Shown here: positions 1-64,000 of the stretch, piece by piece
How positions within the stretch are numbered: position 1 is the stretch's first letter
Layout: every line of letters starts with the position of its first letter
Assembly: GCA_028280065.1 (NCBI GenBank)
Contig: JANQMN010000069.1
Coordinates: forward strand, 29,424 to 93,423
Origin: Hahella sp.
Lineage (GTDB): Bacteria; Pseudomonadota; Gammaproteobacteria; Pseudomonadales; Oleiphilaceae
Direction of reading: 5' to 3'
Length of the DNA stretch: 64,000 nt
Notes under the pieces: generated by a model
The model's input: the letters and a program-made list of their open reading frames with translations, nothing else
Databases searched by the model: none
Told to the model about the DNA's origin: nothing
Made by a program: the position numbers and the translations under genes

Positions 1-764
1 TGACAACTTCCGCAGAACACCTGTCGGCCCTGGGCGCCGATATCAGTTTACCTCCCAAAATGATAGACGACTTGGAAACGCACGGTTTTACCATTGTGCC
101 CAATATGATCGAACCTGACTGGCTAGAGGAAATGCGCCGCACCTTTGATGCTCTGGTGGAACGGGAAGGTGACCAACTGGCAATAGAGCATCATACGGAA
201 GAGACGGTGACTCGAGTTGCCAATCTGATTAACAAAGGCACTGTTTGGGAGAAAGTCTGGAGCCACCCCTTGTTATTGGCGGCAGCAAAACATGTATTTG
301 GGGGTGAGTTCAGAGTATCCAGCCTCAATGGCCGGGAAGCGCATCCGGGTGGAGGCCATCAACCGCTCCATGGCGACTGGAAAAAACCAAGGCCTGATTT
401 TCCGCGGGTTCATGTACTCAATTCGATCTGGGCTATTGATGACCTAAGTGCGGAAAACGGCTCTCCAAGGATTATTGCCGGGACTCACAACCGACCGGAA
501 TTGCCTGAAGATGTCATTGCGGATCCCTCTGCTCCGCATCCGGACGAGGTCATACTGGAATGCCCTGCGGGAACCGTCATGATATTTAACGCCCATACCT
601 GGCATGGGGGCACCACCAATAAGTCAGGCGCTCGAAGACGCGTGCTGCACGGTTACTTTACCCGCCGGGATGACCCGCAACAGCAAGATCAAAGCCGTTG
701 GATCAAAGAGTCCACCTTAAGTCGGCTGACGCCGGCACAAAAATGGCTACTGGATGTTGATTAA
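1..764 (+). CDS. Phytanoyl-CoA dioxygenase (PhyH) family protein, 5' end at window edge
   Basis: Non-haem Fe(II)/2-oxoglutarate dioxygenase-like protein. From the Met at base 60, the HxD iron motif is H104-G-D106 and the distal iron His is in NAHTWHGG (about H182), followed by an Arg-rich stretch (ARRRVLHGYF) suited to binding 2-oxoglutarate. The frame is open upstream of base 60, and bases 1-2 are TG followed in frame by ACA ACT TCC, so the true ATG probably straddles the left edge and adds about 19 residues. It is followed after 19 bp by a FruK-type kinase on the same strand. The substrate cannot be told from sequence; the family includes hydroxylases of lipids and small metabolites. Confidence 0.85.
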   Translation, partial: TTSAEHLSALGADISLPPKMIDDLETHGFTIVPNMIEPDWLEEMRRTFDALVEREGDQLAIEHHTEETVTRVANLINKGTVWEKVWSHPLLLAAAKHVFGGEFRVSSLNGREAHPGGGHQPLHGDWKKPRPDFPRVHVLNSIWAIDDLSAENGSPRIIAGTHNRPELPEDVIADPSAPHPDEVILECPAGTVMIFNAHTWHGGTTNKSGARRRVLHGYFTRRDDPQQQDQSRWIKESTLSRLTPAQKWLLDVD

Positions 765-783
765 TTAGAAAGAGGTTTCGCCC

Positions 784-1785
784 ATGACCCGCATTGTCAC
801 CATCACACTTAACCCTGCATTGGACTTGACCGGCAATGTAGATCATCTTGTTGCCGGCCGGGTTAACCGGGTAAGCGACATGCACCTGAGACCTGCCGGC
901 AAAGGCATTAACGTTGCGCTGGTAGCCCGGGGTCTCGGTGTTTCGGTCGCGGCTACCGGAATGCTGGGGCAGGGTAATCAAATGCCGTTTGTGGATTTGT
1001 TTGAAAAGCACAGGATTCATGATGAGTTTATTCGGGAGCAGGGCGATACCCGAATCAACATCAAGATATGCGAACAAAGCGGTCAGTTCACTGATATTAA
1101 TTTCCCACGGTTGGAAATCAGCCAGGAGAATATCGATCAACTTTTTGAGCGGGTATCTGTTCTTGCGCAAACCTGTGACGTCTTTGTTCTGGCAGGAAGT
1201 GTTCCTTCCTCATTATCAAGCTCGATCTGGGCCGACTTGATCAACTTATTAAAGCCCTTGGACAAATGCATTCTTTTGGATACCAGTGGTAAAGCACTGG
1301 AGGAAGGTATTGCCGCCTGTCCCACCCTGATCAAGCCAAACGAAACTGAACTGTCTGAGCTGGTAGGGTATGCATGTGAATCTCGAGAACGGCAGCAACA
1401 GGCTGCGGAAGAGTTGCTATCCAAAGGTGTTGAGAATGTGGTTGTTTCCAACGGTGCCGAAGGTGTCAGTTGGTATTCAGATTCCTTGGTGTTGCATGCG
1501 ACGCCCCCACCGCAAAAAGTTGTCAGTACGGTAGGTGCCGGCGATAGCTTGGTTGCCGGCTTGGCAGTCGGTCTGAGCAGGATGCTGGATGCTGAAACAA
1601 TTCTTCGAACTTCGACCGCAATTGCGACGATGGCAATTAGTCAAATTGGAGTAGGCATTACAAATCAAATGGATTTTATCAGGCTGAAACGTAAAATTTT
1701 GATCTCTCGAAATATTAGAAAACCACAGTCCTCAATGAAACAAAAAGAGGAAGGTTGGAAACGTATCGGATATGTTTCTGATTAA
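784..1785 (+). CDS. fruK: 1-phosphofructokinase family hexose kinase (PfkB fold)
   Basis: Ribokinase/PfkB sugar kinase, predicted to phosphorylate a sugar phosphate such as fructose-1-phosphate or tagatose-6-phosphate in the cytoplasm. Visible motifs are the N-terminal TLNPALDLT, the glycine-rich AGKGINVA, IKPNETEL in the middle, and the C-terminal STVGAGDSLVAG with the catalytic Asp. These are typical of the 1-phosphofructokinase branch. The last 30 or so residues form a basic extension beyond the usual family end. No PTS fructose genes lie nearby, so it may not belong to classical PTS fructose uptake. RBS-like AGAGG lies just before the ATG. Confidence 0.85.
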   Translation: MTRIVTITLNPALDLTGNVDHLVAGRVNRVSDMHLRPAGKGINVALVARGLGVSVAATGMLGQGNQMPFVDLFEKHRIHDEFIREQGDTRINIKICEQSGQFTDINFPRLEISQENIDQLFERVSVLAQTCDVFVLAGSVPSSLSSSIWADLINLLKPLDKCILLDTSGKALEEGIAACPTLIKPNETELSELVGYACESRERQQQAAEELLSKGVENVVVSNGAEGVSWYSDSLVLHATPPPQKVVSTVGAGDSLVAGLAVGLSRMLDAETILRTSTAIATMAISQIGVGITNQMDFIRLKRKILISRNIRKPQSSMKQKEEGWKRIGYVSD

Positions 1786-1791
1786 ATACAA

Positions 1792-2247
1792 TCACTTGGT
1801 TTTTTGCAGTTTAGGATTGAGTAACACGTAGCTGATTCCTCCCAGTGCACCCGCAGAGCATTGTGCTATAAAACCCGCCGTGCCACGAGAACCGGCAATT
1901 AGGGTAATGTCTAAAATCGGCTGTAAGCTGGCAAGGAGCGCCATAAACGCGGCAAATCCAGCGATAGCGTATGCGATGGCAGGAGGTACAGGCCACCAAT
2001 GTCGAACGCCGGCTGTTACTGGGAAAGCGATGGCAAAGGCAAGCGCGATGAGCGAGCAATAACTTGGCAGCATGCCAACCCAGTCATCCAGAGTTGTTTT
2101 CAGTCGTACCCCAATTGGAATGTCGGTCCCTACCTGCACGAGACCATGCAGTACGAATTGCGTATGAAGGATGCTGGCCAAGCTGAATGCCACAAGAGTG
2201 GCAATCAGGTAGGCAATCAGTCTGCGGGTAAGTAAGCCTTTATCCAT
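1792..2247 (-). CDS. Small four-helix membrane protein, unknown function
   Basis: A 151-residue protein that is mostly hydrophobic, with about four predicted membrane segments (near residues 10-30, 55-80, 88-108 and 115-140) and a short basic N-terminus. I do not recognise the family. It is convergent with the FruK gene (6 bp between stop codons) and divergent from the sugar dehydrogenase gene, sharing a 75-bp promoter region with it. It could be an accessory membrane protein of that enzyme, but nothing in the sequence proves a link. Confidence 0.65.
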   Translation of the reverse strand: MDKGLLTRRLIAYLIATLVAFSLASILHTQFVLHGLVQVGTDIPIGVRLKTTLDDWVGMLPSYCSLIALAFAIAFPVTAGVRHWWPVPPAIAYAIAGFAAFMALLASLQPILDITLIAGSRGTAGFIAQCSAGALGGISYVLLNPKLQKTK

Positions 2248-2322
2248 AATATCTGTGCTATCGTATTTACGCCTGAAATACCTTTTGTAGTTTATCAGGA
2301 TTAGTTTGCTGCGGAGCCACTT

Positions 2323-3429
2323 ATGAAAGTAACCCTGAAATTTGTAATTCTAGCTTGCTTTTTCCTGGCTGTTACTGGAAATGCGGCTACATTTCCCGCC
2401 TTTAATAAAGTCGAGGTTGCAAGTGGGCTGGACTTTCCCTGGTCGTTGGCATTTCTGCCGGATGGCCGGTTACTGGTCACAGAACGAAGCGGAAGTTTGC
2501 GCATTATCAATAATGGACAGGTATCAGAGCCAATCGCAGGTCTACCGGAGGTTTATGCCCATAGTCAGGGCGGTTTAATGGATGTTGTGTTACATCCGAA
2601 CTATCAGCAAAATGGCTGGCTTTACATTAGCTTTGCCCATGGCGACGAAAACGCGAACGCAACACGGTTGATTCGAGCCAAACTAAATGGTACGCAGCTT
2701 CAAGAGTTAGAGGTGCTTTTTACCGTTGATCCCAGCAAGGATACCCCTGCCCATTATGGTGGCAGACTTACGTTCCTGCCGGACAATACTCTATTGCTGA
2801 CCACAGGGGATGGTTTCGACTACAGGGAAGAGGCGCAAAAGCTGGATAGCCTACTCGGAAAAATAGTTCGCCTCCATGATGATGGCCGAATTCCGCAAGA
2901 TAATCCTTTCATCGGTAAAGTTGAAGTCCGGTCTGAAATCTGGAGTTATGGTCACCGTAATCCTCAAGGCATCCTTTATGACTTAAAGCGCCAAATGGTT
3001 ATCTCACATGAGCATGGCCCCAAAGGCGGTGATGAAATAAACTATATTGAAGCCGGTAAGAACTACGGCTGGCCGGTTATAACTTACGGCCGGGATTATT
3101 TTGGTTCAACGATTTCTCCTTATCAGGAGTATCCTGGAATGGAGCCACCCATCCTGGATTGGACACCGTCGATTGCTCCTTCCGGCATGGCGGTTTATTA
3201 CGGCGAGTTGTTCCCTTCTATTCAGGGTGATCTGTTAATTACTGCTCTTGCATCTCAGGAGTTGCGATGGGTAAAGTTGCAAGACACGAAAGTCGTCGAG
3301 CAGCAATCCTTGTTAAGCGATATGAATACCCGTTTTAGAGATGTCCGCGTCGGGCCTGAGGGTGCTATTTATCTGCTGACTGACTCTCCACAAGGGAAGA
3401 TTATCAAACTGATTCCAACCGGGAGCTAG
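2323..3429 (+). CDS. PQQ-dependent sugar dehydrogenase (aldose sugar dehydrogenase type)
   Basis: Exported six-bladed beta-propeller dehydrogenase of the glucose/sorbosone dehydrogenase family. It would oxidise aldose sugars in the periplasm using PQQ. A Sec signal peptide covers residues 1-21. Family signatures follow in order: DFPWSLAFLPDGRLLVTER, HYGGRLTFLPDN with the likely catalytic His, WSYGHRNPQG, and HGPKGGDEINYIEAGKNYGW. The length of 368 residues is normal. No PQQ biosynthesis genes are in the window. The gene is monocistronic, with a small hairpin (CCCTTT-5 nt-AAAGGG, 3445-3461) just after the stop. Confidence 0.9.
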   Translation: MKVTLKFVILACFFLAVTGNAATFPAFNKVEVASGLDFPWSLAFLPDGRLLVTERSGSLRIINNGQVSEPIAGLPEVYAHSQGGLMDVVLHPNYQQNGWLYISFAHGDENANATRLIRAKLNGTQLQELEVLFTVDPSKDTPAHYGGRLTFLPDNTLLLTTGDGFDYREEAQKLDSLLGKIVRLHDDGRIPQDNPFIGKVEVRSEIWSYGHRNPQGILYDLKRQMVISHEHGPKGGDEINYIEAGKNYGWPVITYGRDYFGSTISPYQEYPGMEPPILDWTPSIAPSGMAVYYGELFPSIQGDLLITALASQELRWVKLQDTKVVEQQSLLSDMNTRFRDVRVGPEGAIYLLTDSPQGKIIKLIPTGS

Positions 3430-3489
3430 CCATTCGAGTCAGAGCCCTTTATAGGAAAGGGTGACCCCTAAGAGACGTTTACTATTATT

Positions 3490-4356
3490 CTAAAATGCGA
3501 CCTCCCGGAACTTCTGGATGATTCTTCCGTATTCTCTGCCACTCTTCAGTTTGCTTAAGCCTGAGTTGAATTTGGTTAGTAATTCCCGACTGTCCGCATT
3601 ATTTTTGGAAAAAATGGCATAAATGTTGGCTGTGTAATAGAAGTTGGGATGATGAGTGATTAGTGCGGCTTCCTCGGGTTTGAAGTGGCTTGCGAGCATT
3701 CGATAACCTACGTCAATGTTCGCGGGTACCAGTTCAACTCTTCCGAGCATCAGCTTTTTAAAGTTCAGTAGATCGTCGCTAACTTCATCAGTTGTCAGAA
3801 AACCACGTCTTATTGCGTCGTCGAGTTCAGGGCTATAGCTGAAACCAACCGTTGTTCCAATTTTTCTTCCCTTTAAGTCCGAGATGGTTTGCCAGTCGAA
3901 CTGATAGTCTTTTCTATGAAAAAATGCCGCATTGCCTATGTAAATCGGGTCGCTGAATAAAACTTCCTTTTCTCTTTCAGCCGATTTTACATAACCAAGT
4001 GAGCCATGATAACGGCCCCGTTTTACTTCTAGGTAGCCTCTCGCCCAGGGTAGAAAAGTATAGATTACGTCCAGTCCTTCCTTCGCAAAGGATTCAGTGA
4101 CGATTTCTGAAAGCAGGCCGTATTTAACAATACTTTCCGAGGCGAATGGGGGCCATTCTCCGCTTGCCAGACTCACGGCTTCCTTCGCCTGGAGCTTGGT
4201 CGCTGGGAACAGGACTGTGATACCGAGCGATAGGGCAACTATCAATACCGGAACATTTATCAATACCGGAACATTCTGAAGAGGAAAACAAAATTTGGTC
4301 GGGAAGTGTGGTTTATAGCCCTGTGAAGAGTGACTATCAAATTTAGTCTTGGTCAT
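3490..4356 (-). CDS. Periplasmic solute-binding protein, family 3 type
   Basis: A 288-residue exported protein resembling amino-acid type (family 3) substrate-binding proteins. It reads SGEWPPFASE near the mature N-terminus, LPWARGYLEVKRGRYHGSLG, and SDLKGRKIGTTVGFSYS. No permease or ATPase gene is adjacent, so it may be an orphan sensor-like binding protein, as is common in gammaproteobacteria. The signal region is unusual: the hexapeptide NVPVLI occurs twice in tandem because of an exact 17-bp DNA repeat (see the repeat entry), lengthening the sequence before the hydrophobic core. It is transcribed divergently from the TetR gene. Confidence 0.8.
   Translation of the reverse strand: MTKTKFDSHSSQGYKPHFPTKFCFPLQNVPVLINVPVLIVALSLGITVLFPATKLQAKEAVSLASGEWPPFASESIVKYGLLSEIVTESFAKEGLDVIYTFLPWARGYLEVKRGRYHGSLGYVKSAEREKEVLFSDPIYIGNAAFFHRKDYQFDWQTISDLKGRKIGTTVGFSYSPELDDAIRRGFLTTDEVSDDLLNFKKLMLGRVELVPANIDVGYRMLASHFKPEEAALITHHPNFYYTANIYAIFSKNNADSRELLTKFNSGLSKLKSGREYGRIIQKFREVAF
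4241..4276. repeat. 18-bp tandem duplication inside the signal-peptide region
   Basis: ATCAATACCGGAACATTT (4241-4258) is followed directly by ATCAATACCGGAACATTC (4259-4276), 17 of 18 identical. It adds six in-frame residues to the N-terminus of the minus-strand binding protein. This is typical of replication slippage. Confidence 0.9.
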
Positions 4357-4575
4357 TGCCTTTCGCTTTTTCTAAAGAAAACTAAATTGAAGTTTCGTAT
4401 ATCCGCCACATGAAGAAAATTATTAACCATGCATCTGATGCATAGTTTAGATCTCGCCAGAGCTAATGGGTAATAAATGCCGCTGTGATGTTTTGCCGGA
4501 AATCTGGTTTTTGTAAGAAACCTGGGCGTTGAAGGTCCGGTCCGGGATTGTTCGGCACAAAACAGTTTACAAAAA

Positions 4576-4619
4576 AGGACGGATGTCCTAATATCTTTCA
4601 AAAATAGGACGGTTGTCCT
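4576..4619. promoter_or_regulatory. Twin palindromic operators upstream of tetR
   Basis: Two palindromic boxes, AGGACGGATGTCCT (4576-4589) and AGGACGGTTGTCCT (4606-4619), share the form AGGAC-N4-GTCCT with centres exactly 30 bp apart, about three helical turns. They lie 42-85 bp upstream of the TetR-family start codon. This is the expected arrangement for an autorepressor binding as two dimers on one DNA face. The regulator is inferred from proximity. Confidence 0.7.
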
Positions 4620-4660
4620 TTTTTGTTTGAGGTCTAAGAGATTCAGGAGTAGCGGTTCAG

Positions 4661-5275
4661 ATGCCTGCCGGTGCAATGACCAAAGCTGAAAAAACCAGAG
4701 AACTCATATTGAATGAAGCCGTTGCCCTTGCAACCTCGGTGGGTATTGAAGGGCTGACAATCCGCCAACTTGCAGAACAGGTCGGCATGTCGAAAAGCGG
4801 TTTGCATGCGCGCTTTAAATCCCGGGAAGACCTGCAAATTCAGGTCGTGGAAACAGTTTCCCAGCGCTTTACGGAAACGGTCCTTAAGCCGGCTTTACAG
4901 CAAAAACGCGGACTGGAACGGCTGAAAGACTTTACCAAGCGATGGGTTGATTGGCTAGGCACAGATCCCCTGGAAGGCGGCGGTTTGATATTCACCATGA
5001 GCCACGAGTTTGCCCACCGAAAGGGTGGTGTTCATGATGTAGTGAACCTAAAGAATCAAGAACTACACAATATCTTAAACCGTCTTATTGACGGCACGAT
5101 TGCCGACGGTGCTCTGCCTGCCGGATTAGACAAAAATCAGTTTATCTTTGAACTCACTTCCATTGTCCTGGGCTATTACCAGTATCTCCGCATTTTTTCT
5201 GCCAAGGAAGTACGCCAGTGGACATGCCGCGCATTCGAAGCTTTGTTTTCTCGAAAGCATCAATTTACTCAATAA
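4661..5275 (+). CDS. TetR/AcrR family transcriptional regulator
   Basis: A 204-residue repressor with an N-terminal helix-turn-helix at residues 10-60 (LTIRQLAEQVGMSKSGLHAR followed by FKSREDLQ), which is typical of TetR proteins, and a C-terminal ligand-binding domain. AGGAG lies 11 bp before the ATG; a second ATG five codons later is possible. Two palindromic operators sit just upstream. The molybdopterin oxidoreductase starts 19 bp after the stop and the MDR reductase follows, so this is very likely the local, ligand-released repressor of a three-gene operon. Confidence 0.88.
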   Translation: MPAGAMTKAEKTRELILNEAVALATSVGIEGLTIRQLAEQVGMSKSGLHARFKSREDLQIQVVETVSQRFTETVLKPALQQKRGLERLKDFTKRWVDWLGTDPLEGGGLIFTMSHEFAHRKGGVHDVVNLKNQELHNILNRLIDGTIADGALPAGLDKNQFIFELTSIVLGYYQYLRIFSAKEVRQWTCRAFEALFSRKHQFTQ

Positions 5276-5294
5276 GAATCCAAAAGAGGTCGAT

Positions 5295-7400
5295 GTGTCC
5301 GAAATAAAAACACACTACCGCAACTGCAATATTTGTGAAGCGATGTGCGGTCTGGAAATTCAATATCAGGGCGAGGAAATTCTCTCCATCAAAGGGGATA
5401 AGGAAGATCCCTTCAGTAAAGGCTATATTTGTCCCAAAGCCGTTGCTTTACAGGATTTTTACCATGACGGTGACCGGCTTCGACAACCGGTGAAGCGGAC
5501 CATATCCGGCTGGCAAAAAATCAGTTGGGAAGAAGCTTTCGCAGAAGTTGCGGCGAACTTACAACGCATTCAGCAAGAACATGGCAAAGATGCGGTAGGC
5601 GTCTACTTGGGTAATCCGAATGCGCATAACCTGGGTAACATTCTGTTTTTACCAATTTTTTATCGGGCGCTTGGCACCAAAAACCGGTTTAGCTCGGCGT
5701 CTGCCGATCAGCTTCCTCATCATGTTGCATCTAATTACATGTTTGGACATTGGATGTTGATTCCGGTGCCGGATATCGACCGTACCGACTTTATGCTGAT
5801 CATTGGCGGTAATCCGCTGGTTTCCAACGGCAGTATGATGACGGCACCCGGCGTCGGCAAACGGATCAAGGCGATTCAGGAGCGGGGCGGCAAGGTGGTC
5901 GTTGTCGACCCGCGGCGCACGGAAACCGCAGCCAAAGCCTCTGAGCATATTTTTATTCGCCCGGAATGTGATGCGCTGTTGCTGCTTGGCATGATCCATA
6001 CGCTGTTTCAGGAAGATCTGGTAAAGCTTGGCCACCTTGAAGATGTTATTGATGGCTTGGCAGACCTAAAGGCCGCAGTGCAGACTTTTGCGCCGGAAAT
6101 CGTGGCCTCCGCAACTGGAATTCCCGAGGGTAAAATTCTGTCCTTAACCCGTGAAATAGCGGCGGCTTCTTCTGCCGTCTGTTACAGCCGGATGGGGGCG
6201 TCAACCCAGTCCTTTGGTGGCCTGTGCCAATGGCTGACGAATGTACTGAATATCCTCACCGGGAACATGGACCGGGAAGGCGGGGCAATGTTTACGCTGC
6301 CCGCTTTTGATTTCGTCAGCCTGCGCTCCAGAAAAGGCAAAAAGACCGGGGGGGAGGTGACCTATTCGAGGGTTCGGAAGCTACCTTGCTACAACGCCGA
6401 GGTTCCGGTGGCGACTCTTGCAGATGAGATAACCACGGAAGGCGAAGGACAAATTCGCGGGTTAGTGACCATTGCCGGGAATCCGGTATTGTCCGCGCCA
6501 AACGGCACAAAACTTAAGCGTGCCTTTGGCTCGCTCGAATACATGGTGTCTTTGGACCCCTATATCAATGAAACCACCCGCCACGCTAATATCATTCTGC
6601 CTCCGGTAACCGGCCTGCAGGTTTCCCATTATGATATCTTCTTTCACATTTTTGCGGTGAGGAATACCGCGAAATACTCAAGTCCGTTATTCCAGAAGAA
6701 GAGAAGCGAACGATTCGATTGGGAGATACTCAAGTCGCTTGCCGCGCATTTGACGGACAGCAAGGAAGACAACGTCACTCCGGATTTGATGCTGGACCAG
6801 GGATTGCGTGCGGGTCCCTACAATGAGGAGGGGATGAGCCTGGAAACCCTGAAAAAATATCCTCATGGCATGGATTTGGGGCCAAACAGACCTATATTAA
6901 AAGAACGCCTGCAGACTGAGGATGGACGTTTAAAATTGGCTCCTCAGGTATACCAGGATGACCTTAAGCGTTTAAAAGCAGCGACTTTGGAACAGGGAGC
7001 TGCCAATGAAGAGTATCCATTTCTGATGATCAGCAGACGGTTGACCAGAAGCCACAATACCTGGACGCAAAACTCGTATCGATTGGTGAAGGGGAAGAAT
7101 CCCTGTACCGTCATTATTCATCCGGACGATGCGGCGCGGCTTGGGATAGCGGACAAGTCACTGGTGAAGGTGCGATCGGTGAGTGGAGACGTCGATATCG
7201 AAGTGGAAATCAGCGATGAGATCATGCCGGGTGTCGTTAGTATTCCGCAAGGCTGGGGACATAAGAAAAACCATATCAGACTGTCGGTGGCGACGACCCA
7301 ACCAGGGGTCAGTATTAACGATCTGACCGACGAAAACCGTGTAGATTTACTCACTGGCAATGCTGCTCTCAATGGTATTCCAGTGGCGATTGAACGATAG
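5295..7400 (+). CDS. Molybdopterin-dependent oxidoreductase with N-terminal [4Fe-4S] motif
   Basis: A member of the DMSO reductase superfamily. From the GTG at 5295 (AGAGGT 4 bp upstream) the protein has 701 residues. Cys11, Cys14, Cys18 and Cys46 form the CxxCxxxC...C iron-sulfur motif. The molybdopterin domain includes IIGGNPLVSNGSMM and VVVVDPRRTETAAKASEHI, and the C-terminal molydopterin dinucleotide-binding domain includes NTWTQNSYRLVKGKNPCTV. No Tat signal is present, so it should be cytoplasmic. An open frame extends back to 5148 into tetR, but that start would bury tetR and is unlikely. The partner reductase begins 9 bp downstream. The substrate is unknown. Confidence 0.88.
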   Translation: MSEIKTHYRNCNICEAMCGLEIQYQGEEILSIKGDKEDPFSKGYICPKAVALQDFYHDGDRLRQPVKRTISGWQKISWEEAFAEVAANLQRIQQEHGKDAVGVYLGNPNAHNLGNILFLPIFYRALGTKNRFSSASADQLPHHVASNYMFGHWMLIPVPDIDRTDFMLIIGGNPLVSNGSMMTAPGVGKRIKAIQERGGKVVVVDPRRTETAAKASEHIFIRPECDALLLLGMIHTLFQEDLVKLGHLEDVIDGLADLKAAVQTFAPEIVASATGIPEGKILSLTREIAAASSAVCYSRMGASTQSFGGLCQWLTNVLNILTGNMDREGGAMFTLPAFDFVSLRSRKGKKTGGEVTYSRVRKLPCYNAEVPVATLADEITTEGEGQIRGLVTIAGNPVLSAPNGTKLKRAFGSLEYMVSLDPYINETTRHANIILPPVTGLQVSHYDIFFHIFAVRNTAKYSSPLFQKKRSERFDWEILKSLAAHLTDSKEDNVTPDLMLDQGLRAGPYNEEGMSLETLKKYPHGMDLGPNRPILKERLQTEDGRLKLAPQVYQDDLKRLKAATLEQGAANEEYPFLMISRRLTRSHNTWTQNSYRLVKGKNPCTVIIHPDDAARLGIADKSLVKVRSVSGDVDIEVEISDEIMPGVVSIPQGWGHKKNHIRLSVATTQPGVSINDLTDENRVDLLTGNAALNGIPVAIER

Positions 7401-7409
7401 GAGGTGAAC

Positions 7410-8393
7410 ATGAAACAAGCCATTTATGAAAAACGAGGGCCGGTACCGCATGAAGTTATTGATGCGGTGGAAAAAGTAACGCCAGAGTTGCAAAGTGGGG
7501 AAGCCTTGGTCGAAGTGCTGGCGGCACCGATCAATCCTTCAGACGTGCTGATGCTGACCGGCGAATATGGCATGCTGCCTGACCTGCCGGCTGTCGGCGG
7601 CAGTGAAGGTGTCGGACGCATTGCAGCGGTTGCTTCGGATGTAAAACTACCGGTTGGCCAAACGGTTCTGTTGCCGGTGGGCATCGGAACCTGGGCCAGT
7701 CATGTGGTTGCAGCGGCGAAGAAACTCATACCGCTGCCGAATGAGGCAGATGCCCAGCAGCTATCCATGATCAGCGTTAATCCTCCTACGGCATCGTTAA
7801 TGCTTTCGGAATTTGTCGACCTGAAACCGGGTGACTGGGTAATTCAGAATGTCGCCAACTCCGGTGTCGGCAGTTATGTCACGCAACTTGCCAAAATACG
7901 CGGGTTAAAGACGGTCAATATTGTTCGCCGAGAATCGGCCGTAGATACCGTACAAGCTAATGGTGGCGATGTGGTGTTGGTCGATGGGGATGACTTAGCC
8001 AGGCGGGTCAAAGAGGCGACCGGCGGCGCGGAAATTCGCCTTGGCATCGATGCTGTCGGCGGGGAGGCAACGGACAGAATCGCAAGTTGTCTCGCCATGC
8101 AGGGCACGGTTGTGACCTATGGCTCAATGAGTGGCGAACCCAGCGTTGTCTCTCCTCGTTTCACCATCTTTAAAGATATTACCCTCAAGGGATTTTGGCT
8201 GGCTTTGTGGTTCAAGAACGCGTCGAAAGAGCAGCAGATGGCGGTTTATGGCGAACTGACCAAACTTATTGCGACCGGGCAGCTTAAGACCAAAATTCAG
8301 AAAGTATACGATGTCGCCGAGATAAAGGACGCCGTGAAGGCCGCAACGGAAGGTGGACGAGACGGTAAGATTCTGATTGGGAAAACTGAATAA
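7410..8393 (+). CDS. Zinc-free MDR family quinone/enoyl reductase
   Basis: A medium-chain dehydrogenase/reductase of 327 residues related to NADPH:quinone oxidoreductase and 2-enoyl thioester reductase. It reads INPSDVLMLTGEYGMLPDLP, GGSEGVGRI, and VIQNVANSGVGSYVTQLAKI for the dinucleotide-binding fold. The cysteines that hold zinc in alcohol dehydrogenases are absent. The ATG at 7410 has a near-perfect AGGAGGTGA upstream; a GTG two codons earlier lies inside that Shine-Dalgarno. It is last in the tetR-molybdoenzyme operon and may recycle electrons or process the same substrate, possibly an electrophile. Two hairpins follow. Confidence 0.86.
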   Translation: MKQAIYEKRGPVPHEVIDAVEKVTPELQSGEALVEVLAAPINPSDVLMLTGEYGMLPDLPAVGGSEGVGRIAAVASDVKLPVGQTVLLPVGIGTWASHVVAAAKKLIPLPNEADAQQLSMISVNPPTASLMLSEFVDLKPGDWVIQNVANSGVGSYVTQLAKIRGLKTVNIVRRESAVDTVQANGGDVVLVDGDDLARRVKEATGGAEIRLGIDAVGGEATDRIASCLAMQGTVVTYGSMSGEPSVVSPRFTIFKDITLKGFWLALWFKNASKEQQMAVYGELTKLIATGQLKTKIQKVYDVAEIKDAVKAATEGGRDGKILIGKTE

Positions 8394-8404
8394 TAAATGC
8401 TGCT

Positions 8405-8434
8405 TTGGTAAAATAAGAGTTTCTCTTTTACCAA
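8405..8434. terminator. Inverted repeat after the MDR reductase gene
   Basis: TTGGTAAAA (8405-8413) pairs with TTTTACCAA (8426-8434) over a 12-nt loop. It sits 12 bp after the reductase stop and may stabilise the mRNA end or help termination. Confidence 0.45.
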
Positions 8435-8448
8435 TAATTTATTCAAAG

Positions 8449-8469
8449 AAAGCCCTATTAAGGGCTTTT
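8449..8469. terminator. Rho-independent terminator
   Basis: AAAGCCCT (8449-8456) and AGGGCTTT (8461-8468) form an 8-bp stem with loop ATTA, ending in a T run. It lies between the convergent reductase and LysR genes. Confidence 0.7.
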
Positions 8470-8562
8470 GCTTCTATGGGGCTGTAGGAGTATTGAGTAT
8501 CCGTGCGGTTATCAATCCATGACCCGCAAAAAGGACTAATTTTACCCGATCATTAATCCGAG

Positions 8563-9546
8563 CTAAGTCGGACCACTGTTTTGAAACAGGTTTAGATACA
8601 AACTCTTGACCTTTGTTGCCGCCACCAAACTATCGAAATCTACAGATAAGGATTCTTCAATCGATTTAGGAAGAACATCCATAATGTAATTGAGTAATAG
8701 TTTCACACGCTCAGGCATATAGCGTCTTGACGGGTACAAGGCATATAAAGGGAAATGAAAGCGGTATTTGTCCTGAAGTATCGGACATAGTAGTCCAGCG
8801 TTGACCAGTGGCAAAGCGTTTACACAAGCCATTCTGATTATCCCCGCGCCCGCCAGACAAAAGGAAATTGACGCTTGGGTTGAATCGGTAATGACATTTG
8901 GCTTGATCCTGACGTACTCCTTATCTTTGCCGTTATCGAACGTCCAAACAGGATCGTCTTCATCGCTGAACGGACAAAAAACAGTTTGGGCATCGACTAA
9001 GTCCTGGGGGGAGCTAATAGGCGCTGCCGTTTTTAAGTATGCCGGACTCGCGTAATAACCGCCTTCCATCATGATAAGCTGCCTTACAACCAGGCTGGAG
9101 TCCTGCAGAATTCCCGACTGTATCATTAAGTCATAGCGTCGATCGGCGTCTGGTTTTGCGATGCCGTCGTTGATCATAAGTTCCAGATGTATCTCCGGAT
9201 ATATTTGCCTGAACTGCATAAACCAAATGGCAAAGGATTCAATAAAAATACTAGGTGCGTAAACCACAATACGTCCCGCTTTACCCGCCTGATCACTGGC
9301 GATTTCACTCTTCACCGACCCGACTTCGTGCAGGATGTCTTTTGCCCTTTTATAAAAGAGTTCACCCTGGGGTGTAAGATTCAGGGACCGGGTCGTACGA
9401 TCCAACAGGCGCACCTGCAACTCATCCTCCAGCTCTTTGATCTGGCGGCTGAGGGTGGACTTGGGAACTTCACAAAATTCGCCTGCCTTGGTGAAACTCC
9501 CCATTTCAACCACGGCCACGAATAAATCCATACTTTCCAGTTTCAT
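8563..9546 (-). CDS. LysR family transcriptional regulator
   Basis: A 327-residue regulator with an N-terminal winged helix-turn-helix (MDLFVAVVEMGSFTKAGEF, then VPKSTLSRQIKELEDELQVR and LLDRTTRSLNLTPQG) and a periplasmic-binding-protein-like effector domain from about residue 95. It is convergent with the reductase operon and divergent from the small secreted protein gene at 9740. LysR proteins often control a divergent neighbour, so the small exported protein is a candidate target. No clear T-N11-A palindrome was picked out by eye. Confidence 0.9.
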   Translation of the reverse strand: MKLESMDLFVAVVEMGSFTKAGEFCEVPKSTLSRQIKELEDELQVRLLDRTTRSLNLTPQGELFYKRAKDILHEVGSVKSEIASDQAGKAGRIVVYAPSIFIESFAIWFMQFRQIYPEIHLELMINDGIAKPDADRRYDLMIQSGILQDSSLVVRQLIMMEGGYYASPAYLKTAAPISSPQDLVDAQTVFCPFSDEDDPVWTFDNGKDKEYVRIKPNVITDSTQASISFCLAGAGIIRMACVNALPLVNAGLLCPILQDKYRFHFPLYALYPSRRYMPERVKLLLNYIMDVLPKSIEESLSVDFDSLVAATKVKSLYLNLFQNSGPT

Positions 9547-9739
9547 TCCTTCTCTCCCGAAATGAATGCAAGCTTATATCGACCTACAACTTACATTTAT
9601 TGTCCCATTTTATGAAACAGTTATTTCCACTGTAGCATGTTTTTCCACGCCGGCTAGATTGATACTATGTGTTCATCGTCAACATTGTGGCGAAACGAAG
9701 AAAAGATTCGATTTTTAACTGATTATTAAGGGTAATATT

Positions 9740-10048
9740 ATGAAAGGCAAAATTATCAACTCGATATTGTTCGTTGCTGTCCTGGGTTTTTCCGTATCCG
9801 CCGCTGCTTCCGGTATCACTGAGCCTTCCTATCTGAACTATTCCAGCAATGGAACAGTAATCGAAAATAGCGAAACAATTGAGAGAATTAATGCAATGAA
9901 TCAGGCGACGCCATCGGCAATGGGTCAAACGAATTCAGGCGAACCGGGGTACTTGAACTATCGATTTACCTCTAACGCTGTAGACCAAACCTCCACATTG
10001 ACATTCGATTCTGCAACCATGAAACCCTATTACAACGATTACAAATAA
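9740..10048 (+). CDS. Small secreted protein with repeated YLNY motif
   Basis: A 102-residue protein with a clear signal peptide (residues 1-23, ending SVSAAAS). The mature part has two similar units, EPSYLNYSSN and EPGYLNYRFTSN, and ends KPYYNDYK, rich in Tyr and Asn. I do not recognise the family. The start has GGG upstream of ATG, and the gene is followed by a strong terminator hairpin. Its length and composition suggest a periplasmic or secreted small protein. It is divergent from the LysR gene, which may control it. Confidence 0.65.
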   Translation: MKGKIINSILFVAVLGFSVSAAASGITEPSYLNYSSNGTVIENSETIERINAMNQATPSAMGQTNSGEPGYLNYRFTSNAVDQTSTLTFDSATMKPYYNDYK

Positions 10049-10088
10049 GTCTGCAGGAACTCAGATGACGCCAGTCAACGTTCTTTTA

Positions 10089-10107
10089 GGGGAGCCAAGC
10101 GCTCCCC
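10089..10107 (+). terminator. Rho-independent terminator
   Basis: GGGGAGC (10089-10095) pairs with GCTCCCC (10101-10107) around a 5-nt loop, followed by GGTTTATTA, 40 bp after the small secreted protein gene. Confidence 0.7.
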
Positions 10108-10333
10108 GGTTTATTATCTCGGATGGACAAAGGATTTCGTAAAACCGGCGGATAGATTCTTAAACTTCAATTTAATGCACTTTATAGTTTATTTTTATTT
10201 GTTCAGTCAATAAACTACACCGATTAGTTTACATGGTGCTGGCTCCAGGTGAAAATTCATATAGTCATAAAACTCAAATAGTCTATAACCAGTTGACTTG
10301 GGTCTTAGATTGTTCGGTAGGAGGTATATAGTC

Positions 10334-11419
10334 ATGGTCAAACCGCTGTTGTTGCTGATGCTGATGGGAGTTGGGTTGTTGGGGTGCGAGCAGCAAGTCG
10401 CTGAAAATAAGCCGGCCAAAGATATCGTCCGCCCGGCTAAACTCTATACTGTCGGCGCCGCCGATTCGGGAAGCATACGTAAGTTTCCAGCAACCACCTT
10501 GGCAAATCAGTCGGTGGATATGTCATTCAGAATACCGGGTCAACTCGATACTCTGGATCTGGTGGAAGGGCAGGAAGTCAGCAAAGGGGATTTACTGGCC
10601 AGACTGGATCAGCGGGATGCAAAAAGCCGCTTGCAGGATGCCCAGGCAAATCATGAACTGGCTTTGGCGAACTACGATAGAACGACTAAGTTGCTGCAAC
10701 GAAAGCTGGTGTCCAAGTCAGACTATGATTTAGTGAAGGCGCAGCTGAAAACTGCCGAGGCCGCTCTCGAAAATGCAAAAAACAGCCTTGATTACACCGA
10801 ACTGAGAGCACCGTTCGACGGCCTTATCGGCCGGCTTTCCGTCAAGAATTTCCAATATATCCAGCCTCAGCAACCCATATTGTTATTATTGGGAACCAAA
10901 AAAATCGATGTTCGAATCCAGGTTCCTGAAGAGCTCTACTTAAATGCCCGGCGCGATCCTTTACCGGACGACTTCAGTCCGGAGCTACGATTTCCCGCCA
11001 ATCCAACTCGGAAGTTCAACGTGCGTTTCAAAGAGTTCGCGAGTGAGATTGATCCCTCCACCCAAAGCTACGCCGTGACATTCACCCTGGATGCCCCGGA
11101 CGATATTTGGGTAGTTCCCGGCATGGCCGCCGAGCTGTATATCGATTTGGATATTATTACCGGTAAGAATACCAACCAGTTTGTGATCCCTGAAACGGCG
11201 TTAATGACCCGCGACGGCGATGGCAAGGCGGTGGTATGGCGATATGATGCGGACTCGGGACAAATAAAAACAGTTGAAGTCGTGCTTGGCAAAATGAGAA
11301 GCAGCGGCGTGGAAGTGATCTCCGGCCTGCGAGCAGGGGATCAGGTTGTCGTTGCCGGACTGGACAGTCTCACCGAAGGCATGGCGGTGAAACCTCTTTC
11401 CTGGGAAAGGGGGATTTAA
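10334..11419 (+). CDS. RND efflux periplasmic adaptor (membrane fusion) lipoprotein
   Basis: HlyD/AcrA-type adaptor of 361 residues that bridges the inner-membrane RND pump to an outer-membrane channel. The signal peptide ends in the lipobox LLGC with Cys18 as the lipidation site. It is followed by the lipoyl-like half (VDMSFRIPGQLDTLDLVEGQ), a coiled-coil hairpin (about 95-160), DYTELRAPFDGLIGRLSV, and the beta-barrel. AGGAGG lies 8 bp before the ATG at 10334; a TTG 12 codons earlier would destroy the signal peptide. The pump gene starts 3 bp later. No outer-membrane channel gene is adjacent. Confidence 0.9.
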   Translation: MVKPLLLLMLMGVGLLGCEQQVAENKPAKDIVRPAKLYTVGAADSGSIRKFPATTLANQSVDMSFRIPGQLDTLDLVEGQEVSKGDLLARLDQRDAKSRLQDAQANHELALANYDRTTKLLQRKLVSKSDYDLVKAQLKTAEAALENAKNSLDYTELRAPFDGLIGRLSVKNFQYIQPQQPILLLLGTKKIDVRIQVPEELYLNARRDPLPDDFSPELRFPANPTRKFNVRFKEFASEIDPSTQSYAVTFTLDAPDDIWVVPGMAAELYIDLDIITGKNTNQFVIPETALMTRDGDGKAVVWRYDADSGQIKTVEVVLGKMRSSGVEVISGLRAGDQVVVAGLDSLTEGMAVKPLSWERGI

Positions 11420-11422
11420 TTC

Positions 11423-14400
11423 GTGAATATTGCCGAATATTCGATAAAGAACAAGGTCATCAGTTGGATGTTTCTGTTAATCCTGCTGATCGGCGGTGGA
11501 GTATCCTACACCCAGTTGGGCCAATTGGAGTTCCCCGAATTCACCATTAAACAGGCCGTGGTTTTTACTTCCTATCCGGGAGCAACGCCTTCGCAGGTAG
11601 AGGAGGAAGTTACCCTGCCACTGGAGGACGCTCTCCAGCAATTAGGCCGCGTCGATAACATTACCAGTATCAGCAGCGCGGGTCTTTCCCAGATTATTAT
11701 TACCATGGACGATTCTGTTCCCGCCGCCGAATTGCAGCAGGTGTGGGATGAGTTGCGGCGCAAAGTCCGAGATGAGCAAGGCAACTTTCCGCCTGGAGTA
11801 TACCCCCCTAAGGTATTCGATGATTTTGGCGATGTGTTCGGTATTTTCCTGACGCTAACCGGCGCAGACTATAGCTATCGCGATCTGGAAAACTACGGCG
11901 ACCTTCTTCGACGTGAGTTGGTGCTGGTGGACGGTGTGGAAAAGGTCACCGTCGCCGGGATTGTTGATGAGCAGATAGCCGTAGAGGTGGATTCTGCTAA
12001 GTTGACGGCTTTGAACATGAGCCCTCATACGATTCTGGCCATTCTGGAAAGCCAGAATGTGGTGTCCAATGCCGGTAGCGTCACCGTCGGAACCAACCGC
12101 ATCCGCATTAATCCCACCGGCGAATGGGATGCCGTGGAAGATTTAAAACAACTCCTGGTGAGCCAGCCCGGAAGCAGCCAACTCGTTAAACTTGGCGATA
12201 TTGCTACCGTCCGCCGGGTTTTGGACGAGCAACCGGGCAATATTTATATGTCGGAAGGAACCAAGGCAATCAGCATCGGCATTTCCTTTGCCGAAGGCGT
12301 AAATGTCGTGGATGTCGGCAAGTCGGTGGCCGATAAAATCACCGAAATGGATTCTCGCCGCCCGATCGGAATGGAAATTCACACCCTCTACAATCAAGCA
12401 GAAGTCGTCGAAGAAGCCGTTAGTGGCTTTTTGCTTAACCTCATCGAGTCCGTTTGTATCGTTATCGTTGTGCTGTTGTTGTTTATGGGGGTGCGTTCTG
12501 GGCTTCTCATGGGATTGGTGTTGTTGTTAACCATTCTCGGCACCTTCATCGTAATGCGCATCCTGGATATTCAACTGCAGATTATCTCCCTGGGTGCGTT
12601 GATTATTGCCTTGGGGATGTTGGTAGACAACGCTATCGTGATCACCGAGGGCATTCTTATTGGGAAAAAGCGCGGCCTGAGTACCTTGCAGGCGGCCAAG
12701 AATATTGTCACCCAAACCCAATGGCCGCTGTTAGGCGCGACGGTAATCGCGGTCGTTGCCTTTGCGCCGATTGGCTTATCGCCGGATTCGGTTGGCGAGT
12801 TCTGTGTTTCCCTGTTCCAGGTACTTTGCATTTCTCTGCTCATAAGCTGGGCGACGGCGCTAACTCTCACGCCTTTCCTGGCCAATATGTGGTTCTCTGA
12901 CACGGATGAAAGTTCCCCGGGGGCCACAGACATTGATCCCTACCAGGGCGCTTTTTTTAACGGCTATCGTTGGTTGCTGGACCGGGCCATGCGTCACCGA
13001 ATAATTACATTGTTAATTGTCTTTGCCATGCTGGTGACGGCAGTCGGCAATTTCTCGAAAGTAAAGAACGTATTCTTTCCGCCTTCGAATACGCCGATAT
13101 TCTTTGTAGATGTCTGGTATCCGGAAGGTACCGATATCCTTTCCACGAAAAATCAGGTTGCTTTACTGGAACAGGATATCGCGGACGATGACAATATCGT
13201 TTCAGTCACTTCGACGATTGGCCAGGGCGCGCTTCGCTTCGTACTGCCTTATGCTGTTGAAAATGCCTATCCGGCCTATGCCCAGCTAATTGTCAAAATG
13301 TCGAGCCTGGAGGACATTCTCGCCTATTTGCCCGTGTTGGATGAGAAGCTTCACAGTCTCTATCCGGAGGCCTTTTTCCGGGTGAAGTTGATGGAAAACG
13401 GGCCTAATCCTCCTGCCAAAATTGAAGCCCGGTTTATTGGAGAAGACCCGGTAGTGCTGCGGCAAGTGGCCGATCAGGCCATACAGATTATTCGCGAAGA
13501 ACCCACTGCGGTTAACATTCGCCATGACTGGCGTAACCAAGTGATGGTCATTCGACCGGAGTTGGAAGAGACCCGTGCCAGGGAAGCGGGCATCACGAAA
13601 ACATCTCTTAATTCAGCGTTGCGGCAAAACTTCGAAGGACTGCCTGCCGGCGTGTATCGCGAAGGCAGCCATATGCTGCCCATCGTGCTGCGATCGCCGG
13701 ACAAGGATCGGCTCAATATGGACTCGATTTCCAGTATCACCGTCTGGAGCGATGAGCGGCAAAGTTATATCCCGGTGAACCAAGTGGTTTCCGATTTTAA
13801 ATCGGCATGGGAAGATCCCTTGATAATGCGCCGCGACCGCAAGCGTACACTTTCGGTAATGGCCGACCCCAGCATGTTTACCGACGAAACAGCGGATTCG
13901 GTGTTCCGAAAACTGCGTCCCAAAATAGAAGCGATACCGCTTCCGGCAGGCTATGAATTGGATTGGGGCGGTGAGTACGAGGCATCGACCGATGCCCAGA
14001 AGAATATCTTTTCTTCGCTGCCGCTGGGCTACTTGTTTATGTTCCTGATCACGGTGTTTTTGTTCAATTCCGTGTTGAAGCCCCTGTCCATTTGGGTGAC
14101 CGTTCCTTTGGTCATGATCGGGGTGACATCCGGATTGTTGCTGCTGAACGCGCCCTTTAGCTTTATGGCGCTGTTAGGCCTGCTGAGTCTTTCCGGAATG
14201 GTGATTAAGAACGGCATCGTCCTGGTCGATCAGATCAGCGTCGAACTGAATGAAGGAAAAGACCGGTTTGAAGCCGTGTTTCACGCCTCGGTCAGCCGGG
14301 TGCGACCCGTCGCCATGGCTGCAATTACCACCATGCTCGGCATGATCCCGTTATTCTTCGACGCCTTCTTCCAGTCGATGGCAGTGACGATTGTGTTCGG

Positions 14401-14497
14401 TCTGGGTTTTGCGACAGTGCTAACGCTGGTGGTATTGCCGGTGACTTATGCCTTGCTTTTTAGGATTCCGTATAAGGCAGTGGGGATGACTTCCTGA
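11423..14497 (+). CDS. RND multidrug efflux transporter permease
   Basis: A 1024-residue AcrB/HAE1-type proton-driven pump. The N-terminus (YSIKNKVISWMFLLILLIGG), the porter motif VVFTSYPGATPSQVEEEVTL, and the TM4 region GMLVDNAIVITEG with the proton-relay Asp are present, as is GMVIKNGIVLVDQI in the second half. The length and twelve-helix layout are normal. The start is a GTG with GGGGG upstream. It forms a two-gene operon with the adaptor, and an imperfect terminator hairpin follows. The substrate range cannot be inferred. Confidence 0.93.
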   Translation: MNIAEYSIKNKVISWMFLLILLIGGGVSYTQLGQLEFPEFTIKQAVVFTSYPGATPSQVEEEVTLPLEDALQQLGRVDNITSISSAGLSQIIITMDDSVPAAELQQVWDELRRKVRDEQGNFPPGVYPPKVFDDFGDVFGIFLTLTGADYSYRDLENYGDLLRRELVLVDGVEKVTVAGIVDEQIAVEVDSAKLTALNMSPHTILAILESQNVVSNAGSVTVGTNRIRINPTGEWDAVEDLKQLLVSQPGSSQLVKLGDIATVRRVLDEQPGNIYMSEGTKAISIGISFAEGVNVVDVGKSVADKITEMDSRRPIGMEIHTLYNQAEVVEEAVSGFLLNLIESVCIVIVVLLLFMGVRSGLLMGLVLLLTILGTFIVMRILDIQLQIISLGALIIALGMLVDNAIVITEGILIGKKRGLSTLQAAKNIVTQTQWPLLGATVIAVVAFAPIGLSPDSVGEFCVSLFQVLCISLLISWATALTLTPFLANMWFSDTDESSPGATDIDPYQGAFFNGYRWLLDRAMRHRIITLLIVFAMLVTAVGNFSKVKNVFFPPSNTPIFFVDVWYPEGTDILSTKNQVALLEQDIADDDNIVSVTSTIGQGALRFVLPYAVENAYPAYAQLIVKMSSLEDILAYLPVLDEKLHSLYPEAFFRVKLMENGPNPPAKIEARFIGEDPVVLRQVADQAIQIIREEPTAVNIRHDWRNQVMVIRPELEETRAREAGITKTSLNSALRQNFEGLPAGVYREGSHMLPIVLRSPDKDRLNMDSISSITVWSDERQSYIPVNQVVSDFKSAWEDPLIMRRDRKRTLSVMADPSMFTDETADSVFRKLRPKIEAIPLPAGYELDWGGEYEASTDAQKNIFSSLPLGYLFMFLITVFLFNSVLKPLSIWVTVPLVMIGVTSGLLLLNAPFSFMALLGLLSLSGMVIKNGIVLVDQISVELNEGKDRFEAVFHASVSRVRPVAMAAITTMLGMIPLFFDAFFQSMAVTIVFGLGFATVLTLVVLPVTYALLFRIPYKAVGMTS

Positions 14498-14501
14498 TCG
14501 C

Positions 14502-14542
14502 AAAGAAGCGTTCTACTCTTGGTTATGAATAGAGCGCTCTTT
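14502..14542. terminator. Imperfect bidirectional terminator
   Basis: AAAGAAGCGTTCTA (14502-14515) pairs imperfectly with TAGAGCGCTCTTT (14530-14542). It lies between the convergent RND pump and Uma2 genes and has A-rich and T-rich flanks. Confidence 0.55.
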
Positions 14543-14563
14543 ACTTGTTGATTTGTTGGGCGG

Positions 14564-15127
14564 TTACTCCATTAAGTAATCCAATTTGAATGATAACTCT
14601 TCAAATGGCTTAACACTGACTCTGTCACCAGAACCAAACGCGCCCAGTGATACCCACTCACCATCAACCAGACTAAAAGCTTCCAGCCTCTTTTTTGTAG
14701 GATGTACTAGCCACAAAAAGCGAACACCATAGTTTGCATATAGCGGCATCTTGATCTCACGATCAATGCTTTCCGTGGATGGCGATAGAACTTCACAAAT
14801 CCAGTCAGGTGTTACGGTAAACTTATGCCCTTCCGGAATATCGGGCATTCTCAGTTTTTGCCAGCCGGCTACGTCCGGCACCGCTACTTCCTGATCAGGT
14901 ACAAAATGAACTTCAGGTTCGACCAAAATCCACCATCCACCTGGCCCGCCTCTGCCGCGTTGATATGGACCGTGAAGTTCAGCACCAATATTAGATGCGA
15001 CGAGAATATGCTTTCCACTTGGTCTCGGGTGCGCATAGAGCTGCCCATTCAGTATCTCTCCGGTTAAAGACTCCGGCAGATCAATCAGTTCCTCATAGGG
15101 TGTTTTCTTTGGTACGGCGAATGTCAT
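14564..15127 (-). CDS. Uma2 family protein (PD-(D/E)XK restriction-endonuclease fold)
   Basis: A 187-residue Uma2/DUF820 protein. The family core is visible as VEPEVHFVPDQEVAVPDVAGWQ with the acidic residues of the nuclease fold, then PDWICEVLSPSTESIDREIK and LWLVHPTKKRLEAF. The family has a nuclease fold and its cellular role is poorly defined; it is often scattered or mobile. It stands alone between the RND operon and cioB. The ATG start is preceded by AGGAAAG. Confidence 0.88.
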   Translation of the reverse strand: MTFAVPKKTPYEELIDLPESLTGEILNGQLYAHPRPSGKHILVASNIGAELHGPYQRGRGGPGGWWILVEPEVHFVPDQEVAVPDVAGWQKLRMPDIPEGHKFTVTPDWICEVLSPSTESIDREIKMPLYANYGVRFLWLVHPTKKRLEAFSLVDGEWVSLGAFGSGDRVSVKPFEELSFKLDYLME

Positions 15128-15309
15128 CTTTCCTGCTCTTTGAGAGATATTGCAATACCAATTGTGCCATATGATTTACTAAAAGACCTACAAGTCAGAA
15201 TTGCTCCTCCAATCCATTCAGCGGTTTCTCTTCTGCCAGTCGTTTCGAAACCTGGAGAAGGAGAGTCTTTGAGTGTAAAAAAGTCCAGCAATGGTTTGTT
15301 AAAATCACC

Positions 15310-15332
15310 CCCTGCAGAATTTTACTGCAGGG
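15310..15332. terminator. Terminator downstream of cioB
   Basis: CCCTGCAG (15310-15317) and CTGCAGGG (15325-15332) form a perfect 8-bp stem with a 7-nt loop, 11 bp past the cioB stop. No small cydX-like ORF fits between cioB and this hairpin. Confidence 0.7.
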
Positions 15333-15342
15333 CGCTTTTCAC

Positions 15343-16347
15343 TCAGTAGTAACGCAGCTCGGTGGTTTTACCCTGGAAAACCCGATAGCTAAATATCGTG
15401 TAGGCCAAGATTACCGGTATGACCACGACCGCTCCTACCAAAATAAACCGCAATGACTCGGTTGCGCTGGCGGCTTCCCAGATAGTCATTTGTCCTGGAA
15501 CGATATCGGGAAAGAAGCTGAATCCCAAGCCGGTAAAGCAGAGCAAAAAGATTGCGACGACAAATGCAAAGGGTACCCAACAGTGGCGGTCGGCAGCTTT
15601 CGGCAGGCGTTTGAGCAGCATGTCATTCAGAAGAAAAGCCAAAAAGCATAGTGCCGGAATCAGTAGTACGAACATGACCAGAGGAAAATCAAACCAGCGG
15701 TCGAATACGCCCGGATTGACCAGAGGGTTGACGATACAAACGGCAATTACGCCGATAAAGCTGATTCTTCCAGCGAGTCTGGTCCAGTTCACCGCACGCT
15801 TCTGCAACTGCGTTTCGGTTTTCATGACCAGCCAGGCACTGCCAATAAAGCCATAAGCTGCGGTTACGCATAATGCACTTAATACCGCAAATAACTCACT
15901 TGCCCAACCTGGTGTAAATCCCATGACATATTTACCGAGCATATAACCTTGAGTCAGCGCCGTTAGTATGGAACCAGCTTTAAATATCCGGTCCCAGGCA
16001 AGTTTATGATCGACGGCGGCTTTCGCACGAAAGTCAAATGCCACGCCACGCATTATCAGGCCGACCAGCATCACAGCGACAGGCAAATAGAGTTCCTTCA
16101 GGATAATACTGTGGGCGGCGGGAAAGGCGATCAATAGCAGGCCAATGGCGAGGACCAGCCAGGTCTCGTTGGCATCCCAGAAAGGGCCGATTGAAGCAAT
16201 CATTGTGTCGCGATTGGCCTCTTCAGCCTGGGCAGTGGGAAGTAGAATGCCGACACCTAAGTCGTAGCCATCCAGGATGGCATATACGAGCACTGCAAAA
16301 CCCATCAGTCCGACGAAGATAACGGGTAGCCATTCATTGAAAGTCAT
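15343..16347 (-). CDS. cioB: Cytochrome bd ubiquinol oxidase subunit II (CioB/CydB)
   Basis: A 334-residue membrane subunit of the quinol oxidase. It begins EWLPVIFVGLMGFAVLVYAI and then LDGYDLGVGIL, followed by PFWDANETWLVLAIG, both hallmarks of CydB. Eight or more membrane helices are apparent. It overlaps cioA by 4 bp (ATGA type), so the two are translationally coupled. It works with CioA to reduce oxygen to water without proton pumping. Confidence 0.93.
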   Translation of the reverse strand: MTFNEWLPVIFVGLMGFAVLVYAILDGYDLGVGILLPTAQAEEANRDTMIASIGPFWDANETWLVLAIGLLLIAFPAAHSIILKELYLPVAVMLVGLIMRGVAFDFRAKAAVDHKLAWDRIFKAGSILTALTQGYMLGKYVMGFTPGWASELFAVLSALCVTAAYGFIGSAWLVMKTETQLQKRAVNWTRLAGRISFIGVIAVCIVNPLVNPGVFDRWFDFPLVMFVLLIPALCFLAFLLNDMLLKRLPKAADRHCWVPFAFVVAIFLLCFTGLGFSFFPDIVPGQMTIWEAASATESLRFILVGAVVVIPVILAYTIFSYRVFQGKTTELRYY

Positions 16348-17723
16348 ACGTTCGCTCCTTTGGTTTGCAAGGCAATGGCATCGTTTTGCGCTTTAGGTTC
16401 GCCGCCAGCGGAGGGGATTTCCTCGATCTCCACCGACCTGCGAGACATGACCTTTAGGGTATGAATATAGGCCCATAGCAGCACGGCGTAGACAGTTAAA
16501 TAGAGAGCAAGCGACAGCCCGACATGGGACGCCGGGACGGTGGTTACCGCTTCTGCGGTTTTGAGCACGCCGTTTACCAGCCAGGGTTGGCGCCCGATTT
16601 CTGTCACGTACCATCCCGCTAGGGTTGCTACCCACCCGGAAAACGTCATGACGACCAGACCGCGAAGGTACCAGCGCGGCAAGTTATCACGACGTTTCAT
16701 TAAATAGACACCCGTCCAAGCGGTGGCAATCATTAATAAACCGATCCCGACCATTAGCCGAAATCCCCAAAACAACGGTGCGACTGGCGGATGGTTTCCA
16801 ACAAATTCGTTCAACCCTTTGATTTCGCCGTTCCAATCGTGGGTCAAGATCAGACTGGCAAGTTTCGGTATGCCGATAGCCATGTGATTCTCGCGATTTT
16901 CCCGATCCGGCAACGCAAACAGCAATAAAGGAGCGCCTTTTTCGGTCTCCCAAATGCCTTCAATCGCCGCGATTTTTTGCGGTTGATACTCGAGGGTGTT
17001 CAGACCGTGTAAGTCCCCGACAAACGCTTGCGTAGGTGCGAGTATTGCCGCTAATACGAGCCCTGTTTTAAGGGCAACTTTGGGCGCTTGCTTGGTATCC
17101 CCCTTGAGGATGCGATAGGCGGATAGACCTGCGACAAAGAATGCCGCGGTCAGGCCTGAGGCAATGAGCATATGGGTAAGTCGGTAGGGAAACGACGGAT
17201 TGAAGATAATCTCCCACCAGTCTGTCGGAAAGGCGACGCCGTCACGCATTTCGAAACCTGTTGGCGTATGCATCCAGGAGTTTAACGCGAGAATCCAAAA
17301 GGCCGATATGGTCGTGCCAATTGCCACCATCAACGCGGCAAAGGTATGCACTCGGCTCGGCACCCGGTTTATCCCGAACAGCATGATGCCTAGAAAGGTT
17401 GCTTCCAAGAAAAACGCAGTGAGAACTTCATAACCCAGCAAAGGTCCGGCTATATTGCCGACGGTTTCCATAAATCCCGGCCAGTTGGTGCCGAACTGAA
17501 ACGACATGGTGATGCCACTGACAACACCTAAGGCGAACGTTAGAGCGAATACCTTGACCCAGAATCGATAGGCCCGCATCCACACCGGATTTCCGGAACT
17601 ATCGAAGCGGAATTTGAAATACACCAGGATCCAGCCCAAGGCTATGGTGATGGTGGGAAACAGAATATGAAAGCTGATATTGGCCGCAAATTGAATGCGG
17701 GATAACATGAGCGTCTCGAGCAT
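16344..17723 (-). CDS. cioA: Cytochrome bd ubiquinol oxidase subunit I, short Q-loop (CioA type)
   Basis: Haem-bearing quinol oxidase subunit. His19 in NISFHILFPTI is the expected haem ligand, and GWYVTEIGRQPWLV is the quinol-site motif. At 459 residues it lacks the long Q-loop insertion of E. coli CydA (about 520), which places it in the CioA/cyanide-insensitive branch. It is followed by cioB with a 4-bp overlap and preceded, 88 bp upstream on the same strand, by a GbsR-type regulator with an FNR-like box at its promoter. Microaerobic or stress-linked expression is likely. Confidence 0.93.
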   Translation of the reverse strand: MLETLMLSRIQFAANISFHILFPTITIALGWILVYFKFRFDSSGNPVWMRAYRFWVKVFALTFALGVVSGITMSFQFGTNWPGFMETVGNIAGPLLGYEVLTAFFLEATFLGIMLFGINRVPSRVHTFAALMVAIGTTISAFWILALNSWMHTPTGFEMRDGVAFPTDWWEIIFNPSFPYRLTHMLIASGLTAAFFVAGLSAYRILKGDTKQAPKVALKTGLVLAAILAPTQAFVGDLHGLNTLEYQPQKIAAIEGIWETEKGAPLLLFALPDRENRENHMAIGIPKLASLILTHDWNGEIKGLNEFVGNHPPVAPLFWGFRLMVGIGLLMIATAWTGVYLMKRRDNLPRWYLRGLVVMTFSGWVATLAGWYVTEIGRQPWLVNGVLKTAEAVTTVPASHVGLSLALYLTVYAVLLWAYIHTLKVMSRRSVEIEEIPSAGGEPKAQNDAIALQTKGANV

Positions 17724-17811
17724 ATAACAACCTCGTGCAATCGTTTATTAAATCTGTTTGCCGGTTGTTATTCTTGTATCGGCAGTAGCCGGATGAAGTG
17801 CTTAATGGTAT

Positions 17812-18396
17812 TTATTCGGACAATGCATCGGGAGGCGTTTTTCCGGATGCGATTTTTCGCTTATCTTTAATCTCTAATAGTTTGATAATCCCGGAGCCCA
17901 TCTTCATCAAACTGCGAAGGCTGTCCGGGTGGATGCGTTGCAGGTCGACGGACCACTGCGTCACAAGCTCCAGCAGTTCCAGAACTTCCCCCATACGCTC
18001 CATGGCGTAACGTTCCTGGGAGCTTGCATCGCGGAAATTGTTCTCGATTAAAATGCCGCGTAGTCTCGAAAGCGTTGGCTCAATTTCCCGCTTGCGGCGT
18101 TCTTCGAAAATAACCCGAGCCATTTCCCAGACATCCTTCAGAGAGGAGTAATAGTCTTTTCGATCCCCAGGCTTATGGTGCACATGGATGAGCCCCCAGG
18201 ATTGCAACTCCTTTACGCCCATACTGACGTTGCCGCGGGATATGGATAAGACTTCCGCGATTTGGTCCGCGTAGAGGGGTTCAGCGGAAATCACCAAGAG
18301 CGCATATATCTGTCCGACCGTGCGGCTAATACCCCAGCGACTGCCCATTTCGCCGAAGTGATAGATAAACTCCTGTTCGCTTTCCCGAATATGCAT
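17812..18396 (-). CDS. GbsR/MarR-type transcriptional regulator
   Basis: A 194-residue winged-helix regulator. It reads FGEMGSRWGISRTVGQIYAL and LYADQIAEVLSISRGNVSMG, then VKELQSWGLIHVHHKPGDRK, the signature of the GbsR branch of MarR proteins. The ATG at 18396 is preferred because a longer GTG-started frame (to 18456) would swallow an 18-bp perfect palindrome and an FNR-like box that look like promoter elements. It precedes cioA on the same strand and probably controls the cytochrome bd genes in response to redox or membrane stress. Confidence 0.82.
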   Translation of the reverse strand: MHIRESEQEFIYHFGEMGSRWGISRTVGQIYALLVISAEPLYADQIAEVLSISRGNVSMGVKELQSWGLIHVHHKPGDRKDYYSSLKDVWEMARVIFEERRKREIEPTLSRLRGILIENNFRDASSQERYAMERMGEVLELLELVTQWSVDLQRIHPDSLRSLMKMGSGIIKLLEIKDKRKIASGKTPPDALSE

Positions 18397-18422
18397 TTTG
18401 TAGATGTATTGATTTACTGAAG

Positions 18423-18440
18423 TTTCAGAAATTTCTGAAA
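18423..18440. promoter_or_regulatory. Perfect 18-bp palindrome, probable autoregulatory operator
   Basis: TTTCAGAAATTTCTGAAA is a perfect palindrome, 26 bp upstream of the preferred start of the GbsR-type gene. Its position fits an operator for that regulator. Confidence 0.55.
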
Positions 18441-18449
18441 GTATAAAAA

Positions 18450-18463
18450 TTGACACAGATCAA
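18450..18463. promoter_or_regulatory. FNR/Anr-type box
   Basis: TTGACACAGATCAA matches the FNR consensus TTGAT-N4-ATCAA at nine of ten defined bases. It lies upstream of the regulator-cioA-cioB transcription unit, where oxygen control would be expected. Confidence 0.55.
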
Positions 18464-18503
18464 TGTCAAGGCTTTCTGTGATTCAAAGAAAAGGGTAAGA
18501 GAA

Positions 18504-18527
18504 ACTGCAGGCAGGTATACCTGCAGT
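18504..18527. terminator. Terminator after the 92-residue membrane protein gene
   Basis: ACTGCAGG (18504-18511) pairs with CCTGCAGT (18520-18527) around 8 nt. On the minus strand it is followed by TTCTCTT. Confidence 0.55.
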
Positions 18528-18538
18528 CTGTGGTGGAT

Positions 18539-18817
18539 TTAGTGTGAACCGCTCCTGTGCCACCGATAGAAAAAGAAATAGTTAAAGTTCGCTAGTGCGA
18601 GAATCAGCGCCAAGATTTTTACGATAAACATGAATAAATGCTCAAACGCAAAGATCAAAGTCAATGCCTGTAACAGGGCAAAGGCGAGGCTAAATCCGAT
18701 TCCCAACAGCCTGACGGTGGCCAACGGCTGCTTACGAGAGTCATGCCAGCGCCACACGGCTTCAAATCCCAACCACGTGCCGAGACTGACCAGTATTCCA
18801 TAAATGATAAGTTCCAT
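18539..18817 (-). CDS. Small membrane protein, unknown function
   Basis: A 92-residue protein with three hydrophobic segments (about residues 2-20, 36-58 and 62-84) and a charged tail, YRWHRSGSH. AGGAAGGAATC lies directly before the ATG, a good Shine-Dalgarno. I do not recognise the family. It lies between the HNH endonuclease gene and the cytochrome bd regulator, all on the minus strand, and is separated from both by hairpins. Confidence 0.65.
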   Translation of the reverse strand: MELIIYGILVSLGTWLGFEAVWRWHDSRKQPLATVRLLGIGFSLAFALLQALTLIFAFEHLFMFIVKILALILALANFNYFFFYRWHRSGSH

Positions 18818-18852
18818 GATTCCTTCCTCGCCATGCTTTCACGGCGCAAAGC

Positions 18853-18875
18853 GCCGCCTAATGCTGTTAGGCGGC
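18853..18875. terminator. Hairpin overlapping the end of the HNH gene
   Basis: GCCGCCTA (18853-18860) pairs with TAGGCGGC (18868-18875) and overlaps the HNH stop codon. A second hairpin, CGGCGC-AAA-GCGCCG (18842-18856), overlaps it, so the two may be alternative terminator folds. Confidence 0.5.
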
Positions 18876-19403
18876 AATATTTCTAAACCCTTTTGCCAGA
18901 TACTCGTATTGTTCCGGCAGGATGGCGCGATTCGCCAAGTACAATGCTTCCCAACGGTTGGGTGCATAAGGGACATTGAGCAGGGTCATCCCCGCCTCTT
19001 CGAGTAAAAGGTCCCCCTTCCGTTGGTTACAGTCCCTGCATGCAGTAGCGACATTGGTCCATACATGCCTTCCTCCACGGCTACGCGGATGAATATGATC
19101 AATCGTCAGCCGCTTGATAGGGAGTACCAGGCCACAATACTGGCAGGTATATGTATCGCGTCTGAACAGATTCCAGCGATTCAGCGCCAGACTGCCTAAC
19201 GCCCGATACTTGCCGGTGGTTGACAATATACCGGGTATTTCGATGGTCGATTGCATGCCTTGCTGATAGCCGCCACGGAGGATCAGGCCAGTGTCGCCGA
19301 AAAACCAGGCAACACGGCCACTCACCAATAAACTCGCGGCCGCCGTTGGGGTTACCCAATCGTCGGGGTGGCCGCTGGGAGCTACTTTTAAAATCAAGAC
19401 CAT
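18867..19403 (-). CDS. HNH endonuclease family protein
   Basis: A 178-residue HNH protein. The zinc and catalytic core is complete: CQYCG, LTIDHIHPRSRGGRHVW with the catalytic His, TNVATACRDCNQRKGD. The N-terminal 80 residues (ASLLVSGRVAWFFGDTG, LRGGYQQGMQSTIEIP) are typical of a chromosomal HNH family found in many proteobacteria. Its role is not established. A decayed or frameshifted gene lies immediately upstream on the same strand, 12 bp away. Confidence 0.87.
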   Translation of the reverse strand: MVLILKVAPSGHPDDWVTPTAAASLLVSGRVAWFFGDTGLILRGGYQQGMQSTIEIPGILSTTGKYRALGSLALNRWNLFRRDTYTCQYCGLVLPIKRLTIDHIHPRSRGGRHVWTNVATACRDCNQRKGDLLLEEAGMTLLNVPYAPNRWEALYLANRAILPEQYEYLAKGFRNIAA

Positions 19404-19415
19404 GACTTGTCTTCC

Positions 19416-19768
19416 TTAATCAAAGTACAGGGATGAACCATGGCGTCTGGCCAGTTGGTTAATGTAACGGCGCTCGGCACCGGTGACCGGTGCAAGGCGC
19501 GCTAGCAGCAACTGATGGCGTTCATAGAACGCCAGTAACGTCGGTTCATGCGCAGCATTAATGCGCTGATTGAGCCGTCTGCACATTGCCTCCAAAGACG
19601 GCAATGCCGGCCGATGTCGTGTTGGCAAAGAACACCCCCGTACATGTTGTTGGCCCAAGGGATTTCTCCTCGCTGGTCGTCAATAAAAGACTTCTCCACC
19701 AGTGGACCAAATCTGGAGTGGGTAGACAGACTTGCACTGACATGAACGACGGTTGCAGCGTCGTGCCC
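19416..19768 (-). pseudogene. Frameshifted gene upstream of the HNH endonuclease
   Basis: Two minus-strand frames each look protein-coding over adjacent parts. The first, open from 19768, contains FGPLVEKSFIDDQRGEIPW followed by ANNMYGGVLCQHDIGRHCR. The second continues with ALPSLEAMCRRLNQRINAAH and EPTLLAFYERHQLLLARLAP to a stop at 19416. A single-base frameshift near 19620-19635 joins them into about 115 residues. An in-frame TAG lies before 19768, so the 5' end is also lost or lies elsewhere. I do not recognise the family. Confidence 0.5.
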
Positions 19769-19892
19769 CTACTGTTCGGCCATACCCACCGAATTACCCG
19801 TTCTGTAGAGTTTTAATAGTTCAAAAACCAAACAGAACACGCCTTGTCTGATGGTCACGCCGGTATTGAAAAGCCGTTGGTTTAAACAAAAA

Positions 19893-19919
19893 AACCTGGT
19901 GACCAATGCCCGCCAGGTT
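19893..19919. terminator. Rho-independent terminator
   Basis: AACCTGG (19893-19899) pairs with CCAGGTT (19913-19919), with A and T runs on both sides, so it can act in both directions. Confidence 0.65.
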
Positions 19920-19940
19920 TTTTATAGAGACCTAACATCC

Positions 19941-19961
19941 TGGAGGGCGCTTCGCCCTCCA
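19941..19961. repeat. GC-rich REP-like hairpin
   Basis: TGGAGGGCG (19941-19949) and CGCCCTCCA (19953-19961) form a perfect 9-bp stem with loop CTT and no T tract, 22 bp after the terminator. It resembles a REP-type element. Confidence 0.5.
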
Positions 19962-20527
19962 ACGAGTGTTGTCAGGGAGAAGAAGTCGAGAAATTTTGCT
20001 CAATCACATACATCCAACAATCTGTCTGTGATGCTAGATGCACAGACGTACGTTGCCCGTTGCTTATCTTGGCTAAGCTTCGGAGCATCGATATTGATTG
20101 GTTGTTGAATCTCATTGAACGAAGTATCTCGTTGTAAAGTTGATTGACCCATGAATGGGAAATTGCGAAATAGTCTATGTGAATATTTTTTGCTTTGTAT
20201 GTAGGTAAAAACCCCTATTTTAATTTTAGGGTGCAGGGATTGAGTTTGATTGTAATTAAAGCTATATGATCGATATTGATCTAAATTATCCATATCGATT
20301 GAGTTTGGTGCTTTAGGCCGATATTTTTCTTCACTTACGGGGAGAAATTCCTAGCTTTGATTCCTATGAGCCCGGTTTTTTACAGTTCCAGCAACATCAT
20401 ATTCATGACGTTACGACGTTAGGTAGACGAGGGCGGATGTATGATCTCACCATCTGTTCCATTACGAACAAACATGGTCGAAAGTAAAGTTCAAAAGTCC
20501 ATCGTAGCGCTTGAATAGGTCGAACAG

Positions 20528-21226
20528 TTGCATACGATCATCGCGGTGGAAAGTGGCAGCCGAGCCTGGGGATTTCCCTCTAAGGATAGTGATTACGATG
20601 TCCGGATTATTTATCGGCATCAACCCGACTGGTATCTGTTGGTATTTCGGAGTAAAGATCATATCACCCTTCCGATTAATGCCGAGCTGGATATTGCCGG
20701 TTGGGACATCCGTAAGGTCCTGTTGCTGCTGTTTAAGGGCAATGCGGTTGTGCATGAATGGTTCAGATCGTCAATTGTGTATGAGGCTGATACGCTCCTG
20801 GTGAATCAGTTACGTGAATTTGCCGATCGGGTGTTTGACCCCGCAGCGGTATTCCGGCATTACCTCGCAATGGCAGCAAAAAAGCTCGAATACCAAAGCG
20901 GATCGGTTACAGCCAAACAGTTGTTATATGGCTACAGAACCCTTCTTTGCGCCGAATGGGTTGCGGAATACGCGTCTGCTCCTCCCATGGAATTCGCTCG
21001 ATTGATGACAACATTCCTTGATAACCAGTCAGAAGTCGAGAATGCCCTAACGGAGTTGATCAGCCTAAAAGAACATGGTTTGGAAAAAGATACTATTGAA
21101 GTGCAGAACCCTCTACTGAGATTTTCAGCGGAGCAGTTGAAGGCGCTGCGGCGGTTGACGTTTGAAAAACAGCAGTTGGATAGAAATATTTTTGATCAGG
21201 CATTCAAGAAGTTCATACTAGAATAG
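20528..21226 (+). CDS. Nucleotidyltransferase-superfamily protein (RlaP type) with upstream in-frame amber codon
   Basis: DNA polymerase beta-type nucleotidyltransferase family (COG3541/RlaP-like). The active-site motif is ESGSRAWGFPSKDSDYDVR with the paired acidic residues, followed by YRHQPDWYLLVF. The 232-residue frame opens at a TTG (20528). However, an ATG at 20474 starts 14 coherent codons (VESKVQKSIVALE), then TAG at 20516-20518, then VEQLHTIIAVESGSRAWGF in the same frame. Homologues usually begin with such a helix, so a CAG-to-TAG change is likely. The core motif is intact, and restart at TTG or suppression could still give a protein. The family has been associated with RNA repair. 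Confidence 0.75.
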   Translation: MHTIIAVESGSRAWGFPSKDSDYDVRIIYRHQPDWYLLVFRSKDHITLPINAELDIAGWDIRKVLLLLFKGNAVVHEWFRSSIVYEADTLLVNQLREFADRVFDPAAVFRHYLAMAAKKLEYQSGSVTAKQLLYGYRTLLCAEWVAEYASAPPMEFARLMTTFLDNQSEVENALTELISLKEHGLEKDTIEVQNPLLRFSAEQLKALRRLTFEKQQLDRNIFDQAFKKFILE

Positions 21227-22021
21227 TGGAATTAGCGGCGCTGCTATTCTGACAGTTTTCAAGTGGAAGAGATCAATTGCAAATGGGCTTGAGTTTATGA
21301 ACGGTTAGATATGGTGCTAACAGGGCATGGTGTAAATATTGGAAGCTGGCATAGCTATTTTGAAATTCAGTATTGGCCAGATCTTGCAACTGGTAAAGTT
21401 GGCCTGAAGCGCTTCTTGAGAAGAATCTGAGTTAGGTACGGTTAAACCCCGAAAGGGGTTGTGTGATATAGCCGGTGGGTTTCAACCACCGGTAGGATCG
21501 ATAAAAAAAATAGTCCCGAAGGGACGACGTCAAAAAGCAGCCTTACGTCGCCCTTTCAGGGCTTGGGTTGGGGTTACCTGTTCCGGTGGTTGAAACCACC
21601 GTCTATATGCCATTTCCCCTCCGGGGAATAGACAAAACAACGTGCGCACGGCGCACCCTACCGATTTGAAAGAATGGTCTGCTAACTACCGGAAACCTGC
21701 TATACAGCAATGCTATCTTTAACACCCGAAATAGCAACTTGCCAGGTCTTGATTTGAACTATAGTTTTACTTGATTCGGTCAAATCTGAATTTCTACAGA
21801 GAAGGCCATACCATTAAGCCCTCACAGGTTGAATCTAATTAGCGTCCTGACCATACTTCCGTAATCAAACCCGTTTGTATAGCTGCTGTATTGTCTTGTG
21901 GGAACTTCGGACTTGCAGCGGGGCGGCTTCTGTATGTCTTTCGAATAGCGATTTGCTGGTTCACGGAAATAACGGAGCTTAACAAGATCAGCTTTCGCTG
22001 ACTGGCTGAAAATCACACGCC
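21227..22021. other. Intergenic region with hairpin array
   Basis: About 800 bp between the nucleotidyltransferase and the giant helicase, with no convincing gene. Its centre is an array of eight short palindromes (separate entry). The flanks are AT-rich and I see no gene in them. Confidence 0.6.
21445..21656. repeat. Array of eight short hairpins (REP/BIME-like)
   Basis: Consecutive stems are AACCCC-gaaa-GGGGTT (21445-21460), CCGGTGG...CCACCGG (21472-21492), GTCCC-gaa-GGGAC (21513-21525), CGACGT...ACGTCG (21525-21550), GCCCT-ttc-AGGGC (21550-21562), CGGTGG...CCACCG (21584-21601), TTCCCC-tcc-GGGGAA (21614-21628) and GTGCGC-acg-GCGCAC (21642-21656). The two CCGGTGG hairpins are related copies. 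Such mosaics are usually dispersed intergenic repeats. Confidence 0.6.
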
Positions 22022-25000
22022 ATGGACTTTGATCGAATATTAAGCTTGGACTTAGAACTCAGCAGAGATGGTAATCGCCTCCACCATCTGGGGGCCGTTC
22101 TGGGCTCGCGTAAACTGGACCTGACTAGTCCGACGGCAACGCAGATGGCGGCGCTCCAGCGCTTGGCTGAGGATGCCGATGTCTTGTTGGGACATAACAT
22201 TCTGGAACATGATTTACCCTGGCTGGCGGAACATGGGTATTATTCCGGCAGGCTGGCGGAGTTGCCTGTTGTCGATACCTTATACTTGTCGCCCTTGGCT
22301 TTCCCGAAGAATCCTTATCACCGTTTGGTGAAAGACTATAAATTGGTAAAGGATAGTTTTAACAATCCGGTGGCAGATGCGCGTCTGGCACTTAGAGTCT
22401 TTGAGGATCAACGGGCGGCGTTCGCACTTCAGTTTCAGGAAAACTCGCATTTGATCCGGGTGTATCATCGGTTATTAGGCAAGGAACAAGACACCCGAGC
22501 ACTTTTGGCGGCGCTCCCGGAGCACTGCGATTCCGAACCTGGAGCTGATTTGCCGGACCTGGTCCAACGCAGCGCGGTGGCGGAATGCTGCCAAAACCAA
22601 CTGCGATCCCTGTTGGAAAGCGCCGAAGATACCGCATATTCCCCTATCTGCCTGGCTTATGCTTTGGCCTGGCTTCAGGTAGCCGGTGGAAATTCGGTTC
22701 TGCCTCCTTGGGTATGGCGCAGATACCCACAGGTGAAACGCATAATCGAACTGATTCGGGAACAACCTTGTGGCCAAAGCGATTGTACCTACTGTCGGCA
22801 AAATTTTGACACCAAGGGCTTCTTGAATCGCTATTTCGAAATGCCCGATTTCCGCCAGCTACCCGACGGCACGCCATTACAGAGACAGCTGGTTGATGCC
22901 GGCGTCAGGGGCAGGTCGTTATTGGGCATACTGCCCACGGGTGGCGGTAAATCGCTCTGTTATCAGTTACCGGCGCTCATACGAAACAGGCGGAATAGCT
23001 CGCTGACCATCGTGATTTCGCCGCTGCAGGCTTTAATGAAGGATCAGGTCGATGGTCTGAAGAATAAAGCGGGCATTGAAGGCGTGGCCGCTTTATCCGG
23101 GATGCTTACCATGCCTGAACGGCAAGCCGTGCTGGAAGAGGTGAGAATGGGGGATATCGGTATTTTGTATCTCTCGCCGGAACAGCTCAGGAACCGGAGA
23201 GTAAAAAAGGTACTGCAAAGCCGTCAAATCAGCGGTTGGGTTTATGATGAGGCGCATTGCCTTTCCAAGTGGGGGCACGATTTCCGGCCGGACTATCTCC
23301 ACTGCGCCAATGTCATCGCTGCGATAGCCAAGCAGCAAGCCGAGCAACCACCGCCGGTTTTTTGCTTTACGGCGACCGCAAGGCTGGATGTTATTAAGGA
23401 TATTTGTTCCCATTTTAAGCAAAAACTCAATATCGAGTTGGAACGTTTCGAAGGTGGCGTTGAACGTGACAACTTAATTTACGAGGTGGTTGAAACCCAG
23501 GCCCATAGTAAAACCGCCCGCATCTTACAGCTGCTCGACGATTTTTTCGGCAACGACCAGCCGGGTAGCTGCGTTATTTATAGCAGTTCGCGAAAAGGGG
23601 TTGAGAAGCTGGCGGCCGCCTTGACAAGCAATCAACCGCTGCCGGTCGCTTGGTTTCATGCCGGCTTGGATCCACCCAAAAAGCGCGAAATTCTGGAAGC
23701 ATTTATCGCGGGGCAATATCGCATTATTGTCGCGACAAATGCCTTTGGGATGGGAATTGACAAAGACGATGTGCGCTTGGTGATCCATTGTGACATTCCA
23801 GGTTCTCTGGAAAACTATCTCCAGGAAGCCGGCAGGGCCGGTCGCGACCGGCAACTGGCCCATTGCGTTTTGCTATTCGATCAGCAGGATGTGGAACAAG
23901 AATTCAGGAAGGCCAAGCAAAGTGAAGTGCGGCTGAAGGATATCGCGGAACTGTTGAAGGAAATCCGTTACCGCGCCAAGTATGCCGATGGACGTGTAGT
24001 TGCAACGGCCAAAGAACTACTGCGATCCGAGTATGTCGAAACTGATATCAGCCTTGAAGACAATAATGCGGACACCAAAGTTAAAACTGCCATTGCCTGG
24101 CTGGAAAAAGAAGGATTCTTAAGCAGGGAAGACAATGTCACCTCCGTGTTTCAGGGCAAACCGCTTTTTGCTGATTTAAAGGAAGCCCGGCGAAAACTCA
24201 ATGGTTTGCAGTTGTCCAGGGTGGAGAGACAGCGCTGGGAGGTAATTCTGGAAGCGTTGCTGAGCGCCAAAATAGATGAGGGACTCAGTGCCGACGATAT
24301 TTTGGATAAGGTCGCGGGGCAGCTAAAACAAGCGCCGGATAAAACCGACTATTCCCCCGAGAACATAATGAAAACGCTCTCGCAAATGGCGCAATGCGGA
24401 TTGCTGAGCCGGGGGTTCTCGATGACTGCCTACTTGCGCCCAAAAGGCAGAAACAGTAGCCGCAGTGTCGCCGAAATAGTGGTAGCCATTGAAAATAGGC
24501 TGCTTCAGTGGCTGCCCGAAATTGCGCCCTATGAGGGAAGCGATACTCTCCATCAAGTGGACATCAGAGCGATAAATTCCAAGTTGCAGGCGGATTTTCA
24601 ACTGCCTTCAACCACCAGGCTGGTTCGTATCGTATTCAGAAACTGGGCGGAAGACGGCAAAACTTCCGGCACCGTCGGTTCTCTGCAATTTAGCAGTCGC
24701 GGCAAGGAATTGTTTACTATTCGTCTACAACGCCCTTGGTCCGAAATCAGGGAAATCGCCGAGCAAAGACAGACGTTTACCGTGCAGGTGTTGAATTTCC
24801 TTTATTCCAGGTTGACGCCCGAAGTCGCAAATCTGCAGAAAAAAGTCCTGGTGGAATTTACCTTGGAAGATGCCGTTTCCAAGTTGAAGGAAGATGCGCT
24901 AATTCGTCTGCAGCTGGCAGACAAGCATCAGATCCAGGCCCAGGAATTTTTACTGAAAGGCATCCAGCGCGTGTTAATTTTCCTGGATAGTTGCAAGGCC

Positions 25001-27178
25001 GTTGAGTTGCAAAATGGTATGGCGGTATTTAAGCAAGCCATGGAAATACGGGTCTCTAAAGGAAACAATCGGCGTTACCTGCAAGCGAATTATCGGCCGC
25101 TTAAAGAACATTATTCACAACGGATCGTACAAGTGCATGTGATGCATGAATATGCCCGGCTTGGGGCTGAACAAATCAAAGCCGCGCTGGACCTTGTGCA
25201 GGACTATTTCGTCAAGTTAAACAAGGCGTTTATCCGCCAGTATTTCCCTCGACAGAAAGGCATGTTGGAACGGGCGACAAGCCAGGAAAGCTGGGACGAT
25301 ATTGTCACCTCGTTGAACAATCCTCACCAACAAGCGGTGGTATGTGCCAAAAGCGATAAAAATCAACTGGTTTTAGCCGGTCCTGGCGCAGGCAAAAGCA
25401 AAGTCATTATCCACCGTATTGCCTACTTGATGCGTGTCGAGCAAGTAGCGGCCGGGAAAATTCTTGCGCTGACCTACAATCACAATGCGGCGGTTAGTCT
25501 TCATAAAAGACTGGTCGGATTACTGGGCAAGGATGCTTACTTTTTAAGAGTGCATACATTTCATGGCTTGGCACTGCGATTATTAGGGCGCAACGTTGAG
25601 CCTGACAAATCCGCAAACCTGGATTTTGACCGCCTAATTGAGGATGCAACACGCTTGCTAAGTGCGGAGCAATTGGAAACCGGCTTGGATGAACATAACC
25701 AAAGGGCCGTCTTGCTCGGCGGTATCGAGCATATTCTGGTAGACGAGTATCAGGATATAAATGCGGAGCAATATGCATTGATTGCCGCACTGGCCGGTAA
25801 AAACACCTCGGACGAAGATGACCGGCTCAGTTTGCTGGCCGTGGGAGACGACGATCAATCGATCTACCAGTTCCGACGGGCAAACGTTAAATACATTCAT
25901 CAGTTTCAACAGGACTATCAGGCCGATGTCAGCTTTCTGACCCAAAATTACCGTTCAACGGCAAATATCATCAGTGCGGCCAACAGCCTGATTGCGCACA
26001 ACCGGGATCGGATGAAGACCCAACATCCAATCGAGATAAACCAGGAGCGCCGCTTAGAGCTGCCAGGAGGAAAGCGGGAAGGGTTCGATCCACATCACAA
26101 AGGCAGGGTCAAGCTGGTTGAGTGTATCAACCTGCACCAACAGGCACAGGAAGTTTGCGAGCAGATCAAGGAGATCCTCCGGCGCGATAAGGAGGCCGGC
26201 TATGCCGACATAGCAATACTCGCGAGAAGTGGGATTGATAAGCCTGCGCTGTTGAGTATTCGGGCGTGCCTCCATAAACAGGACATCCCCTATAGCTTCT
26301 CAAGGACCGACGGCGAGTCTTTTCCGCTCCATGGCGTGCGGGAAATAGCCGCTTTTCGGGACTTTCTGCGGGACCGGTCGCAATCTCTATTAAGCACGGA
26401 GGCACTGCGAGCCTGGCTGCCGGAAGAGCGTAACCACTGGCATCAGTTAATCGCCAGTGTCATTGACGATTGGCAAGATCAATTTGGCAAGGACCCTGTC
26501 GAAGTAATTTTCTTTCAGCGCCAATTAAACGAGTTTTTGCTGGAACAGCGCCGCCAAACCAGAGTCGGCGCCGGGATTGTTTTGAGCACAGTCCACGGCG
26601 TTAAAGGGGAGGAGTTCAAATATGTAATGGTGGCGGATGGCAGCTGGCGCTTTACCTATGCCGATGCCGCCCATTGTGAAGAAGAACGGCGTCTCTACTA
26701 CGTGGCCATGACCAGAGCAATCGAGCAGTTGGTGTTGTTTCGTATCCAAAACGCCGACAATCCTCACCTGGCAGTGCTGGATAACAACGTGATTTCCGGC
26801 GATTTCAGCAAATGCCAGCGCCACTTAGAAGGCATGACCAGATTTCACACAGTCGGACTACCGATGTTATATCTCAGTTTTGCCGGCAGGTACCCCCAAG
26901 GGCACAAGGTGCATCATTGCCTCGATTGGCTCAATACAGGCGATCGGGTAGAAATAGCGCGGCAGTCAAGGGGAAGTATTTCGATTGTTAAGGACGGAGT
27001 TGAAATTGCCAGGCTCTCCAAGAAAGGCATTGATGAACTGGGTAATGAAATAGGCCAGGGCCGACCAGCGACAGTTATTGCGATGGTGAAAAGACTTAAG
27101 GAAGCCGACAGCGATTACAGCGAATCCTTAAAAGTGGAAAACTGGTGGCTGCCGGTGGTCGAATTTACCGTCTGCTAG
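22022..27178 (+). CDS. DEDD exonuclease-RecQ helicase-UvrD helicase fusion protein
   Basis: A 1718-residue DNA-processing protein with three modules. Residues 1-130 form an RNase H-fold DEDD 3'-5' exonuclease: D10 and E12 (LDLELS), D64 (GHNILEHDLPW) and D119 (NPVADARLA), although the usual His before the last Asp is missing. A Cys cluster (CGQSDCTYC) precedes a RecQ-type SF2 helicase: Walker A PTGGGKS near 305, DEAH near 410, QEAGRAGRDRQ near 602. After a linker comes an SF1 UvrD/Rep helicase: GPGAGKS near 1120, DEYQD near 1241, VGDDDQSIYQFRRA near 1273, STVHGVKGEEF near 1523. Its 3' end overlaps the convergent GGDEF gene by 4 bp. A role in repair or phage defence is inferred. Confidence 0.9.
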   Translation: MDFDRILSLDLELSRDGNRLHHLGAVLGSRKLDLTSPTATQMAALQRLAEDADVLLGHNILEHDLPWLAEHGYYSGRLAELPVVDTLYLSPLAFPKNPYHRLVKDYKLVKDSFNNPVADARLALRVFEDQRAAFALQFQENSHLIRVYHRLLGKEQDTRALLAALPEHCDSEPGADLPDLVQRSAVAECCQNQLRSLLESAEDTAYSPICLAYALAWLQVAGGNSVLPPWVWRRYPQVKRIIELIREQPCGQSDCTYCRQNFDTKGFLNRYFEMPDFRQLPDGTPLQRQLVDAGVRGRSLLGILPTGGGKSLCYQLPALIRNRRNSSLTIVISPLQALMKDQVDGLKNKAGIEGVAALSGMLTMPERQAVLEEVRMGDIGILYLSPEQLRNRRVKKVLQSRQISGWVYDEAHCLSKWGHDFRPDYLHCANVIAAIAKQQAEQPPPVFCFTATARLDVIKDICSHFKQKLNIELERFEGGVERDNLIYEVVETQAHSKTARILQLLDDFFGNDQPGSCVIYSSSRKGVEKLAAALTSNQPLPVAWFHAGLDPPKKREILEAFIAGQYRIIVATNAFGMGIDKDDVRLVIHCDIPGSLENYLQEAGRAGRDRQLAHCVLLFDQQDVEQEFRKAKQSEVRLKDIAELLKEIRYRAKYADGRVVATAKELLRSEYVETDISLEDNNADTKVKTAIAWLEKEGFLSREDNVTSVFQGKPLFADLKEARRKLNGLQLSRVERQRWEVILEALLSAKIDEGLSADDILDKVAGQLKQAPDKTDYSPENIMKTLSQMAQCGLLSRGFSMTAYLRPKGRNSSRSVAEIVVAIENRLLQWLPEIAPYEGSDTLHQVDIRAINSKLQADFQLPSTTRLVRIVFRNWAEDGKTSGTVGSLQFSSRGKELFTIRLQRPWSEIREIAEQRQTFTVQVLNFLYSRLTPEVANLQKKVLVEFTLEDAVSKLKEDALIRLQLADKHQIQAQEFLLKGIQRVLIFLDSCKAVELQNGMAVFKQAMEIRVSKGNNRRYLQANYRPLKEHYSQRIVQVHVMHEYARLGAEQIKAALDLVQDYFVKLNKAFIRQYFPRQKGMLERATSQESWDDIVTSLNNPHQQAVVCAKSDKNQLVLAGPGAGKSKVIIHRIAYLMRVEQVAAGKILALTYNHNAAVSLHKRLVGLLGKDAYFLRVHTFHGLALRLLGRNVEPDKSANLDFDRLIEDATRLLSAEQLETGLDEHNQRAVLLGGIEHILVDEYQDINAEQYALIAALAGKNTSDEDDRLSLLAVGDDDQSIYQFRRANVKYIHQFQQDYQADVSFLTQNYRSTANIISAANSLIAHNRDRMKTQHPIEINQERRLELPGGKREGFDPHHKGRVKLVECINLHQQAQEVCEQIKEILRRDKEAGYADIAILARSGIDKPALLSIRACLHKQDIPYSFSRTDGESFPLHGVREIAAFRDFLRDRSQSLLSTEALRAWLPEERNHWHQLIASVIDDWQDQFGKDPVEVIFFQRQLNEFLLEQRRQTRVGAGIVLSTVHGVKGEEFKYVMVADGSWRFTYADAAHCEEERRLYYVAMTRAIEQLVLFRIQNADNPHLAVLDNNVISGDFSKCQRHLEGMTRFHTVGLPMLYLSFAGRYPQGHKVHHCLDWLNTGDRVEIARQSRGSISIVKDGVEIARLSKKGIDELGNEIGQGRPATVIAMVKRLKEADSDYSESLKVENWWLPVVEFTVC

Positions 27179-28134
27179 TTTTTCTGTCTGTCCGCGAGCC
27201 CTAGATCTTCTATTTTGGGTGTCAGTTCAACCTGCTTAATACAGAGTCGATTGCGGCTATCGCGCTTGCCGGCATAGAGCAGATCGTCGGCAATCTTCAG
27301 CGATTGCGCCACTTTTTCTCCTGCTTGCGGTACACATACGCAGGCCCCGATCGTGATGGTTACCACCGGCGCTGCCGACGATTGGTTATGCTCGATATTC
27401 AGATCTTCCACGCCTTTTCGACAGGATTCCAGGATATGCCGTGAGCCTTCCAGATCGGTTTCCGGCAAAATGATACAGAATTCCTCGCCGCCGTACCTGC
27501 AGACCAGGTCACGCGGACGTTTCAGCTTCACTTCGAGAATATTTGCAATGCGCCGTAACACCTGATCGCCGGCGGCATGGCCGTAATGATCGTTATACAG
27601 TTTGAAGTGGTCCACATCGACCATGGCAATGGCTAACGGGTGCCCGGTGCGATTTGAATTGGACCATTCGATATTGAGTTTTTGCTCCATCTGGCGCCGG
27701 TTCGGTATGGCGGTGAGGGAGTCCAAATTCGCCAGCTCCTCCAGCATGCGCCGTTGCTTTGCCAGTTCCAGGTGGGTAAATACCCGGGCTTTGACAATCT
27801 CCGCATGAAAGGGTTTGTGAATATAATCGCAAGCGCCCAGTCGCAGGCCTCGAGCTTCATCGTGGTGAGAGTCCAGGGCGGTAATAAACATTACCGGGAT
27901 GTTCTTGGTTTCATCGTCGCGTTTGAGCTGTTCGAGGACCTTAAAGCCGTCCATGTCCGGCATGATGATATCCATCAATATTAGCGTCGGGTTCTGGCGG
28001 CGCGCCAGATCCAGTGATTGCAGGCCATTTTTGGCCAAAACGATCTTGCCTTGCGACTTCAGAAGATCGTAGAGAATTTTTCGATTGGATTTTTCATCAT
28101 CCACAATCAGGATAATGGGTCTTTCAATCTGCAT
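27175..28134 (-). CDS. Response regulator with diguanylate cyclase (REC-GGDEF)
   Basis: A 319-residue c-di-GMP synthase under receiver control. The REC domain (1-120) has phospho-acceptor D55 in LILMDIIMPDMDG. The GGDEF domain (about 130-305) has an intact active site GGEEF near 214-218 and an RxxD inhibitory site (RPRD) five residues before it, so it should be active and feedback-inhibited. It starts 38 bp after the stop of the giant hybrid kinase on the same strand and is the obvious phosphorelay output of that kinase's Hpt domain. Confidence 0.92.
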   Translation of the reverse strand: MQIERPIILIVDDEKSNRKILYDLLKSQGKIVLAKNGLQSLDLARRQNPTLILMDIIMPDMDGFKVLEQLKRDDETKNIPVMFITALDSHHDEARGLRLGACDYIHKPFHAEIVKARVFTHLELAKQRRMLEELANLDSLTAIPNRRQMEQKLNIEWSNSNRTGHPLAIAMVDVDHFKLYNDHYGHAAGDQVLRRIANILEVKLKRPRDLVCRYGGEEFCIILPETDLEGSRHILESCRKGVEDLNIEHNQSSAAPVVTITIGACVCVPQAGEKVAQSLKIADDLLYAGKRDSRNRLCIKQVELTPKIEDLGLADRQKN

Positions 28135-28172
28135 AAGGATTCCAGGTTTAGTATATGCGTTGAATCGTTCCG

Positions 28173-31100
28173 TCAGCGCTGCATTTCTTCTTCAAGCAGC
28201 TTAAGTTTTACCAGGGCCTGATCATATTCGATATCGTCCAGTAATTCCTCAATAGTTTCGGCGGCTTCTTGGTGCTGAGACCCCGAGCAAATTTCATTCA
28301 ACGCCGGCATCAAGTCTTCTGCCTTGGCGTCGGAGTCCTCAACCAAAGGAATCAGGCGTTGCACAATGCCCAGTGCTGCCTGGAAATCGAAATCAGTATT
28401 CGTCATCACTTTTTGCTTGATTTTTAAATCGACTTCCATGCGTTTGATCAGGTTTTCGACCAGTTCTATGGTGATTTCCATTTTATTGGATATATGTTGC
28501 TTTTTGTCGACCGCCAGTTCCAGCTCTTGAGCGGCTTTGGAGATCACTAAAGCGCCAATGTAGGCAGCATTGGAACGCAGCGAATGGGCAAACCGATAAA
28601 GGGTTTCCAAGTCCTGTTCCTGCCAGAGCTTGGTCAGTTTTCCACGAATGTCGCGATAGTCCTTGACGAAGTCCACTGCCAGGTTCAGGTATAAGTCGGT
28701 TTTACCCTGGATCTTTTGAATCGCAACATCGACCATTAGCTGTGGATTAGCGTTTAATGCTTCCAGCAGTTGTGCGTTGCTGTCATTGGTTGCAATCCGG
28801 GATACGGCGGGCCGCTTGCGTTGCATGATCAAATCGGTATCCATCCATCTTGCCATCTTATGATAGAGGTCGTCCGGATCGATGGGTTTTGTGATGTGGT
28901 CGTTCATCCCGGAATTCAGGCTTTTTTCCCGCTCGCCCGGCATGGCGTGTGCGGTCATGGCAATGATTGGCAGCTTTTCCCGGTCCGGTAGCTTACGGAT
29001 TTCTCCCGCCGCCGTCAGGCCATCCATTTCCGGCATCTGAATATCCATCAGCACCAGGTCATATTCGTTGTTGTGAACTTTTTCGACGGCGACCTTGCCG
29101 TTTTCAGCGATATCCAGGGAGATACCGGTCTCGTTCAGAAAACCTATCGCCACTTGCCGGTTGATCGCATTATCCTCCACCAGCAAAACACGGCCACCGG
29201 ACATGTCGAGCAGGGGGGATTTGGCGGTTTCTTCCGGCGGCGGCAGAGGCTGGGAACCGCTGGTTGGAATCAGGCAGTTGGTGATGGTATTGATAAGGCT
29301 GGATTGATGGAAGGGTTTTTCCATGTAACCTTCAATTCCGACGGCGGCGCACAAGGATTGGGCTTCATCCTTATCGTAGGCCGAGGCCATCAGAATCGCC
29401 GGGGTGTTCGCCATGTCCAGGTTTTGCTTGATGATGCGGGATGCTTCGATACCATCCATTTGCGGCATTTTCCAATCCATAATCACCAAATCGAAAGGTT
29501 TTCCCTGGTCATATTGTTCTTTGACCAGGGTAACGGCCTCCTGGCCGTTTTCCGCTTCCATGATATTGGCCTTCAGGTGGCTTAACATGGTGGTCAGCAC
29601 CGCCCTGGTAATTTCGTTGTCGTCCACCACCAGTATGTTCAAATTGGCCAGCGACAGGAGCGATGGCAGTTGGGGCTGTCGCGCGGCGACTTTGGCTTGT
29701 ATGGTGAAGCCGAATTCGGACCCTACATCGGGTTGGCTGGATACCCATATCTGCCCCCCCATCAGTTCCGTCAACTGTTTGCTGATCGCCAGTCCCAAGC
29801 CGGTGCCGCCGTATTTACGCGTGGTGGAATCGTCTGCCTGGGAGAAGGATTGAAACAGCCGATTGCATTGCTCCTCTTTCATGCCTATGCCGGTATCGCG
29901 CACTATGAACTCCAGTGTCATCATGCCTTTGGAACGGGCTTTGGGCTGTACCATGATGGCGATGTGGCCGGTTTCGGTAAATTTGATGGCGTTATTGGCC
30001 AAGTTAACCAGAATCTGCTGTAAGCGCAGAGGATCGCCGACCAGCATTTTCGGAATGTCTTTACTGATATCGACAATGAGTTCCAGCCCTTTGGCGTAGG
30101 CTTTCAGGGCGCAGACATTAATCACCCGGTCCAGCAGTTTTTCAAGATTGAACTGGATCGACTCCAACGTCATCTTACCGGCTTCAATCTTGGAGAAATC
30201 CAGAATGTCATTGATAATACCGAGCAATACATCCGCCGAATCGACAATCTTTTCCAGATAGTCCTGTTGTTCGGCAGTGAGCTTGGTTTTAAGCGTGAGT
30301 TTACTGAGACCGATCACTGCATTCATCGGCGTTCTGATTTCATGGCTCATTTTCGCCAGAAAGTCGGATTTGGCTTCGTTAGCGGCCTTCAATTGCAGGT
30401 TTTTTTCTTCGATTTCGGCAGTACGGGCCTGCACTTCGGATTCCAGCAGCGCATAATGATTAGCGTTAATTAGTGCAATCGCGGCGTGGCTGGAGAGCAG
30501 CTTGAGAATTTCCACACGGCGCCTGTTAAAAGCGCCGGCAATCAGGTCATTTTCCAGGTACAGCACACCGATCAGCTTGGCTTGGTAATGAATGGGTAGG
30601 CCGATGACCGATTTGGTCTGATTGCGGCGTATATAGGGGTCGTTTTCGAACTTAGGATCATTCGATGCTTCGTCCAGCAGTACCTGTTGCTCGGTACGTA
30701 CTGTCACATTGAATACCGAATGGGCGTAATCTTCCTCCGACGGAAGGGTTGTCGGATCAAAATGCTCCAGTTGATTATCGATGACCTTGGCGCCTGCCAG
30801 TGCTTTGATGCGGCTGTTTTTTTGGAAAAACAAAATGCCCTTTTGTGCGCCTGCGTTTTCAATGCTGATTTTAAGCAATGTTTTCAGCAGGTTGTCCAGG
30901 ACGATTTCCTGCGACATGATTTGGGACGCCTTCAAGATCGTCACCATATCCAGGCTCTGGCCGCCGGTGACAGTGGAGGCGTTCCCCTGGCGGGTTGCGG
31001 ACGATGACACGATGTGCTCGGTGGACTCCAGTAGGGGGACGAATTCGGAATAGGCGGACTCCAGATGCACGACCTTGCTGGTTGCCTCCCACTTGTTGTA

Positions 31101-34100
31101 GTAATAGCGCGCCTGACGCAAATGGTAAACCGCCAGTTCCTGCAGGCCGCGTTGGATGTAAAAGCGTGCGGCGTATTCCCAGGCCAACGCGCATTCATGA
31201 ACAAATCCCTGATCCCGGGCATGTTCTATTGCGGCGTGATAATGTTCGTTGGCTTTACCGAAATCGCCTTCCAGGCGTGCTTGCTCCGCTTGGATCAAGT
31301 GACAGCGATGTAAGTGATTCTCCGGCGCATGGCTTGCCCATTTACGCAGTTTGGCCAAATCGGCTTTGACCTTGCGTAAGGTCTTGCGCCGTTCCCATCC
31401 GGTTTGCTGTTCCGCTGCAGTGAGTAGAGCCAGGGCTTCGTAATAATGAAACAGAATCACGGCAAACATGCCCAGGCCGCCCTTAATATATTGCCGGCCC
31501 TTGTTGGCGCAATCCAGGGCTGTGTCCTTGTCGTTGAAATACACGCTCAGCATCAACTTGGCGCAATAAAGCAAAAACAGTGCGCTAACGTCGGTATTGG
31601 CGGTGTGTTCCGGCAGCTTTTTCTGCTCATCGTAGGCAACTCCCTGGAGACTTACGGGATTTTCCGTCTCTTGTTGAAAGTTCTCGGCGGTCTGCCACCA
31701 GATGGCATGCCAGTTTATCGAAGGTATGACCTTGAAGCTTTCCAGGTCCTTTTCCGCAGTTGCCATGGTCTGGGTCAGGTCACGAAGTGGGGCACCGCAG
31801 TGGAACTCGGCCTGGAGTTTGTTGTTGAGCGAATAAGAGGCATATTCGATATCGCCCAGTTCCAGGCAAAGTTTGTAGGCATTGTACAGCTCGGGCACCG
31901 ATTCACGTATGTGGTGCTTGTAGTTCTTTATAATCCAGCCCCAATAGAAGAGCGACTGATGAATCGGCAGACCCTGTTTGCGGGCCAGATCGATACCGCA
32001 TTTTCCGTACTGGTATCCCAGGTCGATATTACCCAGCACCGCACACTCGGTGATACCCCACCAGGAAAGACCGAATCCGGCTATTTTAGAATACCCGTAC
32101 TTGATGGTATTGCGGGTTAATTGAAATATCACCAGAAACACCAGATTGGGTGATGCCCAATAAGCCGGCGGAATAGTCAGGCCCAGGATATTCATCGATA
32201 AGCCTACTTTCGGGTCCTTCATGGCGGGCAACTCCATAAGCTTAGCGATCGGTTTCCGCTTGACCGCCATTTTGGTGCGCAGCAGGTTCAACAACACATC
32301 CATTTCACCGGGTTTGTCGGGAAACTGACAGTCAAGTTCCTTCAGGGCTTTCAGCGAGATCGCCACTGCTTCCGCCAGGCGGTTTTGCGCGGTATACGCC
32401 TGGAGCCGAATGGCATAGGCCTGGGTAATCGACGGCAGGTCGGTCAGGTTTGTTTGTAACTCGTCCAGCCAGCCTTCCATCAGGTCGTATTTCTTGCTCA
32501 GAAAGGCGACTTCGGCGGCGAAAAGCAGCAGTTCGGTAACAATTTCCTTACGGCTTTGCCAGTAGTCGCCGGGCAGCGCGTCGATGGCGAGCTGAAAGTA
32601 GTGTAAAGCCGGCGCATAGGCAGTGGCTTCCTTAGCGCGCCGTCCGGCTAACAGGTTGTAGTGCAGCAGATTGTCCTTGGAAGCCTGTTCCTGAAATACG
32701 TCTTTGGCGAGATTAAGATGTTTCACCAGTTCGAAAACCCGTTGTTCCGCCTCTTCCTTGGATAGCGCTTCCAGCAGCGTGGTGGCGATCTTTTCGTGAA
32801 TGTGGGTCGTCCGGTCGGTTTCGATTAGGCCGTACGCTGCCTGCTGAATGCGGTCGTGGATGAACTGGTAGGAGACCTGATTGAACTGGGAATCCAGGCG
32901 GGCGATACGGTAGTTGGAATCCAAAGGCTTGAGAATGCCTTCCATGATGGCTGGCTCCAGCCAACCGGCAACTTCGGTCGTGGCGGATTGCAGAATCACC
33001 GAAAGGGTTGTTAGGTCAAACCGGTTGCCGATACAGGCGGCATAGGTGAGACAGGTTAAGGTGTCGCTTTCCAGCTTACGCAGTTTAAAAGCCATCAGAT
33101 CGACGACGTTGTCGGTAATGTTGAGCTGTTTAATCTGTTCAAGGTCGGTCTGCCAGCAGAGTTCCTGGGCGTCGAAACTGATCAGGTTCTCCTTGTAGAG
33201 ATTGTTCAGGAACTGAATCAGGAAGAAAGCATTGCCCTGGGTTTTCTCGTTAATTAGATTGACCAAGGGATCGATATCCCGGCTATGTCCCAGGGCATCG
33301 CCCACCAACTCGTAGACGGCGTTTTCCTTGAGATTACCTACTTCCACCCAGTTTAGCGGGACATGGGCTGTTTGCATGTCATCGAGTAACAGTTGAAACG
33401 GGTGGCTGGACGTTACTTCGTTGTTCCGGTAGGCGGCAATGATCAATAGGTACCGGGATTCCCGGTCACTCAGCAAATAGCGCAAGAGATTCATCGATGC
33501 CGAGTCCGCCCATTGCCAGTCGTCGATAAATACCACAAGCGGATGATTTTCCCGGCAGATGGTCTTGAAGAAGATATTCAATGCATAATTAAAGCGGTTC
33601 AGCGCCTGTTCCCCGTTTAGTTCGGGGGGCTCGGGTTGCTTGCCCAGCAGGGTTTCCAGTTTGGGGACCAGCTTAACCACTACGCCGGCAACATTACCGA
33701 GACTTTCCAGCAAGGACTGCTTCCAGGTTTGCAGGGAATCTTCGTCTTCCTTGAGTATTAAGTTGATCCATTCGGAAATTACCGAAATCCAGGCGAAGTA
33801 GGGAATATCGCGCTCGTATTGATCAAACTTGCCGGAAATAAAAAGACCGTGTTTCACGGTAAGCGGCTTATGAACCTCGTGCACCAGGGAACTTTTTCCG
33901 GTGCCTGAATAACCCGACACCAGGGTTAGTTCCTTGCCGCCGCTACTGGTGCGTTCGAAGGCACTCAGTATTTCCTGAATTTCTTCGTCTCTGCCGTAGA
34001 GCTTTTGGGGAATCTGAAAATGCGCCGAGTAATCCGCCAATCCCAGCTCGAATGGCTCGATGCGGCCATGTTCCTGCAACTGGCGCAAACAACGTTGCAG

Positions 34101-34898
34101 ATCGTGTGCCAAGCCTTTGGCGCTTTGATAACGGTCGTCAGGCATTTTTTCCATCAGCCGCATGATGATACTGGATAAGCATTCCGGCAGATTGGGATTA
34201 AGCTGGTGGGGAGAAGGGGGCACGAGCGCAATATGGGCGTGTACCAGTTCAATACCATGTAAACCTTCGAACGGGAGTGAGCCGGTAAACAACTGATAAA
34301 GGGTTGCTCCGCAGGAATACAGGTCGGAGCGGTAATCCAGCGCACGGTTAAGGCGACCGGTTTGTTCGGGCGCGATATAGGCGAGGGTGCCCTGTAAATC
34401 ATTTTGGTGCTGAAATTCTTGATGTTCGAGCTTCAGGCGGGTGGCGATGCCGAAATCGATGAAATAAAGCTTTTCGTGCTCCTCCTGCCAGATCAGGTTG
34501 GTGGGATTGATATCCTTATGAATCACTTGCTGGTCATGTAGCTGGGAAAGTATTTCCGCCAATTGCAGGGCAATTTCCAAACGCCTGGTAAGGTCCGGAT
34601 GCTCGGTCTTGAGCCACTTGGCAAGATCAACTCCGCCAACGTCCTTTTCCACCATTACCAGGGTGTTTTGATAGGCTTCCAGACGCTCAACCTGAATAAC
34701 CTGTTCCAAATGATCCAAAGAACGGGTGTTTTCATACTCGGCCCGAAAGTTGGATAGCTCCGTCAGGGTCGGGAAGTCCTTGTTCAACACCTTGAGAATG
34801 AAGGTTTGGCCGTTTTCCAAATGGCGGGTGCGATAGACGCGGGCATTTTCGCTTTCGAAAAGGCGCTCGGTAATCTCATACTTCAATATGCTTTGCAT
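28173..34898 (-). CDS. Giant Ser/Thr kinase-ATPase-GAF-histidine kinase-REC-REC-Hpt hybrid (HstK-like)
   Basis: A 2241-residue soluble signalling protein. Order: Ser/Thr kinase (1-275; Lys36, VIHKDINPTN near 120, DFG near 147, APE); AAA-type ATPase (about 300-520; GYSGTGKSS near 330); a long helical repeat region (about 600-1300); GAF (about 1315-1475); histidine kinase (H-box FLAKMSHEIRTPMNAV near 1518, HATPase with GTGLGLAISK); REC1 with Asp near 1806 (LVIMDWKMPQMDG); REC2 with Asp near 1949 (LVLMDIQMPEMDG); Hpt with His near 2101 (FAHSLRSN). This is the layout of cyanobacterial HstK-type proteins. No membrane helix is evident, so it senses cytoplasmic signals. Confidence 0.93.
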   Translation of the reverse strand: MQSILKYEITERLFESENARVYRTRHLENGQTFILKVLNKDFPTLTELSNFRAEYENTRSLDHLEQVIQVERLEAYQNTLVMVEKDVGGVDLAKWLKTEHPDLTRRLEIALQLAEILSQLHDQQVIHKDINPTNLIWQEEHEKLYFIDFGIATRLKLEHQEFQHQNDLQGTLAYIAPEQTGRLNRALDYRSDLYSCGATLYQLFTGSLPFEGLHGIELVHAHIALVPPSPHQLNPNLPECLSSIIMRLMEKMPDDRYQSAKGLAHDLQRCLRQLQEHGRIEPFELGLADYSAHFQIPQKLYGRDEEIQEILSAFERTSSGGKELTLVSGYSGTGKSSLVHEVHKPLTVKHGLFISGKFDQYERDIPYFAWISVISEWINLILKEDEDSLQTWKQSLLESLGNVAGVVVKLVPKLETLLGKQPEPPELNGEQALNRFNYALNIFFKTICRENHPLVVFIDDWQWADSASMNLLRYLLSDRESRYLLIIAAYRNNEVTSSHPFQLLLDDMQTAHVPLNWVEVGNLKENAVYELVGDALGHSRDIDPLVNLINEKTQGNAFFLIQFLNNLYKENLISFDAQELCWQTDLEQIKQLNITDNVVDLMAFKLRKLESDTLTCLTYAACIGNRFDLTTLSVILQSATTEVAGWLEPAIMEGILKPLDSNYRIARLDSQFNQVSYQFIHDRIQQAAYGLIETDRTTHIHEKIATTLLEALSKEEAEQRVFELVKHLNLAKDVFQEQASKDNLLHYNLLAGRRAKEATAYAPALHYFQLAIDALPGDYWQSRKEIVTELLLFAAEVAFLSKKYDLMEGWLDELQTNLTDLPSITQAYAIRLQAYTAQNRLAEAVAISLKALKELDCQFPDKPGEMDVLLNLLRTKMAVKRKPIAKLMELPAMKDPKVGLSMNILGLTIPPAYWASPNLVFLVIFQLTRNTIKYGYSKIAGFGLSWWGITECAVLGNIDLGYQYGKCGIDLARKQGLPIHQSLFYWGWIIKNYKHHIRESVPELYNAYKLCLELGDIEYASYSLNNKLQAEFHCGAPLRDLTQTMATAEKDLESFKVIPSINWHAIWWQTAENFQQETENPVSLQGVAYDEQKKLPEHTANTDVSALFLLYCAKLMLSVYFNDKDTALDCANKGRQYIKGGLGMFAVILFHYYEALALLTAAEQQTGWERRKTLRKVKADLAKLRKWASHAPENHLHRCHLIQAEQARLEGDFGKANEHYHAAIEHARDQGFVHECALAWEYAARFYIQRGLQELAVYHLRQARYYYNKWEATSKVVHLESAYSEFVPLLESTEHIVSSSATRQGNASTVTGGQSLDMVTILKASQIMSQEIVLDNLLKTLLKISIENAGAQKGILFFQKNSRIKALAGAKVIDNQLEHFDPTTLPSEEDYAHSVFNVTVRTEQQVLLDEASNDPKFENDPYIRRNQTKSVIGLPIHYQAKLIGVLYLENDLIAGAFNRRRVEILKLLSSHAAIALINANHYALLESEVQARTAEIEEKNLQLKAANEAKSDFLAKMSHEIRTPMNAVIGLSKLTLKTKLTAEQQDYLEKIVDSADVLLGIINDILDFSKIEAGKMTLESIQFNLEKLLDRVINVCALKAYAKGLELIVDISKDIPKMLVGDPLRLQQILVNLANNAIKFTETGHIAIMVQPKARSKGMMTLEFIVRDTGIGMKEEQCNRLFQSFSQADDSTTRKYGGTGLGLAISKQLTELMGGQIWVSSQPDVGSEFGFTIQAKVAARQPQLPSLLSLANLNILVVDDNEITRAVLTTMLSHLKANIMEAENGQEAVTLVKEQYDQGKPFDLVIMDWKMPQMDGIEASRIIKQNLDMANTPAILMASAYDKDEAQSLCAAVGIEGYMEKPFHQSSLINTITNCLIPTSGSQPLPPPEETAKSPLLDMSGGRVLLVEDNAINRQVAIGFLNETGISLDIAENGKVAVEKVHNNEYDLVLMDIQMPEMDGLTAAGEIRKLPDREKLPIIAMTAHAMPGEREKSLNSGMNDHITKPIDPDDLYHKMARWMDTDLIMQRKRPAVSRIATNDSNAQLLEALNANPQLMVDVAIQKIQGKTDLYLNLAVDFVKDYRDIRGKLTKLWQEQDLETLYRFAHSLRSNAAYIGALVISKAAQELELAVDKKQHISNKMEITIELVENLIKRMEVDLKIKQKVMTNTDFDFQAALGIVQRLIPLVEDSDAKAEDLMPALNEICSGSQHQEAAETIEELLDDIEYDQALVKLKLLEEEMQR

Positions 34899-35005
34899 AG
34901 GCAGGTTTTCTTAGTTGTTTACAATGGCATGTTAGGTTAAGAGCGGCCGATATCCGTTGCGCTTAAAAAGCGTCTGCCGACTTGTTACTGCAGTCAGGCG
35001 GAAAC

Positions 35006-36343
35006 TTATGCCTGGAGAAACAATCGCTCCACTTCGGCAACCAGGCGTTCGTTTTCACTATCCTCGCGTAGCGACGGGAACATGGAAAAACAGAGTTGAT
35101 CGTCGAACGACAGATTGATAACGACAACTGCACGGTTGATCAGCGCCGCTCCGCCGGCGTCTAGCGGGTCTACATTCACGGCGCTTAAATGCGCCAGTGA
35201 TTCGCAACCCGCCAGGAACGATTTACCGGCTAGGAAGCGATAGTTATTCCAATTGGTGATGATATAGGAAAGTTCATCGTCTGCCGTACCGACGGCATTT
35301 TCCGCCGCGCCTTGTTCCACCAGTTCAAAGCAAGTCAAATTAATCTGCCGGGACTTGAACTCCACTATGCGGTCGTGAACGCCTTTGGAAATATGCTCAA
35401 CCGGTATCTCACCTGGCGTGGATACCGGTACGAAAGCGATATAATTGCCGATATATCGCCTGCGAAAATCCGCGGGCAGCAAATCAGACACGGTTTTTCC
35501 GCTGATGATATGCGGCTCGTTCTTGCCCAGGTGCTCGGTATTGATGTTGTAAAGCGCTTTGTGGAGAACACCGGTGATCACCGCGTTCTTGGTTACCTCG
35601 GGAAAGGCGGTACGGCAGTGCTCGATCATTCGCTTGGCATCGACCACCACCGTAACCGGGCGGCGTTTACGTTCGGCGAATTTTGGCAGCAACTCAGGCA
35701 GCGTAGCCAGGCGCACGCCATGGCCTCCGACATCGGCAATGGGATAGCTGGCCAGATGTTGGACATTCGCTTCCAGGTCATAATCCGGCGTCCGGAGGCG
35801 TTGGATCATTTCTTCCGCATGCAGGGTGTGGAGATTGCTGGCCTGGCTTACCAACTCCCGCATCGTTTCGTAATTGTTGACCTCCATGGCGTTGTAATAG
35901 TCGACGATCAGGTGCAGGATAGTTTCCGCGCTACGGGCGTCGATGTACTCATGCGAGCACATTTGCGCCAGTATAAACCGGTTTTCCGTTTCCGGATGAG
36001 TGCTCTTGATCACCACCAGATTCATCGGAAAATTTTTGCTAGAGGATCGAAGTTCGAAACCTCTAGCGGAGAGTTCTATAAATTCCTCTTCGAGGTCGTC
36101 TGTTTCCAACACATGAAACCGATCTTCGTATGCGGCAAACGGACGCCAGTGAAAATCGTTTTGTGCCGTGAAGTCAATTTGGTGGCCGAATTTGCCTATA
36201 TTATCGACAATGGCATGAAATGCTTCCCGCAGATTTTCAGTGTTCAAATCTCCCTGGAAAACATAGCCGGCAGTAAAGAGAATTTCCGCACGGCTCATTA
36301 ATCCTTCTAGATTTAATTTGCCTACAGAATGTGATGTTGTCAT
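35006..36343 (-). CDS. HxxxD-motif acyltransferase/condensation-like protein
   Basis: A 445-residue protein with features of the CoA-dependent acyltransferase superfamily (chloramphenicol acetyltransferase, condensation and BAHD fold). The motif H131-EYI-D135 is followed by ARSAETILHLIVDYYNA, matching the catalytic HxxxD context. A second conserved-looking block, DFRRRYIGNYIAFVPV, sits where such enzymes form the channel floor. No carrier-protein or adenylation domain is attached. It lies 107 bp upstream of the hybrid kinase and 102 bp downstream of the lipoprotein gene on the same strand. The substrate is unknown and the assignment is from motifs only. Confidence 0.65.
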   Translation of the reverse strand: MTTSHSVGKLNLEGLMSRAEILFTAGYVFQGDLNTENLREAFHAIVDNIGKFGHQIDFTAQNDFHWRPFAAYEDRFHVLETDDLEEEFIELSARGFELRSSSKNFPMNLVVIKSTHPETENRFILAQMCSHEYIDARSAETILHLIVDYYNAMEVNNYETMRELVSQASNLHTLHAEEMIQRLRTPDYDLEANVQHLASYPIADVGGHGVRLATLPELLPKFAERKRRPVTVVVDAKRMIEHCRTAFPEVTKNAVITGVLHKALYNINTEHLGKNEPHIISGKTVSDLLPADFRRRYIGNYIAFVPVSTPGEIPVEHISKGVHDRIVEFKSRQINLTCFELVEQGAAENAVGTADDELSYIITNWNNYRFLAGKSFLAGCESLAHLSAVNVDPLDAGGAALINRAVVVINLSFDDQLCFSMFPSLREDSENERLVAEVERLFLQA

Positions 36344-36445
36344 GGAGAGTCAACCTTAAACACTTCACCAAACGGAATTGGGGTGGAGTTACCTTGTACT
36401 GTTCTGGTAAGCATAGCAAAAACCGCCGCGAACATTGGGTTAAAA

Positions 36446-38062
36446 TCAGGGAATTTCACAGGAATAAACCCCGGCGGGACAGGCGTTATTTTGGTAAAAC
36501 GCACAAAATTTATCTGCTTTGCTACGGCTGGGGACCGTCTTGCCCGCGACCTTCTCTTCACATCTACCGGTTGAAGTGAAGTTGTAATCCATCTTGGCAT
36601 TAATGCAAAGTGTTCGCAGATTGGCTTCCGAAGGATGATTTACCCAGGTGTCGGCGCAGCTTTTTTGTGCCGCGTCGGTATCCATTCCAGGGGAATCGCT
36701 TAGCAATTGAGCAATACATATGGCCTGCATATCGATTTGCTCGTCCTTCACTAAATCAAACGACTTGTAGCCGCTGCTTTGGCAAGAGGGGCTTGGGTCG
36801 CCGGGACAGCACTGATAGGTAGTGACATCCGGGTGGTTGGTGGCGACCCAGGACGTGGTTTTCCGGGCTCCCGGCAGGGTCGTAGTGCCGGCATAGGGAA
36901 GCTCATATCGGACCGGCTGACCGGTGATGGCGGCCCATGCCTTGCGTGCGTCGCTGCCCAGCACCATGACCGGCAAGGTATGTCCGGTTGAGCGGTTACC
37001 TGGCGGATCAGCGAGCAGGTTGATCATGGGAGCCACGTAATTTCCGCCGCTCGCGGAGTTGTTGAAGTAAGTCATAATGTCCGGCAGGAAAGGGGATTGG
37101 CCGGAACCGGGAGCGGCAATAGGCCGAGAATCAACGATGGTATTGTAGAGGTGAGGATTGGCGATACCCGCCGACTTGAGAATCCGGTTCCAGCGGTCCA
37201 TGGTGAAGTTATCCAGATAATCGCCGCTGGTCAACGCATCATAGGGGGGATAGTTTAGGTAATTCACGATTTTCTGATTCAACATGGCCAATCCCAAGGG
37301 TAAATAAAACGCCCAGGGCGCATTACCGATATAAGGTTCCCAGCAGCCGGCGTTGTTTTGGCAGGCTTTTACACCCTGTAAGCCCTGTTGACCGTGCGCG
37401 GTATCCATAAAACGCTGATGCATGACGGCGAAGTTCTCCAACAACGCGGCATCGCTGCCTTCCAGCTCCACCACGGCCGGTTCCCCCGGGGTTGCCGTAA
37501 CGCTGAGAATGTGAATTTCATTGGTTAGTCCGGCGTTATCGATGGACTGTTGGGTAAAGTGCTCAATGGTTTTGGCCAAGCTACTGTAGTTAAACCATGG
37601 TGGCGAGGGCTTTGGCTGTGAGTCGGCAAAAAACTGCTCGCCTTTGGAGCAGACAAGGGTATTATCTTGAGCGCCCAATCCACAGACCAGGTATTCGTGT
37701 TGATATTGCCCGCCGTCATAGCAGTGGAAGGCATTGTTGCTTGCGAAGCAGCTGAAGGTTTCCTGCTTTTGCTCGCCATACTCGCTATACGTCAGGGTGC
37801 ACTTTCCCGGTGCGGTAATCCGGCAGGTGAAGCTGCCGTGCCGGTCGGCGCAACCTTGGTCCGCAGCGGTTGCGGAGCGGGTGGTTAACCCGCCGTATTG
37901 ACTATAAAAAGCCGGCAGCCAGCTATCATGCGGATAGAGGCATACGGCTTTTTCGGACAACTCATATTCAATGACACTGGTATTCGACTGTTGAGGCAAT
38001 GCACTACATGCCGTAAGCAGCCATCCTGTCAGCATCAGCCATATTAAACAAGCTTGTTTCAT
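36446..38062 (-). CDS. Cys-rich lipoprotein, paralogue of the 386-residue neighbour
   Basis: A 538-residue outer- or inner-membrane lipoprotein: signal peptide with lipobox LTAC, Cys19. The N-terminal 150 residues are rich in Cys (CRITAPGKCTLTYSEYG). The centre, near residues 250-320, is clearly related to the next gene product: FYLPLGLAMLNQKIVNYLNY against FFLPLGLAMVRQKSLQFFHY, and TIVDSRPIAAP against TVVDATPIAAP; later, WVATNHPD against VLSTNHPY. I do not recognise the family. AGGA lies 7 bp before the ATG. It is transcribed after the 386-residue gene (39-bp gap). Confidence 0.75.
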   Translation of the reverse strand: MKQACLIWLMLTGWLLTACSALPQQSNTSVIEYELSEKAVCLYPHDSWLPAFYSQYGGLTTRSATAADQGCADRHGSFTCRITAPGKCTLTYSEYGEQKQETFSCFASNNAFHCYDGGQYQHEYLVCGLGAQDNTLVCSKGEQFFADSQPKPSPPWFNYSSLAKTIEHFTQQSIDNAGLTNEIHILSVTATPGEPAVVELEGSDAALLENFAVMHQRFMDTAHGQQGLQGVKACQNNAGCWEPYIGNAPWAFYLPLGLAMLNQKIVNYLNYPPYDALTSGDYLDNFTMDRWNRILKSAGIANPHLYNTIVDSRPIAAPGSGQSPFLPDIMTYFNNSASGGNYVAPMINLLADPPGNRSTGHTLPVMVLGSDARKAWAAITGQPVRYELPYAGTTTLPGARKTTSWVATNHPDVTTYQCCPGDPSPSCQSSGYKSFDLVKDEQIDMQAICIAQLLSDSPGMDTDAAQKSCADTWVNHPSEANLRTLCINAKMDYNFTSTGRCEEKVAGKTVPSRSKADKFCAFYQNNACPAGVYSCEIP

Positions 38063-38101
38063 AGTCGTATCCTGACAGTCAAGGTGATCTTCAGCAATAG
38101 C

Positions 38102-39262
38102 TCAAGCCGGCTTTGGAATTTTGAAGCTGAATTCCAAAGCTTTCGGATCCGGATAGAACAGCGACCCCTGATGCTCCACCAATTGCCTGACCTGATCTGT
38201 GCGGTTCGCATCGCGCCAGTAGTCGATACCGGCATCCAGCACTACCTGTGGATCCTGGCTCGGATCGTTAGACATCTGCACCTGCCAGTGCGCGGCGGCA
38301 AGATCGTCCTTCATCAATGCGATGACAGAATCCAAATGCCCAGGAGCGATTTCGCCGCATCCCACGTAGTATTTGTCCGGCTGCTTATCGTCGATTTGCG
38401 CCTGGGCATAGAACCGGTAGGGGTGGTTGGTGGACAACACCCGCGTCTTTTTGCCCGGCACTATTTCGGCAGTGGCGACTTTGTTGATGCCTAACGTTTG
38501 ACCTGTGCCCTTAAGAAATATTTCCTCGAACTCTTCACGGGGATGAGCCCCGTAGATAACGATGGGAATAGTATAACCTTCCTGATTCTCTGCCGAATTC
38601 AGGAGCAGCTTAACCAAGTCGGTTTGGTAGGTGGTGAAATACTCAATGGGAATCAGTCCGTATTTATATTTGCTCTTGTCTACCTTCTTGGAACCCTGGT
38701 CGTCCGGCGCCGCAATAGGGGTCGCGTCCACCACGGTTTCGTACAGCCAGCTGGCCTGTTCGCTGCTTACGCCATTGACTTGCAGCAGCTCTTCCCAGCG
38801 CACCGGAACCGGATCGTTCAGGTAGTCGCGCATGGGGTCCAATAGGCGAATTGGCGGATAGTGAAAAAACTGCAGGGATTTCTGCCGCACCATCGCCAGC
38901 CCCAGCGGTAGGAAGAAGCGCCATTGTCCGGTATTTTCCGGGTCCCATTTGCCGATCTTATGCAGCTCCGGAATCACCTGATCTAAAGCCTGCTGGCCAA
39001 TGGCCAGCAGTTCCTGAAGGCGTTCGGCATAACGCGAGACCACCGGCTGTTGATTCTCTTCAGCGACCAGTTCCAGGTAAACCTGTTGATCCTCAAGGAT
39101 CGCGGTCGCCTTGATTTGCTCGGCAACACCGTCGCGTTGCAGGGTTTGATCAAACCAATGCTGAATCGTCGCGCTGAGGGACTCGTCGGCATTGGGGAGG
39201 TTTGGATAGGAATAGAGTGCTGTCAGGTCCGCTTCGGTCCCGAGAGGTATCCGAGTCTTCAT
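38102..39262 (-). CDS. Cytoplasmic paralogue of the lipoprotein, unknown family
   Basis: A 386-residue protein with no signal peptide or membrane segment. Residues 114-185 (WRFFLPLGLAMVRQKSLQFF, then DYLNDPVPVRWEELLQVNG and YETVVDATPIAAP), then YTIPIVIYGAHPREEFEEI and KTRVLSTNHPYRFYAQAQID, align with the 538-residue lipoprotein next door. AAGGAG precedes the ATG, only 12 bp after the DNase II stop, so co-transcription with the nuclease is very likely. A cytoplasmic partner, inhibitor or carrier of the nuclease is conceivable but unproven. Confidence 0.78.
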   Translation of the reverse strand: MKTRIPLGTEADLTALYSYPNLPNADESLSATIQHWFDQTLQRDGVAEQIKATAILEDQQVYLELVAEENQQPVVSRYAERLQELLAIGQQALDQVIPELHKIGKWDPENTGQWRFFLPLGLAMVRQKSLQFFHYPPIRLLDPMRDYLNDPVPVRWEELLQVNGVSSEQASWLYETVVDATPIAAPDDQGSKKVDKSKYKYGLIPIEYFTTYQTDLVKLLLNSAENQEGYTIPIVIYGAHPREEFEEIFLKGTGQTLGINKVATAEIVPGKKTRVLSTNHPYRFYAQAQIDDKQPDKYYVGCGEIAPGHLDSVIALMKDDLAAAHWQVQMSNDPSQDPQVVLDAGIDYWRDANRTDQVRQLVEHQGSLFYPDPKALEFSFKIPKPA

Positions 39263-39274
39263 GTTTTTGGCTCC

Positions 39275-40576
39275 TTATGTGATGTCGCCGCCGATACGTT
39301 CGATTTCATTCAGGTCCTGCCAGAGCGTTGGTTCATGAAAGCAGATAGCACCGCCGCCCCGTTTTTCCTGGGAGGTCATGCGGTTTAAGTCCGCCACGCA
39401 GACCCAGGCGGCGTCGGTGCCGCTTTCGGTATCCACTTCACGGACGCCACGTTCCTCGGGTTTTTCCGATAACGCCCACTTGGAATGATCATGGGTGTAA
39501 GCCCAGGTGTAACCTTGCAACGACTGGCCTTGGCTGTCATTTAACATGGCCAGGTCGAGATTTGTGATTTCATCCTCGTCATGTTGACCGTCACCTTCGA
39601 CAAACTCATGATGGTAAAGCGTATCCTTGTGTTTATTCACACTGTCATCCTGGCCATATTCCGCATTGCCCGAACTATCAACATTTTCAGGGAGTGTGGC
39701 GGAGGCAGTCAGACGCCGCCAGGTTTCTACCCGAAGGTCGGTATCTAGTTTGGGTCCCACCAAATTTATCCAGAAGTCATCATGCCAAGCGCCACTTTTG
39801 GCAATAAGTCGAAATGACTTGCCGGCTTGGGAGCTAAACTCGATGTCGGCAGGGTCGCGTTTGCCGTGCTTGGCGATGTAACTGGAGGAATACGAAGGGG
39901 GTTCGATACCCTGAGCGAGCCGCCATAGGTCCGGCCACTTTGAATTTTGGGTGACTGTTGAGGGAAGCCGGCAACCAAATACCTGGGGTTCGTGTTGGGT
40001 CGACAGGACCTCGGCGATACGATTGGCGGTTGCTACATCCTTGAGGCTGATGCAGATGAATGTTTGGGCGTAGGTGTAAGCGTACTCGGGGTAGAAGTAG
40101 TCTTCGTCGTTTTCCAGGTGCAGGCCGGGAATTCGCGGAGTGGAATGGGATAACCAGAAGGCAGTATCCGTAGCCAGATCGAATGCCAGCGTGCCCTTAC
40201 AATGGCCGTTATGGCTGTTATCTATCGGATGTCCCCGGTCCTTTTCCCGCGCGTTCTCGCTATAATATTTGGGTGGTCTGTTCGGAGGCCAGTCCTCGCG
40301 TTGTAATGAATAGGGGTATTCATCGTTATAGTGAATCCAGCCGATAGATTCGGAGTTGTCTGTCAACAACTGCACCATCGTATGGTAAAGCGCACCCTTG
40401 GCAGCGGTTCCTAAGGTATTGCTGGATAGAGCAAGTGTCCTCTGCTTGTCGCCGTCATAGTAAAGATATTCATTACCCTTTGTCTTCTTGCCAGTAGGGC
40501 CGGAGTCTTTGGGAAGTTTATACATAAACCACCAGTCGGTGGCATCACCAGTTTGATCGTTTTTTGCAGATAACAT
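39275..40576 (-). CDS. Deoxyribonuclease II family nuclease
   Basis: A 433-residue homologue of eukaryotic acid DNase II (phospholipase D-like HxK fold). Diagnostic blocks are DWWFMYKLP at the N-terminus, GHCKGTLAFD with H125 and K127, AFWLSHSTPRIPG, DHSKWALS with H364 and K366, and CVADLNRMTSQEKRGGGAIC near the end. Both catalytic HxK motifs are present. DNase II cuts DNA without metal, leaving 3'-phosphates. Unlike the animal enzymes there is no signal peptide: the start ATG has AAGGA 5 bp upstream and leads straight into the domain. It is first in the gene train running down to the GGDEF regulator. Confidence 0.88.
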   Translation of the reverse strand: MLSAKNDQTGDATDWWFMYKLPKDSGPTGKKTKGNEYLYYDGDKQRTLALSSNTLGTAAKGALYHTMVQLLTDNSESIGWIHYNDEYPYSLQREDWPPNRPPKYYSENAREKDRGHPIDNSHNGHCKGTLAFDLATDTAFWLSHSTPRIPGLHLENDEDYFYPEYAYTYAQTFICISLKDVATANRIAEVLSTQHEPQVFGCRLPSTVTQNSKWPDLWRLAQGIEPPSYSSSYIAKHGKRDPADIEFSSQAGKSFRLIAKSGAWHDDFWINLVGPKLDTDLRVETWRRLTASATLPENVDSSGNAEYGQDDSVNKHKDTLYHHEFVEGDGQHDEDEITNLDLAMLNDSQGQSLQGYTWAYTHDHSKWALSEKPEERGVREVDTESGTDAAWVCVADLNRMTSQEKRGGGAICFHEPTLWQDLNEIERIGGDIT

Positions 40577-40827
40577 AGGATCCTTCCGGTCAGGCTGAGG
40601 TTAGTTATTACGGCATATAGTGTTGTAGAAGAAAGCCGATTTCGCCAGTCAGAAAGTGTGGATTTGATGTTTGCCGAAGATATTTGATGCTTTGTTATTG
40701 AAAGAGATGAAGAAATGATCAATGTAAAGCGGTTTCCAGTAAGTCCGGCCGATATGCCAACATCTAGCCGATATGTTTCCATGATCCCAGGGTAACAGGT
40801 AGTTCCCGAAATCGAAGACCTTCAGAC

Positions 40828-41274
40828 TTATAGCGCCTTCTTGCTTTCTGAAGCGGAATCGGGCATTTCATTTTGCTCCGCCTCCAAGGCTTCGAGCCAC
40901 TCAAACGCCTCCTTGTCAATGACGCTAATATGGTGGTTTAGCCAGCAGTTCAGATAGCGTCTCAAGTCTTCAAGCTTGATTTCTCCCGTTGACTGCCACA
41001 GCTCTTGTTGCTTAATCATGAACTCGAAGAAATCGGTATGTTCCTGTTTATGGGCATTAGTGCGAGGATATCCGTCAAACAGCTCTTCTTCGTAACCGAA
41101 GTGGTATACCGTGTACTTGAGGAGTGAGTTTAAAATCTTTTCTATTTCATACCGCTCATTCGCGGTAATTTCTTCCCCAAGCCGATTAATAATGTTGAGC
41201 AGCCGTTTATGCTGACTATCAATATCTTCTCGTCCTACAGACATTTCGTCTCGCCAAGAAACCGTTTCAAACAT
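40828..41274 (-). CDS. Bacteriohemerythrin
   Basis: A 148-residue O2-binding di-iron protein. Iron ligands are visible in order: DSQHKRLL (His22), HFGYEEELF (His57 and Glu61), HKQEH (His73 and His77), and NHHISVIDKEAF (His and Asp). The length is a little above the usual 130-135, owing to a polar C-terminal tail. It stands alone, 250 bp upstream of the DNase II gene and downstream of a small unknown gene. It may deliver or sense oxygen; its place next to signalling genes fits a sensory use, but that is inference. Confidence 0.92.
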   Translation of the reverse strand: MFETVSWRDEMSVGREDIDSQHKRLLNIINRLGEEITANERYEIEKILNSLLKYTVYHFGYEEELFDGYPRTNAHKQEHTDFFEFMIKQQELWQSTGEIKLEDLRRYLNCWLNHHISVIDKEAFEWLEALEAEQNEMPDSASESKKAL

Positions 41275-41289
41275 GGGAAGTACAGCGGC

Positions 41290-41529
41290 CTAGTGATTTG
41301 GCCGGCTTTTGCTCAATCCATAACTATCAAAACTGTTGCACATGGCAAACTCGATTCCCTGACGAATCAGGCATGAAATTTTGCTGTACCGCATTTCAGT
41401 CGGAATTATCGGGTTTACTCCTTCCGGAACATCCCAGCTACCACTTAAAAGCTCTACTCTAAAGCCGCTTTTATGCTGTACGGCTTTATCTGATACAAAG
41501 TGCCAATCCATAAATTTTTCCCATCTCAT
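41290..41529 (-). CDS. Small conserved-looking protein, unknown function
   Basis: A 79-residue protein starting MRWEKFMDWHFVSDKAVQHK, then GFRVELLSGSWDVPEGVNP and CLIRQGIEFAMCNSF. The mix of Trp, charged and hydrophobic residues looks like a real globular protein, but I do not know the family. The frame is open up to an ATG at 41592, but that would cross a hairpin (41572-41588), so the inner start is preferred. It lies 15 bp upstream of the bacteriohemerythrin gene on the same strand. Confidence 0.55.
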   Translation of the reverse strand: MRWEKFMDWHFVSDKAVQHKSGFRVELLSGSWDVPEGVNPIIPTEMRYSKISCLIRQGIEFAMCNSFDSYGLSKSRPNH

Positions 41530-41638
41530 ATCTAATCTAATTTCATAAAAACTATTTTCGAGTAGGGTGTAGCGGTTGTCGAAACCGCACAATTTGCAAA
41601 GGTTGCAACCCGGTGGTCTATACCACCTGCCTTACCGC

Positions 41639-42193
41639 TTACTCCAATTCAATCCAGCATGCGAACAATGGGTAGCCATTGATGATTTTTGGCGGGCCGG
41701 CACGATGTGCTTTGAAGCCGGCTTTTCTGAGAAGACGTTCAACTCCCAGGGGAGAAACGCTGATCATTCTCTTTGCGCCATGTTCCTGGGCACAGCGGAT
41801 AGCGGCTTTGAGTAGATCGACGCTATGTTCGGCAGAAAACTGTGCGTTGGTTGGGCTGGTTTCAGCTTGCAAATCGAGAGACGTGAATCTTGATAATTCC
41901 CAAATCTCGGCGGATTTAGGCGGTTTCAGTCCATTCAATAATTCTGGAAACACTTCTTCCAGTAAATACGGCAGGGTTGTTGGCAGAAGTCTGGCACAAC
42001 CGGTAATCTGACTGTCTTCGTTCCGCGCCACCACATAGATGGTTTCGGAATGATCGAACTGGTCTGACTCGTAGCCGTTCTCGGTATCGAGATCCCAGCC
42101 CAGTCGATCAACAAATACTTCGTATCGGTAGGTAAAAAGTTCGCATCTTGCCTGATTTGAGAGTCCTTGCGATGTATGTGACTTATAGTTCAC
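41639..42193 (-). CDS. luxI: LuxI-family acyl-homoserine-lactone synthase
   Basis: A 184-residue autoinducer synthase that makes an N-acyl-homoserine lactone from SAM and acyl-ACP. The conserved residues are present: RYEVFVDRLGW, E/D-rich YESDQFD, GCARLLPTTLPYLL and IWELSRF with the invariant Arg and Glu positions. A LuxR-box-like site (CTGTTAAGTTTGACAG) lies 65 bp before the start, suggesting positive feedback. The gene follows a DUF4902 gene and a divergent luxR. The acyl chain length cannot be predicted. Confidence 0.92.
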   Translation of the reverse strand: MNYKSHTSQGLSNQARCELFTYRYEVFVDRLGWDLDTENGYESDQFDHSETIYVVARNEDSQITGCARLLPTTLPYLLEEVFPELLNGLKPPKSAEIWELSRFTSLDLQAETSPTNAQFSAEHSVDLLKAAIRCAQEHGAKRMISVSPLGVERLLRKAGFKAHRAGPPKIINGYPLFACWIELE

Positions 42194-42257
42194 GCGGCAC
42201 CCCCATAAAAATGTTTCGTCAGGGGCTATTAACTAAAATTTAACGAACCCGTTGTAG

Positions 42258-42273
42258 CTGTTAAGTTTGACAG
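42258..42273. promoter_or_regulatory. Lux box upstream of luxI
   Basis: CTGTTAAGTTTGACAG fits the CT-N12-AG form with CTGT/ACAG half-sites. It lies 65-80 bp upstream of luxI and overlaps the 42278 end region of the preceding gene only at its edge. Confidence 0.6.
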
Positions 42274-42277
42274 GTGG

Positions 42278-42709
42278 CTATGCGTACTTGTTTGTGATAT
42301 GCGCCGAAATTTGGTCGCCCCAGCATAACTGGCCGACTAAAACAGACAGATACTTCATGCAGGTATCGGGTTCCAAATCTCGTTCGTACCGGTCCAAAAG
42401 AACGACATTGCTAAATGGGTGACCGACCATTTTGTATCGGGGCGGGATATCGTATCCGTCGAATTCCCAGTCCCATCCGATGGAAATTGCCGGTTCCGTT
42501 TCACTGATCCATTCCGTATAGCCGTTCATTTTGCAGACGCGGTTACTGGTCGTATCCGCTTCCGGCTCGTCGGCATAGACTCCCGAGTCCAGGTGTTTTA
42601 GTTTGACAGCATCCAGCTCAAGACTGGATAAACGAACATATCCGTCATCGGACAGGCGAAGCTTCGGTTGGTGCATTGTAAGTTCCTGGTTCACTTGGTT
42701 TTCCTCCAT
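42278..42709 (-). CDS. DUF4902/RsaM-like protein of a quorum-sensing locus
   Basis: A 143-residue protein lying between luxI and luxR. Its features (RLSSLELDAVKLKHLDSGVY, NGYTEWISETEPAISIGWDW) match the DUF4902 proteins commonly found in lux loci, which include or resemble the RsaM regulators that tune AHL output. The assignment is from memory of the family. An inner ATG at 42676 has a better Shine-Dalgarno (CAGGAACTTACAATG), so the first 11 residues may not be translated. Divergent from luxR with an 89-bp shared region containing a lux-box-like site. Confidence 0.72.
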   Translation of the reverse strand: MEENQVNQELTMHQPKLRLSDDGYVRLSSLELDAVKLKHLDSGVYADEPEADTTSNRVCKMNGYTEWISETEPAISIGWDWEFDGYDIPPRYKMVGHPFSNVVLLDRYERDLEPDTCMKYLSVLVGQLCWGDQISAHITNKYA

Positions 42710-42753
42710 TGGCTATAATGGTGTATTGTAAACACTTGTCGGCATGTTGGTGA

Positions 42754-42769
42754 TTGATAAATCTGACAG
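42754..42769. promoter_or_regulatory. Second lux-box-like site in the luxR/DUF4902 divergent region
   Basis: TTGATAAATCTGACAG matches the luxI box at 12 of 16 positions and keeps the TGACAG half-site. It lies 30 bp before luxR and 45 bp before the DUF4902 gene. Confidence 0.45.
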
Positions 42770-42798
42770 GTATATGAAAGGCCAAGAGGCTGGTCAAA

Positions 42799-43509
42799 AT
42801 GGAACAGTGGATTGAAGAACAACTTCATCTATTGCTGAATGTGTCGTCGAAAGATGAGCTCTTCTCCGGTTTAACCAAGGCAGCGCGACTCCTGGAGTTC
42901 GACTACTTTGCCTACGGTCTGCGCATTAATATGCCGGTGACCTCGCCGAAGATTGAAATGCTGAATAACTACCCCGAACAGTGGCAGCAGCAGTATTCCG
43001 CGCAAAATTATGTGGCAATCGACCCCACCGTTAAACACGGCTCTCAAAGCTTGAGGCCGGTTGTTTGGTCGGAAGAACTCTTCTCAAATACGCCGAACCT
43101 GTGGGAGGAAGCTTCCTCCTTCGGGTTGCGCTTCGGTTGGGCGCAGTCTACCCATAGCTTACCGGGAATATCGGGAATGATGACCCTGGCGCGATCTGCA
43201 AGCGACCTGAATGAATTGGAACTCACAGCCAAATCGGCCTTGATGGTATGGTTCACTCAAATTGCGCATATTGGCTTGCAGGACATTTTACTACCTGAAA
43301 TGCTGCCGGAGCTAAACGTTAATCTCACACTGCGGGAAATGGAAATTTTACGATGGACAGCAGACGGTAAAACCTCGAATGAAGTTTCCGTGATTTTGGG
43401 GATTGCCGAGCGAACGGTGAATTTCCACCTCAATAATGCGATGTCCAAACTCAACGTCATCAATAAAACCGCGGCTGTCGTAAAGGCTGTGCAGTTGGGG
43501 ATAATCTAG
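42799..43509 (+). CDS. luxR: LuxR-family AHL-responsive transcriptional regulator
   Basis: A 236-residue quorum-sensing receptor. The autoinducer-binding domain (1-160) contains FDYFAYGLRI, YPEQWQQQYSAQNYVAIDP and RPVVWSEELF, giving the conserved Trp, Tyr, Asp, Pro and Trp residues. The C-terminal helix-turn-helix includes LTLREMEILRWTADGKTSNE and TVNFHLNNAMSKLNV, then the usual NKTAAVVKAVQLGII end. It is divergent from the DUF4902-luxI pair and very likely binds the two lux-box sites. A hairpin (43527-43548) follows the stop. Confidence 0.92.
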   Translation: MEQWIEEQLHLLLNVSSKDELFSGLTKAARLLEFDYFAYGLRINMPVTSPKIEMLNNYPEQWQQQYSAQNYVAIDPTVKHGSQSLRPVVWSEELFSNTPNLWEEASSFGLRFGWAQSTHSLPGISGMMTLARSASDLNELELTAKSALMVWFTQIAHIGLQDILLPEMLPELNVNLTLREMEILRWTADGKTSNEVSVILGIAERTVNFHLNNAMSKLNVINKTAAVVKAVQLGII

Positions 43510-43537
43510 CGCCTGCCACCGGTCCTTGGAGCAGCAG

Positions 43538-44440
43538 TTACAGCTCCAGCCAAAGAGTGGCATCCTGCAAAGGACTATCTTTCGGAAGGTACGGGTTCTC
43601 AAACCGAATTAAACGCCTGGCTTTGACGTTCGCTTTTTCTATAACCGCGCCGTACTCTCTGTAAAACAATGCATCGAAAGAACCGTCTTCTCTCGCGCGC
43701 CGGAATCCCTCGGTCAACCGGTCGTGCAGCGGGTTATCTTTAGCCACATATAAATAATCCCCGATTGGATAATGGATGACCAGCGTGTCCTCCACCATTA
43801 GATCCGGGCAGCATTCTTTGTGGGTGGCCACTTCATTCCAAGGCTCGTGTAAAGCGCGATGTAAATAATCATAACGCTTACCCTGCAGCATTCTGAAAAG
43901 GTAGTCGTATTCGTTTTCGGTAACGACCACACTGGCATTATGCTTTAATACCGGAAGATCCCCCCATTGCGCCCCAAACCCTGCACGAAGTTGGCGCAGA
44001 TCGGTCAGGGAATGTACTGCTTCAAATTTTTTACTGTTATCCCTATGTATCAACAAAATACGCCATCCTAATAAGCCCTTGCGAATGGGGACCTTGATGG
44101 GCATCAACAGTCTGTTGGCTTTCAGGCTTATCGGCAATTGGGCGACATCCAAGTGGCCGAGTTGGAGTTCCCTGATAATCCGATCTTGCGTCATGGGGAC
44201 ATAGCCCTGAAGGCGATAGCTCCCGAACTGATTCCGGGTAGTATCCAGAAGCAGTACCAGCAGTTTTTTCATGTAGTCATAACGATTATCGTCCGCCGTC
44301 CTGCCGATCGGGTGAATGACGACCATTTCTTCGGAGGCTGCAACGGGTAACGTTCCCGTTGTCAGCACGAAAGTGACAAGGATTAGTCGCAACAGGGTGC
44401 CTAGTGGCTTTGGCAATTCGGTAAACAGAGGTGTTTTCAT
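43538..44440 (-). CDS. Periplasmic binding protein-like protein, copy A of a local family
   Basis: A 300-residue exported protein (signal peptide to about residue 35, ending PVAAS) of the transporter substrate-binding superfamily. It shares a lineage-specific layout with two adjacent genes at 59.8-61.6 kb: YVPMTQDRIIRELQLG, KGLLGWRILLIHRDN, GFGAQWGDLPVLKHN, and a final LIRFENPYLPKDSPL. No transporter genes are linked. It is convergent with luxR, 28 bp between stops. A function as a periplasmic sensor or an orphan receptor is possible. Confidence 0.72.
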   Translation of the reverse strand: MKTPLFTELPKPLGTLLRLILVTFVLTTGTLPVAASEEMVVIHPIGRTADDNRYDYMKKLLVLLLDTTRNQFGSYRLQGYVPMTQDRIIRELQLGHLDVAQLPISLKANRLLMPIKVPIRKGLLGWRILLIHRDNSKKFEAVHSLTDLRQLRAGFGAQWGDLPVLKHNASVVVTENEYDYLFRMLQGKRYDYLHRALHEPWNEVATHKECCPDLMVEDTLVIHYPIGDYLYVAKDNPLHDRLTEGFRRAREDGSFDALFYREYGAVIEKANVKARRLIRFENPYLPKDSPLQDATLWLEL

Positions 44441-44903
44441 GATTCGTCAAACCATAATCTTCACATCCCTATGGTCTGCTAATCCAGCTTTACTTGGGCG
44501 ATATCTCTTAAAGGTCTAAGGCAAGAGATAATCGAGAGAGCTTCTCTGTGCTCATTCCAGTATAGCCCAAACCGGTAAATTGACTGCCTGAAGAAACTTC
44601 CTGACCGCTGCTAAATCTTTGCACCTTGTGGTTATCCCAAGTCTTTCAATGGGTGTGTCAAGGTCAAAATAGCCTGTCAAAAGTGACAGTGTCTGGAGTG
44701 GTATAAAAGTGACAGTGTTTGGAGTGCATTGATTGACAGTGAAATCAGCGATCGGAAGTCGGTTTGAGAGCCGAAGAAAATCTAGTAAAGGATAGATATG
44801 AGACGTTTTGATGGCAGGACTAAGCTTGAAAAATCCCTAGGCAACCTTGAAACACTTGTAAAGAATCTGGAGCTTATTCAAGTCACAAAGATTCGAATGT
44901 GGG
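44441..44903. other. Decayed intergenic DNA with an imperfect tandem repeat
   Basis: No intact gene. It contains a 26-bp-period tandem repeat (separate entry) and a short open stretch from an ATG at about 44798 (RRFDGRTKLEKSLGNLETL) that runs out of frame into the MgtE remnant. The region looks like accumulated gene debris. Confidence 0.5.
44679..44726. repeat. Imperfect 26-bp tandem repeat
   Basis: AAAAGTGACAGTGTCTGGAG at 44679 recurs as AAAAGTGACAGTGTTTGGAG at 44705, both followed by TG; a further TTGACAGTG follows at 44733. It could be an old insertion-site or operator repeat. Confidence 0.5.
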
Positions 44904-45068
44904 GAGGAGCAACGTGTTGCAGCCGCATTTTCCGGAGTAGCCGTGCCTGTAATTCTCGATAAACTGAAGCTGGATCCGGCGCTATCCGGTGCGGTGATTC
45001 TCACTACGGTCACTGACATTGTCGGATTTGTTGCGTTTCTCGGGCTAGGAACGATTTTACTATTGTGA
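44904..45068 (+). pseudogene. MgtE magnesium transporter, C-terminal remnant
   Basis: An open frame of 54 codons reads AAAFSGVAVPVILDKLKLDP followed by ALSGAVILTTVTDIVGFVAF and GLGTILLL, then stop. This is the last two membrane helices of an MgtE-type Mg2+ channel, including the characteristic LDPA and TTVTDIVGF elements. The rest of the gene (about 400 residues) is absent upstream. About 130 bp downstream another short frame (EEIEQQITRDIIVWHAKQAK) also ends abruptly and may be unrelated debris. Confidence 0.65.
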
Positions 45069-45283
45069 AGAAGCGGTCATAGCATTTTGCCCTACCCAAA
45101 AAGCGGAGGAGATTGAGCAGCAAATCACTCGAGATATCATTGTGTGGCATGCAAAGCAGGCCAAATCAGAAACGGCACTTAGCACTTAGAGCTAGAAGCA
45201 TCATGCCTAATAGAACCTTTTCGAAATCTAGGTCAGCGTAATCGAATAGCTTTTTTGTCAGGATATATTTTGTCGCTTTGGTA

Positions 45284-45694
45284 TTATCTTTTGGTCAAAA
45301 TAACTTTTAGAAATTTTTCGATTTCCAAGACTGCGCAACTCATTACCTTGGCAATGGATAGTTTAATATTTTCCAACTCGCGATAGCTTTGCTCATCTAA
45401 ATCTGGATTTTGAAGTTTGTTTGAAATCTCGGCTGATAGTTTGGAAAGGTGGTTCAACTGCTCTATGGCTTGTTTGACACTTTTCAGAATATTTTGTCCT
45501 TCAGGTGTAAATGCCAGAGGGATAGATTCCTTGCTCGCAGTTGTAGCGTCCAACACCATTTTATTGGACTCTGCCATGAGTTTCAGGGCTGCATTAAAAA
45601 GGCCCGGATGCGCAATCATAGAATCCTTGTTTGCATTGAGCGCATTTAAAGTCTCTAACAGCTTCTGTTGCTTGTTGATAAAATCTGCGTCCAT
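45284..45694 (-). CDS. Hypothetical helical protein
   Basis: A 136-residue soluble protein that is almost entirely alpha-helical in character, with possible coiled-coil stretches (ILKSVKQAIEQLNHLSKLSA, LENIKLSIAKVMSCAVLEI). No signal peptide or membrane helix. I do not recognise the family. It is isolated between decayed regions, with a GAGG-type Shine-Dalgarno (GAGGAGGAAGT) directly before the ATG, which supports translation. Confidence 0.55.
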   Translation of the reverse strand: MDADFINKQQKLLETLNALNANKDSMIAHPGLFNAALKLMAESNKMVLDATTASKESIPLAFTPEGQNILKSVKQAIEQLNHLSKLSAEISNKLQNPDLDEQSYRELENIKLSIAKVMSCAVLEIEKFLKVILTKR

Positions 45695-46435
45695 ACTTCC
45701 TCCTCAAACACGTGTCAACCATTGGGCTACCGCAGTTGCAACGTTTTTCGAGCTCAGTATTAATTCGCTTTGTCGGACAGTTGTGGTCGTCGGTATTCAA
45801 CGGAAGTTTACCGACTGATGACCCACTACTTTTGCCCAATTAACCACTTAATGGCTAATACCAACAAACTTTCATCACTAATTTTTCTGCTTAAACAACC
45901 TTGCTATATCGACCTTACCAAGTTAGGTGCCTAGCACTATTCACATCTATTTAGAACAGCGGTTTGGTTCCTAGTTGATAACCAAGAATACAGGAATATC
46001 TCGATTAATTAATTGTTTCCAAACAAGATTGCTAACTTTTATTGAGCGGGATTGTGGAACCAAACGAAAGGAATCGCAAAAGTTCGTTTGTGAGATATAT
46101 CTGAAAATCTTGTGAGACTTATCCTACAGACTGATGTTGCACTACCGGACTGTACAACTTGAAGTTTGGATAGGTTTTTTAGATGTAAATAAGCATTATT
46201 GGACATTTGGTATTAATGTGATACGAAGTCAGTGGCGTGAACACTGGGTTGCTTTTTATAGGATGGCCACGACCGCTATGTGCTGGTGTTGGAAAAGGAG
46301 TTAGAGGTCGTTCAGGAAACCTTTATATCCATTTACAAGGATGAATGAAATTTTTATGCTGGACTGTTATTTGTCCACCCTCTAAACGGACGAAGGTTTC
46401 CTGAGCCATACAGTGCTTTGTACGTAGGTGCCCGG
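45695..46435. other. Intergenic region with long inverted repeat
   Basis: About 740 bp without a convincing gene. Bases 46262-46348 hold a 28-codon open stretch with no start codon (GHDRYVLVLEKELEVVQETF), probably a gene fragment. A 12-bp inverted repeat brackets its end (separate entry). Confidence 0.5.
46312..46404. repeat. 12-bp perfect inverted repeat pair
   Basis: TCAGGAAACCTT (46312-46323) and AAGGTTTCCTGA (46393-46404) are exact inverted copies 69 bp apart. It may be the relic of a small mobile element. Confidence 0.45.
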
Positions 46436-48442
46436 CTACTCCTGCGTTTGTAACTGTCCGCCAACATTATCCAGCAACTGCACGACTTCGTGGGAAAGTT
46501 CCTTTAGCGTGTGGAAGTGCTGCTCCGCTTCTTGATGCCGCCCGGATTCTTTGTGATCGATAATTTTGCGAATGGCTTGGTGGAGGTCAGCGTGCGGTTT
46601 TTCAATTGCCTGCATAGCCGGTATTGCCTGGTATTGCGAGGCAGCTTGATCGTAATACCACTTCCCGAAAGCGCACTCCTTGTGTGAAACCGCCTCCTCC
46701 CTCGATAAGCTGCCGGCCCCTGTCAGGTAGGAATAAACCCGGCTGGCCCAGGCCAAATGGGCGAATTTGGCATGCTCAATTTCGATCGCCGGATTTCTCG
46801 ACTTAAACTGGGCGGCAGCGCTTCGCAGGCTGGCGATGCGTTCTCCGATATCCACGGTAGCCTGGATGGCTTCTTCAGTGTTTTCCAGCGTTTGTTCGGC
46901 GACAACGCTGATGTTGGTGATGTTGCGATTGATTTCTTCAGTGACATGCTGCTGTTCTTCGGAGGCGGTAGCGATTTGGTTCGCCATGGAAGAAATCGTG
47001 TCGATCAGCGCCAGAACGCTCCGCAACGCATCGTTGGCTATAGCGGTTTGCTCAGCGCCGTTATTCGCCTCCGCTTGGCTTCGCTTCATCACGCTTACCA
47101 CCTCTGCAACCTGGGTTTGCAAACGGGTAATCATGCTGCCGATCTCTTCAATGGAAGACCGGGTCCGTTGTGCCAACGCACGCACTTCGTCCGCGACCAC
47201 GGCGAATCCCCGTCCTTTTTCCCCCGCCCGCGCAGCTTCGATGGCGGCATTCAGAGCCAATAAATTGGTCTGCTCGGCAATGCTGTTAATGACCTCCAGA
47301 ACGCCGGTAATATTGCTGCTTTCGTCTTCCAGCTTGTCGAGCGAAGCGGAGGCGTGCTGCACCTCTCCGTGCAGGCGTTGCATTACCTCCATGGTAGACT
47401 GCATCAGGCGATCGGCTTCATAAATCTCTGTTTTCGCTTGGTCCGAAGCCGTCGCGGCTTCTGAAGTGTTGTTAGCCACTTCCTGAAAGCTCGCGGACAT
47501 TTCATTCATCGCCGTGGCGACCTGATCGATTTCCTTGTGTTGAATGCGTACGCCTTTAGCCGTTTCGTTCACGGATTCGGTGACTCGCGTGCTCTCCGAA
47601 CCAACTTTTACGGATGCGCCCAGGACTTCAATTAAAAGGTTTTCGACCCTGGATAGCAGTGCATTGAAGTGGCGGGAGAGAAAGCTGACTTCATCCTTGC
47701 CCTTTGGCGTCAGAACTTTCGAAAGATCATTATGCTTGGATACCTCGCCGATACCGTACGCCACTGTTTCAATGCCGCGTGAAATCGCTCTGCCGTTGAC
47801 CACGATCAGCAGGAATAAAAGGCTCGACAGGCCGATGCAAAGCGCTAGGACTGAAAATGCATTGTCATCGGTTTGATCAAATATTTCTTGCTTTTTCGAC
47901 AACTTGAAAGCGAACAACTCTTCGGACAAAGAGTTTAATCCGGCAATAGCGGGTCCGTCACTGACCTTGACAATGGCGTCACGCGCTTCGGCATTTTTTC
48001 CTTCGCTAAGCAGTTGCGTGACGACGGGAACAAAATTTTCATATTCACTTGCGGTTTTGGTGATGGCCGTTAGCGCTTCTTTCTCGGATTCGGACAAGTT
48101 CGGAAGTTGCCGATAGGTCGTGATTGCCGCCCTGAGCTTCGAGAAGTTAAGTGCGGTACGTTCGACGTACTTCGTCTGCCCTCTCAACACATAGTTTTTA
48201 AAATTGTGGATCATGCCGCCATAACCCAGATGGGTATAAAGTTCCGTGATCAGTTCCTGGCGTTCGGAAAGCGTGTTGATCATCGAACCCCAGTCGCCTT
48301 TCATTTCCTGAATCTTGATGTGTTGATACCAGGTAATCGTGGCCAGCAGGATGACGGCGACAACCGCCACACTATAAAGTCTTACTTTAATAGAAAGTTG
48401 AGACAGAATTTCATTCAAAACAACGACCTCATCATTGAACAA
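46436..48442 (-). CDS. Methyl-accepting chemotaxis protein with C-terminal CZB zinc-binding domain
   Basis: A chemoreceptor of about 660 residues: TM1 near 20-40, a periplasmic four-helix sensor to about 195, TM2, HAMP, then the signalling hairpin with the conserved tip [20 protein letters not shown]. After the hairpin comes a CZB domain with the expected ligands ([33 protein letters not shown]), known in other proteins to sense zinc or oxidants such as HOCl. The start codon is uncertain: TTG at 48442 or TTG at 48418 ([15 protein letters not shown]). No other che genes are nearby. Confidence 0.9.
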
Positions 48443-48629
48443 ATACTAAACTACTTGTCTCGCTGCCAAGGAATACCGGAATAGTCTCGGCTTCCAAGGC
48501 GGCATGGGAATTTACCAAAAACATAGCATTGTCCAAGATCGCCATTAATGCCAGTTTGGTATCGACTAATTGCTTATGTTTCTTTAAACGATGCGTTAAC
48601 CTGATCCTGGTCAGATTTCCAATCAGCAG

Positions 48630-50207
48630 TTAAACCTGGAATTGGCTTACAAGTTCCTGTAACTCCTTGCTGTTGCGATGTAACTGGGTACTCGCACTTG
48701 CCGTTTGTTGGGCTCCTTTGGAGGTTTGTTCGGCAATAGACTGGATATTGGTAAGATTCTCGCTCATCTCTTCGGTAGTGGCCGATTGTTCTTCGGCGGC
48801 GCTAGCAATCTGAGTGTTCAAGTTAACTATCTCGGCCACTGCCTTTGTTATGTTGGATAACGACTCTCCCGCGAATTTGGCATCGTCCACGGTAACTTGC
48901 GCCGCCTTGCAACTTTTTTCCATGACCGATACTGCTTGCTCGGTGCCGGATTCGAACTTTGCCACCAGTTCTTCAATTTCGATCGTGGACGACTGGGTTC
49001 TTTGTGCCAGTGTCCGCACCTCGTCGGCGACGACCGCAAAGCCTCGGCCCTGTTCGCCTGCGCGTGCCGCTTCAATTGCGGCATTCAGCGCCAGCAGATT
49101 GGTTTGTTCGGCAATGGTCTTTATCACCGTCAATACATTGCCGATGTTTTCGCCGTCGGTCTTCAGTTTGGATATAACTTCTGCCGCGCTTTCAACATCG
49201 GCCACCAGGGCGTCAATGGAGCCGATGGTCTTTTGGACGACCTTATTGCCTTGATTGGCTTGGGTATCTCCCGAGTCGGCAGAATTTGCCGCCACTTCGG
49301 CATTTGCCGCCACTTCTCTGATGCTCGCGGCCATTTCATGCATGGCTGTAGCGACTTGGGTAATTTCATCGGATTGGCGATGTACGCCCTGCTGTGTATT
49401 TTCTGTGATTTCGGTGAGTTGTCGGGACGATTCTTCAAATTGCCTGGCCTGAATTTTCACCTGTGACACGATTCGACTCAGATTCTCAATCCATCGATTA
49501 AACGCCTGTGCCAGTTGCCCGATTTCATCACTCGAGGTAATGGCGGCTCGCTGGGTCAAGTCCCCGGAACGTTCGATTGCCACGATAGTTTCCTGAAGGT
49601 TGTTAACAGGCTTGCTGATCAGATTAGCGACGATAAGTGGAATCACTATGCCCAAAACGATCAGGCTTGCCAGCAGTCCGTATAGTGACCCGCTAACCAC
49701 GCGATTGGAGCTGTGAATTTGCTCGACAATCTGTTCCAGATTTTGTTCATATTCAGACTTCAACTCAACTATCTGCCGGAATATCGTGTCGGCCATTTCA
49801 TTGGACTGACTCAACAAGGTTCCGCCCTGGAGTCGATTGTCATCTAAAAAGGCAGAGGTGGCCTGCCCAAGGAGACCTCGATAGCTTTCGATTTCCGGCA
49901 GGAGCTGTGCAGCGAGCGGGGAATCCAGTTCACCCAGAACTCGGCGAAGTCCATTGTAGTTATCGTCCTGCCTCTGTTTGAACCGGTCCTGCAGCAGCAT
50001 TATGTATTCGAGGGATGCAACACGCAGATCGAAGAATTTTTCTTCCGCCTCATTGATAACCCGAAGTGATTCGACCAACGCTTCTTCCTGAGCTAGCAAT
50101 TTCTGATTTTCATTTAGCTGGAATAATGAAAAAAACAGAACTGCCAACAGGATGACAAGCAGGATAGCGTTACCGAGTAAGATCTTATAGCGAACCGAAA
50201 GTTGCAT
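48630..50207 (-). CDS. Methyl-accepting chemotaxis protein
   Basis: A 525-residue chemoreceptor starting [20 protein letters not shown] (TM1), with a helical periplasmic domain (about 30-170), TM2 near 172-195, HAMP, and the signalling hairpin tip [20 protein letters not shown]. The gene starts 14 bp after the stop of an exported repeat protein on the same strand, so the two are almost certainly co-transcribed. That protein could be its periplasmic ligand-binding partner. Confidence 0.92.
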
Positions 50208-50221
50208 TTGGACATGATTTC

Positions 50222-51202
50222 CTAGAGAGATACCGTGAGGAGACGATCCAACATATAGCGCACGTGTTGCATTTGGTAAAAAACGTCGGAAGGAGTCTTA
50301 TTCTGTGCCGGTTCGGCCGCAGGTGTTGCACTGTGGACCTGCAAAGGCATTTTCAGCAAGTTGATCTCTGCAATGATGAACTGGGTTTGGGCAAAAACAT
50401 CAATGGGTTGAATCTGGCCGAAGGCATCGATAGCCGGTGCATCTATTTCTGCAAGACTGAATTTTTTCCGGATGTCGTTGAGTAGGTTACGCACGTCGAG
50501 AGCCAGCTTTAAAACATCGCCAGGACTTTTTCCCGGCGTAAAGGAAGCCATTCTAGAACCGTCCGGATGCATCCCGTACTTGGCAGTGATTAACGCGCGT
50601 TTAGTCGTTTCCTGGTCGCTTGGCATGCGCTGGGACAGGGTAAGCAATAAATTCTGTAAATCTTTATTGGCCCGCAATGTATGGGCATAGACTACATTCG
50701 GACTTACCGCTTTGTTGCCATTTAATCGGTTGAGTTTATAGAACAGATTCAGAAGTACGCCATAAACGTCGGAAGGGCTCTTGTTGGAGAACTGGTCCGG
50801 GGAAATATTTACATAGCCAATGGTATCGCGATATCTGAATTCCAAGTGGTTTTTCAGTATTTGCGATCCGAAGTACACGCTGGTAGGAGAGTATTCTATC
50901 GGTGTGGAAAACAGCCTCGGTGGCGGAGGCTTTCCTGAACCGAGCGTGTACTCGTAAAGTTCCGCCAATACCGACGCTTGTAACTCATAGACATGCATGG
51001 GCTTTGCGTCCGATTCCCGTGAAGTAGGCAACTGCAGATTGCCGATTCCTTGCGCCTGCAGGATCGAGTCGACAAGACGGTTGCTGTATTCCAGACTCCC
51101 AAACACATCGCTTGGTGTGTATTGGTTGGAAGCCTGTACCTGGTAACTCATCGAGAGGATGAAAACGAAGAAAACGAGTTTCTTTATGCAATAGCTACCC
51201 AT
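50222..51202 (-). CDS. Exported protein with internal PxDV helical repeats
   Basis: A 326-residue periplasmic protein; signal peptide to residue 24 (SYQVQAS). The mature chain has about seven helical units, of which the clearest are [78 protein letters not shown] and [20 protein letters not shown]. Each begins [ST]PxDV and continues as an amphipathic helix, 30-60 residues apart. I do not recognise the family. It is 14 bp upstream of a chemoreceptor gene, which suggests that it binds a ligand for, or docks on, that receptor. Confidence 0.78.
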
Positions 51203-51466
51203 GCCTGTATTGGCCTCAATCGAATAACAATAAAAAGTATCGTTAGATGTTTTGATTTATTTGCTGCTACGATTTTTTGTCTGGTCCGGATCACCATGAC
51301 AAACTATAGCTTGCTTTGAATATCGGATAGCATCGAAATATTAGTTCTTTAGCGGCTCTGGCGGTTATCGCTGAAAATCCTGTGGGGTATTTCCTACGAA
51401 TCATTTTTTGTTCCATTTGGAGCGCGCGAGGGCACTTGGTTTCACCAAATAAAACTGGAGGGTTTG

Positions 51467-52015
51467 TTATCGTATGTCAGCCAGTTTCACTCCGATGACA
51501 TACGACCACCAATGATCATTTTTGTTGCTGAATAAGCTATGCCAATACCAGGAAGAAACGTCACTCCAACTATTTCCTGATTGGTCTTTGATAAATTCGC
51601 AGACTCGCAACCTGCTACTGCCTTTGGTCATCGCAAAGCAACCCATGCCGTTTCCAGCTTTATTGGTTTGCATGGGCAAAAATTTTATCGAATAGCCCAC
51701 TCCTCGGAAGCAATCGCTGGCCGGATGTAACTGACGGGTTGGGGCTTGAATCCAGCGGATAATGATCTCGCGGTTGCCGTCGGAAAATCGGGCAATTTTG
51801 CCGGGAAATCGCTGCACGAAACCCTTTTCCCGTTCGCTTAACTCCAGGCGTTTGAGCAGCTTTCCTTCGTAGTGCGTTGGCCAGCCTGGAAAGCTGGATT
51901 CTACATGGGCACTGGACGACAGAGGTGTCCAGATAAGCGACACCACCGCCGCAAAGCCACTGGCGATAATGAGGAATAGAAACTCTAGACGTGAGTTGAT
52001 TTTGCTTTGCCCCAT
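51467..52015 (-). CDS. EpsI-like exosortase-associated protein
   Basis: A 182-residue protein with one N-terminal membrane helix (FLFLIIASGFAAVVSLIW) and an extracytoplasmic domain containing RQLHPASDCFRGVGYSIKF, which resembles the HPPxxC block of EpsI/DUF3485 proteins that accompany exosortases. The start overlaps the exosortase gene by 31 bp. It is the last gene of the exosortase locus on the minus strand. Confidence 0.68.
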   Translation of the reverse strand: MGQSKINSRLEFLFLIIASGFAAVVSLIWTPLSSSAHVESSFPGWPTHYEGKLLKRLELSEREKGFVQRFPGKIARFSDGNREIIIRWIQAPTRQLHPASDCFRGVGYSIKFLPMQTNKAGNGMGCFAMTKGSSRLRVCEFIKDQSGNSWSDVSSWYWHSLFSNKNDHWWSYVIGVKLADIR

Positions 52016-52833
52016 CCGTTTATTCCATTTAATGTCAAAACGATTGCGCCAGCAGTCAAAATAAATGCGGCAGTTCCCACTCCTTCATGCCACCAACTCA
52101 TGGGTAACTCGACTAATCCGCTTTCCAAATGAAACAAACTACTGGCTCTCAGCACATTTCCGAGTAAAACCAATAGACAGCAGGCGAACAAGCCGATGCT
52201 TAAGCGCAGTACTTCCATTCTACTCACAAAGGCAATTACCAGGGTTAAGAACAAACCCGCCCAAAGCATGGTGATACCGCTGCATGGCCCGTCGAATAGC
52301 AGCATTTCGTTTTGCCAGACTAAGTAAGTGCCTTCCTGGCTGACCTGCATTCCATTCATCTTTAACAGGGGTACAGTCAGGCTGGCAGATAGCAGGCGGG
52401 AGGGGTAGCCAAGATAAAACTGCAACGACGGAAGCACAGGCAAAGCGAGTAACACCATACCCCAAAATCCCGCAGGAGGAGGCCGTCCAAAGGCGGCGAA
52501 ATACAAGGTAAGTAAGATGGCTGAAACAGCAATCGCAGCGCGAATGATCGAGGGTGCAAACAGATAGGAGATACCATAGAGCACCATAAGTAACGCAATA
52601 GGAATGACTGGAAAGTAAAAGATTTGCCTATTCTTGCGGATAGCTTGCCAGGCCAAGGCAAGAATCAATGCGAACGCCACCAACAGGGCTACCGCTTCTT
52701 CAGGTGAGTGCCAAGTGCGGTGTAGGTACCACACCCAGGCAGGCCAAAAAGCGACGATCTGAAGACCCATGACGAGAATCAGACGGGCTAGGCTATGCCG
52801 GTTAATCGGTGACGGTGTTGCCGTAAATACCAT
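51985..52833 (-). CDS. Exosortase family transpeptidase-like protein
   Basis: Polytopic membrane protein (about eight helices) of the exosortase/archaeosortase superfamily. Catalytic residues are in LLFDGPCSGITMLWAGL (Cys), GNVLRASSLFHLESG (Arg) and SWWHEGVGTAAF (His), the expected order. It would recognise and process a PEP-CTERM-like tail; the only candidate target nearby is the VIT/VWA protein encoded just upstream. The start at 52833 is preferred over 52869 to reduce overlap with that gene. The subtype is not certain; it may belong with exosortases dedicated to VIT proteins. Confidence 0.86.
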   Translation of the reverse strand: MVFTATPSPINRHSLARLILVMGLQIVAFWPAWVWYLHRTWHSPEEAVALLVAFALILALAWQAIRKNRQIFYFPVIPIALLMVLYGISYLFAPSIIRAAIAVSAILLTLYFAAFGRPPPAGFWGMVLLALPVLPSLQFYLGYPSRLLSASLTVPLLKMNGMQVSQEGTYLVWQNEMLLFDGPCSGITMLWAGLFLTLVIAFVSRMEVLRLSIGLFACCLLVLLGNVLRASSLFHLESGLVELPMSWWHEGVGTAAFILTAGAIVLTLNGINGWGKAKSTHV

Positions 52834-55160
52834 AGGATCAACGCCAAGATGACAAAAAGTAATAGCCATTGATGCGGTTCGGGGATAGTCGGCACAGAAC
52901 CGGCTTCCACAGGTGTCAGGTCGTTTTCCTCATACTGCGCCTGGCTTTCCAGGACAACCGCTCCACTTACAGGGGTAACCAATTGATGCCGGGCTGCGAT
53001 TTCGATGGCACGATCCGTATTGCCTTTTTTATCTTCGGTAATGAGGGATAAGACCTGAGTTTTTGCCCATAACCTGACGATATGCGCAGAACCTCGTTCA
53101 ATTTCGCTGCCCGGACTCCCTTTAAACCGCTTCCACTGATAACCTGGGTGAGTCGAAAATAGTGAGTCGAAATAGTCGGCCAGGTCTTTTTCAACCATGC
53201 CTAGATAGGGCAGTGCTTTCGCTTGCCAGCTCCAGTCTGCGTTATCCATCAGCAGATTCGGACCCAACCCGATACCATACAGGACTATTTTTGGCGTGCG
53301 TGAGAGTCTGGTCATTGCCTGGTCCAGTTTCGCTTGGCTGGCAGTAAAAGCAACCGGCTGAGGAGCATGTACCCAAAGTAACTCTGTTTGAGAGTAGGAT
53401 TCCAGAGCGTGCAACGCATCCGTCAATGCGTGCCCGCTATCTTGGCCACCGGCGAAATCCGTTGCTTCAATTAACTGCTTAAATTGCGCTTTGCGTTTTT
53501 CTGTCCAGGCGCCAATGGTAATAGACGCAGGTGCTTCACTGGCGATGATCAGCCCTATCTGTGTTCCATCGGGAATGCGGTCTAGAGCGGCAACGATAGC
53601 GTCTAGGTACCTGTGCATCTTTGCCGAGCCGTCAATCACCAGCATCAATGCTTCTGGGGGCGTTTGTTCCTCCATCACTAACTGTTGAATAATCGCTTCC
53701 CCAGGTTCTAACTCAGACCAGGATCTGAGTCGTGTTTCATCTTGATCGACCCAAATACTTTTTCTGGAAATCGTCAGGTCCATATCTGAAAGACTGCCCT
53801 GAATTCTGTAGAGCTGTTGGTCGCTTAGATGTTTTGTCGTGACACCGGATAGGTCTGATCGGAGGCTTTGATGGGCTTCGATCCATATTTCGTGCTGTAG
53901 CTTTCGGTCGATGTTGAAGTTGCGGTTTTCAATTGCGGGGAGTATCAGTTGGGCGCTGTCTTTACCGATGAGTTTTAGTGGTGCGGTCATCCCTAGTCGG
54001 AATTTGATCAGGCCGCCGTTCGGCAGGATGGGAAATGCCTGGGCAAGAATCCTGTCTGTTCCCTGGGTAGTGACCAACAGCGGATCTCTGCGCCTTTGTA
54101 CGATGCTTTGGTATGCCTGGCGAACTTGTCTGCGCCCTGCAAAAGCCGCCTCGCTTTCCTCGCCGTTGATCCATAAGGTGGCACGGGACACGACAGCATC
54201 CGGCGGCAATGAAATTTGCAGTCTGGCTTCTCGTTGTCGGTATGAATCGTTACGGAACTCAAACGTCCACTCCAGATAGGCAATGCCGTCATCACTATTC
54301 ACAGAGCCATCCAAACGGGAAGACACCAGGTTTAATCCTTTCAATCTTCCACCCACCTGCGTCCCGCCTTGATCCGCATCGAAGTTCATATCCTCGAACT
54401 GTCTCCAAGCCCGTCCTGCATGGGGAATGGGTTGCAGATTAAAAGGCTCACCGGTAACACGATAGAATATCTCCCTCACTTTTGACGGGTGCGTCGAGCC
54501 TCTATCTTGTAGAAATATAAGGGCAAAACTCAGCGGCCCGGTGGCTTGCCCGTGCCGGTCGTAACAGTGACGAAGCAACAGCTCCTCGTCTCCCCAGCGC
54601 CGCAACAACTCAATACCGCGTCGACTGGTTGTTTGATTGTCGCTGGCTGCCAGGGTGATTCCCCATTTCGTTGCCGCAGTGGGTAGATCCAAAATGACAA
54701 AGGCAAACAGTGCGATTAACAATCCGTGCCAGAGTTTGGTTTTACTTGTGCTTGAATCCTGAGAGACCAGATTTCGATAGAGTTTGATAGTGACGAATAA
54801 AACGATAAGCGGCGCAAGGGAAAGAAATCCCATGCCGAAGATGACAATCGCCATTACAGAGATTGGTGTTAAAGGCAAAAACAGTATCGCATAGAATCCC
54901 GCGATACCAATTGAAATGGCAGACGATAAGATTAACCAGCGCGTGTCGGTAAATCTTTTTTCACGCAGCTGAATCCACAGAAGGCAGTTGGATAGAGGAA
55001 CAAGAAGTACGAGTAAGACATGCCAAATAGTCGGGATCGGGTCAAAAAACGTTTCGGCGCACATACGACTATAGAGTTCAAAGCCGATAACGCCTGCGGG
55101 GTAAATGACACCCAAAAAGAGTAAGACCCAGCCCGGTTTGCGTGTTTTTTTGGTTTCCAT
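52788..55160 (-). CDS. VIT/VWA-domain membrane protein with PEP-CTERM-like sorting tail
   Basis: A protein of about 790 residues. Four N-terminal membrane helices (to about 180) are followed by a vault/inter-alpha-trypsin VIT domain (AFAGRRQVRQAYQSIVQRRR, then DPLLVTTQGTDRILAQAFP) and a von Willebrand A-like domain (ALMLVIDGSAKMHRYLDAIV; the MIDAS is DGSAK, lacking the second Ser). The C-terminus reads VPTIPEPHQWLLLFVILALI then WYLRQHRHR: a PEP motif, one helix and a basic end. This is the form of an exosortase target. The exosortase gene overlaps its 3' end. Confidence 0.85.
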   Translation of the reverse strand: METKKTRKPGWVLLFLGVIYPAGVIGFELYSRMCAETFFDPIPTIWHVLLVLLVPLSNCLLWIQLREKRFTDTRWLILSSAISIGIAGFYAILFLPLTPISVMAIVIFGMGFLSLAPLIVLFVTIKLYRNLVSQDSSTSKTKLWHGLLIALFAFVILDLPTAATKWGITLAASDNQTTSRRGIELLRRWGDEELLLRHCYDRHGQATGPLSFALIFLQDRGSTHPSKVREIFYRVTGEPFNLQPIPHAGRAWRQFEDMNFDADQGGTQVGGRLKGLNLVSSRLDGSVNSDDGIAYLEWTFEFRNDSYRQREARLQISLPPDAVVSRATLWINGEESEAAFAGRRQVRQAYQSIVQRRRDPLLVTTQGTDRILAQAFPILPNGGLIKFRLGMTAPLKLIGKDSAQLILPAIENRNFNIDRKLQHEIWIEAHQSLRSDLSGVTTKHLSDQQLYRIQGSLSDMDLTISRKSIWVDQDETRLRSWSELEPGEAIIQQLVMEEQTPPEALMLVIDGSAKMHRYLDAIVAALDRIPDGTQIGLIIASEAPASITIGAWTEKRKAQFKQLIEATDFAGGQDSGHALTDALHALESYSQTELLWVHAPQPVAFTASQAKLDQAMTRLSRTPKIVLYGIGLGPNLLMDNADWSWQAKALPYLGMVEKDLADYFDSLFSTHPGYQWKRFKGSPGSEIERGSAHIVRLWAKTQVLSLITEDKKGNTDRAIEIAARHQLVTPVSGAVVLESQAQYEENDLTPVEAGSVPTIPEPHQWLLLFVILALILWYLRQHRHRLTGIA

Positions 55161-55269
55161 AGGCTGCAAGGGAATAAGCCAGTCGATCCATTGATAGTAT
55201 AGGTGTAATAGGGCGATGTTATGGATGGATATGACGAATTCTGTTGAATAGAGGCGGTCGGATTATTAC

Positions 55270-56025
55270 TTACAATCTTTCTACCAACTTTCCGTAGCCG
55301 CTGCGGCTTATTGCATACTGACTGCCGTCTTTCATGGTGGCAAATCGCGAGTCTTTGCCTTCCATTTCGATACTCTTCAAAAAATCCAAGTTTATCAATG
55401 TGGAGCGATGGATGCGGCAAAAAAGCTGGGAGTCCAACTGTTCCTCCAACTTGGATAAGCGGTCTTGCTTAATATGAGACTGATCGGCAATGTGAATCAC
55501 CACATAATCATCGGCAGCTTCAATGGCAATAACATCGCTAGTTGCGATTACGTGTACTTCATCTTTATCGCGAATCAACAAACGCCGTAAAGGGCCTTGA
55601 TGTTGTTTCATCTCTGCGATTACGGCTTTGTTCTTGGGAGCCTCCGTCTGGGCCTGGCCTTTGCGTTCTTCAATGCGCTTTACACTCGCGGCCAATCGAT
55701 CTTTACTTACAGGTTTTAGTAAGTAGTCCACGGCATTGCTTTTAAATGCCTGGATTGCGTATTCATCATAGGCAGTCACGAAGACTACCAGAGGCGTGTG
55801 GTCACCCAAGAGTTCTAGTACTTCAAAGCCATCGAGCTTGGGCATATGAATATCTAAAAAAATTACGTCGGGATTGAGATCATTAACGGCTTTTACAGCC
55901 TCTTTGCCATTTTCGCATTCGGCTAAAATTTCAATTTGCGGATGGTCTTTTAGTAAATGCTGCAGCGCCACTCGTGCATGAGATTCGTCATCAATAATCA
56001 GGGCACTAATTGTTGACTCTTTCAT
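55270..56025 (-). CDS. LytTR family response regulator
   Basis: A 251-residue regulator: REC domain with D58 (VIFLDIHMPKLDG) and a C-terminal LytTR DNA-binding domain (VIAIEAADDYVVIH, FCRIHRSTLINLDFLKSIE). It overlaps the histidine kinase gene by 4 bp. With the kinase it forms a LytS/LytR-type system, and the VIT-exosortase genes 100 bp downstream on the same strand are its likely targets or co-transcribed partners. Confidence 0.93.
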   Translation of the reverse strand: MKESTISALIIDDESHARVALQHLLKDHPQIEILAECENGKEAVKAVNDLNPDVIFLDIHMPKLDGFEVLELLGDHTPLVVFVTAYDEYAIQAFKSNAVDYLLKPVSKDRLAASVKRIEERKGQAQTEAPKNKAVIAEMKQHQGPLRRLLIRDKDEVHVIATSDVIAIEAADDYVVIHIADQSHIKQDRLSKLEEQLDSQLFCRIHRSTLINLDFLKSIEMEGKDSRFATMKDGSQYAISRSGYGKLVERL

Positions 56026-57116
56026 TGCATAGCCTCAAGGCGCAGTGCCGGCGGTAATTTAGGTAACTGAATGGTTACTGAAAATGTGGTGTCTGCTTTA
56101 TTGGTGGTAAAAAGAACTGCTACGCCGTAATTTGCGGTTAGGCGTTTTCTAAGTGTGCTTAACCCGTGGCCGGTCCCTTGCGATTTAATGCCAAGGGGAT
56201 CAAAGCTGTTAATTACTTCCAATCGAATACTGTCCCTGCCTTCAGTCAATGCTATATCGATGTAGCCGCCATCAAGCTGTGATTGAATGCCGTGTTTTAT
56301 GGCGTTCTCCACCAACGGAAACAGCACTAATGGTAGCGTTGGAATTTCCAGGTCTATTGCGTCAGTTTGATAGTTAACCCTTAGTTTGTCACCAAAGCGT
56401 TCTTGCTCTATGGCCAAATAGTTTTTGATGTGGCCGATTTCATCTCCCAATGTAACGATTGGCTTTTTCCCGTAACTAACACTGTAGCGCAAGAAGTCGG
56501 ACATCTTTACGCATATGCCGTGAATTTTTTCGGGCTCGGACAGCGATAGGTTCGCCAACATATTTAGGCTGTTGTACATGAAATGCGGGTGAACAGTGGC
56601 GCGAAGCGCTTGCAATTCGATTGAGCTGATCAAAAGTTGCTGTTCCAGTACCTTCGCATTCTGTACCTTGTCGCCTGCAGCGGTAAGAAAACTATAATGC
56701 ACCATGAGCCATACACCATAAACCAAAACGCCGATCAATGTATGATAGAGCAGCAGAGGGCTATACAGTAAGTGAACGTTTTGAAGTCCGATAATGTCGA
56801 GCAGGATTGTCCAGCCCCATCCCGATAGCAGCCATAAACCTACAGTAGTTAGAGCCGCAAGCCCGTGCGCAACTATAAGGACAAGGATATCCGTCTGATC
56901 CAGGGAAAGCCGGCGACAGAGATACAGGTTGGATATGGAAAAGAACAGTAACAGGTAATACCAAGGCAATAGTTGCACGGATGCAGTAAACCAATGGATT
57001 AACTCACCGCCTGCCTGCGCCAGCTGTAGTAATATGAATGCCAACACTACGCATAGCAATGCCCACAAAATGGACAAGCTAAAAAAACTGCGGTTTGAAA
57101 TAAATAACGGATGCAT
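56022..57116 (-). CDS. LytS-type sensor histidine kinase
   Basis: A 364-residue kinase of the His_kinase (PF06580) class. About four membrane helices (to residue 155) lead to the phospho-acceptor block LRATVHPHFMYNSLNML, the N-box PLVENAIKHGI and the G-box GTGHGLSTLRKRL. There is no large external domain, so it probably senses the membrane or a partner such as the LiaF-like protein. Its 5' end is repeated in degenerate form upstream (see tandem duplication). Confidence 0.92.
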   Translation of the reverse strand: MHPLFISNRSFFSLSILWALLCVVLAFILLQLAQAGGELIHWFTASVQLLPWYYLLLFFSISNLYLCRRLSLDQTDILVLIVAHGLAALTTVGLWLLSGWGWTILLDIIGLQNVHLLYSPLLLYHTLIGVLVYGVWLMVHYSFLTAAGDKVQNAKVLEQQLLISSIELQALRATVHPHFMYNSLNMLANLSLSEPEKIHGICVKMSDFLRYSVSYGKKPIVTLGDEIGHIKNYLAIEQERFGDKLRVNYQTDAIDLEIPTLPLVLFPLVENAIKHGIQSQLDGGYIDIALTEGRDSIRLEVINSFDPLGIKSQGTGHGLSTLRKRLTANYGVAVLFTTNKADTTFSVTIQLPKLPPALRLEAMQ

Positions 57117-57144
57117 CTGTCCAGTGTCTTTTTGGCGAGTTCAC

Positions 57145-57675
57145 TTAGTTGGTAATTTCCACACCACCCATTATCGCAACACCGGAAATGATGAGATGTT
57201 TTTCCGGTGCGCCTACTTTGTCCGCTAAGTAAGTTGTGGAGTTCGAGACACCCGCTAGGATGGGCAGTATTCTTGAACTGACAGTGAAGTGTCGCGGCAC
57301 TTGAATTTCCACACCGCCCACGATTGAAATCACTTCAATTTCAATCGTATTGTTCTGACTCTCGGCTTCGCGAATATCAATTTCGACACCGCCCAAAATG
57401 GCCGTGGCATTGCCACCGGTAACGTTGCTGGAGCGGGTAGCGAACTTGCCGCCATCGAGCAACCGAAGCATGTTGATTTTAACGGGTTCCGCAGTACTTC
57501 TGTTTAATCCGGAGGAAGTCGGCGATATGGGTCCAGGTTGGATTGAAAAGAAAACAATAATAAGTAGCGCAAAGACAATGATTGCGCCGACGCAGTAAAC
57601 CAACAAACTCGTCCGCCATATACCTTTGCCAGCTGCAACTGCCAGAGTGCGATCACTTTGCATAACAATGCCCAT
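57145..57675 (-). CDS. Chimeric LiaF-domain protein born from a tandem duplication
   Basis: A 176-residue protein. Residues 65-176 repeat the C-terminal domain of the neighbouring LiaF-like protein almost word for word (GGKFATRSSNVTGGNATAIL, GVEIDIREAESQ, EKHLIISGVAIMGGVEITN). The first 60 residues, including a membrane helix (LVYCVGAIIVFALLIIVFF), come from a different reading frame of a duplicated 5' end of the kinase gene. The intact kinase starts 28 bp after its stop. It keeps a plausible membrane-anchored topology, so it may be functional. Confidence 0.78.
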   Translation of the reverse strand: MGIVMQSDRTLAVAAGKGIWRTSLLVYCVGAIIVFALLIIVFFSIQPGPISPTSSGLNRSTAEPVKINMLRLLDGGKFATRSSNVTGGNATAILGGVEIDIREAESQNNTIEIEVISIVGGVEIQVPRHFTVSSRILPILAGVSNSTTYLADKVGAPEKHLIISGVAIMGGVEITN

Positions 57676-57752
57676 GATATTGACCGAGTAAGAAGTTGCG
57701 ATTTAGTGTGAATAACAGGTGCGTTTGCCCAATAACTCAAAGGCAAGTTCAC
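57504..57752 (-). pseudogene. Duplicated 5' fragment of the LytS-type kinase gene
   Basis: In this frame the translation SISWALLCKVIALWQLQLAK matches SILWALLCVVLAFILLQLAQ of the intact kinase; WFTASAQSLSLRYLLLF matches WFTASVQLLPWYYLLLF; and DPYRRLPPD matches LCRRLSLD. It stops where copy 2 ends. The coding frame is decayed and the same DNA is now read in another frame by the chimeric LiaF-domain gene. Confidence 0.75.
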
Positions 57753-58541
57753 CTAGTTGGTAATTTCCACACCACCCAATATCGCGACACCGGAAATGAT
57801 GAGATGCTTTTCCGGTACGCCTAATTTGTGCGCTAAGCAGGTTGTCGTATCGGTAACGCCCGCCAGAATCGGTAACACTTTGGAGCTGACACTGAAGTGT
57901 GGGGGTACTTGTATCTCAACTCCACCCATAATGGAAATCACTTCAATTTCAATGGTTTTGCTCTGGCTCTCGGCTTCGCGAATATCAATTTCTACACCGC
58001 CCAGAATCGCTGTGGCATTACCACCGGTAACGTTATTGGAGCGTGTAGCGAACTTGCCACCGCCAAGCAAAGTAAACATGTCGATTTTAACGGCTTTAAC
58101 TTCTTTAGCATTCTGGCCGCTAGTCTCGTTTCCGGTCTCCACCAGTTCGCCTTCAATAACACCCTCAGATTGATTCTCAAATTGGCTATCCCCGGCGGAT
58201 TTGGCGGATTGCGACCGAATCAATTGGAAACCCACGAATAATAGAATCACCGGAATCAGTATCGCGCCCAGGCCAAAATTGAGTATGTGCATATTGGCCA
58301 ACTGGAACAAAACGCCTGCTCCTATCAATACATGAGGCAGATATCTGCGGCCGTTTTGTTGCCGTTTCCCCCTGCGGCGGTTGAGCATAATAATGCCCAA
58401 AATAATCAGCAAAACGGGCCAATTGCGAACCACCATGCCGAGGAGGGGAATACCGATATTGCTCAAAAACAACAATACGGCAAATATAATCAGGCCTATC
58501 CCAAGAATACTGCGCGTATTTAAATTATCGTATTTGGACAT
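57753..58541 (-). CDS. LiaF-like membrane protein (cell envelope stress regulator type)
   Basis: A protein of 262 residues from the ATG at 58541 (AAAGGA 6 bp upstream; the frame is open 20 codons further). Four membrane helices (residues about 8-130) are followed by a linker and a C-terminal beta-rich domain of LiaF/PF09922 type with repeated GGVEI elements (AILGGVEIDIREAES, SIMGGVEIQVP, GVAILGGVEITN). In firmicutes LiaF inhibits a LiaS kinase; here the adjacent LytS-type kinase is the natural partner. Confidence 0.85.
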   Translation of the reverse strand: MSKYDNLNTRSILGIGLIIFAVLLFLSNIGIPLLGMVVRNWPVLLIILGIIMLNRRRGKRQQNGRRYLPHVLIGAGVLFQLANMHILNFGLGAILIPVILLFVGFQLIRSQSAKSAGDSQFENQSEGVIEGELVETGNETSGQNAKEVKAVKIDMFTLLGGGKFATRSNNVTGGNATAILGGVEIDIREAESQSKTIEIEVISIMGGVEIQVPPHFSVSSKVLPILAGVTDTTTCLAHKLGVPEKHLIISGVAILGGVEITN

Positions 58542-58581
58542 GTGTATTCCTTTCTCTGCTGGAAAGTTGTAACAAGGCAAA

Positions 58582-59028
58582 TTATTCAGGTTTTTTGCCA
58601 TTATCGGTATCGCCTGAATTGTCTGTGCTCTTGTCAGACTTGTCCACAGTTGAAGGCTCTTCGACTTCGATGATTTCGCCGCTCCCGGATTCTTGCTTAT
58701 TACTGGCCGGCGGATTTGCTACCTTGTTCTTAGGCCGAGGATCATGTTTGCCGGCAAACGGAAAAGGTCTTTCCTCAGTGTTGTAGCTGACAAAGCGCAA
58801 AGCGCTATTGATAAAGTCAATCAGCGTTGCGGACAACTTGCGCACGTTATCGTTATCGGTACCAAATATCAGCGCGCATAAAAATTGTACGGCACATAGC
58901 AGCCACATTACGCCGCCAGCCACGTGCAGCATGATTCCGTAAATCAACATGTAGACCAAGCGGATCCAACTGTTTTGGTTGCTGATGTTTTCGAAAATCT
59001 GTTCTTGATCAATGGTTTGTTGTGCCAT
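58582..59028 (-). CDS. DUF4389 family membrane protein
   Basis: A 148-residue protein. The N-terminal half is a DUF4389 domain with two membrane helices (WIRLVYMLIYGIMLHVAGGV, AVQFLCALIFGTDNDN) and the family end mark NTEERPFPF near residue 90. The C-terminal 50 residues are low-complexity and acidic, rich in Ser, Asp and Lys. It is the first gene of the LiaF-LytSR-exosortase run on the minus strand. Function unknown. Confidence 0.85.
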   Translation of the reverse strand: MAQQTIDQEQIFENISNQNSWIRLVYMLIYGIMLHVAGGVMWLLCAVQFLCALIFGTDNDNVRKLSATLIDFINSALRFVSYNTEERPFPFAGKHDPRPKNKVANPPASNKQESGSGEIIEVEEPSTVDKSDKSTDNSGDTDNGKKPE

Positions 59029-59067
59029 CGCGGTTCTCCCAAGTAATCTACATCAGCAAGATTACTT

Positions 59068-59292
59068 TTAACTGGCTGCCTTTTGGGTCTCAAGTCGGTC
59101 AATGACACCTAGAGGTCGGTAAATGACGTTGGGATCGGTGATTGGTGCATTGTGGCGGGGATTTATTGATGGCAGTGCTTTGAAAAGGGGCTTGAACTTT
59201 AGCTTTAAGAGTTTGTTTTGGCTCTGAAGTTCTGCGGAACGAATACTAGTCGTTGGATATATCTCGAAAGATGGGATGCACTCCCTCGCCAA
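59068..59292 (-). CDS. Possible small protein
   Basis: A 74-residue frame whose C-terminal half (INPRHNAPITDPNVIYRPLG, VIDRLETQKAAS) looks coding, but whose 5' end overlaps the next gene by 47 bp. No recognised family. It could be a real short gene or a remnant. Confidence 0.25.
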   Translation of the reverse strand: MARECIPSFEIYPTTSIRSAELQSQNKLLKLKFKPLFKALPSINPRHNAPITDPNVIYRPLGVIDRLETQKAAS

Positions 59293-59530
59293 TGTAGGAT
59301 ATCCAATATTCGGTGCGGCTGCCGTCGCGAAAGTAGACTATGGTGAAGTCTTCGCTGCACTGGATGTCTATTACCAGTTTTGCCGGGGAAGCCGGAACGC
59401 TTTTCAATAAGTCAATATCGCGTTCAATCGCAAGTCTCGCATTTGTGAGCGTTCCCGGACCAATCGCTACCGGATCTTCGGGACTTGTTCGCCCTGGTTT
59501 ATGATGCTGCCTAACCGCAATGTAATTCAT
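59246..59530 (-). CDS. Hypothetical protein
   Basis: A 94-residue cytoplasmic protein with mixed composition, ending in a likely small beta domain (KLVIDIQCSEDFTIVYFRDG, EYWISYIGEGVHPIF). Not recognised. It lies between the DUF4389 locus and the binding-protein pair, with about 220-250 bp of apparently empty DNA on each side. Confidence 0.5.
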   Translation of the reverse strand: MNYIAVRQHHKPGRTSPEDPVAIGPGTLTNARLAIERDIDLLKSVPASPAKLVIDIQCSEDFTIVYFRDGSRTEYWISYIGEGVHPIFRDISND

Positions 59531-59778
59531 CCCTTAACCTGCCCAATAAATCGAAACACGACCAGGTAACAAGTTAGGTCTGTTTAATATACTGCCCACT
59601 TTCCGACAAATTCAGTCTAAGGAAGTTCAAAGCGAGGGGAAACAGTTGAGGTGTAAAAGGCTGTAAACTTGAGGGAATGAACTAGTCCACCATCCCACCT
59701 ATTTAGGTTTTAAGCCGATCCAGCTAATCGGCCTAATCAGGATTCTGTCAATCGGTTTTATACCTTGATATCTAAACG

Positions 59779-60672
59779 TTAGTACAGATCGATCCTACCG
59801 TCCTGAACGGCATGTTTTTCAGCGATCCGGTTAAGCGTCGAATCGCTGATATAGGGATTGTTTAATCGGATCACCCTTCTTTCTGCTACGTTGAGATCCA
59901 CCAACACTTGCTGATAATGGTGTTTAAAAAACTTTTCCAGACTGCCATCGAGATGGGAGCGCCGCAGTCCAAGCTCTAGTCTGCTTGCAAGTTCGACATC
60001 TTCTTTTTCTAATAAAAACAGCGACGTGGATGGGTAGGAGAACAATAACGACTTTTCAATCATTAACTGCTCATCCGGATACTTCCTCAGGTCTTCCAAA
60101 ACTTCACCTATGCCTCTTAAGAAACAGTTAAACCTGCCTGCTTTCAGCATGGGAATCAAGGATTCGAAGTGGACCGATGTCACCACCCGCAGGCGATTGG
60201 ATTCCAATATTTTGGTATCCGGCCAGTGTGTTCCTTGGCCAAAGACAATGTTCCTCTCCAATATGTCTTTATGGCTCTTCACTCCTTCGAATAAAGGTTG
60301 ATCCTGGCGTTTGATAACACAGACTCGCCAGCCGATGAGTCCTTCTTCTGCTGCAAAACGAATCGGGCGGAGCTGTAGCTCTCTTTCGATATCAGAAACG
60401 GCGTTGATAACACGGACGAGCGACTCACGTCCATCCTGGAGTTCTACAATGGCGCGTCCTTGCGTCATTTTCGGTGTCCTGACAATTTTATAGTCACCAT
60501 AGAAATCAGTCGTTTTTTTCAAAACAAGGTTAAGGAGTTCAAAGGTTCTCGGGTTGTCGTAGTTTCTATACCAATAAGTGAGATCCATCCCATACCCGGA
60601 TGCTGCAGTCATTTGTGCGATCAACAGGAAAATAGTGAAAAAGAACAACTGAACGTTAAAGTGTACGTACAT
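59779..60672 (-). CDS. Periplasmic binding protein-like protein, copy B
   Basis: A 297-residue exported protein (signal peptide to about residue 24, AQMTAAS) of the same local family as the genes at 43538 and 60674. Shared blocks are EEGLIGWRVCVIKRQDQ, VFGQGTHWPDTKILESNRL and RVIRLNNPYISD at the end. It starts 1 bp after the stop of copy C and is certainly co-transcribed with it. No transporter genes are linked. Confidence 0.75.
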   Translation of the reverse strand: MYVHFNVQLFFFTIFLLIAQMTAASGYGMDLTYWYRNYDNPRTFELLNLVLKKTTDFYGDYKIVRTPKMTQGRAIVELQDGRESLVRVINAVSDIERELQLRPIRFAAEEGLIGWRVCVIKRQDQPLFEGVKSHKDILERNIVFGQGTHWPDTKILESNRLRVVTSVHFESLIPMLKAGRFNCFLRGIGEVLEDLRKYPDEQLMIEKSLLFSYPSTSLFLLEKEDVELASRLELGLRRSHLDGSLEKFFKHHYQQVLVDLNVAERRVIRLNNPYISDSTLNRIAEKHAVQDGRIDLY

Positions 60673-60673
60673 C

Positions 60674-61612
60674 TTACTGTACGCTCTCGTGCCAAAATGC
60701 GCGTTGCTTGGTCAAAGCACGGCTTTTAGGTGATAGGTTAGGATTGATTAGCTGAAATGAAAGGCGGTCAGAAAGTTTGAGTGCGGTTAATGACGGGCCA
60801 AGCAGCGATACAATCAACTCGTCATAGGAGCCGTCATCCAGGGCACGGAGCAGGCCGAGCTCGATTCTGGAAGCTAATTGCGGGCTAGACTGATTGACGT
60901 AGAACAGGCCCGGTTGAAAATACTTAAATACGAGGTCCTCTTCGATATCGACGGATGCCTGGTATTTCATGGCTTCCGGAATGATTTCTTGGACGCCACG
61001 TAAAATACAGTCGCAATCGTTATTAGCCAATCCGGTGAATAGATCCTGGTAGCGGTCTTTTGTCACCGTGTGAAAACCGTTGCGACGAAGCACTTCGACA
61101 TCCGGCCAGTAGGAGCTCTGGCATATGCGAAAGTCTCGCGAGATAAAATCATAGGGTGTTTCAATTGTGCTAAATCGGTTTTGTTCACCTTTTCGAATCA
61201 AACATACGCGTATACCTAAAAGTCCTTTAAGCACTGGAAATCCAACGGTATGAAACTTTTGTTCTCTTGTTGCGCTAGCTGCGGTGCTGACGACATGCAT
61301 TTGCTCACCCTCTTGCAGGCGGCGAATTGCCACGTTTTGCTCAACAGGATCGCTGCGCTTTATGGTTAAAGGAAAATACAGGTCTAGCGTTTTAGTAAAG
61401 GCGAGCTGCAGGACCTTATCGACGGGCGCCGTATCAAAGTTTCGGTTCCACAGGACAATCTCTGTCTCCTGATCGATTCCATTTGCAAAGGAGGCAACCA
61501 TACTGATGACGACTATCGTTGCCAACAGTTGAATGAAGCGCCTTAAGCCTCGGCTGTTCGGCAGTACCCTTCGTTGCATGCTATTGGGCCTAAGAAAGTT
61601 GGATACCGTCAA
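60674..61612 (-). CDS. Periplasmic binding protein-like protein, copy C
   Basis: A 312-residue exported protein with a long N-terminal region (hydrophobic core LLATIVVISMVASFANG, about residues 29-45). It shares KGLLGIRVCLIRKGEQ, CQSSYWPDVEVLRRNGFHTV and QLINPNLSP with copies A and B. Divergence between B and C is high for neighbours, so the duplication is old or the two bind different ligands. Confidence 0.75.
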   Translation of the reverse strand: MTVSNFLRPNSMQRRVLPNSRGLRRFIQLLATIVVISMVASFANGIDQETEIVLWNRNFDTAPVDKVLQLAFTKTLDLYFPLTIKRSDPVEQNVAIRRLQEGEQMHVVSTAASATREQKFHTVGFPVLKGLLGIRVCLIRKGEQNRFSTIETPYDFISRDFRICQSSYWPDVEVLRRNGFHTVTKDRYQDLFTGLANNDCDCILRGVQEIIPEAMKYQASVDIEEDLVFKYFQPGLFYVNQSSPQLASRIELGLLRALDDGSYDELIVSLLGPSLTALKLSDRLSFQLINPNLSPKSRALTKQRAFWHESVQ

Positions 61613-61765
61613 CTATAGTCAAAATCAAAAAGCCGGCAATTCGAAACTCTAACTACTCTGTCATATGGTCTTTTGCTTTTTCTTGTGGCGGATTAGTGGA
61701 GGGACTTTTTGCCTCCGAGTTTTGCTTTGATGGGGCAATTATCGGCAACATAGGACATGTTATAA

Positions 61766-61915
61766 CTTACCGAAGAAGCGATAAGTGATAGTTACGCGCC
61801 TTTATTAAAAAATAGAAAGTTTTGGAAAGAAGCCAGTCTCGGAGAAGAAGATACTGAATGGCTGGATGGTCTCAAACACTCTGTGGCCGCAAAGAAAAAG
61901 GCAAAAGTGGCATAA
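61766..61915 (+). pseudogene. C-terminal fragment of an unknown gene
   Basis: An open stretch of 49 codons without a start codon (DSYAPLLKNRKFWKEASLGE, DTEWLDGLKHSVAAKKKAKV) ending in TAA. The composition is protein-like and it begins right after an in-frame stop, suggesting the 3' end of a lost gene. Confidence 0.35.
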
Positions 61916-62159
61916 TTCACTTGAGGGGGTTCATCGGCGGCAGTTGAAAATTATCACGGAAGGTCGGCAAACTGAACTAAAAGCCATCGAATCGCTCAAT
62001 CATCGGCACGAAAGTATTCTGCAGCTTGAATACATTCAGCGTTTTACTGCTGGAAGAAAAACTCTAGTCACCAGCCAGGATGACCTTTATCGATTTGCCT
62101 ATAAGTCTCTTCCCGAGTTCCTGTCCGAGTTCACTAAATCGCGCCATTTCTCACTATAG
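61866..62159 (+). CDS. Possible small hypothetical protein
   Basis: A 97-residue frame; residues 20-97 (RRQLKIITEGRQTELKAIES, SQDDLYRFAYKSLPEFLSEF) look coding, but the first part overlaps another fragment in a different frame. It has no recognised domain. Bases 61613-61765 upstream hold no visible gene. Confidence 0.3.
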   Translation: MVSNTLWPQRKRQKWHNSLEGVHRRQLKIITEGRQTELKAIESLNHRHESILQLEYIQRFTAGRKTLVTSQDDLYRFAYKSLPEFLSEFTKSRHFSL

Positions 62160-62274
62160 TTCTCACGAAATTATCACAAAGATAACAATTCCTTAAAATT
62201 TTCTAGTTTAGGCTGCATTTAGAGATTTATTACTGTCAAAGTATGCATTATTAGCAATACAGTCGAGATTTACC

Positions 62275-62835
62275 ATGAATCATAACCATCCGCTATTGAA
62301 AAACATCTTGAGATTAGCAATCGTTGCATTGGGATTTGCTACCGCCGTTGCGATGACAGGGGCAATCGCGGCGAACAAAACGTCACCCCAGCATCCGGTC
62401 TACAGTAAACCAAGCGATAGTGAACTGAAGCAACGATTGACACCTTTGCAGTATCAAGTCACTCAAAAAGATGCGACGGAAAAACCCTTCAAAAATGCAT
62501 ATTGGAACGAAAAGCGCGACGGGATTTATGTCGACATCGTGAGCGGTGAACCCTTATTTTCGTCAAAAGATAAGTTTAGGTCTGGTACCGGCTGGCCTAG
62601 CTTTACCCGGCCATTAGTCGCTCAGCACATTACCGAAAAAACCGACTTTAAGTTGCTATTTCCACGTACGGAAGTACGCAGCAAATATGCTGATTCACAC
62701 TTGGGGCATGTGTTTAACGACGGTCCACAACCGACTGGGAAACGTTACTGCATCAATTCTGCCGCTCTGAAATTTATACCTAAGCAGGAATTGAAAAGAG
62801 AAGGGTACGGTGATTTCTTGCACCTATTTGAATAA
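62275..62835 (+). CDS. msrB: Exported peptide-methionine (R)-S-oxide reductase
   Basis: A 186-residue MsrB with an N-terminal signal or anchor helix ([19 protein letters not shown]), so it repairs oxidised methionine in the periplasm. The core is present: [39 protein letters not shown] and [13 protein letters not shown] with the catalytic Cys. Both zinc CxxC pairs are lost (DIVS and ADSH at their places) and the resolving position is Thr in SGTGWPSF, leaving a single cysteine in the whole protein. A one-Cys mechanism using an outside reductant is likely. Confidence 0.9.
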
Positions 62836-62886
62836 AGTCAGGTTTAGGCACGGAAGCCTCATCATCAGCTTACGTGAAAGGTGTCC

Positions 62887-63153
62887 TTAGTTCATGGTTG
62901 ATTGGCAACAGTGGTCTTGCAAAAAAGCGACTGCTTTGAATAGGTTATCGGTTGAATTTATATAGAGCAGGCATCCCATCTTCTGTGCTACTTTGGAAAT
63001 CATCGAAGAAGATGGCCAGCGCCCTTTCGGCAGCTTTGCCAACCAGTCTGTTTCCTCATTGCAATAACCCTGGACGGTAACCACAACACGACGCAGTTGC
63101 TTTTCCAATAATCTCAGGATTGCATTCAGTTCGTCGGGAGAGAAACCGCCCAT
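62887..63153 (-). CDS. Hypothetical protein
   Basis: From the inner ATG at 63153 the protein has 88 residues (GGFSPDELNAILRLLEKQLR, WLAKLPKGRWPSSSMISKVA), a plausible small helical domain. The frame stays open to 63303 but that part overlaps the plus-strand glycine-zipper gene and is weaker. Not recognised. Confidence 0.45.
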   Translation of the reverse strand: MGGFSPDELNAILRLLEKQLRRVVVTVQGYCNEETDWLAKLPKGRWPSSSMISKVAQKMGCLLYINSTDNLFKAVAFLQDHCCQSTMN

Positions 63154-63165
63154 AGCGGCGGCAAT

Positions 63166-63576
63166 GTGGTGAACAATAAAGCCAAAGACGCGGCAAGAAG
63201 GGTACACCGGAGTATGTTGGCTGACGGTTATCAATGCGTAGTTAAAGTATCCATCAGCGATCCAATCCCTTTCGAATTTGCAAATCAGTTCAATAATCTC
63301 CACCGTAAAATTTCAAATGGTTTTGGTGCAGTTGGAGGTACTGTTGGTGGTGCTGCAGGGTTAGTCTTCGGTGGAATTGGCGCTAAAGCCGGAGCAGCGG
63401 CAGGGACAGCTTTATTACGTGAGTGGTACATGTCAAGACAGGAGCCGTTGCATACGCATGATGTAATTGTAACTATTACTGCTGTTGTTAGCGGTGGAAT
63501 TGGTCCACAGCGGCATACTGAAACTGTTTCGATCCCTCGATCAGCTTGGGATAGATCCGTTGCAGAGGCTTGGTAA
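63166..63576 (+). CDS. Glycine-zipper protein, possible effector accessory
   Basis: A protein of up to 136 residues; an inner ATG at 63214 (LADGYQCVVKVSISDPIPFE) gives 120. The middle is a glycine-zipper membrane-insertion motif (GFGAVGGTVGGAAGLVFGGI then GAKAGAAAGTALL). It is followed 5 bp later by a small membrane protein gene and then a Tae4-like amidase frame, all on the plus strand. It could be part of that effector module; no database check was possible. Confidence 0.6.
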   Translation: MVNNKAKDAARRVHRSMLADGYQCVVKVSISDPIPFEFANQFNNLHRKISNGFGAVGGTVGGAAGLVFGGIGAKAGAAAGTALLREWYMSRQEPLHTHDVIVTITAVVSGGIGPQRHTETVSIPRSAWDRSVAEAW

Positions 63577-63581
63577 GAATA

Positions 63582-63836
63582 ATGAGTGAGTCATCGGTGT
63601 TTCTATTGATTTACGGATTAGTACTCGTACTTCTCTTTTTAGTGACTTTTGTTCTCAAGAAGCCAAAGGTTCAGTTGGTTATAGCAAGCATTGCAGCCGT
63701 GTCATTTGTTGCCGGTTTTTTTATCGAAGATTTCACTAATACGGTTGCTGCTATTCATCTTGCAGTAGGAGCATTTTGCATAGGCACTTTTTGGTCGATT
63801 TTCGCATCAAATAGACCTGGGAAAAACAATCACTGA
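63582..63836 (+). CDS. Small membrane protein between glycine-zipper and amidase genes
   Basis: An 84-residue protein from ATG 63582, with three hydrophobic helices (FLLIYGLVLVLLFLVTFVL, LVIASIAAVSFVAGFFI, AIHLAVGAFCIGTFWSIF) and a short basic tail. Not recognised. Its place directly before the Tae4-like frame would fit an immunity or delivery accessory, but Tae4 immunity proteins are usually periplasmic, not of this form. Confidence 0.6.
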   Translation: MSESSVFLLIYGLVLVLLFLVTFVLKKPKVQLVIASIAAVSFVAGFFIEDFTNTVAAIHLAVGAFCIGTFWSIFASNRPGKNNH

Positions 63837-64000
63837 AAGGCTGCACAGTAAAAAGGAAGGAAGAAAAGGAAAGACAAGGGAAATTTAAAGAGCTTTGGGA
63901 TAATCATCCGACAATTTCCGCCGGTTTTTTTGAAGATGATGCTCCATGTACAAAAGATGGAAAGAAGGCGCATGAAAATCAGTGTGCCATTAGAATGGGA
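63833..64000 (+). CDS. Tae4-like T6SS amidase effector, N-terminal part, cut by window edge
   Basis: The frame reads GKFKELWDNHPTISAGFFED, then DAPCTKDGKKAHENQCAIRM and continues past base 64000. F..LW..HP, followed by NQCAIRMG with the catalytic Cys, is the start of the Tae4 peptidoglycan amidase family (cleaves the D-Glu-mDAP bond in target cells). The frame is open from 63815 but has no ATG, GTG or TTG before the motif; only a CTG at 63833. Either a rare start is used, the domain belongs to a frameshifted longer gene, or it is decayed. The downstream immunity gene cannot be seen. Confidence 0.6.
   Translation, partial: MKGCTVKRKEEKERQGKFKELWDNHPTISAGFFEDDAPCTKDGKKAHENQCAIRMG

Follow-up and report, generated by a model that had tools for sequence, protein, structure and literature searches.

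A conserved gene train joining a DNase II homologue, a giant dual kinase and a REC-GGDEF response regulator in Hahella sp.

INTRODUCTION

The bacterial branch of the DNase II family is represented in the PDB by the entries 5i3e and 5unb, a putative deoxyribonuclease-2 of Burkholderia thailandensis. Dual kinases of the HstK type, carrying a Ser/Thr kinase and a histidine kinase in each protein, are described in a separate literature (Phalip 2001, cited in PMC2176072 and PMC1262709). The available text of the latter two papers names neither DNase II nor the protein family that we call P2 as genomic partners of these kinases. The locus described here brings a DNase II homologue, P2 proteins and a dual kinase together in one train of six genes.

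RESULTS

The window, meaning the whole stretch of 64,000 nucleotides of Hahella sp. DNA that was analyzed, contains six open reading frames between positions 27175 and 40576, all on the minus strand and separated by gaps of 12, 39, 102, 107, and 38 bp. These coordinates and gaps agree exactly with those of an earlier sequence-only reading of the window, and the features are as follows.

40577..40827, minus strand: gap of 251 bp 5' of the DNase II gene, where the transcript probably starts
39275..40576, minus strand: gene 1 (P0001), DNase II homologue of 433 aa, Pfam ID PF03265
38102..39262, minus strand: gene 2 (P0002), leaderless P2-family protein of 386 aa, placed by an 18-member family alignment
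36446..38062, minus strand: gene 3 (P0003), P2-family lipoprotein of 538 aa with the lipobox LTAC
35006..36343, minus strand: gene 4 (P0004), HxxxD acyltransferase-like protein of 445 aa, HxxxD kept in one homologue
28173..34898, minus strand: gene 5 (P0005), giant dual kinase of 2241 aa, assigned by its Pfam domains
27175..28134, minus strand: gene 6 (P0006), REC-GGDEF response regulator of 319 aa, Pfam IDs PF00072 and PF00990

The six genes are probably co-transcribed as a single operon. A scan for sigma-70 promoters and terminators returned promoter-like sites below the shuffle mean and terminators at about the shuffle mean. Immediately upstream of the train, and not mentioned in the sequence-only reading, lie a hemerythrin gene and the quorum-sensing locus LuxI/DUF4902/LuxR, the flanks within the window being quorum-sensing and chemotaxis genes.

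G1049, a genome from another genus of the same family, carries counterparts of five genes of the train, namely DNase II, P0002-like, acyltransferase-like, kinase, and REC-GGDEF. Their order and shared strand match those in the window at 60 to 73% identity, and the flanks differ between the two genomes. The sole member missing there is the lipoprotein paralogue P0003. Between the two trains pN is 0.17 to 0.26, and synonymous sites are saturated. Five genes kept in order at this level of constraint are not chance neighbors, so the train is a conserved unit rather than an accident of one genome, and the linkage proposed from the sequence is supported. The G1049 train counters the refuting condition set with the sequence-only reading, by which most related genomes would have DNase II without the other five genes. 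DNase II does occur without the cluster in L008, L010, and L011. That solitary occurrence, together with the 102- and 107-bp gaps, which could hold promoters, would suit the explanation that unrelated neighbors share an orientation by accident. We regard this as extremely unlikely, as it is largely refuted by the order kept in G1049 between different flanks and is further opposed by recurrence in L002 and G327, described below.

A second explanation, also very unlikely in our view, is that the train is a quorum-sensing-controlled public-goods operon driven by the adjacent LuxI/DUF4902/LuxR locus. These three genes lie 1 to 3 kb upstream, luxI on the strand of the train, and luxI is preceded by the lux-box-like ACCTGTCAAACTTAACAGCT. 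However, a CTG-N10-CAG lux box is absent from the 251 bp before the DNase II gene (40577-40827), and neither G1049 nor the distant loci showed LuxI/LuxR genes as neighbors. Quorum-sensing control was demoted on these two grounds. In the same 251-bp gap, conservation with G1049 is not visible.

P0001 matches PF03265 with an E value of 3.7e-68 and 230.6 bits (gathering cut-off, 23) over profile positions 4 to 318 of 326, and its closest solved structure is PDB ID 5i3e (E value of 2.4e-43). Both HxK motifs are present, as GHCKG and DHSKW, and align with GHTKG and DHAKW of Burkholderia. The identity is 67% to the G1049 protein and 52% to a partial protein of L002. The family and the motifs bear out the earlier label of a eukaryote-type acid nuclease, for which metal-independent DNA cleavage at acid pH would be expected. 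No signal peptide was found in P0001. The family is rare, being present in 4 of 369 genomes in a sample of the class, and a DNase II search in viral contigs and in phages gave no match.

P0002 and P0003 are paralogous (27% identity over 356 aa, E value of 8e-28); P0003 carries the lipobox LTAC and P0002 has no leader. No known family in Pfam or NCBIfam matched P0002, which shares 67% identity with its G1049 counterpart, while the nearest relative of P0003 is an exported P2 protein of G561 (39%). Most P2 members are exported, and several are ordinary lipoproteins. The paralogous cytoplasm/envelope pair is therefore real as to paralogy and lipobox, but it is not essential, because the lipoprotein paralogue is absent from G1049. 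Searching the PDB with the P2 profile returned a single match at chance level (E value of 0.21), and neither viral contigs nor plasmids contained a P2 match. An AlphaFold model of P0002, built on a three-row alignment, was set aside (pLDDT of 50, pTM of 0.41).

For P0004, no Pfam, NCBIfam, or PDB match was obtained, and the only homologue among 197 relatives is the G1049 protein (65% identity). The gene is absent from six congeners and was not seen at the distant loci. The HxxxD motif (H131 and D135) is conserved in that one homologue, in keeping with an acyltransferase-like protein, but the profile of the condensation superfamily did not support the assignment. The AlphaFold model of P0004 alone was also set aside (pLDDT of 33).

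The giant kinase P0005 has the domain order Pkinase-AAA_16-helical repeat region-GAF-HisKA-HATPase-REC-REC-Hpt. PF00069, PF00512, and PF02518 thus occur in one protein, as expected for a dual kinase; the kinase motifs are present by sight, and both kinase activities are predicted. P0005 shares 60% identity with its G1049 homologue over the full length, and its N-terminal 1500 aa share 30% with the kinases at P2 loci. P0006 (72% identity to G1049) combines PF00072 and PF00990 with a GGEEF motif and an RxxD I-site, RPRDLVCRYGGEEF, and so resembles a PleD-like diguanylate cyclase response regulator. The domains of a full phosphorelay, claimed at first sight, are present here, but relatives carry GGDEF or Guanylate_cyc instead, which makes the phosphorelay one output among several that can be exchanged.

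Distant genomes contain a looser locus, composed of a Ser/Thr kinase-AAA16-repeat-GAF protein, a P2 protein, and a phospholipase C/acid-phosphatase-type phosphoesterase (PF04185), in which a GGDEF or nucleotide-cyclase (Guanylate_cyc) output of the kinase replaces the phosphorelay. The combination of kinase, P2, and nucleotide second-messenger output is much more widespread than the full train. G561, G1011, G840, and G883 each have a single near-full-length homologue of the giant kinase, and in all four it sits at a P2 locus with a PF04185 phosphoesterase. We estimate from genome sizes that the chance of one kinase and one P2 gene lying within 20 kb of each other in three independent lineages is on the order of 1e-6. 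L002 encodes, on one strand, the end of a GAF-GGDEF protein, a P2-phosphoesterase fusion, and then DNase II, and G327 has the kinase, DNase II, and a broken phosphoesterase together. In the genus g56, P2 adjoins a twin-arginine-type acid phosphatase in 4 of 9 genomes, the one protein tested matching TIGR03397 at 813 bits. Most phosphoesterases of the cluster have no signal peptide. A functional linkage of the kinase, P2, and hydrolase genes is supported by these loci, and DNase II is an optional member, because the PF04185 phosphoesterase is usual in the looser locus and DNase II is also found alone. A 247-aa protein of the distant loci was considered as DUF4336/metallo-beta-lactamase-like and dropped, having no Pfam or NCBIfam support.

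Leaderless hydrolases that attack DNA and membranes could also be cargo that a secretion system delivers into other cells, with P2 as a carrier or adaptor domain and the kinase timing production. The P2-phosphoesterase fusion in L002 fits this idea, as does a leaderless DNase II of Burkholderia pyrrocinia whose gene is some 9 kb away from a fragment of a VgrG-type gene. However, neither the train nor its surroundings showed a secretion-system gene or a recognized targeting domain, B. pyrrocinia otherwise has a different set of genes there, and several P2 members are ordinary lipoproteins, so that delivery appears quite unlikely.

Only slightly more weight can be given to an intracellular conflict, an unlikely reading in which a STAND-like kinase would detect phage or damage and, via phosphorelay and second messenger, release a leaderless cytoplasmic DNase II or phospholipase against invader or self DNA, with P2 restraining or positioning the enzyme. 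The cytosolic sensor with its NTPase and repeats, the nucleotide second messengers in every version of the locus, the leaderless DNase II and P0002, the patchy distribution, and a PADLOC candidate gene (PDC-S37) about 9 kb from the G1049 train would all agree with it. PADLOC, however, gave no match for P0001 to P0004 or P0006 and reached P0005 via a generic kinase domain only. Most P2 members are exported, P2 adjoins a Tat-type acid phosphatase, no c-di-GMP-binding domain was seen on the effectors, and the flanks in the window are no defense island.

DISCUSSION

Our tentative but leading explanation is a kinase- and second-messenger-controlled phosphodiester-hydrolase module tied to surface or biofilm behavior, with DNase II as one of the interchangeable enzymes degrading DNA or phospholipid. 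The dual kinase, a soluble protein of STAND-like build with Ser/Thr kinase, AAA_16 ATPase, repeats, and GAF, would sense some condition. Phosphate would pass from HisKA via REC and Hpt to P0006, and this REC-GGDEF protein would then make c-di-GMP. The working parts would be a P2-family protein and the phosphodiester hydrolase that it partners, which is DNase II here but a phospholipase C/acid-phosphatase-type phosphoesterase in the majority of relatives. Their most likely job may be the degradation of phosphate-rich polymers, DNA or phospholipid, of dead or competing cells or of the matrix, coupled to surface or biofilm behavior; both the site of action and this purpose are deduced indirectly. 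The "signalled DNA-degrading programme" of the sequence-only reading stays conjectural in the same way, down to the compartment, as neither DNase II nor its nearest P2 partner has a signal peptide.

The intact catalytic motifs support this explanation; the DNase II genes outside the cluster, the lack of a family or fold match for P2, and the failure of gene 4 to appear at the distant loci were counted against it. Secreted scavenging fits poorly with the missing signal peptides of DNase II, P0002, and most phosphoesterases of the cluster, and the module would need a separate export or release route for its leaderless DNase II.

A wider and doubtful proposal is a new class of response locus in several proteobacterial lineages, where a STAND-like Ser/Thr kinase whose second-messenger output can be swapped (c-di-GMP by way of a phosphorelay, c-di-GMP made directly, or a class III nucleotide cyclase) would control leaderless phosphodiester hydrolases of the DNase II and phospholipase C types via the new accessory family P2, as an inducible cell-damaging or corpse-degrading program. 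DNase II has been studied chiefly in animals; its bacterial form now gains a reproducible genetic context and a possible control circuit, and the unnamed family P2 is defined, its fusion partner hinting at phosphoester chemistry. One giant kinase scaffold keeps its neighbors yet swaps its output among phosphorelay, c-di-GMP, and nucleotide cyclase.

Among known systems, CBASS-like defense likewise encodes a nucleotide second-messenger enzyme beside a nuclease, but the train has no cGAS-type synthase, no sensing domain was seen on its nuclease, and PADLOC recognized a generic kinase only. P0001 resembles the bacterial DNase II branch (PDB IDs 5i3e and 5unb) in PF03265 over nearly the full length and in both HxK motifs, and shares the missing signal peptide with the B. 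pyrrocinia relative, from which it differs in its extra segments and an identity of about 31%. It sits in a probable kinase operon, whereas the Burkholderia DNase II gene has no such operon. Phospholipase C/acid phosphatase loci (PF04185, TIGR03396/TIGR03397) are comparable in that the P2 proteins of relatives neighbor or are fused to such enzymes, whereas in the window and in G1049 DNase II takes the place of an adjoining PF04185 gene. Finally, as far as the HstK-type kinases are described in the available text, P0005 similarly joins Ser/Thr kinase, GAF, and HisKA/HATPase in one polypeptide, to which it adds REC-REC-Hpt and a partner REC-GGDEF protein.

The six genes of the train

The positions and strand that the sequence-only reading had claimed for the six ORFs agree exactly with ours, all being on the minus strand, and the gaps of 12, 39, 102, 107, and 38 bp were reproduced. 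By Pfam, gene 1 is a DNase II (PF03265, E 3.7e-68) and gene 5 a Ser/Thr-histidine hybrid kinase with Ser/Thr kinase, AAA_16, GAF, HisKA, HATPase, two REC, and Hpt domains; gene 6 has REC-GGDEF, as expected of a c-di-GMP synthase. The proposed paralogy of genes 2 and 3 holds (27% identity, E 8e-28), and gene 3 has the N-terminal signal expected of a lipoprotein, with the lipobox LTAC. Genes 2, 3, and 4 have no family match in Pfam or NCBIfam, and structure prediction gave no usable model for gene 4 or for P2, the family to which genes 2 and 3 belong.

The window DNase II contains two HxK motifs, GHCKG and DHSKW, which align with the Burkholderia DNase II motifs. Both this protein and gene 2 (P0002) are without a signal sequence; for the DNase II this does not come from a mis-called start, as shown by the GGAAGGA before the start and by the N-terminus MLxAK..., common to the window, the relative G1049, and the contig L002.

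The following features lie upstream of the train:

Window 40828-43509: compact quorum-sensing locus with hemerythrin-like gene, luxI, DUF4902 gene, and divergent luxR
Window 41639-42193: LuxI-type synthase
Window 42258-42273: lux-box-like palindrome, before luxI only
Window 44674-44689: near-perfect palindrome CTGTCAAAAGTGACAG, with a solute-binding-like gene (43538-44440) about 234 bp downstream

Read-through from luxI into the train is possible, and CTGTCAAAAGTGACAG may be a second LuxR-type site; the quorum-sensing arrangement was not seen beside the train in G1049. On the strand opposite to the REC-GGDEF gene, overlapping its end by 4 bp, is a 1718-aa fusion (22022-27178) resembling an exonuclease-like start, a RecQ-type helicase, and a UvrD-type helicase.

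Conservation of the train

With gene 4 as the query, a homologue was found in one other genome among 197 relatives, G1049, of the same family and another genus (kinship throughout is as given by the search tool). G1049 carries DNase II (67% identity), P0002 (67%), gene 4 (65%), the kinase (60% across 2253 aa), and REC-GGDEF (72%) on one strand, with gaps of about 21, 358, 79, and 40 bp. The lipoprotein gene is absent, its place being the 358-bp gap, which holds no frame like gene 3. For the five genes, pN is 0.17-0.26 and pS 0.79-0.83, so that low pN with saturated synonymous sites indicates purifying selection on all five.

The genes flanking the two trains differ. Gene 4, the sole query there, was not found in six congeners, so the complete train is an accessory trait, and it has probably moved horizontally. 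A gene lying some 9 kb away from the G1049 train (L074 61-3792) strongly matches PADLOC PDC-S37 (1447 bits) and is a possible defence-island neighbour.

P2 loci in other genomes

Profile searches traced P2 to 15 of the 399 genomes in the phylum sample, among them the majority of the genus g56 members that were sampled; neighbourhoods covered 10-20 kb each, with genes called by a simple codon-usage script. One locus recurs:

G561, G1011, G840, and G883: GGCT/AIG2-like protein, unnamed 247-aa protein, giant kinase, P2, and PF04185 phosphoesterase with "LWxFDP" inside its N-terminal repeat region

A different histidine kinase adjoins P2 in G418, and a twin-arginine-type phosphoesterase does so in 4 of 9 g56 genomes, the one tested being an acid phosphatase (TIGR03397, 813 bits). 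Within the DNA read, neither giant kinase nor phosphoesterase was found at the P2 loci of G691, G738, G791, and five g56 genomes, nor at L020, the second locus of the window's genome. L020 encodes a third, leaderless paralogue (642-1820, 41% to P0002) adjoining solute-binding-like genes. The similar chemoreceptor near both L020 and the window locus suggests an old segment duplication.

Each of the four genomes with the recurring locus has a single near-full-length kinase homologue, the one at that locus; three occur in the window's genome. Across loci the kinase front is constant and the output end variable: the window and G1049 have HisKA-REC-REC-Hpt with a separate REC-GGDEF protein, G561 and G1011 have GGDEF, and G840 and G883 have Guanylate_cyc. 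Two giant Ser/Thr kinase-AAA16-GAF proteins end in Guanylate_cyc, not GGDEF:

L056 4052-9427
L055 415-5769

These amount to swapped outputs on one conserved scaffold, with neighbours kept.

DNase II elsewhere

DNase II is rare, being found, own genome included each time, in 1 of 295 genomes of the order, 4 of 369 of the class, and 1 of 299 of the phylum. L002, a contig of a MAG labelled Rickettsiaceae, carries the end of a GAF-GGDEF protein, then a 1118-aa P2-phosphoesterase fusion and, after it, a DNase II with 52% identity to that of the window. G327 combines phosphoesterase, DNase II, and kinase with GGCT-like and 247-aa genes, all frame-broken (L009 6800-17300) through either decay or sequencing error. 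DNase II occurs without the cluster in G643, G592, and Burkholderia pyrrocinia, and the cluster-borne DNases II are nearer to the window's than the others found. The B. pyrrocinia neighbourhood is unusual in its own right:

L008 10001-20973: tyrosinase, DNase II, PNP_UDP/GTPase, metallophosphoesterase, ferritin-like protein, and a VgrG-type hub fragment about 9 kb from the DNase II

Possible function

There is good support for the train genes forming one set; their function we infer. Because P2 is fused or adjacent to phosphoesterases and DNase II stands in the same place, the common chemistry of the loci would be phosphodiester hydrolysis, and their common output is a nucleotide second messenger. 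We tentatively propose, at somewhat under even chances, a phosphodiester-hydrolase module controlled by kinase and second messenger, in which DNase II is one exchangeable enzyme. The exported P2 and Tat-type enzymes are in keeping with secreted scavenging or matrix turnover; the leaderless DNase II, P0002, and phosphoesterases of G561, G1011, G883, and L002 are at odds with it. These leaderless proteins agree with an intracellular suicide or defence role, which we nevertheless consider unlikely, the PADLOC matches being to a generic kinase only. Delivery of the DNase II and phosphoesterases as cargo seems improbable, slightly more so than defence, and the controlled hydrolase module stays our tentative choice.

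Our literature search, most subscription papers being outside its reach, found no published description of this cluster; for the dual kinase, the accessible part of the literature offers a precedent in HstK.

What the first reader, a model, noticed from the sequence alone, without database searches (positions are those of the whole stretch)
39275..40576. Bacterial DNase II homologue without a signal peptide
DWWFMYKLP, GHCKG, DHSKW and DLNRMTSQEKRGGG match the eukaryotic lysosomal enzyme, including both HxK catalytic pairs. DNase II is rare in bacteria (reported in Burkholderia). The animal enzyme is secretory, but here translation starts right at the domain, so the protein would stay in the cytoplasm or need another export route. 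An active metal-independent DNase in the cytoplasm would be dangerous to its host unless kept inactive by neutral pH or by a partner.
Basis: partly seen in the sequence, partly recalled or inferred. Interest (0 to 1): 0.82.

Follow-up and report, generated by a model that had tools for sequence, protein, structure and literature searches.

The report
Bacterial DNase II with glycosylase-fold partner
A marine-type bacterium carries a genuine relative of the animal lysosomal enzyme that destroys DNA, made without an export signal and in one operon with a previously undescribed protein folded like a DNA-repair glycosylase; in another bacterium the two are fused into one protein, so they probably act together on DNA.

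Summary
The ORF at 39275-40576 (minus strand, 433 aa) is a true DNase II: PF03265 E=3.7e-68, closest solved relative B. thailandensis DNase II, both HxK motifs present, no signal peptide. The missing signal is not special: none of 23 bacterial relatives checked has a signal-like N-terminus, and the Burkholderia enzyme's lack of one is published. The interesting part lies outside the given coordinates. Twelve bases downstream is PART1 (386 aa), with no Pfam, NCBIfam, PADLOC or PDB match; its predicted structure has the uracil-DNA-glycosylase (UDG) superfamily fold (Z 12.3). PART1 relatives sit at or near DNase II genes in three separate DNase II clades, and in one MAG the two are one protein (UDG-fold domain Z 13.0, DNase II domain Z 34.9). 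Here DNase II, PART1, an exported PART1 paralogue, an acyltransferase-like protein, a giant sensor kinase and a GGDEF regulator form an apparent six-gene operon, absent from six congeneric genomes. Most likely PART1 reads or excises bases and DNase II cuts, under kinase control; antiphage use is possible but unproven. PART1 lacks the classical UDG catalytic signature and some relatives are exported, so glycosylase activity is open.

The parts
39275..40576 (-). DN2: DNase II family nuclease, 433 aa, no signal peptide; HxK pairs at H125/K127 and H364/K366
38102..39262 (-). PART1: 386 aa, 12 bp downstream of DN2, undescribed family with predicted UDG-superfamily fold
   Evidence: adjacency; AAGGAG ribosome-binding site before its ATG
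36446..38062 (-). LIPO2: 538 aa paralogue of PART1 (27% identity) with a lipoprotein-type signal (LTAC lipobox), 22 Cys; exported branch of the family
35006..36343 (-). ACT: 445 aa, weakly like PapA5-type CoA acyltransferases (HxxxD motif SHEYIDAR); kept next to PART1 and KIN in three other genomes
28173..34898 (-). KIN: 2241 aa sensor protein, Ser/Thr kinase + AAA_16 + GAF + HisKA/HATPase + two receiver domains + Hpt
27175..28134 (-). Response regulator with GGDEF (diguanylate cyclase) domain, last gene of the apparent operon

Best explanation
DN2 is a genuine cytoplasmic DNase II (PLD-type, two HxK half-sites, metal-independent, acid-favouring). It works with PART1, an undescribed protein of UDG-superfamily fold, as a two-component DNA-processing unit: PART1 recognises, and perhaps excises, unusual or damaged bases and DN2 cuts the same DNA. 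A giant STPK/AAA_16/GAF sensor kinase in the same operon controls when the unit is made or active. Shown: DN2 family membership, PART1 fold (by prediction), operon order, recurrent neighbourhood in separate lineages, one natural fusion, and the KIN link. Inferred: physical contact, DNA as PART1's ligand, base excision, and kinase control. The cell is probably spared because DNase II enzymes lose activity steeply above acid pH and because the unit is regulated; a direct inhibitory role of PART1 is possible but untested.
For: DN2 membership. PART1 beside DN2 in the window, L002/L057, L009, L010 and L011, one gene away in L032, two genes away in L022 and L041, fused in L035. PART1 found in 10 of 34 DN2-bearing genomes against 2 of 273 other genomes of the class sample. 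The PART1-linked DN2s fall into three separate clades. UDG fold from two different models: PART1 alone Z 12.3 to 1vk2, 183 of 190 residues, all 50 top rows UDG superfamily; fusion domain Z 13.0 to 4zby. The published defence glycosylase Brig1 was recognised by the same route with Dali Z 9.2 to S. tokodaii UDG (PMC11078745). KIN stands within 8 kb of a PART1-family gene in 9 of 22 loci looked at, and in six of those genomes it is the only KIN homologue of the genome. Acid optimum, no need for cations and more than 100-fold loss of activity as pH rises, for the DNase II family: PMC7407206.
Against: No sequence-level link of PART1 to UDGs: Pfam none, hhalign not significant (P=0.23 against family 4). 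The motif A catalytic signature of UDGs (GQDPY, GEAPG and the like) is replaced by HYPP, and the Fe-S cysteines of family 4 are missing. Many PART1-family members are exported (LIPO2 type), where host DNA is not the target. PART1 also occurs fused to a PF04185 phosphoesterase (L054) and in genomes without DN2, so DNase II is not its only partner. Most bacterial DN2 genomes (24 of 34) have no PART1. The fusion's linker is disordered and pTM is 0.58, so no interface is predicted.
Confidence: 0.5

Rival explanations
1. Antiphage unit: PART1 excises modified bases of phage DNA (as Brig1, Brig2 and Brig3 do) and DN2 cuts at or near the abasic sites; KIN senses infection.
For: UDG-superfamily fold shared with Brig1 and Brig3; patchy presence, absent from six congeners; STAND-like AAA_16 sensor beside a nuclease.
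Against: No PADLOC match for DN2, PART1, LIPO2 or ACT, and only generic kinase and helicase matches for the others. No defence island seen around it in the proteins annotated. No copies in phage, plasmid or viral-contig collections apart from one Burkholderia megaplasmid DN2. Exported paralogues and metabolic neighbours do not fit.
Confidence: 0.2
2. Scavenging of nucleic acids: DN2 belongs to a catabolic set that turns DNA into bases (nuclease, phosphatase, nucleoside phosphorylase, xanthine dehydrogenase); PART1 is an accessory binding protein.
For: In Flavobacterium-type loci DN2 lies with a PF04185 phosphoesterase, a xanthine-dehydrogenase-like protein and XdhC; in Burkholderia and Acidobacteria beside a PNP_UDP_1-domain protein.
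Against: No signal peptide on DN2, and none visible on the phosphoesterases of L011 and L032, so extracellular DNA is not reached without another route; none of these enzymes is in the window operon.
Confidence: 0.15
3. The UDG-fold family is repurposed: PART1/LIPO2 bind a small ligand or protein and belong to the KIN signalling system; DN2 is only a loosely attached effector.
For: Non-canonical active-site motifs; exported members; KIN output domains vary (HisKA/receiver/Hpt, adenylate/guanylate cyclase, GGDEF) while the PART1 family stays; PART1-ACT-KIN without DN2 nearby in L079 and L084.
Against: DN2-PART1 adjacency in separate clades and a direct fusion.
Confidence: 0.25
4. DN2 is an effector delivered into other cells by a secretion machine, with PART1 as its immunity or adaptor protein.
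For: Cytoplasmic nuclease without signal, followed by a small conserved gene.
Against: No secretion-system part recognised among the window proteins annotated. The partner is fused to the nuclease in L035, and to a phosphoesterase in L054, which does not fit an immunity protein. No trafficking domain on DN2.
Confidence: 0.07

Closest known systems
Burkholderia thailandensis DNase II (PDB 5i3e, 5unb)
   Same: Same family, same two HxK half-sites, same fold; the related Burkholderia DNase II likewise has no predicted signal peptide (PMC4148230).
   Different: The window protein is only about 31-40% identical to a Burkholderia sequence, carries about 80 extra residues in insertions, and sits with PART1 and a sensor kinase; the B. 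pyrrocinia homologue sits beside a nucleoside-phosphorylase-domain protein instead.
Animal DNase II alpha/beta (lysosomal)
   Same: PF03265, HxK pairs of the DHSK/DHAK type.
   Different: Animal enzymes are secretory or lysosomal (PMC4148230, PMC7407206); this one is made without export signal.
Family 4 UDG and UdgX (1vk2, 4zby, 6ail)
   Same: Fold of PART1 (Z about 12-13 over nearly the whole UDG domain) and order of the strand motifs, including an N/S-H-P motif where UDGs have HPS.
   Different: About 10% identity, no profile match, HYPP in place of GEAPG, no Fe-S cysteines, extra N-terminal region of about 75 residues.
Brig1 / Brig3-BapA antiphage glycosylases (PMC11078745, PMC13160076)
   Same: UDG-superfamily protein recognised through predicted structure; Brig3 is in an operon with a DNA-acting partner.
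   Different: The partner here is a nuclease, a sensor kinase is added, exported paralogues exist, and there is no evidence of defence. Direct sequence comparison with Brig proteins could not be made here.

Membership tests
DNase II (PF03265) | Profile match over the whole domain | tested here: met
   E=3.7e-68, profile positions 4-318 of 326
DNase II (PF03265) | Two HxK catalytic half-sites | tested here: met
   H125/K127 and H364/K366, kept in all 33 proteins of the tree set
DNase II (PF03265) | PLD-like pseudodimer fold bringing the two HxK together | tested here: met
   Homologous domain in L035: Z 34.9 to 5i3e, next PLD4, PLD3, TDP1; the window protein itself was not modelled
DNase II (PF03265) | Metal-independent DNA cutting with acid optimum | not testable with these tools
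   needs purified protein
Uracil-DNA glycosylase superfamily (for PART1) | UDG alpha/beta fold | tested here: met
   two predicted models, Z 12.3 and 13.0
Uracil-DNA glycosylase superfamily (for PART1) | Sequence profile match (PF03167 or UDG4 profile) | tested here: not met
   no UDG Pfam hit in any of 12 members; hhalign not significant, P=0.23 against family 4
Uracil-DNA glycosylase superfamily (for PART1) | Motif A of known families (GQDPY, GEAPG, GINPG...) with polar catalytic residue | tested here: not met
   HYPP (DYPP/NYPP in some exported members) in its place; the placing of the motif is by secondary structure and eye
Uracil-DNA glycosylase superfamily (for PART1) | Motif B HPS | tested here: inconclusive
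   N/S-H-P-Y in the cytoplasmic branch; the HP pair is lost to HM in L022, L041 and one L035 copy
Uracil-DNA glycosylase superfamily (for PART1) | Excision of a base from DNA | not testable with these tools
   needs assay
Brig-type antiphage system | Location in a defence island | tested here: inconclusive
   PADLOC run on six window proteins only: no specific hits
Brig-type antiphage system | Protection against phages with modified bases | not testable with these tools
   needs plaque assay
Secreted (animal-type) DNase II | N-terminal signal peptide | tested here: not met
   N-terminal hydrophobicity maximum -0.71; start lies right at the domain

The most novel reading that the evidence does not exclude
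A new kind of two-step DNA-destruction system in bacteria: a base-excising (UDG-fold) protein of a previously undescribed family coupled, sometimes in one polypeptide, to a metal-independent DNase II, and switched by a kinase/STAND-type sensor. It could act against DNA with modified bases or in programmed DNA breakdown.
Probability: 0.27. Interest if true: 0.87.

Novelty: new variant of a known kind. Interest (0 to 1): 0.62.

Why it matters
What bacterial DNase II enzymes are for is unknown to my knowledge. A recurrent, sometimes fused partner with a DNA-glycosylase fold gives the first concrete, testable lead. It also adds an undescribed family, with cytoplasmic and exported branches, to the UDG-fold superfamily, which has lately proved to hold antiphage enzymes missed by sequence searches.

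Tried and rejected
Chance ORF or false family call for DN2: rejected. Sequencing error hiding a signal peptide: unlikely, since the bacterial relatives checked start at the same place. PART1 by sequence alone: Pfam, NCBIfam, PADLOC and a PDB profile search gave nothing; hhalign against family 1, a GQAPG-type and family 4 UDGs was not significant, although the best local alignment to family 4 runs in the expected register (LLxxNGV..ETVVDATP / VIYGAHP / TNHPYRF). The NAR paper on the B. thailandensis enzyme is not held; what I know of its acid activity is from memory. The promoter scan found fewer sites than shuffled sequence and told nothing. A DN2-PART1 interface could not be read from the fusion model because the linker is disordered.

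Full report
Observation. The window encodes at 39275-40576 (minus strand) a 433-residue protein. Pfam DNase_II matches it end to end (E=3.7e-68), and the only PDB relative is the Burkholderia thailandensis DNase II (E=2.4e-43). Both HxK pairs are present and are kept in every one of 33 bacterial proteins compared. The start codon lies right at the domain and only about eight more codons are open upstream, so there is no signal peptide.

Is the missing signal peptide remarkable? No. In the 23-row alignment none of the proteins has a hydrophobic N-terminus, and a published comparison already noted that the Burkholderia enzyme (and those of two poxviruses and one Dictyostelium, among others) lacks a predicted signal peptide (PMC4148230). 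A scan of one genome per species for about 85,000 species found 37 loci, in Pseudomonadota, Bacteroidota, Planctomycetota, Acidobacteriota, Myxococcota and Thermodesulfobacteriota, plus one MAG labelled Akkermansia (that label may be wrong). The scan rests on two short peptide patterns, so 37 is a lower bound. In the window's own family only one other genome of those searched has the gene, and six congeneric genomes lack the whole stretch apart from kinase cores and short pieces. DNase II is therefore rare and patchy in bacteria, but cytoplasmic by rule.

The operon. On the same strand, closely spaced, follow PART1 (38102-39262, 12 bp after DN2, own AAGGAG site), LIPO2 (36446-38062), ACT (35006-36343), KIN (28173-34898) and a response regulator with GGDEF (27175-28134). 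PART1 and LIPO2 are paralogues (27% identity); LIPO2 has a lipoprotein signal and 22 cysteines. KIN has Ser/Thr kinase, AAA_16, GAF, histidine kinase, receiver and Hpt domains. ACT resembles PapA5-type acyltransferases only weakly (E=0.0046) and has an HxxxD motif. In the genome G015, of the same family, the order KIN-ACT-PART1-DN2 is conserved with 60-67% identity. That the six genes are one transcript is inferred from strand and spacing.

PART1 travels with DN2. PART1 relatives are next to DN2 in G015, L009, L010 and L011, one gene away in L032, and two genes away in the Bacteroidota L022 and L041. In L035 one ORF of 942 residues carries PART1 (46% identical to the window's) followed by DN2. 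Ten of 34 DN2 genomes hold PART1; among class genomes sampled without regard to DN2 it is 2 of 273. A maximum-likelihood tree puts the PART1-linked DN2s in three separate places, and the linkage needs at least three changes. The window's DN2 groups with L002 and L009-L012 at 100/100 support.

PART1 has a UDG fold. AlphaFold2 gave a confident model (mean pLDDT 86.7, pTM 0.89). The best structural matches are family 4 UDG (1vk2, Z 12.3, 183 of 190 residues, rmsd 3.2); all 50 listed rows are UDG, UdgX, TDG, SMUG1 or BdiUNG. The second model, of the natural fusion L035, gives Z 13.0 to 4zby for its PART1 domain and Z 34.9 to 5i3e for its DNase II domain. Foldseek alone was weak (E=0.005, probability 1.00). 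Sequence profiles give no significant link. The family signature (F/L)(H/D/N)(Y/F)PP ... DxxPIAAP ... (Y/F)G(S/A) ... NHP sits, by my reading, where UDGs have motif A, the segment after it, the LLLG strand and the HPS motif, but the residues usual for catalysis in motif A are not there. I therefore do not file PART1 as a glycosylase, only as a UDG-fold protein.

KIN link. Of 22 PART1-family loci looked at, nine have a KIN homologue in the fetched stretch. In six of these genomes (chosen because the link had been seen) it is the only KIN homologue at E<=1e-30, so chance neighbourhood is very unlikely; the window's genome has three and G015 eleven. KIN outputs differ: HK/receiver/Hpt here, adenylate/guanylate cyclase in L022, GGDEF in L055. 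Some loci pair KIN and PART1 without DN2 nearby (L079, L084), or fuse PART1 to a PF04185 phosphoesterase (L054). DN2 is thus one of several effectors of a wider KIN-PART1 module.

Mechanism. DN2's chemistry follows from the family: a covalent phosphohistidine mechanism with two HxK half-sites, no metal, and much reduced activity away from acid pH (review PMC7407206; mechanism from general knowledge of the PLD superfamily). The UDG fold of PART1, its repeated neighbourhood and its fusion to DN2 suggest that the pair handles the same DNA: PART1 reads or removes bases, DN2 cuts. The recent defence glycosylases Brig1 and Brig3 (PMC11078745; PMC13160076) show that UDG-fold proteins of this obscurity can be active enzymes on modified bases. 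Against this stand the missing motif A signature, the exported branch of the family, and metabolic neighbours elsewhere. DNA processing by the pair is my leading reading (0.5), antiphage use, which overlaps with it, a more specific rival (0.2), repurposed ligand-binding signalling another (0.25).

Novelty. DN2 itself is a further member of a known family. New, as far as the tools show, are the PART1/LIPO2 family with UDG fold, its fusion and operon with DNase II, and the link to the KIN sensor. I found no paper describing them, within a library that holds open-licence papers only.

Noticed in passing
L035:8001-9539; also L027, L032, L037, L038: Several bacterial DNase II proteins end in long lysine/alanine-rich, histone-H1-like tails, possibly DNA-binding.
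   Followed up: no
L054:6708-10088: PART1-like domain fused to a PF04185 phosphoesterase, next to GGACT, an unknown 260-aa protein and a KIN homologue; the same GGACT-unknown-KIN triple occurs in L022, L041 and L055.
   Followed up: partly
L016:1780-11622 and relatives (L015, L019, L020, L024, L025, L026): DNase II conserved in Flavobacterium and Saprospiraceae between a xanthine-dehydrogenase-like protein, an unknown 477-aa protein and a PF04185 phosphoesterase.
   Followed up: partly
L003:7131-10073, L038:9243-12140: DNase II followed by a 965-980 aa protein with a nucleoside phosphorylase-type domain, labelled 'GTPase' in the Burkholderia record.
   Followed up: partly
window 41639-43509: A LuxI-type autoinducer synthase and a LuxR-type regulator lie just upstream of the operon, so it might be under quorum sensing.
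   Followed up: no
window 22022-27178: 1718-aa protein joining a DEAD/Helicase_C (RecQ- or DpdF-like) helicase and a UvrD-type helicase.
   Followed up: no
window 52788-55169: 793-aa protein with a VIT (vault inter-alpha-trypsin) domain.
   Followed up: no
L004, L007, L008 (genome G129): A DNase II gene broken by several in-frame stops and frame changes: a decaying copy.
   Followed up: no
L053:7643-8821: The window's genome holds a third PART1-family gene (41% identical, cytoplasmic type) on another contig without DNase II beside it.
   Followed up: partly

Follow-up and report, generated by a model that had tools for sequence, protein, structure and literature searches.

A VIT protein, exosortase and EpsI-like gene cassette beside a Lia-type LytTR operon in Hahella

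The gene run and its surroundings

The locus lies on the minus strand of a 64,000-nucleotide contig segment of Hahella sp. (the window) and comprises eight genes between positions 51467 and 59028. The earlier note had listed eight named families here, in one direction and with several overlaps, and we confirmed the coordinates, strand and family match of all eight. The overlaps are real and occur between DUF4389 and LiaF, LytS and LytTR, VIT and exosortase, and exosortase and EpsI. The run opens with a DUF4389 small membrane protein (58582–59028; PF14333, 87.2 bits, cut-off 25), preceded on the same strand by a putative LytTR operator, a tandem direct repeat with 21-bp spacing (59094–59127). 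LiaF follows (57753–58601), with a LiaF-TM domain (PF22570, 63.7 bits, cut-off 27) and a LiaF-like C-terminal or Toastrack domain (PF09922, 21.2 bits, below the cut-off of 29), and next to it is a short chimeric LiaF-like protein (57145–57675) composed of a single transmembrane (TM) helix and a second LiaF C-terminal domain (22 bits, below the Pfam cut-off of 29). A LytS-type (His_kinase) membrane sensor kinase (56022–57116; PF06580, 80.9 bits) and a response regulator with a LytTR DNA-binding domain (55270–56025; PF00072, 86.2 bits; PF04397, 75.3 bits) complete this part of the run. The remaining genes encode a VIT/VWA protein (52788–55169; PF08487, 41.9 bits; VWA, 21 bits, below cut-off), an exosortase (51985–52869; PF09721, 75.8 bits, cut-off 25.7; TIGR04178, 36.9 bits, cut-off 23) and an EpsI-like helper protein (51467–52015; 46 bits to residues 294–444, the EpsI-like end, of the XrtT model).

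The source genome is a draft of 6.68 Mb in 151 contigs, 98% complete with 3% contamination, and genome-wide counts are therefore lower bounds. Between the EpsI-like gene and two chemoreceptor genes lies a gene for a secreted-looking protein with repeated TPSDVF motifs (50222–51202), to which no family matched.

The VIT protein and its exosortase

The VIT protein probably starts at the ATG at 55160 rather than at the TTG at 55169, and hydropathy places about five TM segments at its N-terminus. In the AlphaFold model (pLDDT 87.4, 32 sequences), an N-terminal helical membrane part is followed by the VIT domain, the VWA domain and one further domain, with a C-terminal helix behind the PEP motif. 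Inter-alpha-inhibitor heavy chain 1 (6fpy) matches model residues 275–746 with a Foldseek E value of 2.5e-22 (Z 16.6, rmsd 8.3 over 421 residues), in agreement with a profile search that matched heavy chains H4 and H1. The predicted ectodomain has the inter-alpha-inhibitor heavy-chain fold, with the VIT, VWA and following domains in the same arrangement. Part of the VWA metal site is conserved: D513 is present in 33/33 and S515 in 32/33 sequences, and the third position is variable. The best curated match of the protein is TIGR04477, the XrtN system VIT protein (135.7 bits, below the cut-off of 250), and the marine_srt_targ target model gives 16.8 bits against a cut-off of 551.65. On these scores the VIT subfamily falls outside the curated families.

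The tail reads VPTIPEPHQW-TM-RQHRHRL, that is, a PEP motif, a short TM segment and a basic end, and PEP or PEA is conserved in the VIT tails that we collected. The general PEP-CTERM model TIGR02595 (cut-off 16 bits) did not report the VIT tail in a scan of its own genome at E values up to 1.

The exosortase is assigned to the exosortase superfamily by PF09721 and TIGR04178, both above cut-off, and by the conserved Cys, Arg and His, with Cys196, Arg241 and His261 invariant in 33/33 sequences. Its nearest curated family is XrtQ (NF012182; 137.3 bits, below the cut-off of 270), against which relatives score 139–147 bits; the XrtN model TIGR04476 gives 29 bits (cut-off 200). Its reading frame and the VIT gene have 82 nt in common, or 46 nt if the second Met is the start. 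In the EpsI-like protein, His97 and Cys102 are invariant in 33/33 sequences. This protein has no Pfam match and was not listed by the EpsI model TIGR02914 (cut-off 42.8 bits) at E values up to 0.1.

The earlier note had described the VIT protein as the only visible exosortase substrate and had taken many other PEP-CTERM targets in the genome to count against a self-contained module. The genome-wide scan found about 18 other ordinary PEP-CTERM tails, on other contigs, and a standard XrtA system (contig C104; XrtA 288 bits, cut-off 208), so the description is true of the window and not of the genome, and taken literally the module claim fails on this count. The XrtA/PEP-CTERM locus (C104:1-20000) also carries two exosortase-associated acyltransferase genes and PrsT. 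The picture is different for tails of the cassette type: a profile built from 27 cassette tails, the VIT tail itself being one of its rows, scores the VIT tail at 63.7 bits and the next protein of this genome at 17.6. Cassette-linked tails carry 0.71 glycines per 22 residues versus 2.24 in unlinked VIT proteins (Mann–Whitney p 1e-8, kinship ignored); with kinship taken in, the direction is the same and the difference is not significant, over only 2–4 independent contrasts.

Spread of the cassette and features of the Lia-type operon

In a search of members of the same order the VIT protein turned up in the source genome only (1/293). A class-wide sample contained two true relatives, in genomes G590 (38%) and G450 (36%); both are in VIT–exosortase–EpsI order, both lack LiaF and LytSR, and beside each is a divergent two-component system of CreBC-like type. 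Matches in three further genomes (G467, G323 and G563) were set aside as other VIT proteins, being weak and confined to the VIT region. Scanning 84,980 genomes with a three-protein alignment gave 80 loci, two of which (L061 and L018) carry the same cassette. An exosortase adjoins 39 of the 83 collected VIT genes (window included), mostly with EpsI next, which leaves about 37 other independent loci. Adjacent VIT–exosortase loci occur in Pseudomonadota, Thermodesulfobacteriota, Acidobacteriota, Sumerlaeota, Armatimonadota, Planctomycetota, Hydrogenedentota, Verrucomicrobiota, Kiritimatiellota and one Bacillota metagenome-assembled genome (MAG), a spread over nine or more phyla in which single assignments may be wrong because most of the genomes are MAGs. 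No VIT protein was found on plasmids or in viral contigs, and a search of the open-access literature found no paper on an exosortase with a VIT domain, XrtN or LytTR.

At many loci the VIT 3' end and the exosortase reading frame share 79–100 nt, and at other loci 4 or 14 nt, counted from the earliest possible start. Protein distances are correlated (VIT/Xrt r 0.85, VIT/EpsI 0.75, Xrt/EpsI 0.75; Mantel p 0.0005). The overlap, the correlated distances and the invariant residues together show that target and enzyme genes are co-inherited across phyla, and they suggest that the two are translationally coupled. In the genomes of L029, L037, L067 and L094 the exosortase of the cassette is the only one. 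VIT genes without an exosortase beside them come mostly from Verrucomicrobiota and related groups; of 19 such genomes tested, 18 have an exosortase elsewhere. The VIT family appears to switch between a shared and a dedicated enzyme, at least two such changes being forced on the tree. Many Verrucomicrobiota have an unlinked VIT gene, and a small open reading frame just upstream of it is conserved in about 21 loci (for example L035:9309-9692, L036:4526-4876 and L039:9403-9744).

The genes that flank the cassette differ between lineages. The regulators beside it are CreBC-like (L017, L061), CreB-like (L037), AsnC-type (L026, L027, L031) or missing. CreB-like regulators lie divergently upstream of the cassette in three genomes (L017:12033-14416, L018:5912-8358 and L037:9026-9835), accompanied in L017 and L018 by a CreC-like kinase, which in L018 is split into two frames, and the AsnC/Lrp-type regulators that adjoin it elsewhere are homologous (L026:6626-7084, L027:9242-9787 and L031:3873-4325). 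LiaF, LytS and DUF4389 are absent from all of the approximately 37 other VIT–exosortase loci, about 25 of which have at least 5 kb of upstream sequence. LiaF, LytS and LytTR in turn occur without VIT or exosortase in another genome (G564, locus L124). Hence the modules are independent, and the locus consists of two separable units, a VIT–exosortase–EpsI cassette and a Lia-type operon of DUF4389, LiaF, the chimera (LiaF'), LytS and LytTR. The earlier note had counted LiaF–LytSR as part of the exosortase module and had held that frequent occurrence of the exosortase pair without these genes would speak against this. Read to the letter, the distribution of the cassette does so, and LiaF–LytSR as a part of the module is not supported beyond this genome.

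Within the Lia-type operon, the LytTR regulator scores 179.5 bits against the BtsR-type model NF008677, below its cut-off of 246. A PDB sequence search with LiaF gave no match, and neither a PspA homologue nor LiaI was recognised in the gene run. The LiaF-like chimera to which the earlier note drew attention is real, and it is explained by a 608-bp tandem duplication that runs from the last part of LiaF into the first part of LytS (window 56890–57989). The C-terminal copies of LiaF and the chimera are identical at 95 of 123 residues, and their dN of 0.14 and dS of 0.80 (dN/dS about 0.18) make the chimera appear to be kept under purifying selection. The LytS start codon was lost in the duplicated copy and the chimera begins in another frame, so that its membrane helix (residues 18–52) comes from kinase-coding DNA translated in a different frame.

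Upstream of DUF4389, the minus strand reads GTCATTTACCGAC-N8-GTCATTGACCGAC, two 13-bp repeats that are identical at 12 of 13 positions and lie 21 bp apart, start to start. A −35-like TTGAGA comes directly after the tandem repeat, with TAAAAG 17 bp further. A search of the 6.68-Mb genome that allowed up to 3 mismatches found no second copy of the repeat, and shuffling the window 100 times produced none. LytTR sites are typically pairs of direct repeats spaced by about 21 bp. At locus L124 of genome G564, CGTTCGCCGGTT and CGTTCACCGGTT stand 21 bp apart before the LiaF genes, and the equal spacing and similar cores in two LytTR operons support the view that 59094–59127 is a putative autoregulatory LytTR site.

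Neither a terminator nor a promoter is listed for the gap of about 100 bp between LytTR and VIT; across the region, matches to promoter and terminator consensus occur no more often than in shuffled sequence. With no clear terminator over so short a distance, read-through from LytTR into VIT is plausible, as is a single stress-regulated transcript over both modules, and a weak promoter may lie within the gap. The best candidate for a LytTR half site before VIT has 3 mismatches, and we set it aside as unconvincing. What stands of the earlier note's regulatory claim is that stress control of the cassette could still operate in this genome, given the unique LytTR-type tandem site and the lack of a clear terminator; a general link between LiaF–LytSR and the cassette finds no support, LiaF–LytSR being absent from the other cassettes.

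Interpretation and known systems

Our preferred explanation, which we hold with somewhat better than even confidence, is that a dedicated cassette and a Lia-type operon are co-transcribed under membrane stress via the LytTR site. The product of the cassette would be a polytopic VIT/VWA protein of the cell surface, and its own XrtQ-like exosortase would cut the PEP-CTERM-like tail, as we infer from the exosortase family. The cut ectodomain would be released or re-anchored, with the EpsI-like protein assisting. The Lia-type operon would sense the membrane, LiaF and its duplicated partner binding or restraining LytS; LytS would activate the LytTR regulator, which would bind the tandem site before DUF4389 and raise its own operon. 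The transcript would probably run on into VIT, exosortase and EpsI, so that membrane stress raises the single target and its enzyme together. This read-through or stress step seems the least certain of the proposal, and lineage-specific. In a stronger form, a LiaF-tuned LytS–LytTR pair with a single operator in the genome would share one transcript with its own sensors, a dedicated exosortase and the sole target, the envelope state would set the sorting of one protein and the second LiaF would tune the switch; we offer this tentatively, as a possibility that we would not bet on.

The two units may instead be chance neighbours that are expressed and work independently, the cassette having come to lie downstream of an autoregulated Lia-type operon by insertion. 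That each module is found without the other fits such an origin, as do the varying flanks of the cassette and the six congeners, which have no DNA matching the locus apart from MCP-domain matches and no close relative of the cassette exosortase. The shared strand, the short gap and the lack of a clear terminator are less easily put down to chance, however, and a regulator whose operator is unique in the genome would be left without another obvious target. We regard chance neighbours as a serious but minority possibility. Dedication itself can also be questioned: the VIT protein might be one more XrtA client, with the cassette exosortase also serving other PEP-CTERM proteins. The presence of XrtA and about 18 PEP-CTERM proteins would favour this, and so would the unlinked VIT genes of Verrucomicrobiota and related groups with their exosortases elsewhere, but the VIT protein alone carries a cassette-type tail here, the general PEP-CTERM model did not report that tail, and across phyla the enzyme diverges in step with its target and the two genes overlap. 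We consider a non-dedicated enzyme improbable. As far as sequence comparison goes, the dedicated pairing is supported, and so is the earlier note's exosortase with one target, since the cassette recurs across phyla and the sole cassette-type tail of this genome is that of the VIT protein.

Since one exosortase usually acts on many clients, these enzymes make difficult subjects of study. A compact set of one enzyme, one client and one helper that many phyla share, and that scores below the cut-offs of all the curated exosortase–target families tried, would open the reaction to tests with two or three genes. With the unique operator one can also ask directly whether envelope stress can be made to control surface sorting.

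Dedicated sorting systems, in which an enzyme has one target in its genome, have been described as a concept, as have VIT/VWA proteins with LPXTG, PEP-CTERM and GlyGly-CTERM tails (PMC3237569). The XrtN system (TIGR04476/TIGR04477) likewise pairs an exosortase with a large polytopic VIT protein, but the VIT protein of our locus stays below its cut-off (135.7 against 250 bits) and the exosortase is nearer XrtQ than XrtN (137 vs 29 bits). The Proteobacterial dedicated sortase system (marine_srt_targ, TIGR03784/3785/3787) is a functional analogue, in which a single VIT/VWA target is encoded next to its enzyme (PMC3237569) and, judged by family names, a two-component system is present as well; it uses a sortase and LPXTG, whereas here an exosortase and PEP are found and the run has no sortase. 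Toastrack/LiaF-TM proteins are known with two-component systems, Proteobacteria included, and with LytTR in Firmicutes (PMC11237479). Our operon shares with these LiaFSR or Lia-type Toastrack operons the LiaF-TM domain and, at 21–22 bits and so below the cut-off of 29, a probable LiaF-like C-terminal domain, beside a kinase and regulator, and differs in having a LytS-type kinase (PF06580) and LytTR in place of the LiaS/LiaR types. With the XrtA/PEP-CTERM system the cassette has the enzyme superfamily and the PEP tail in common, but XrtA serves many clients with G-rich tails, whereas the cassette exosortase adjoins a single client with a G-poor tail. A dedicated sorting enzyme with a VIT/VWA target is already known; new are the XrtQ-like enzyme, a VIT subfamily outside the curated families and the wide spread of the cassette.
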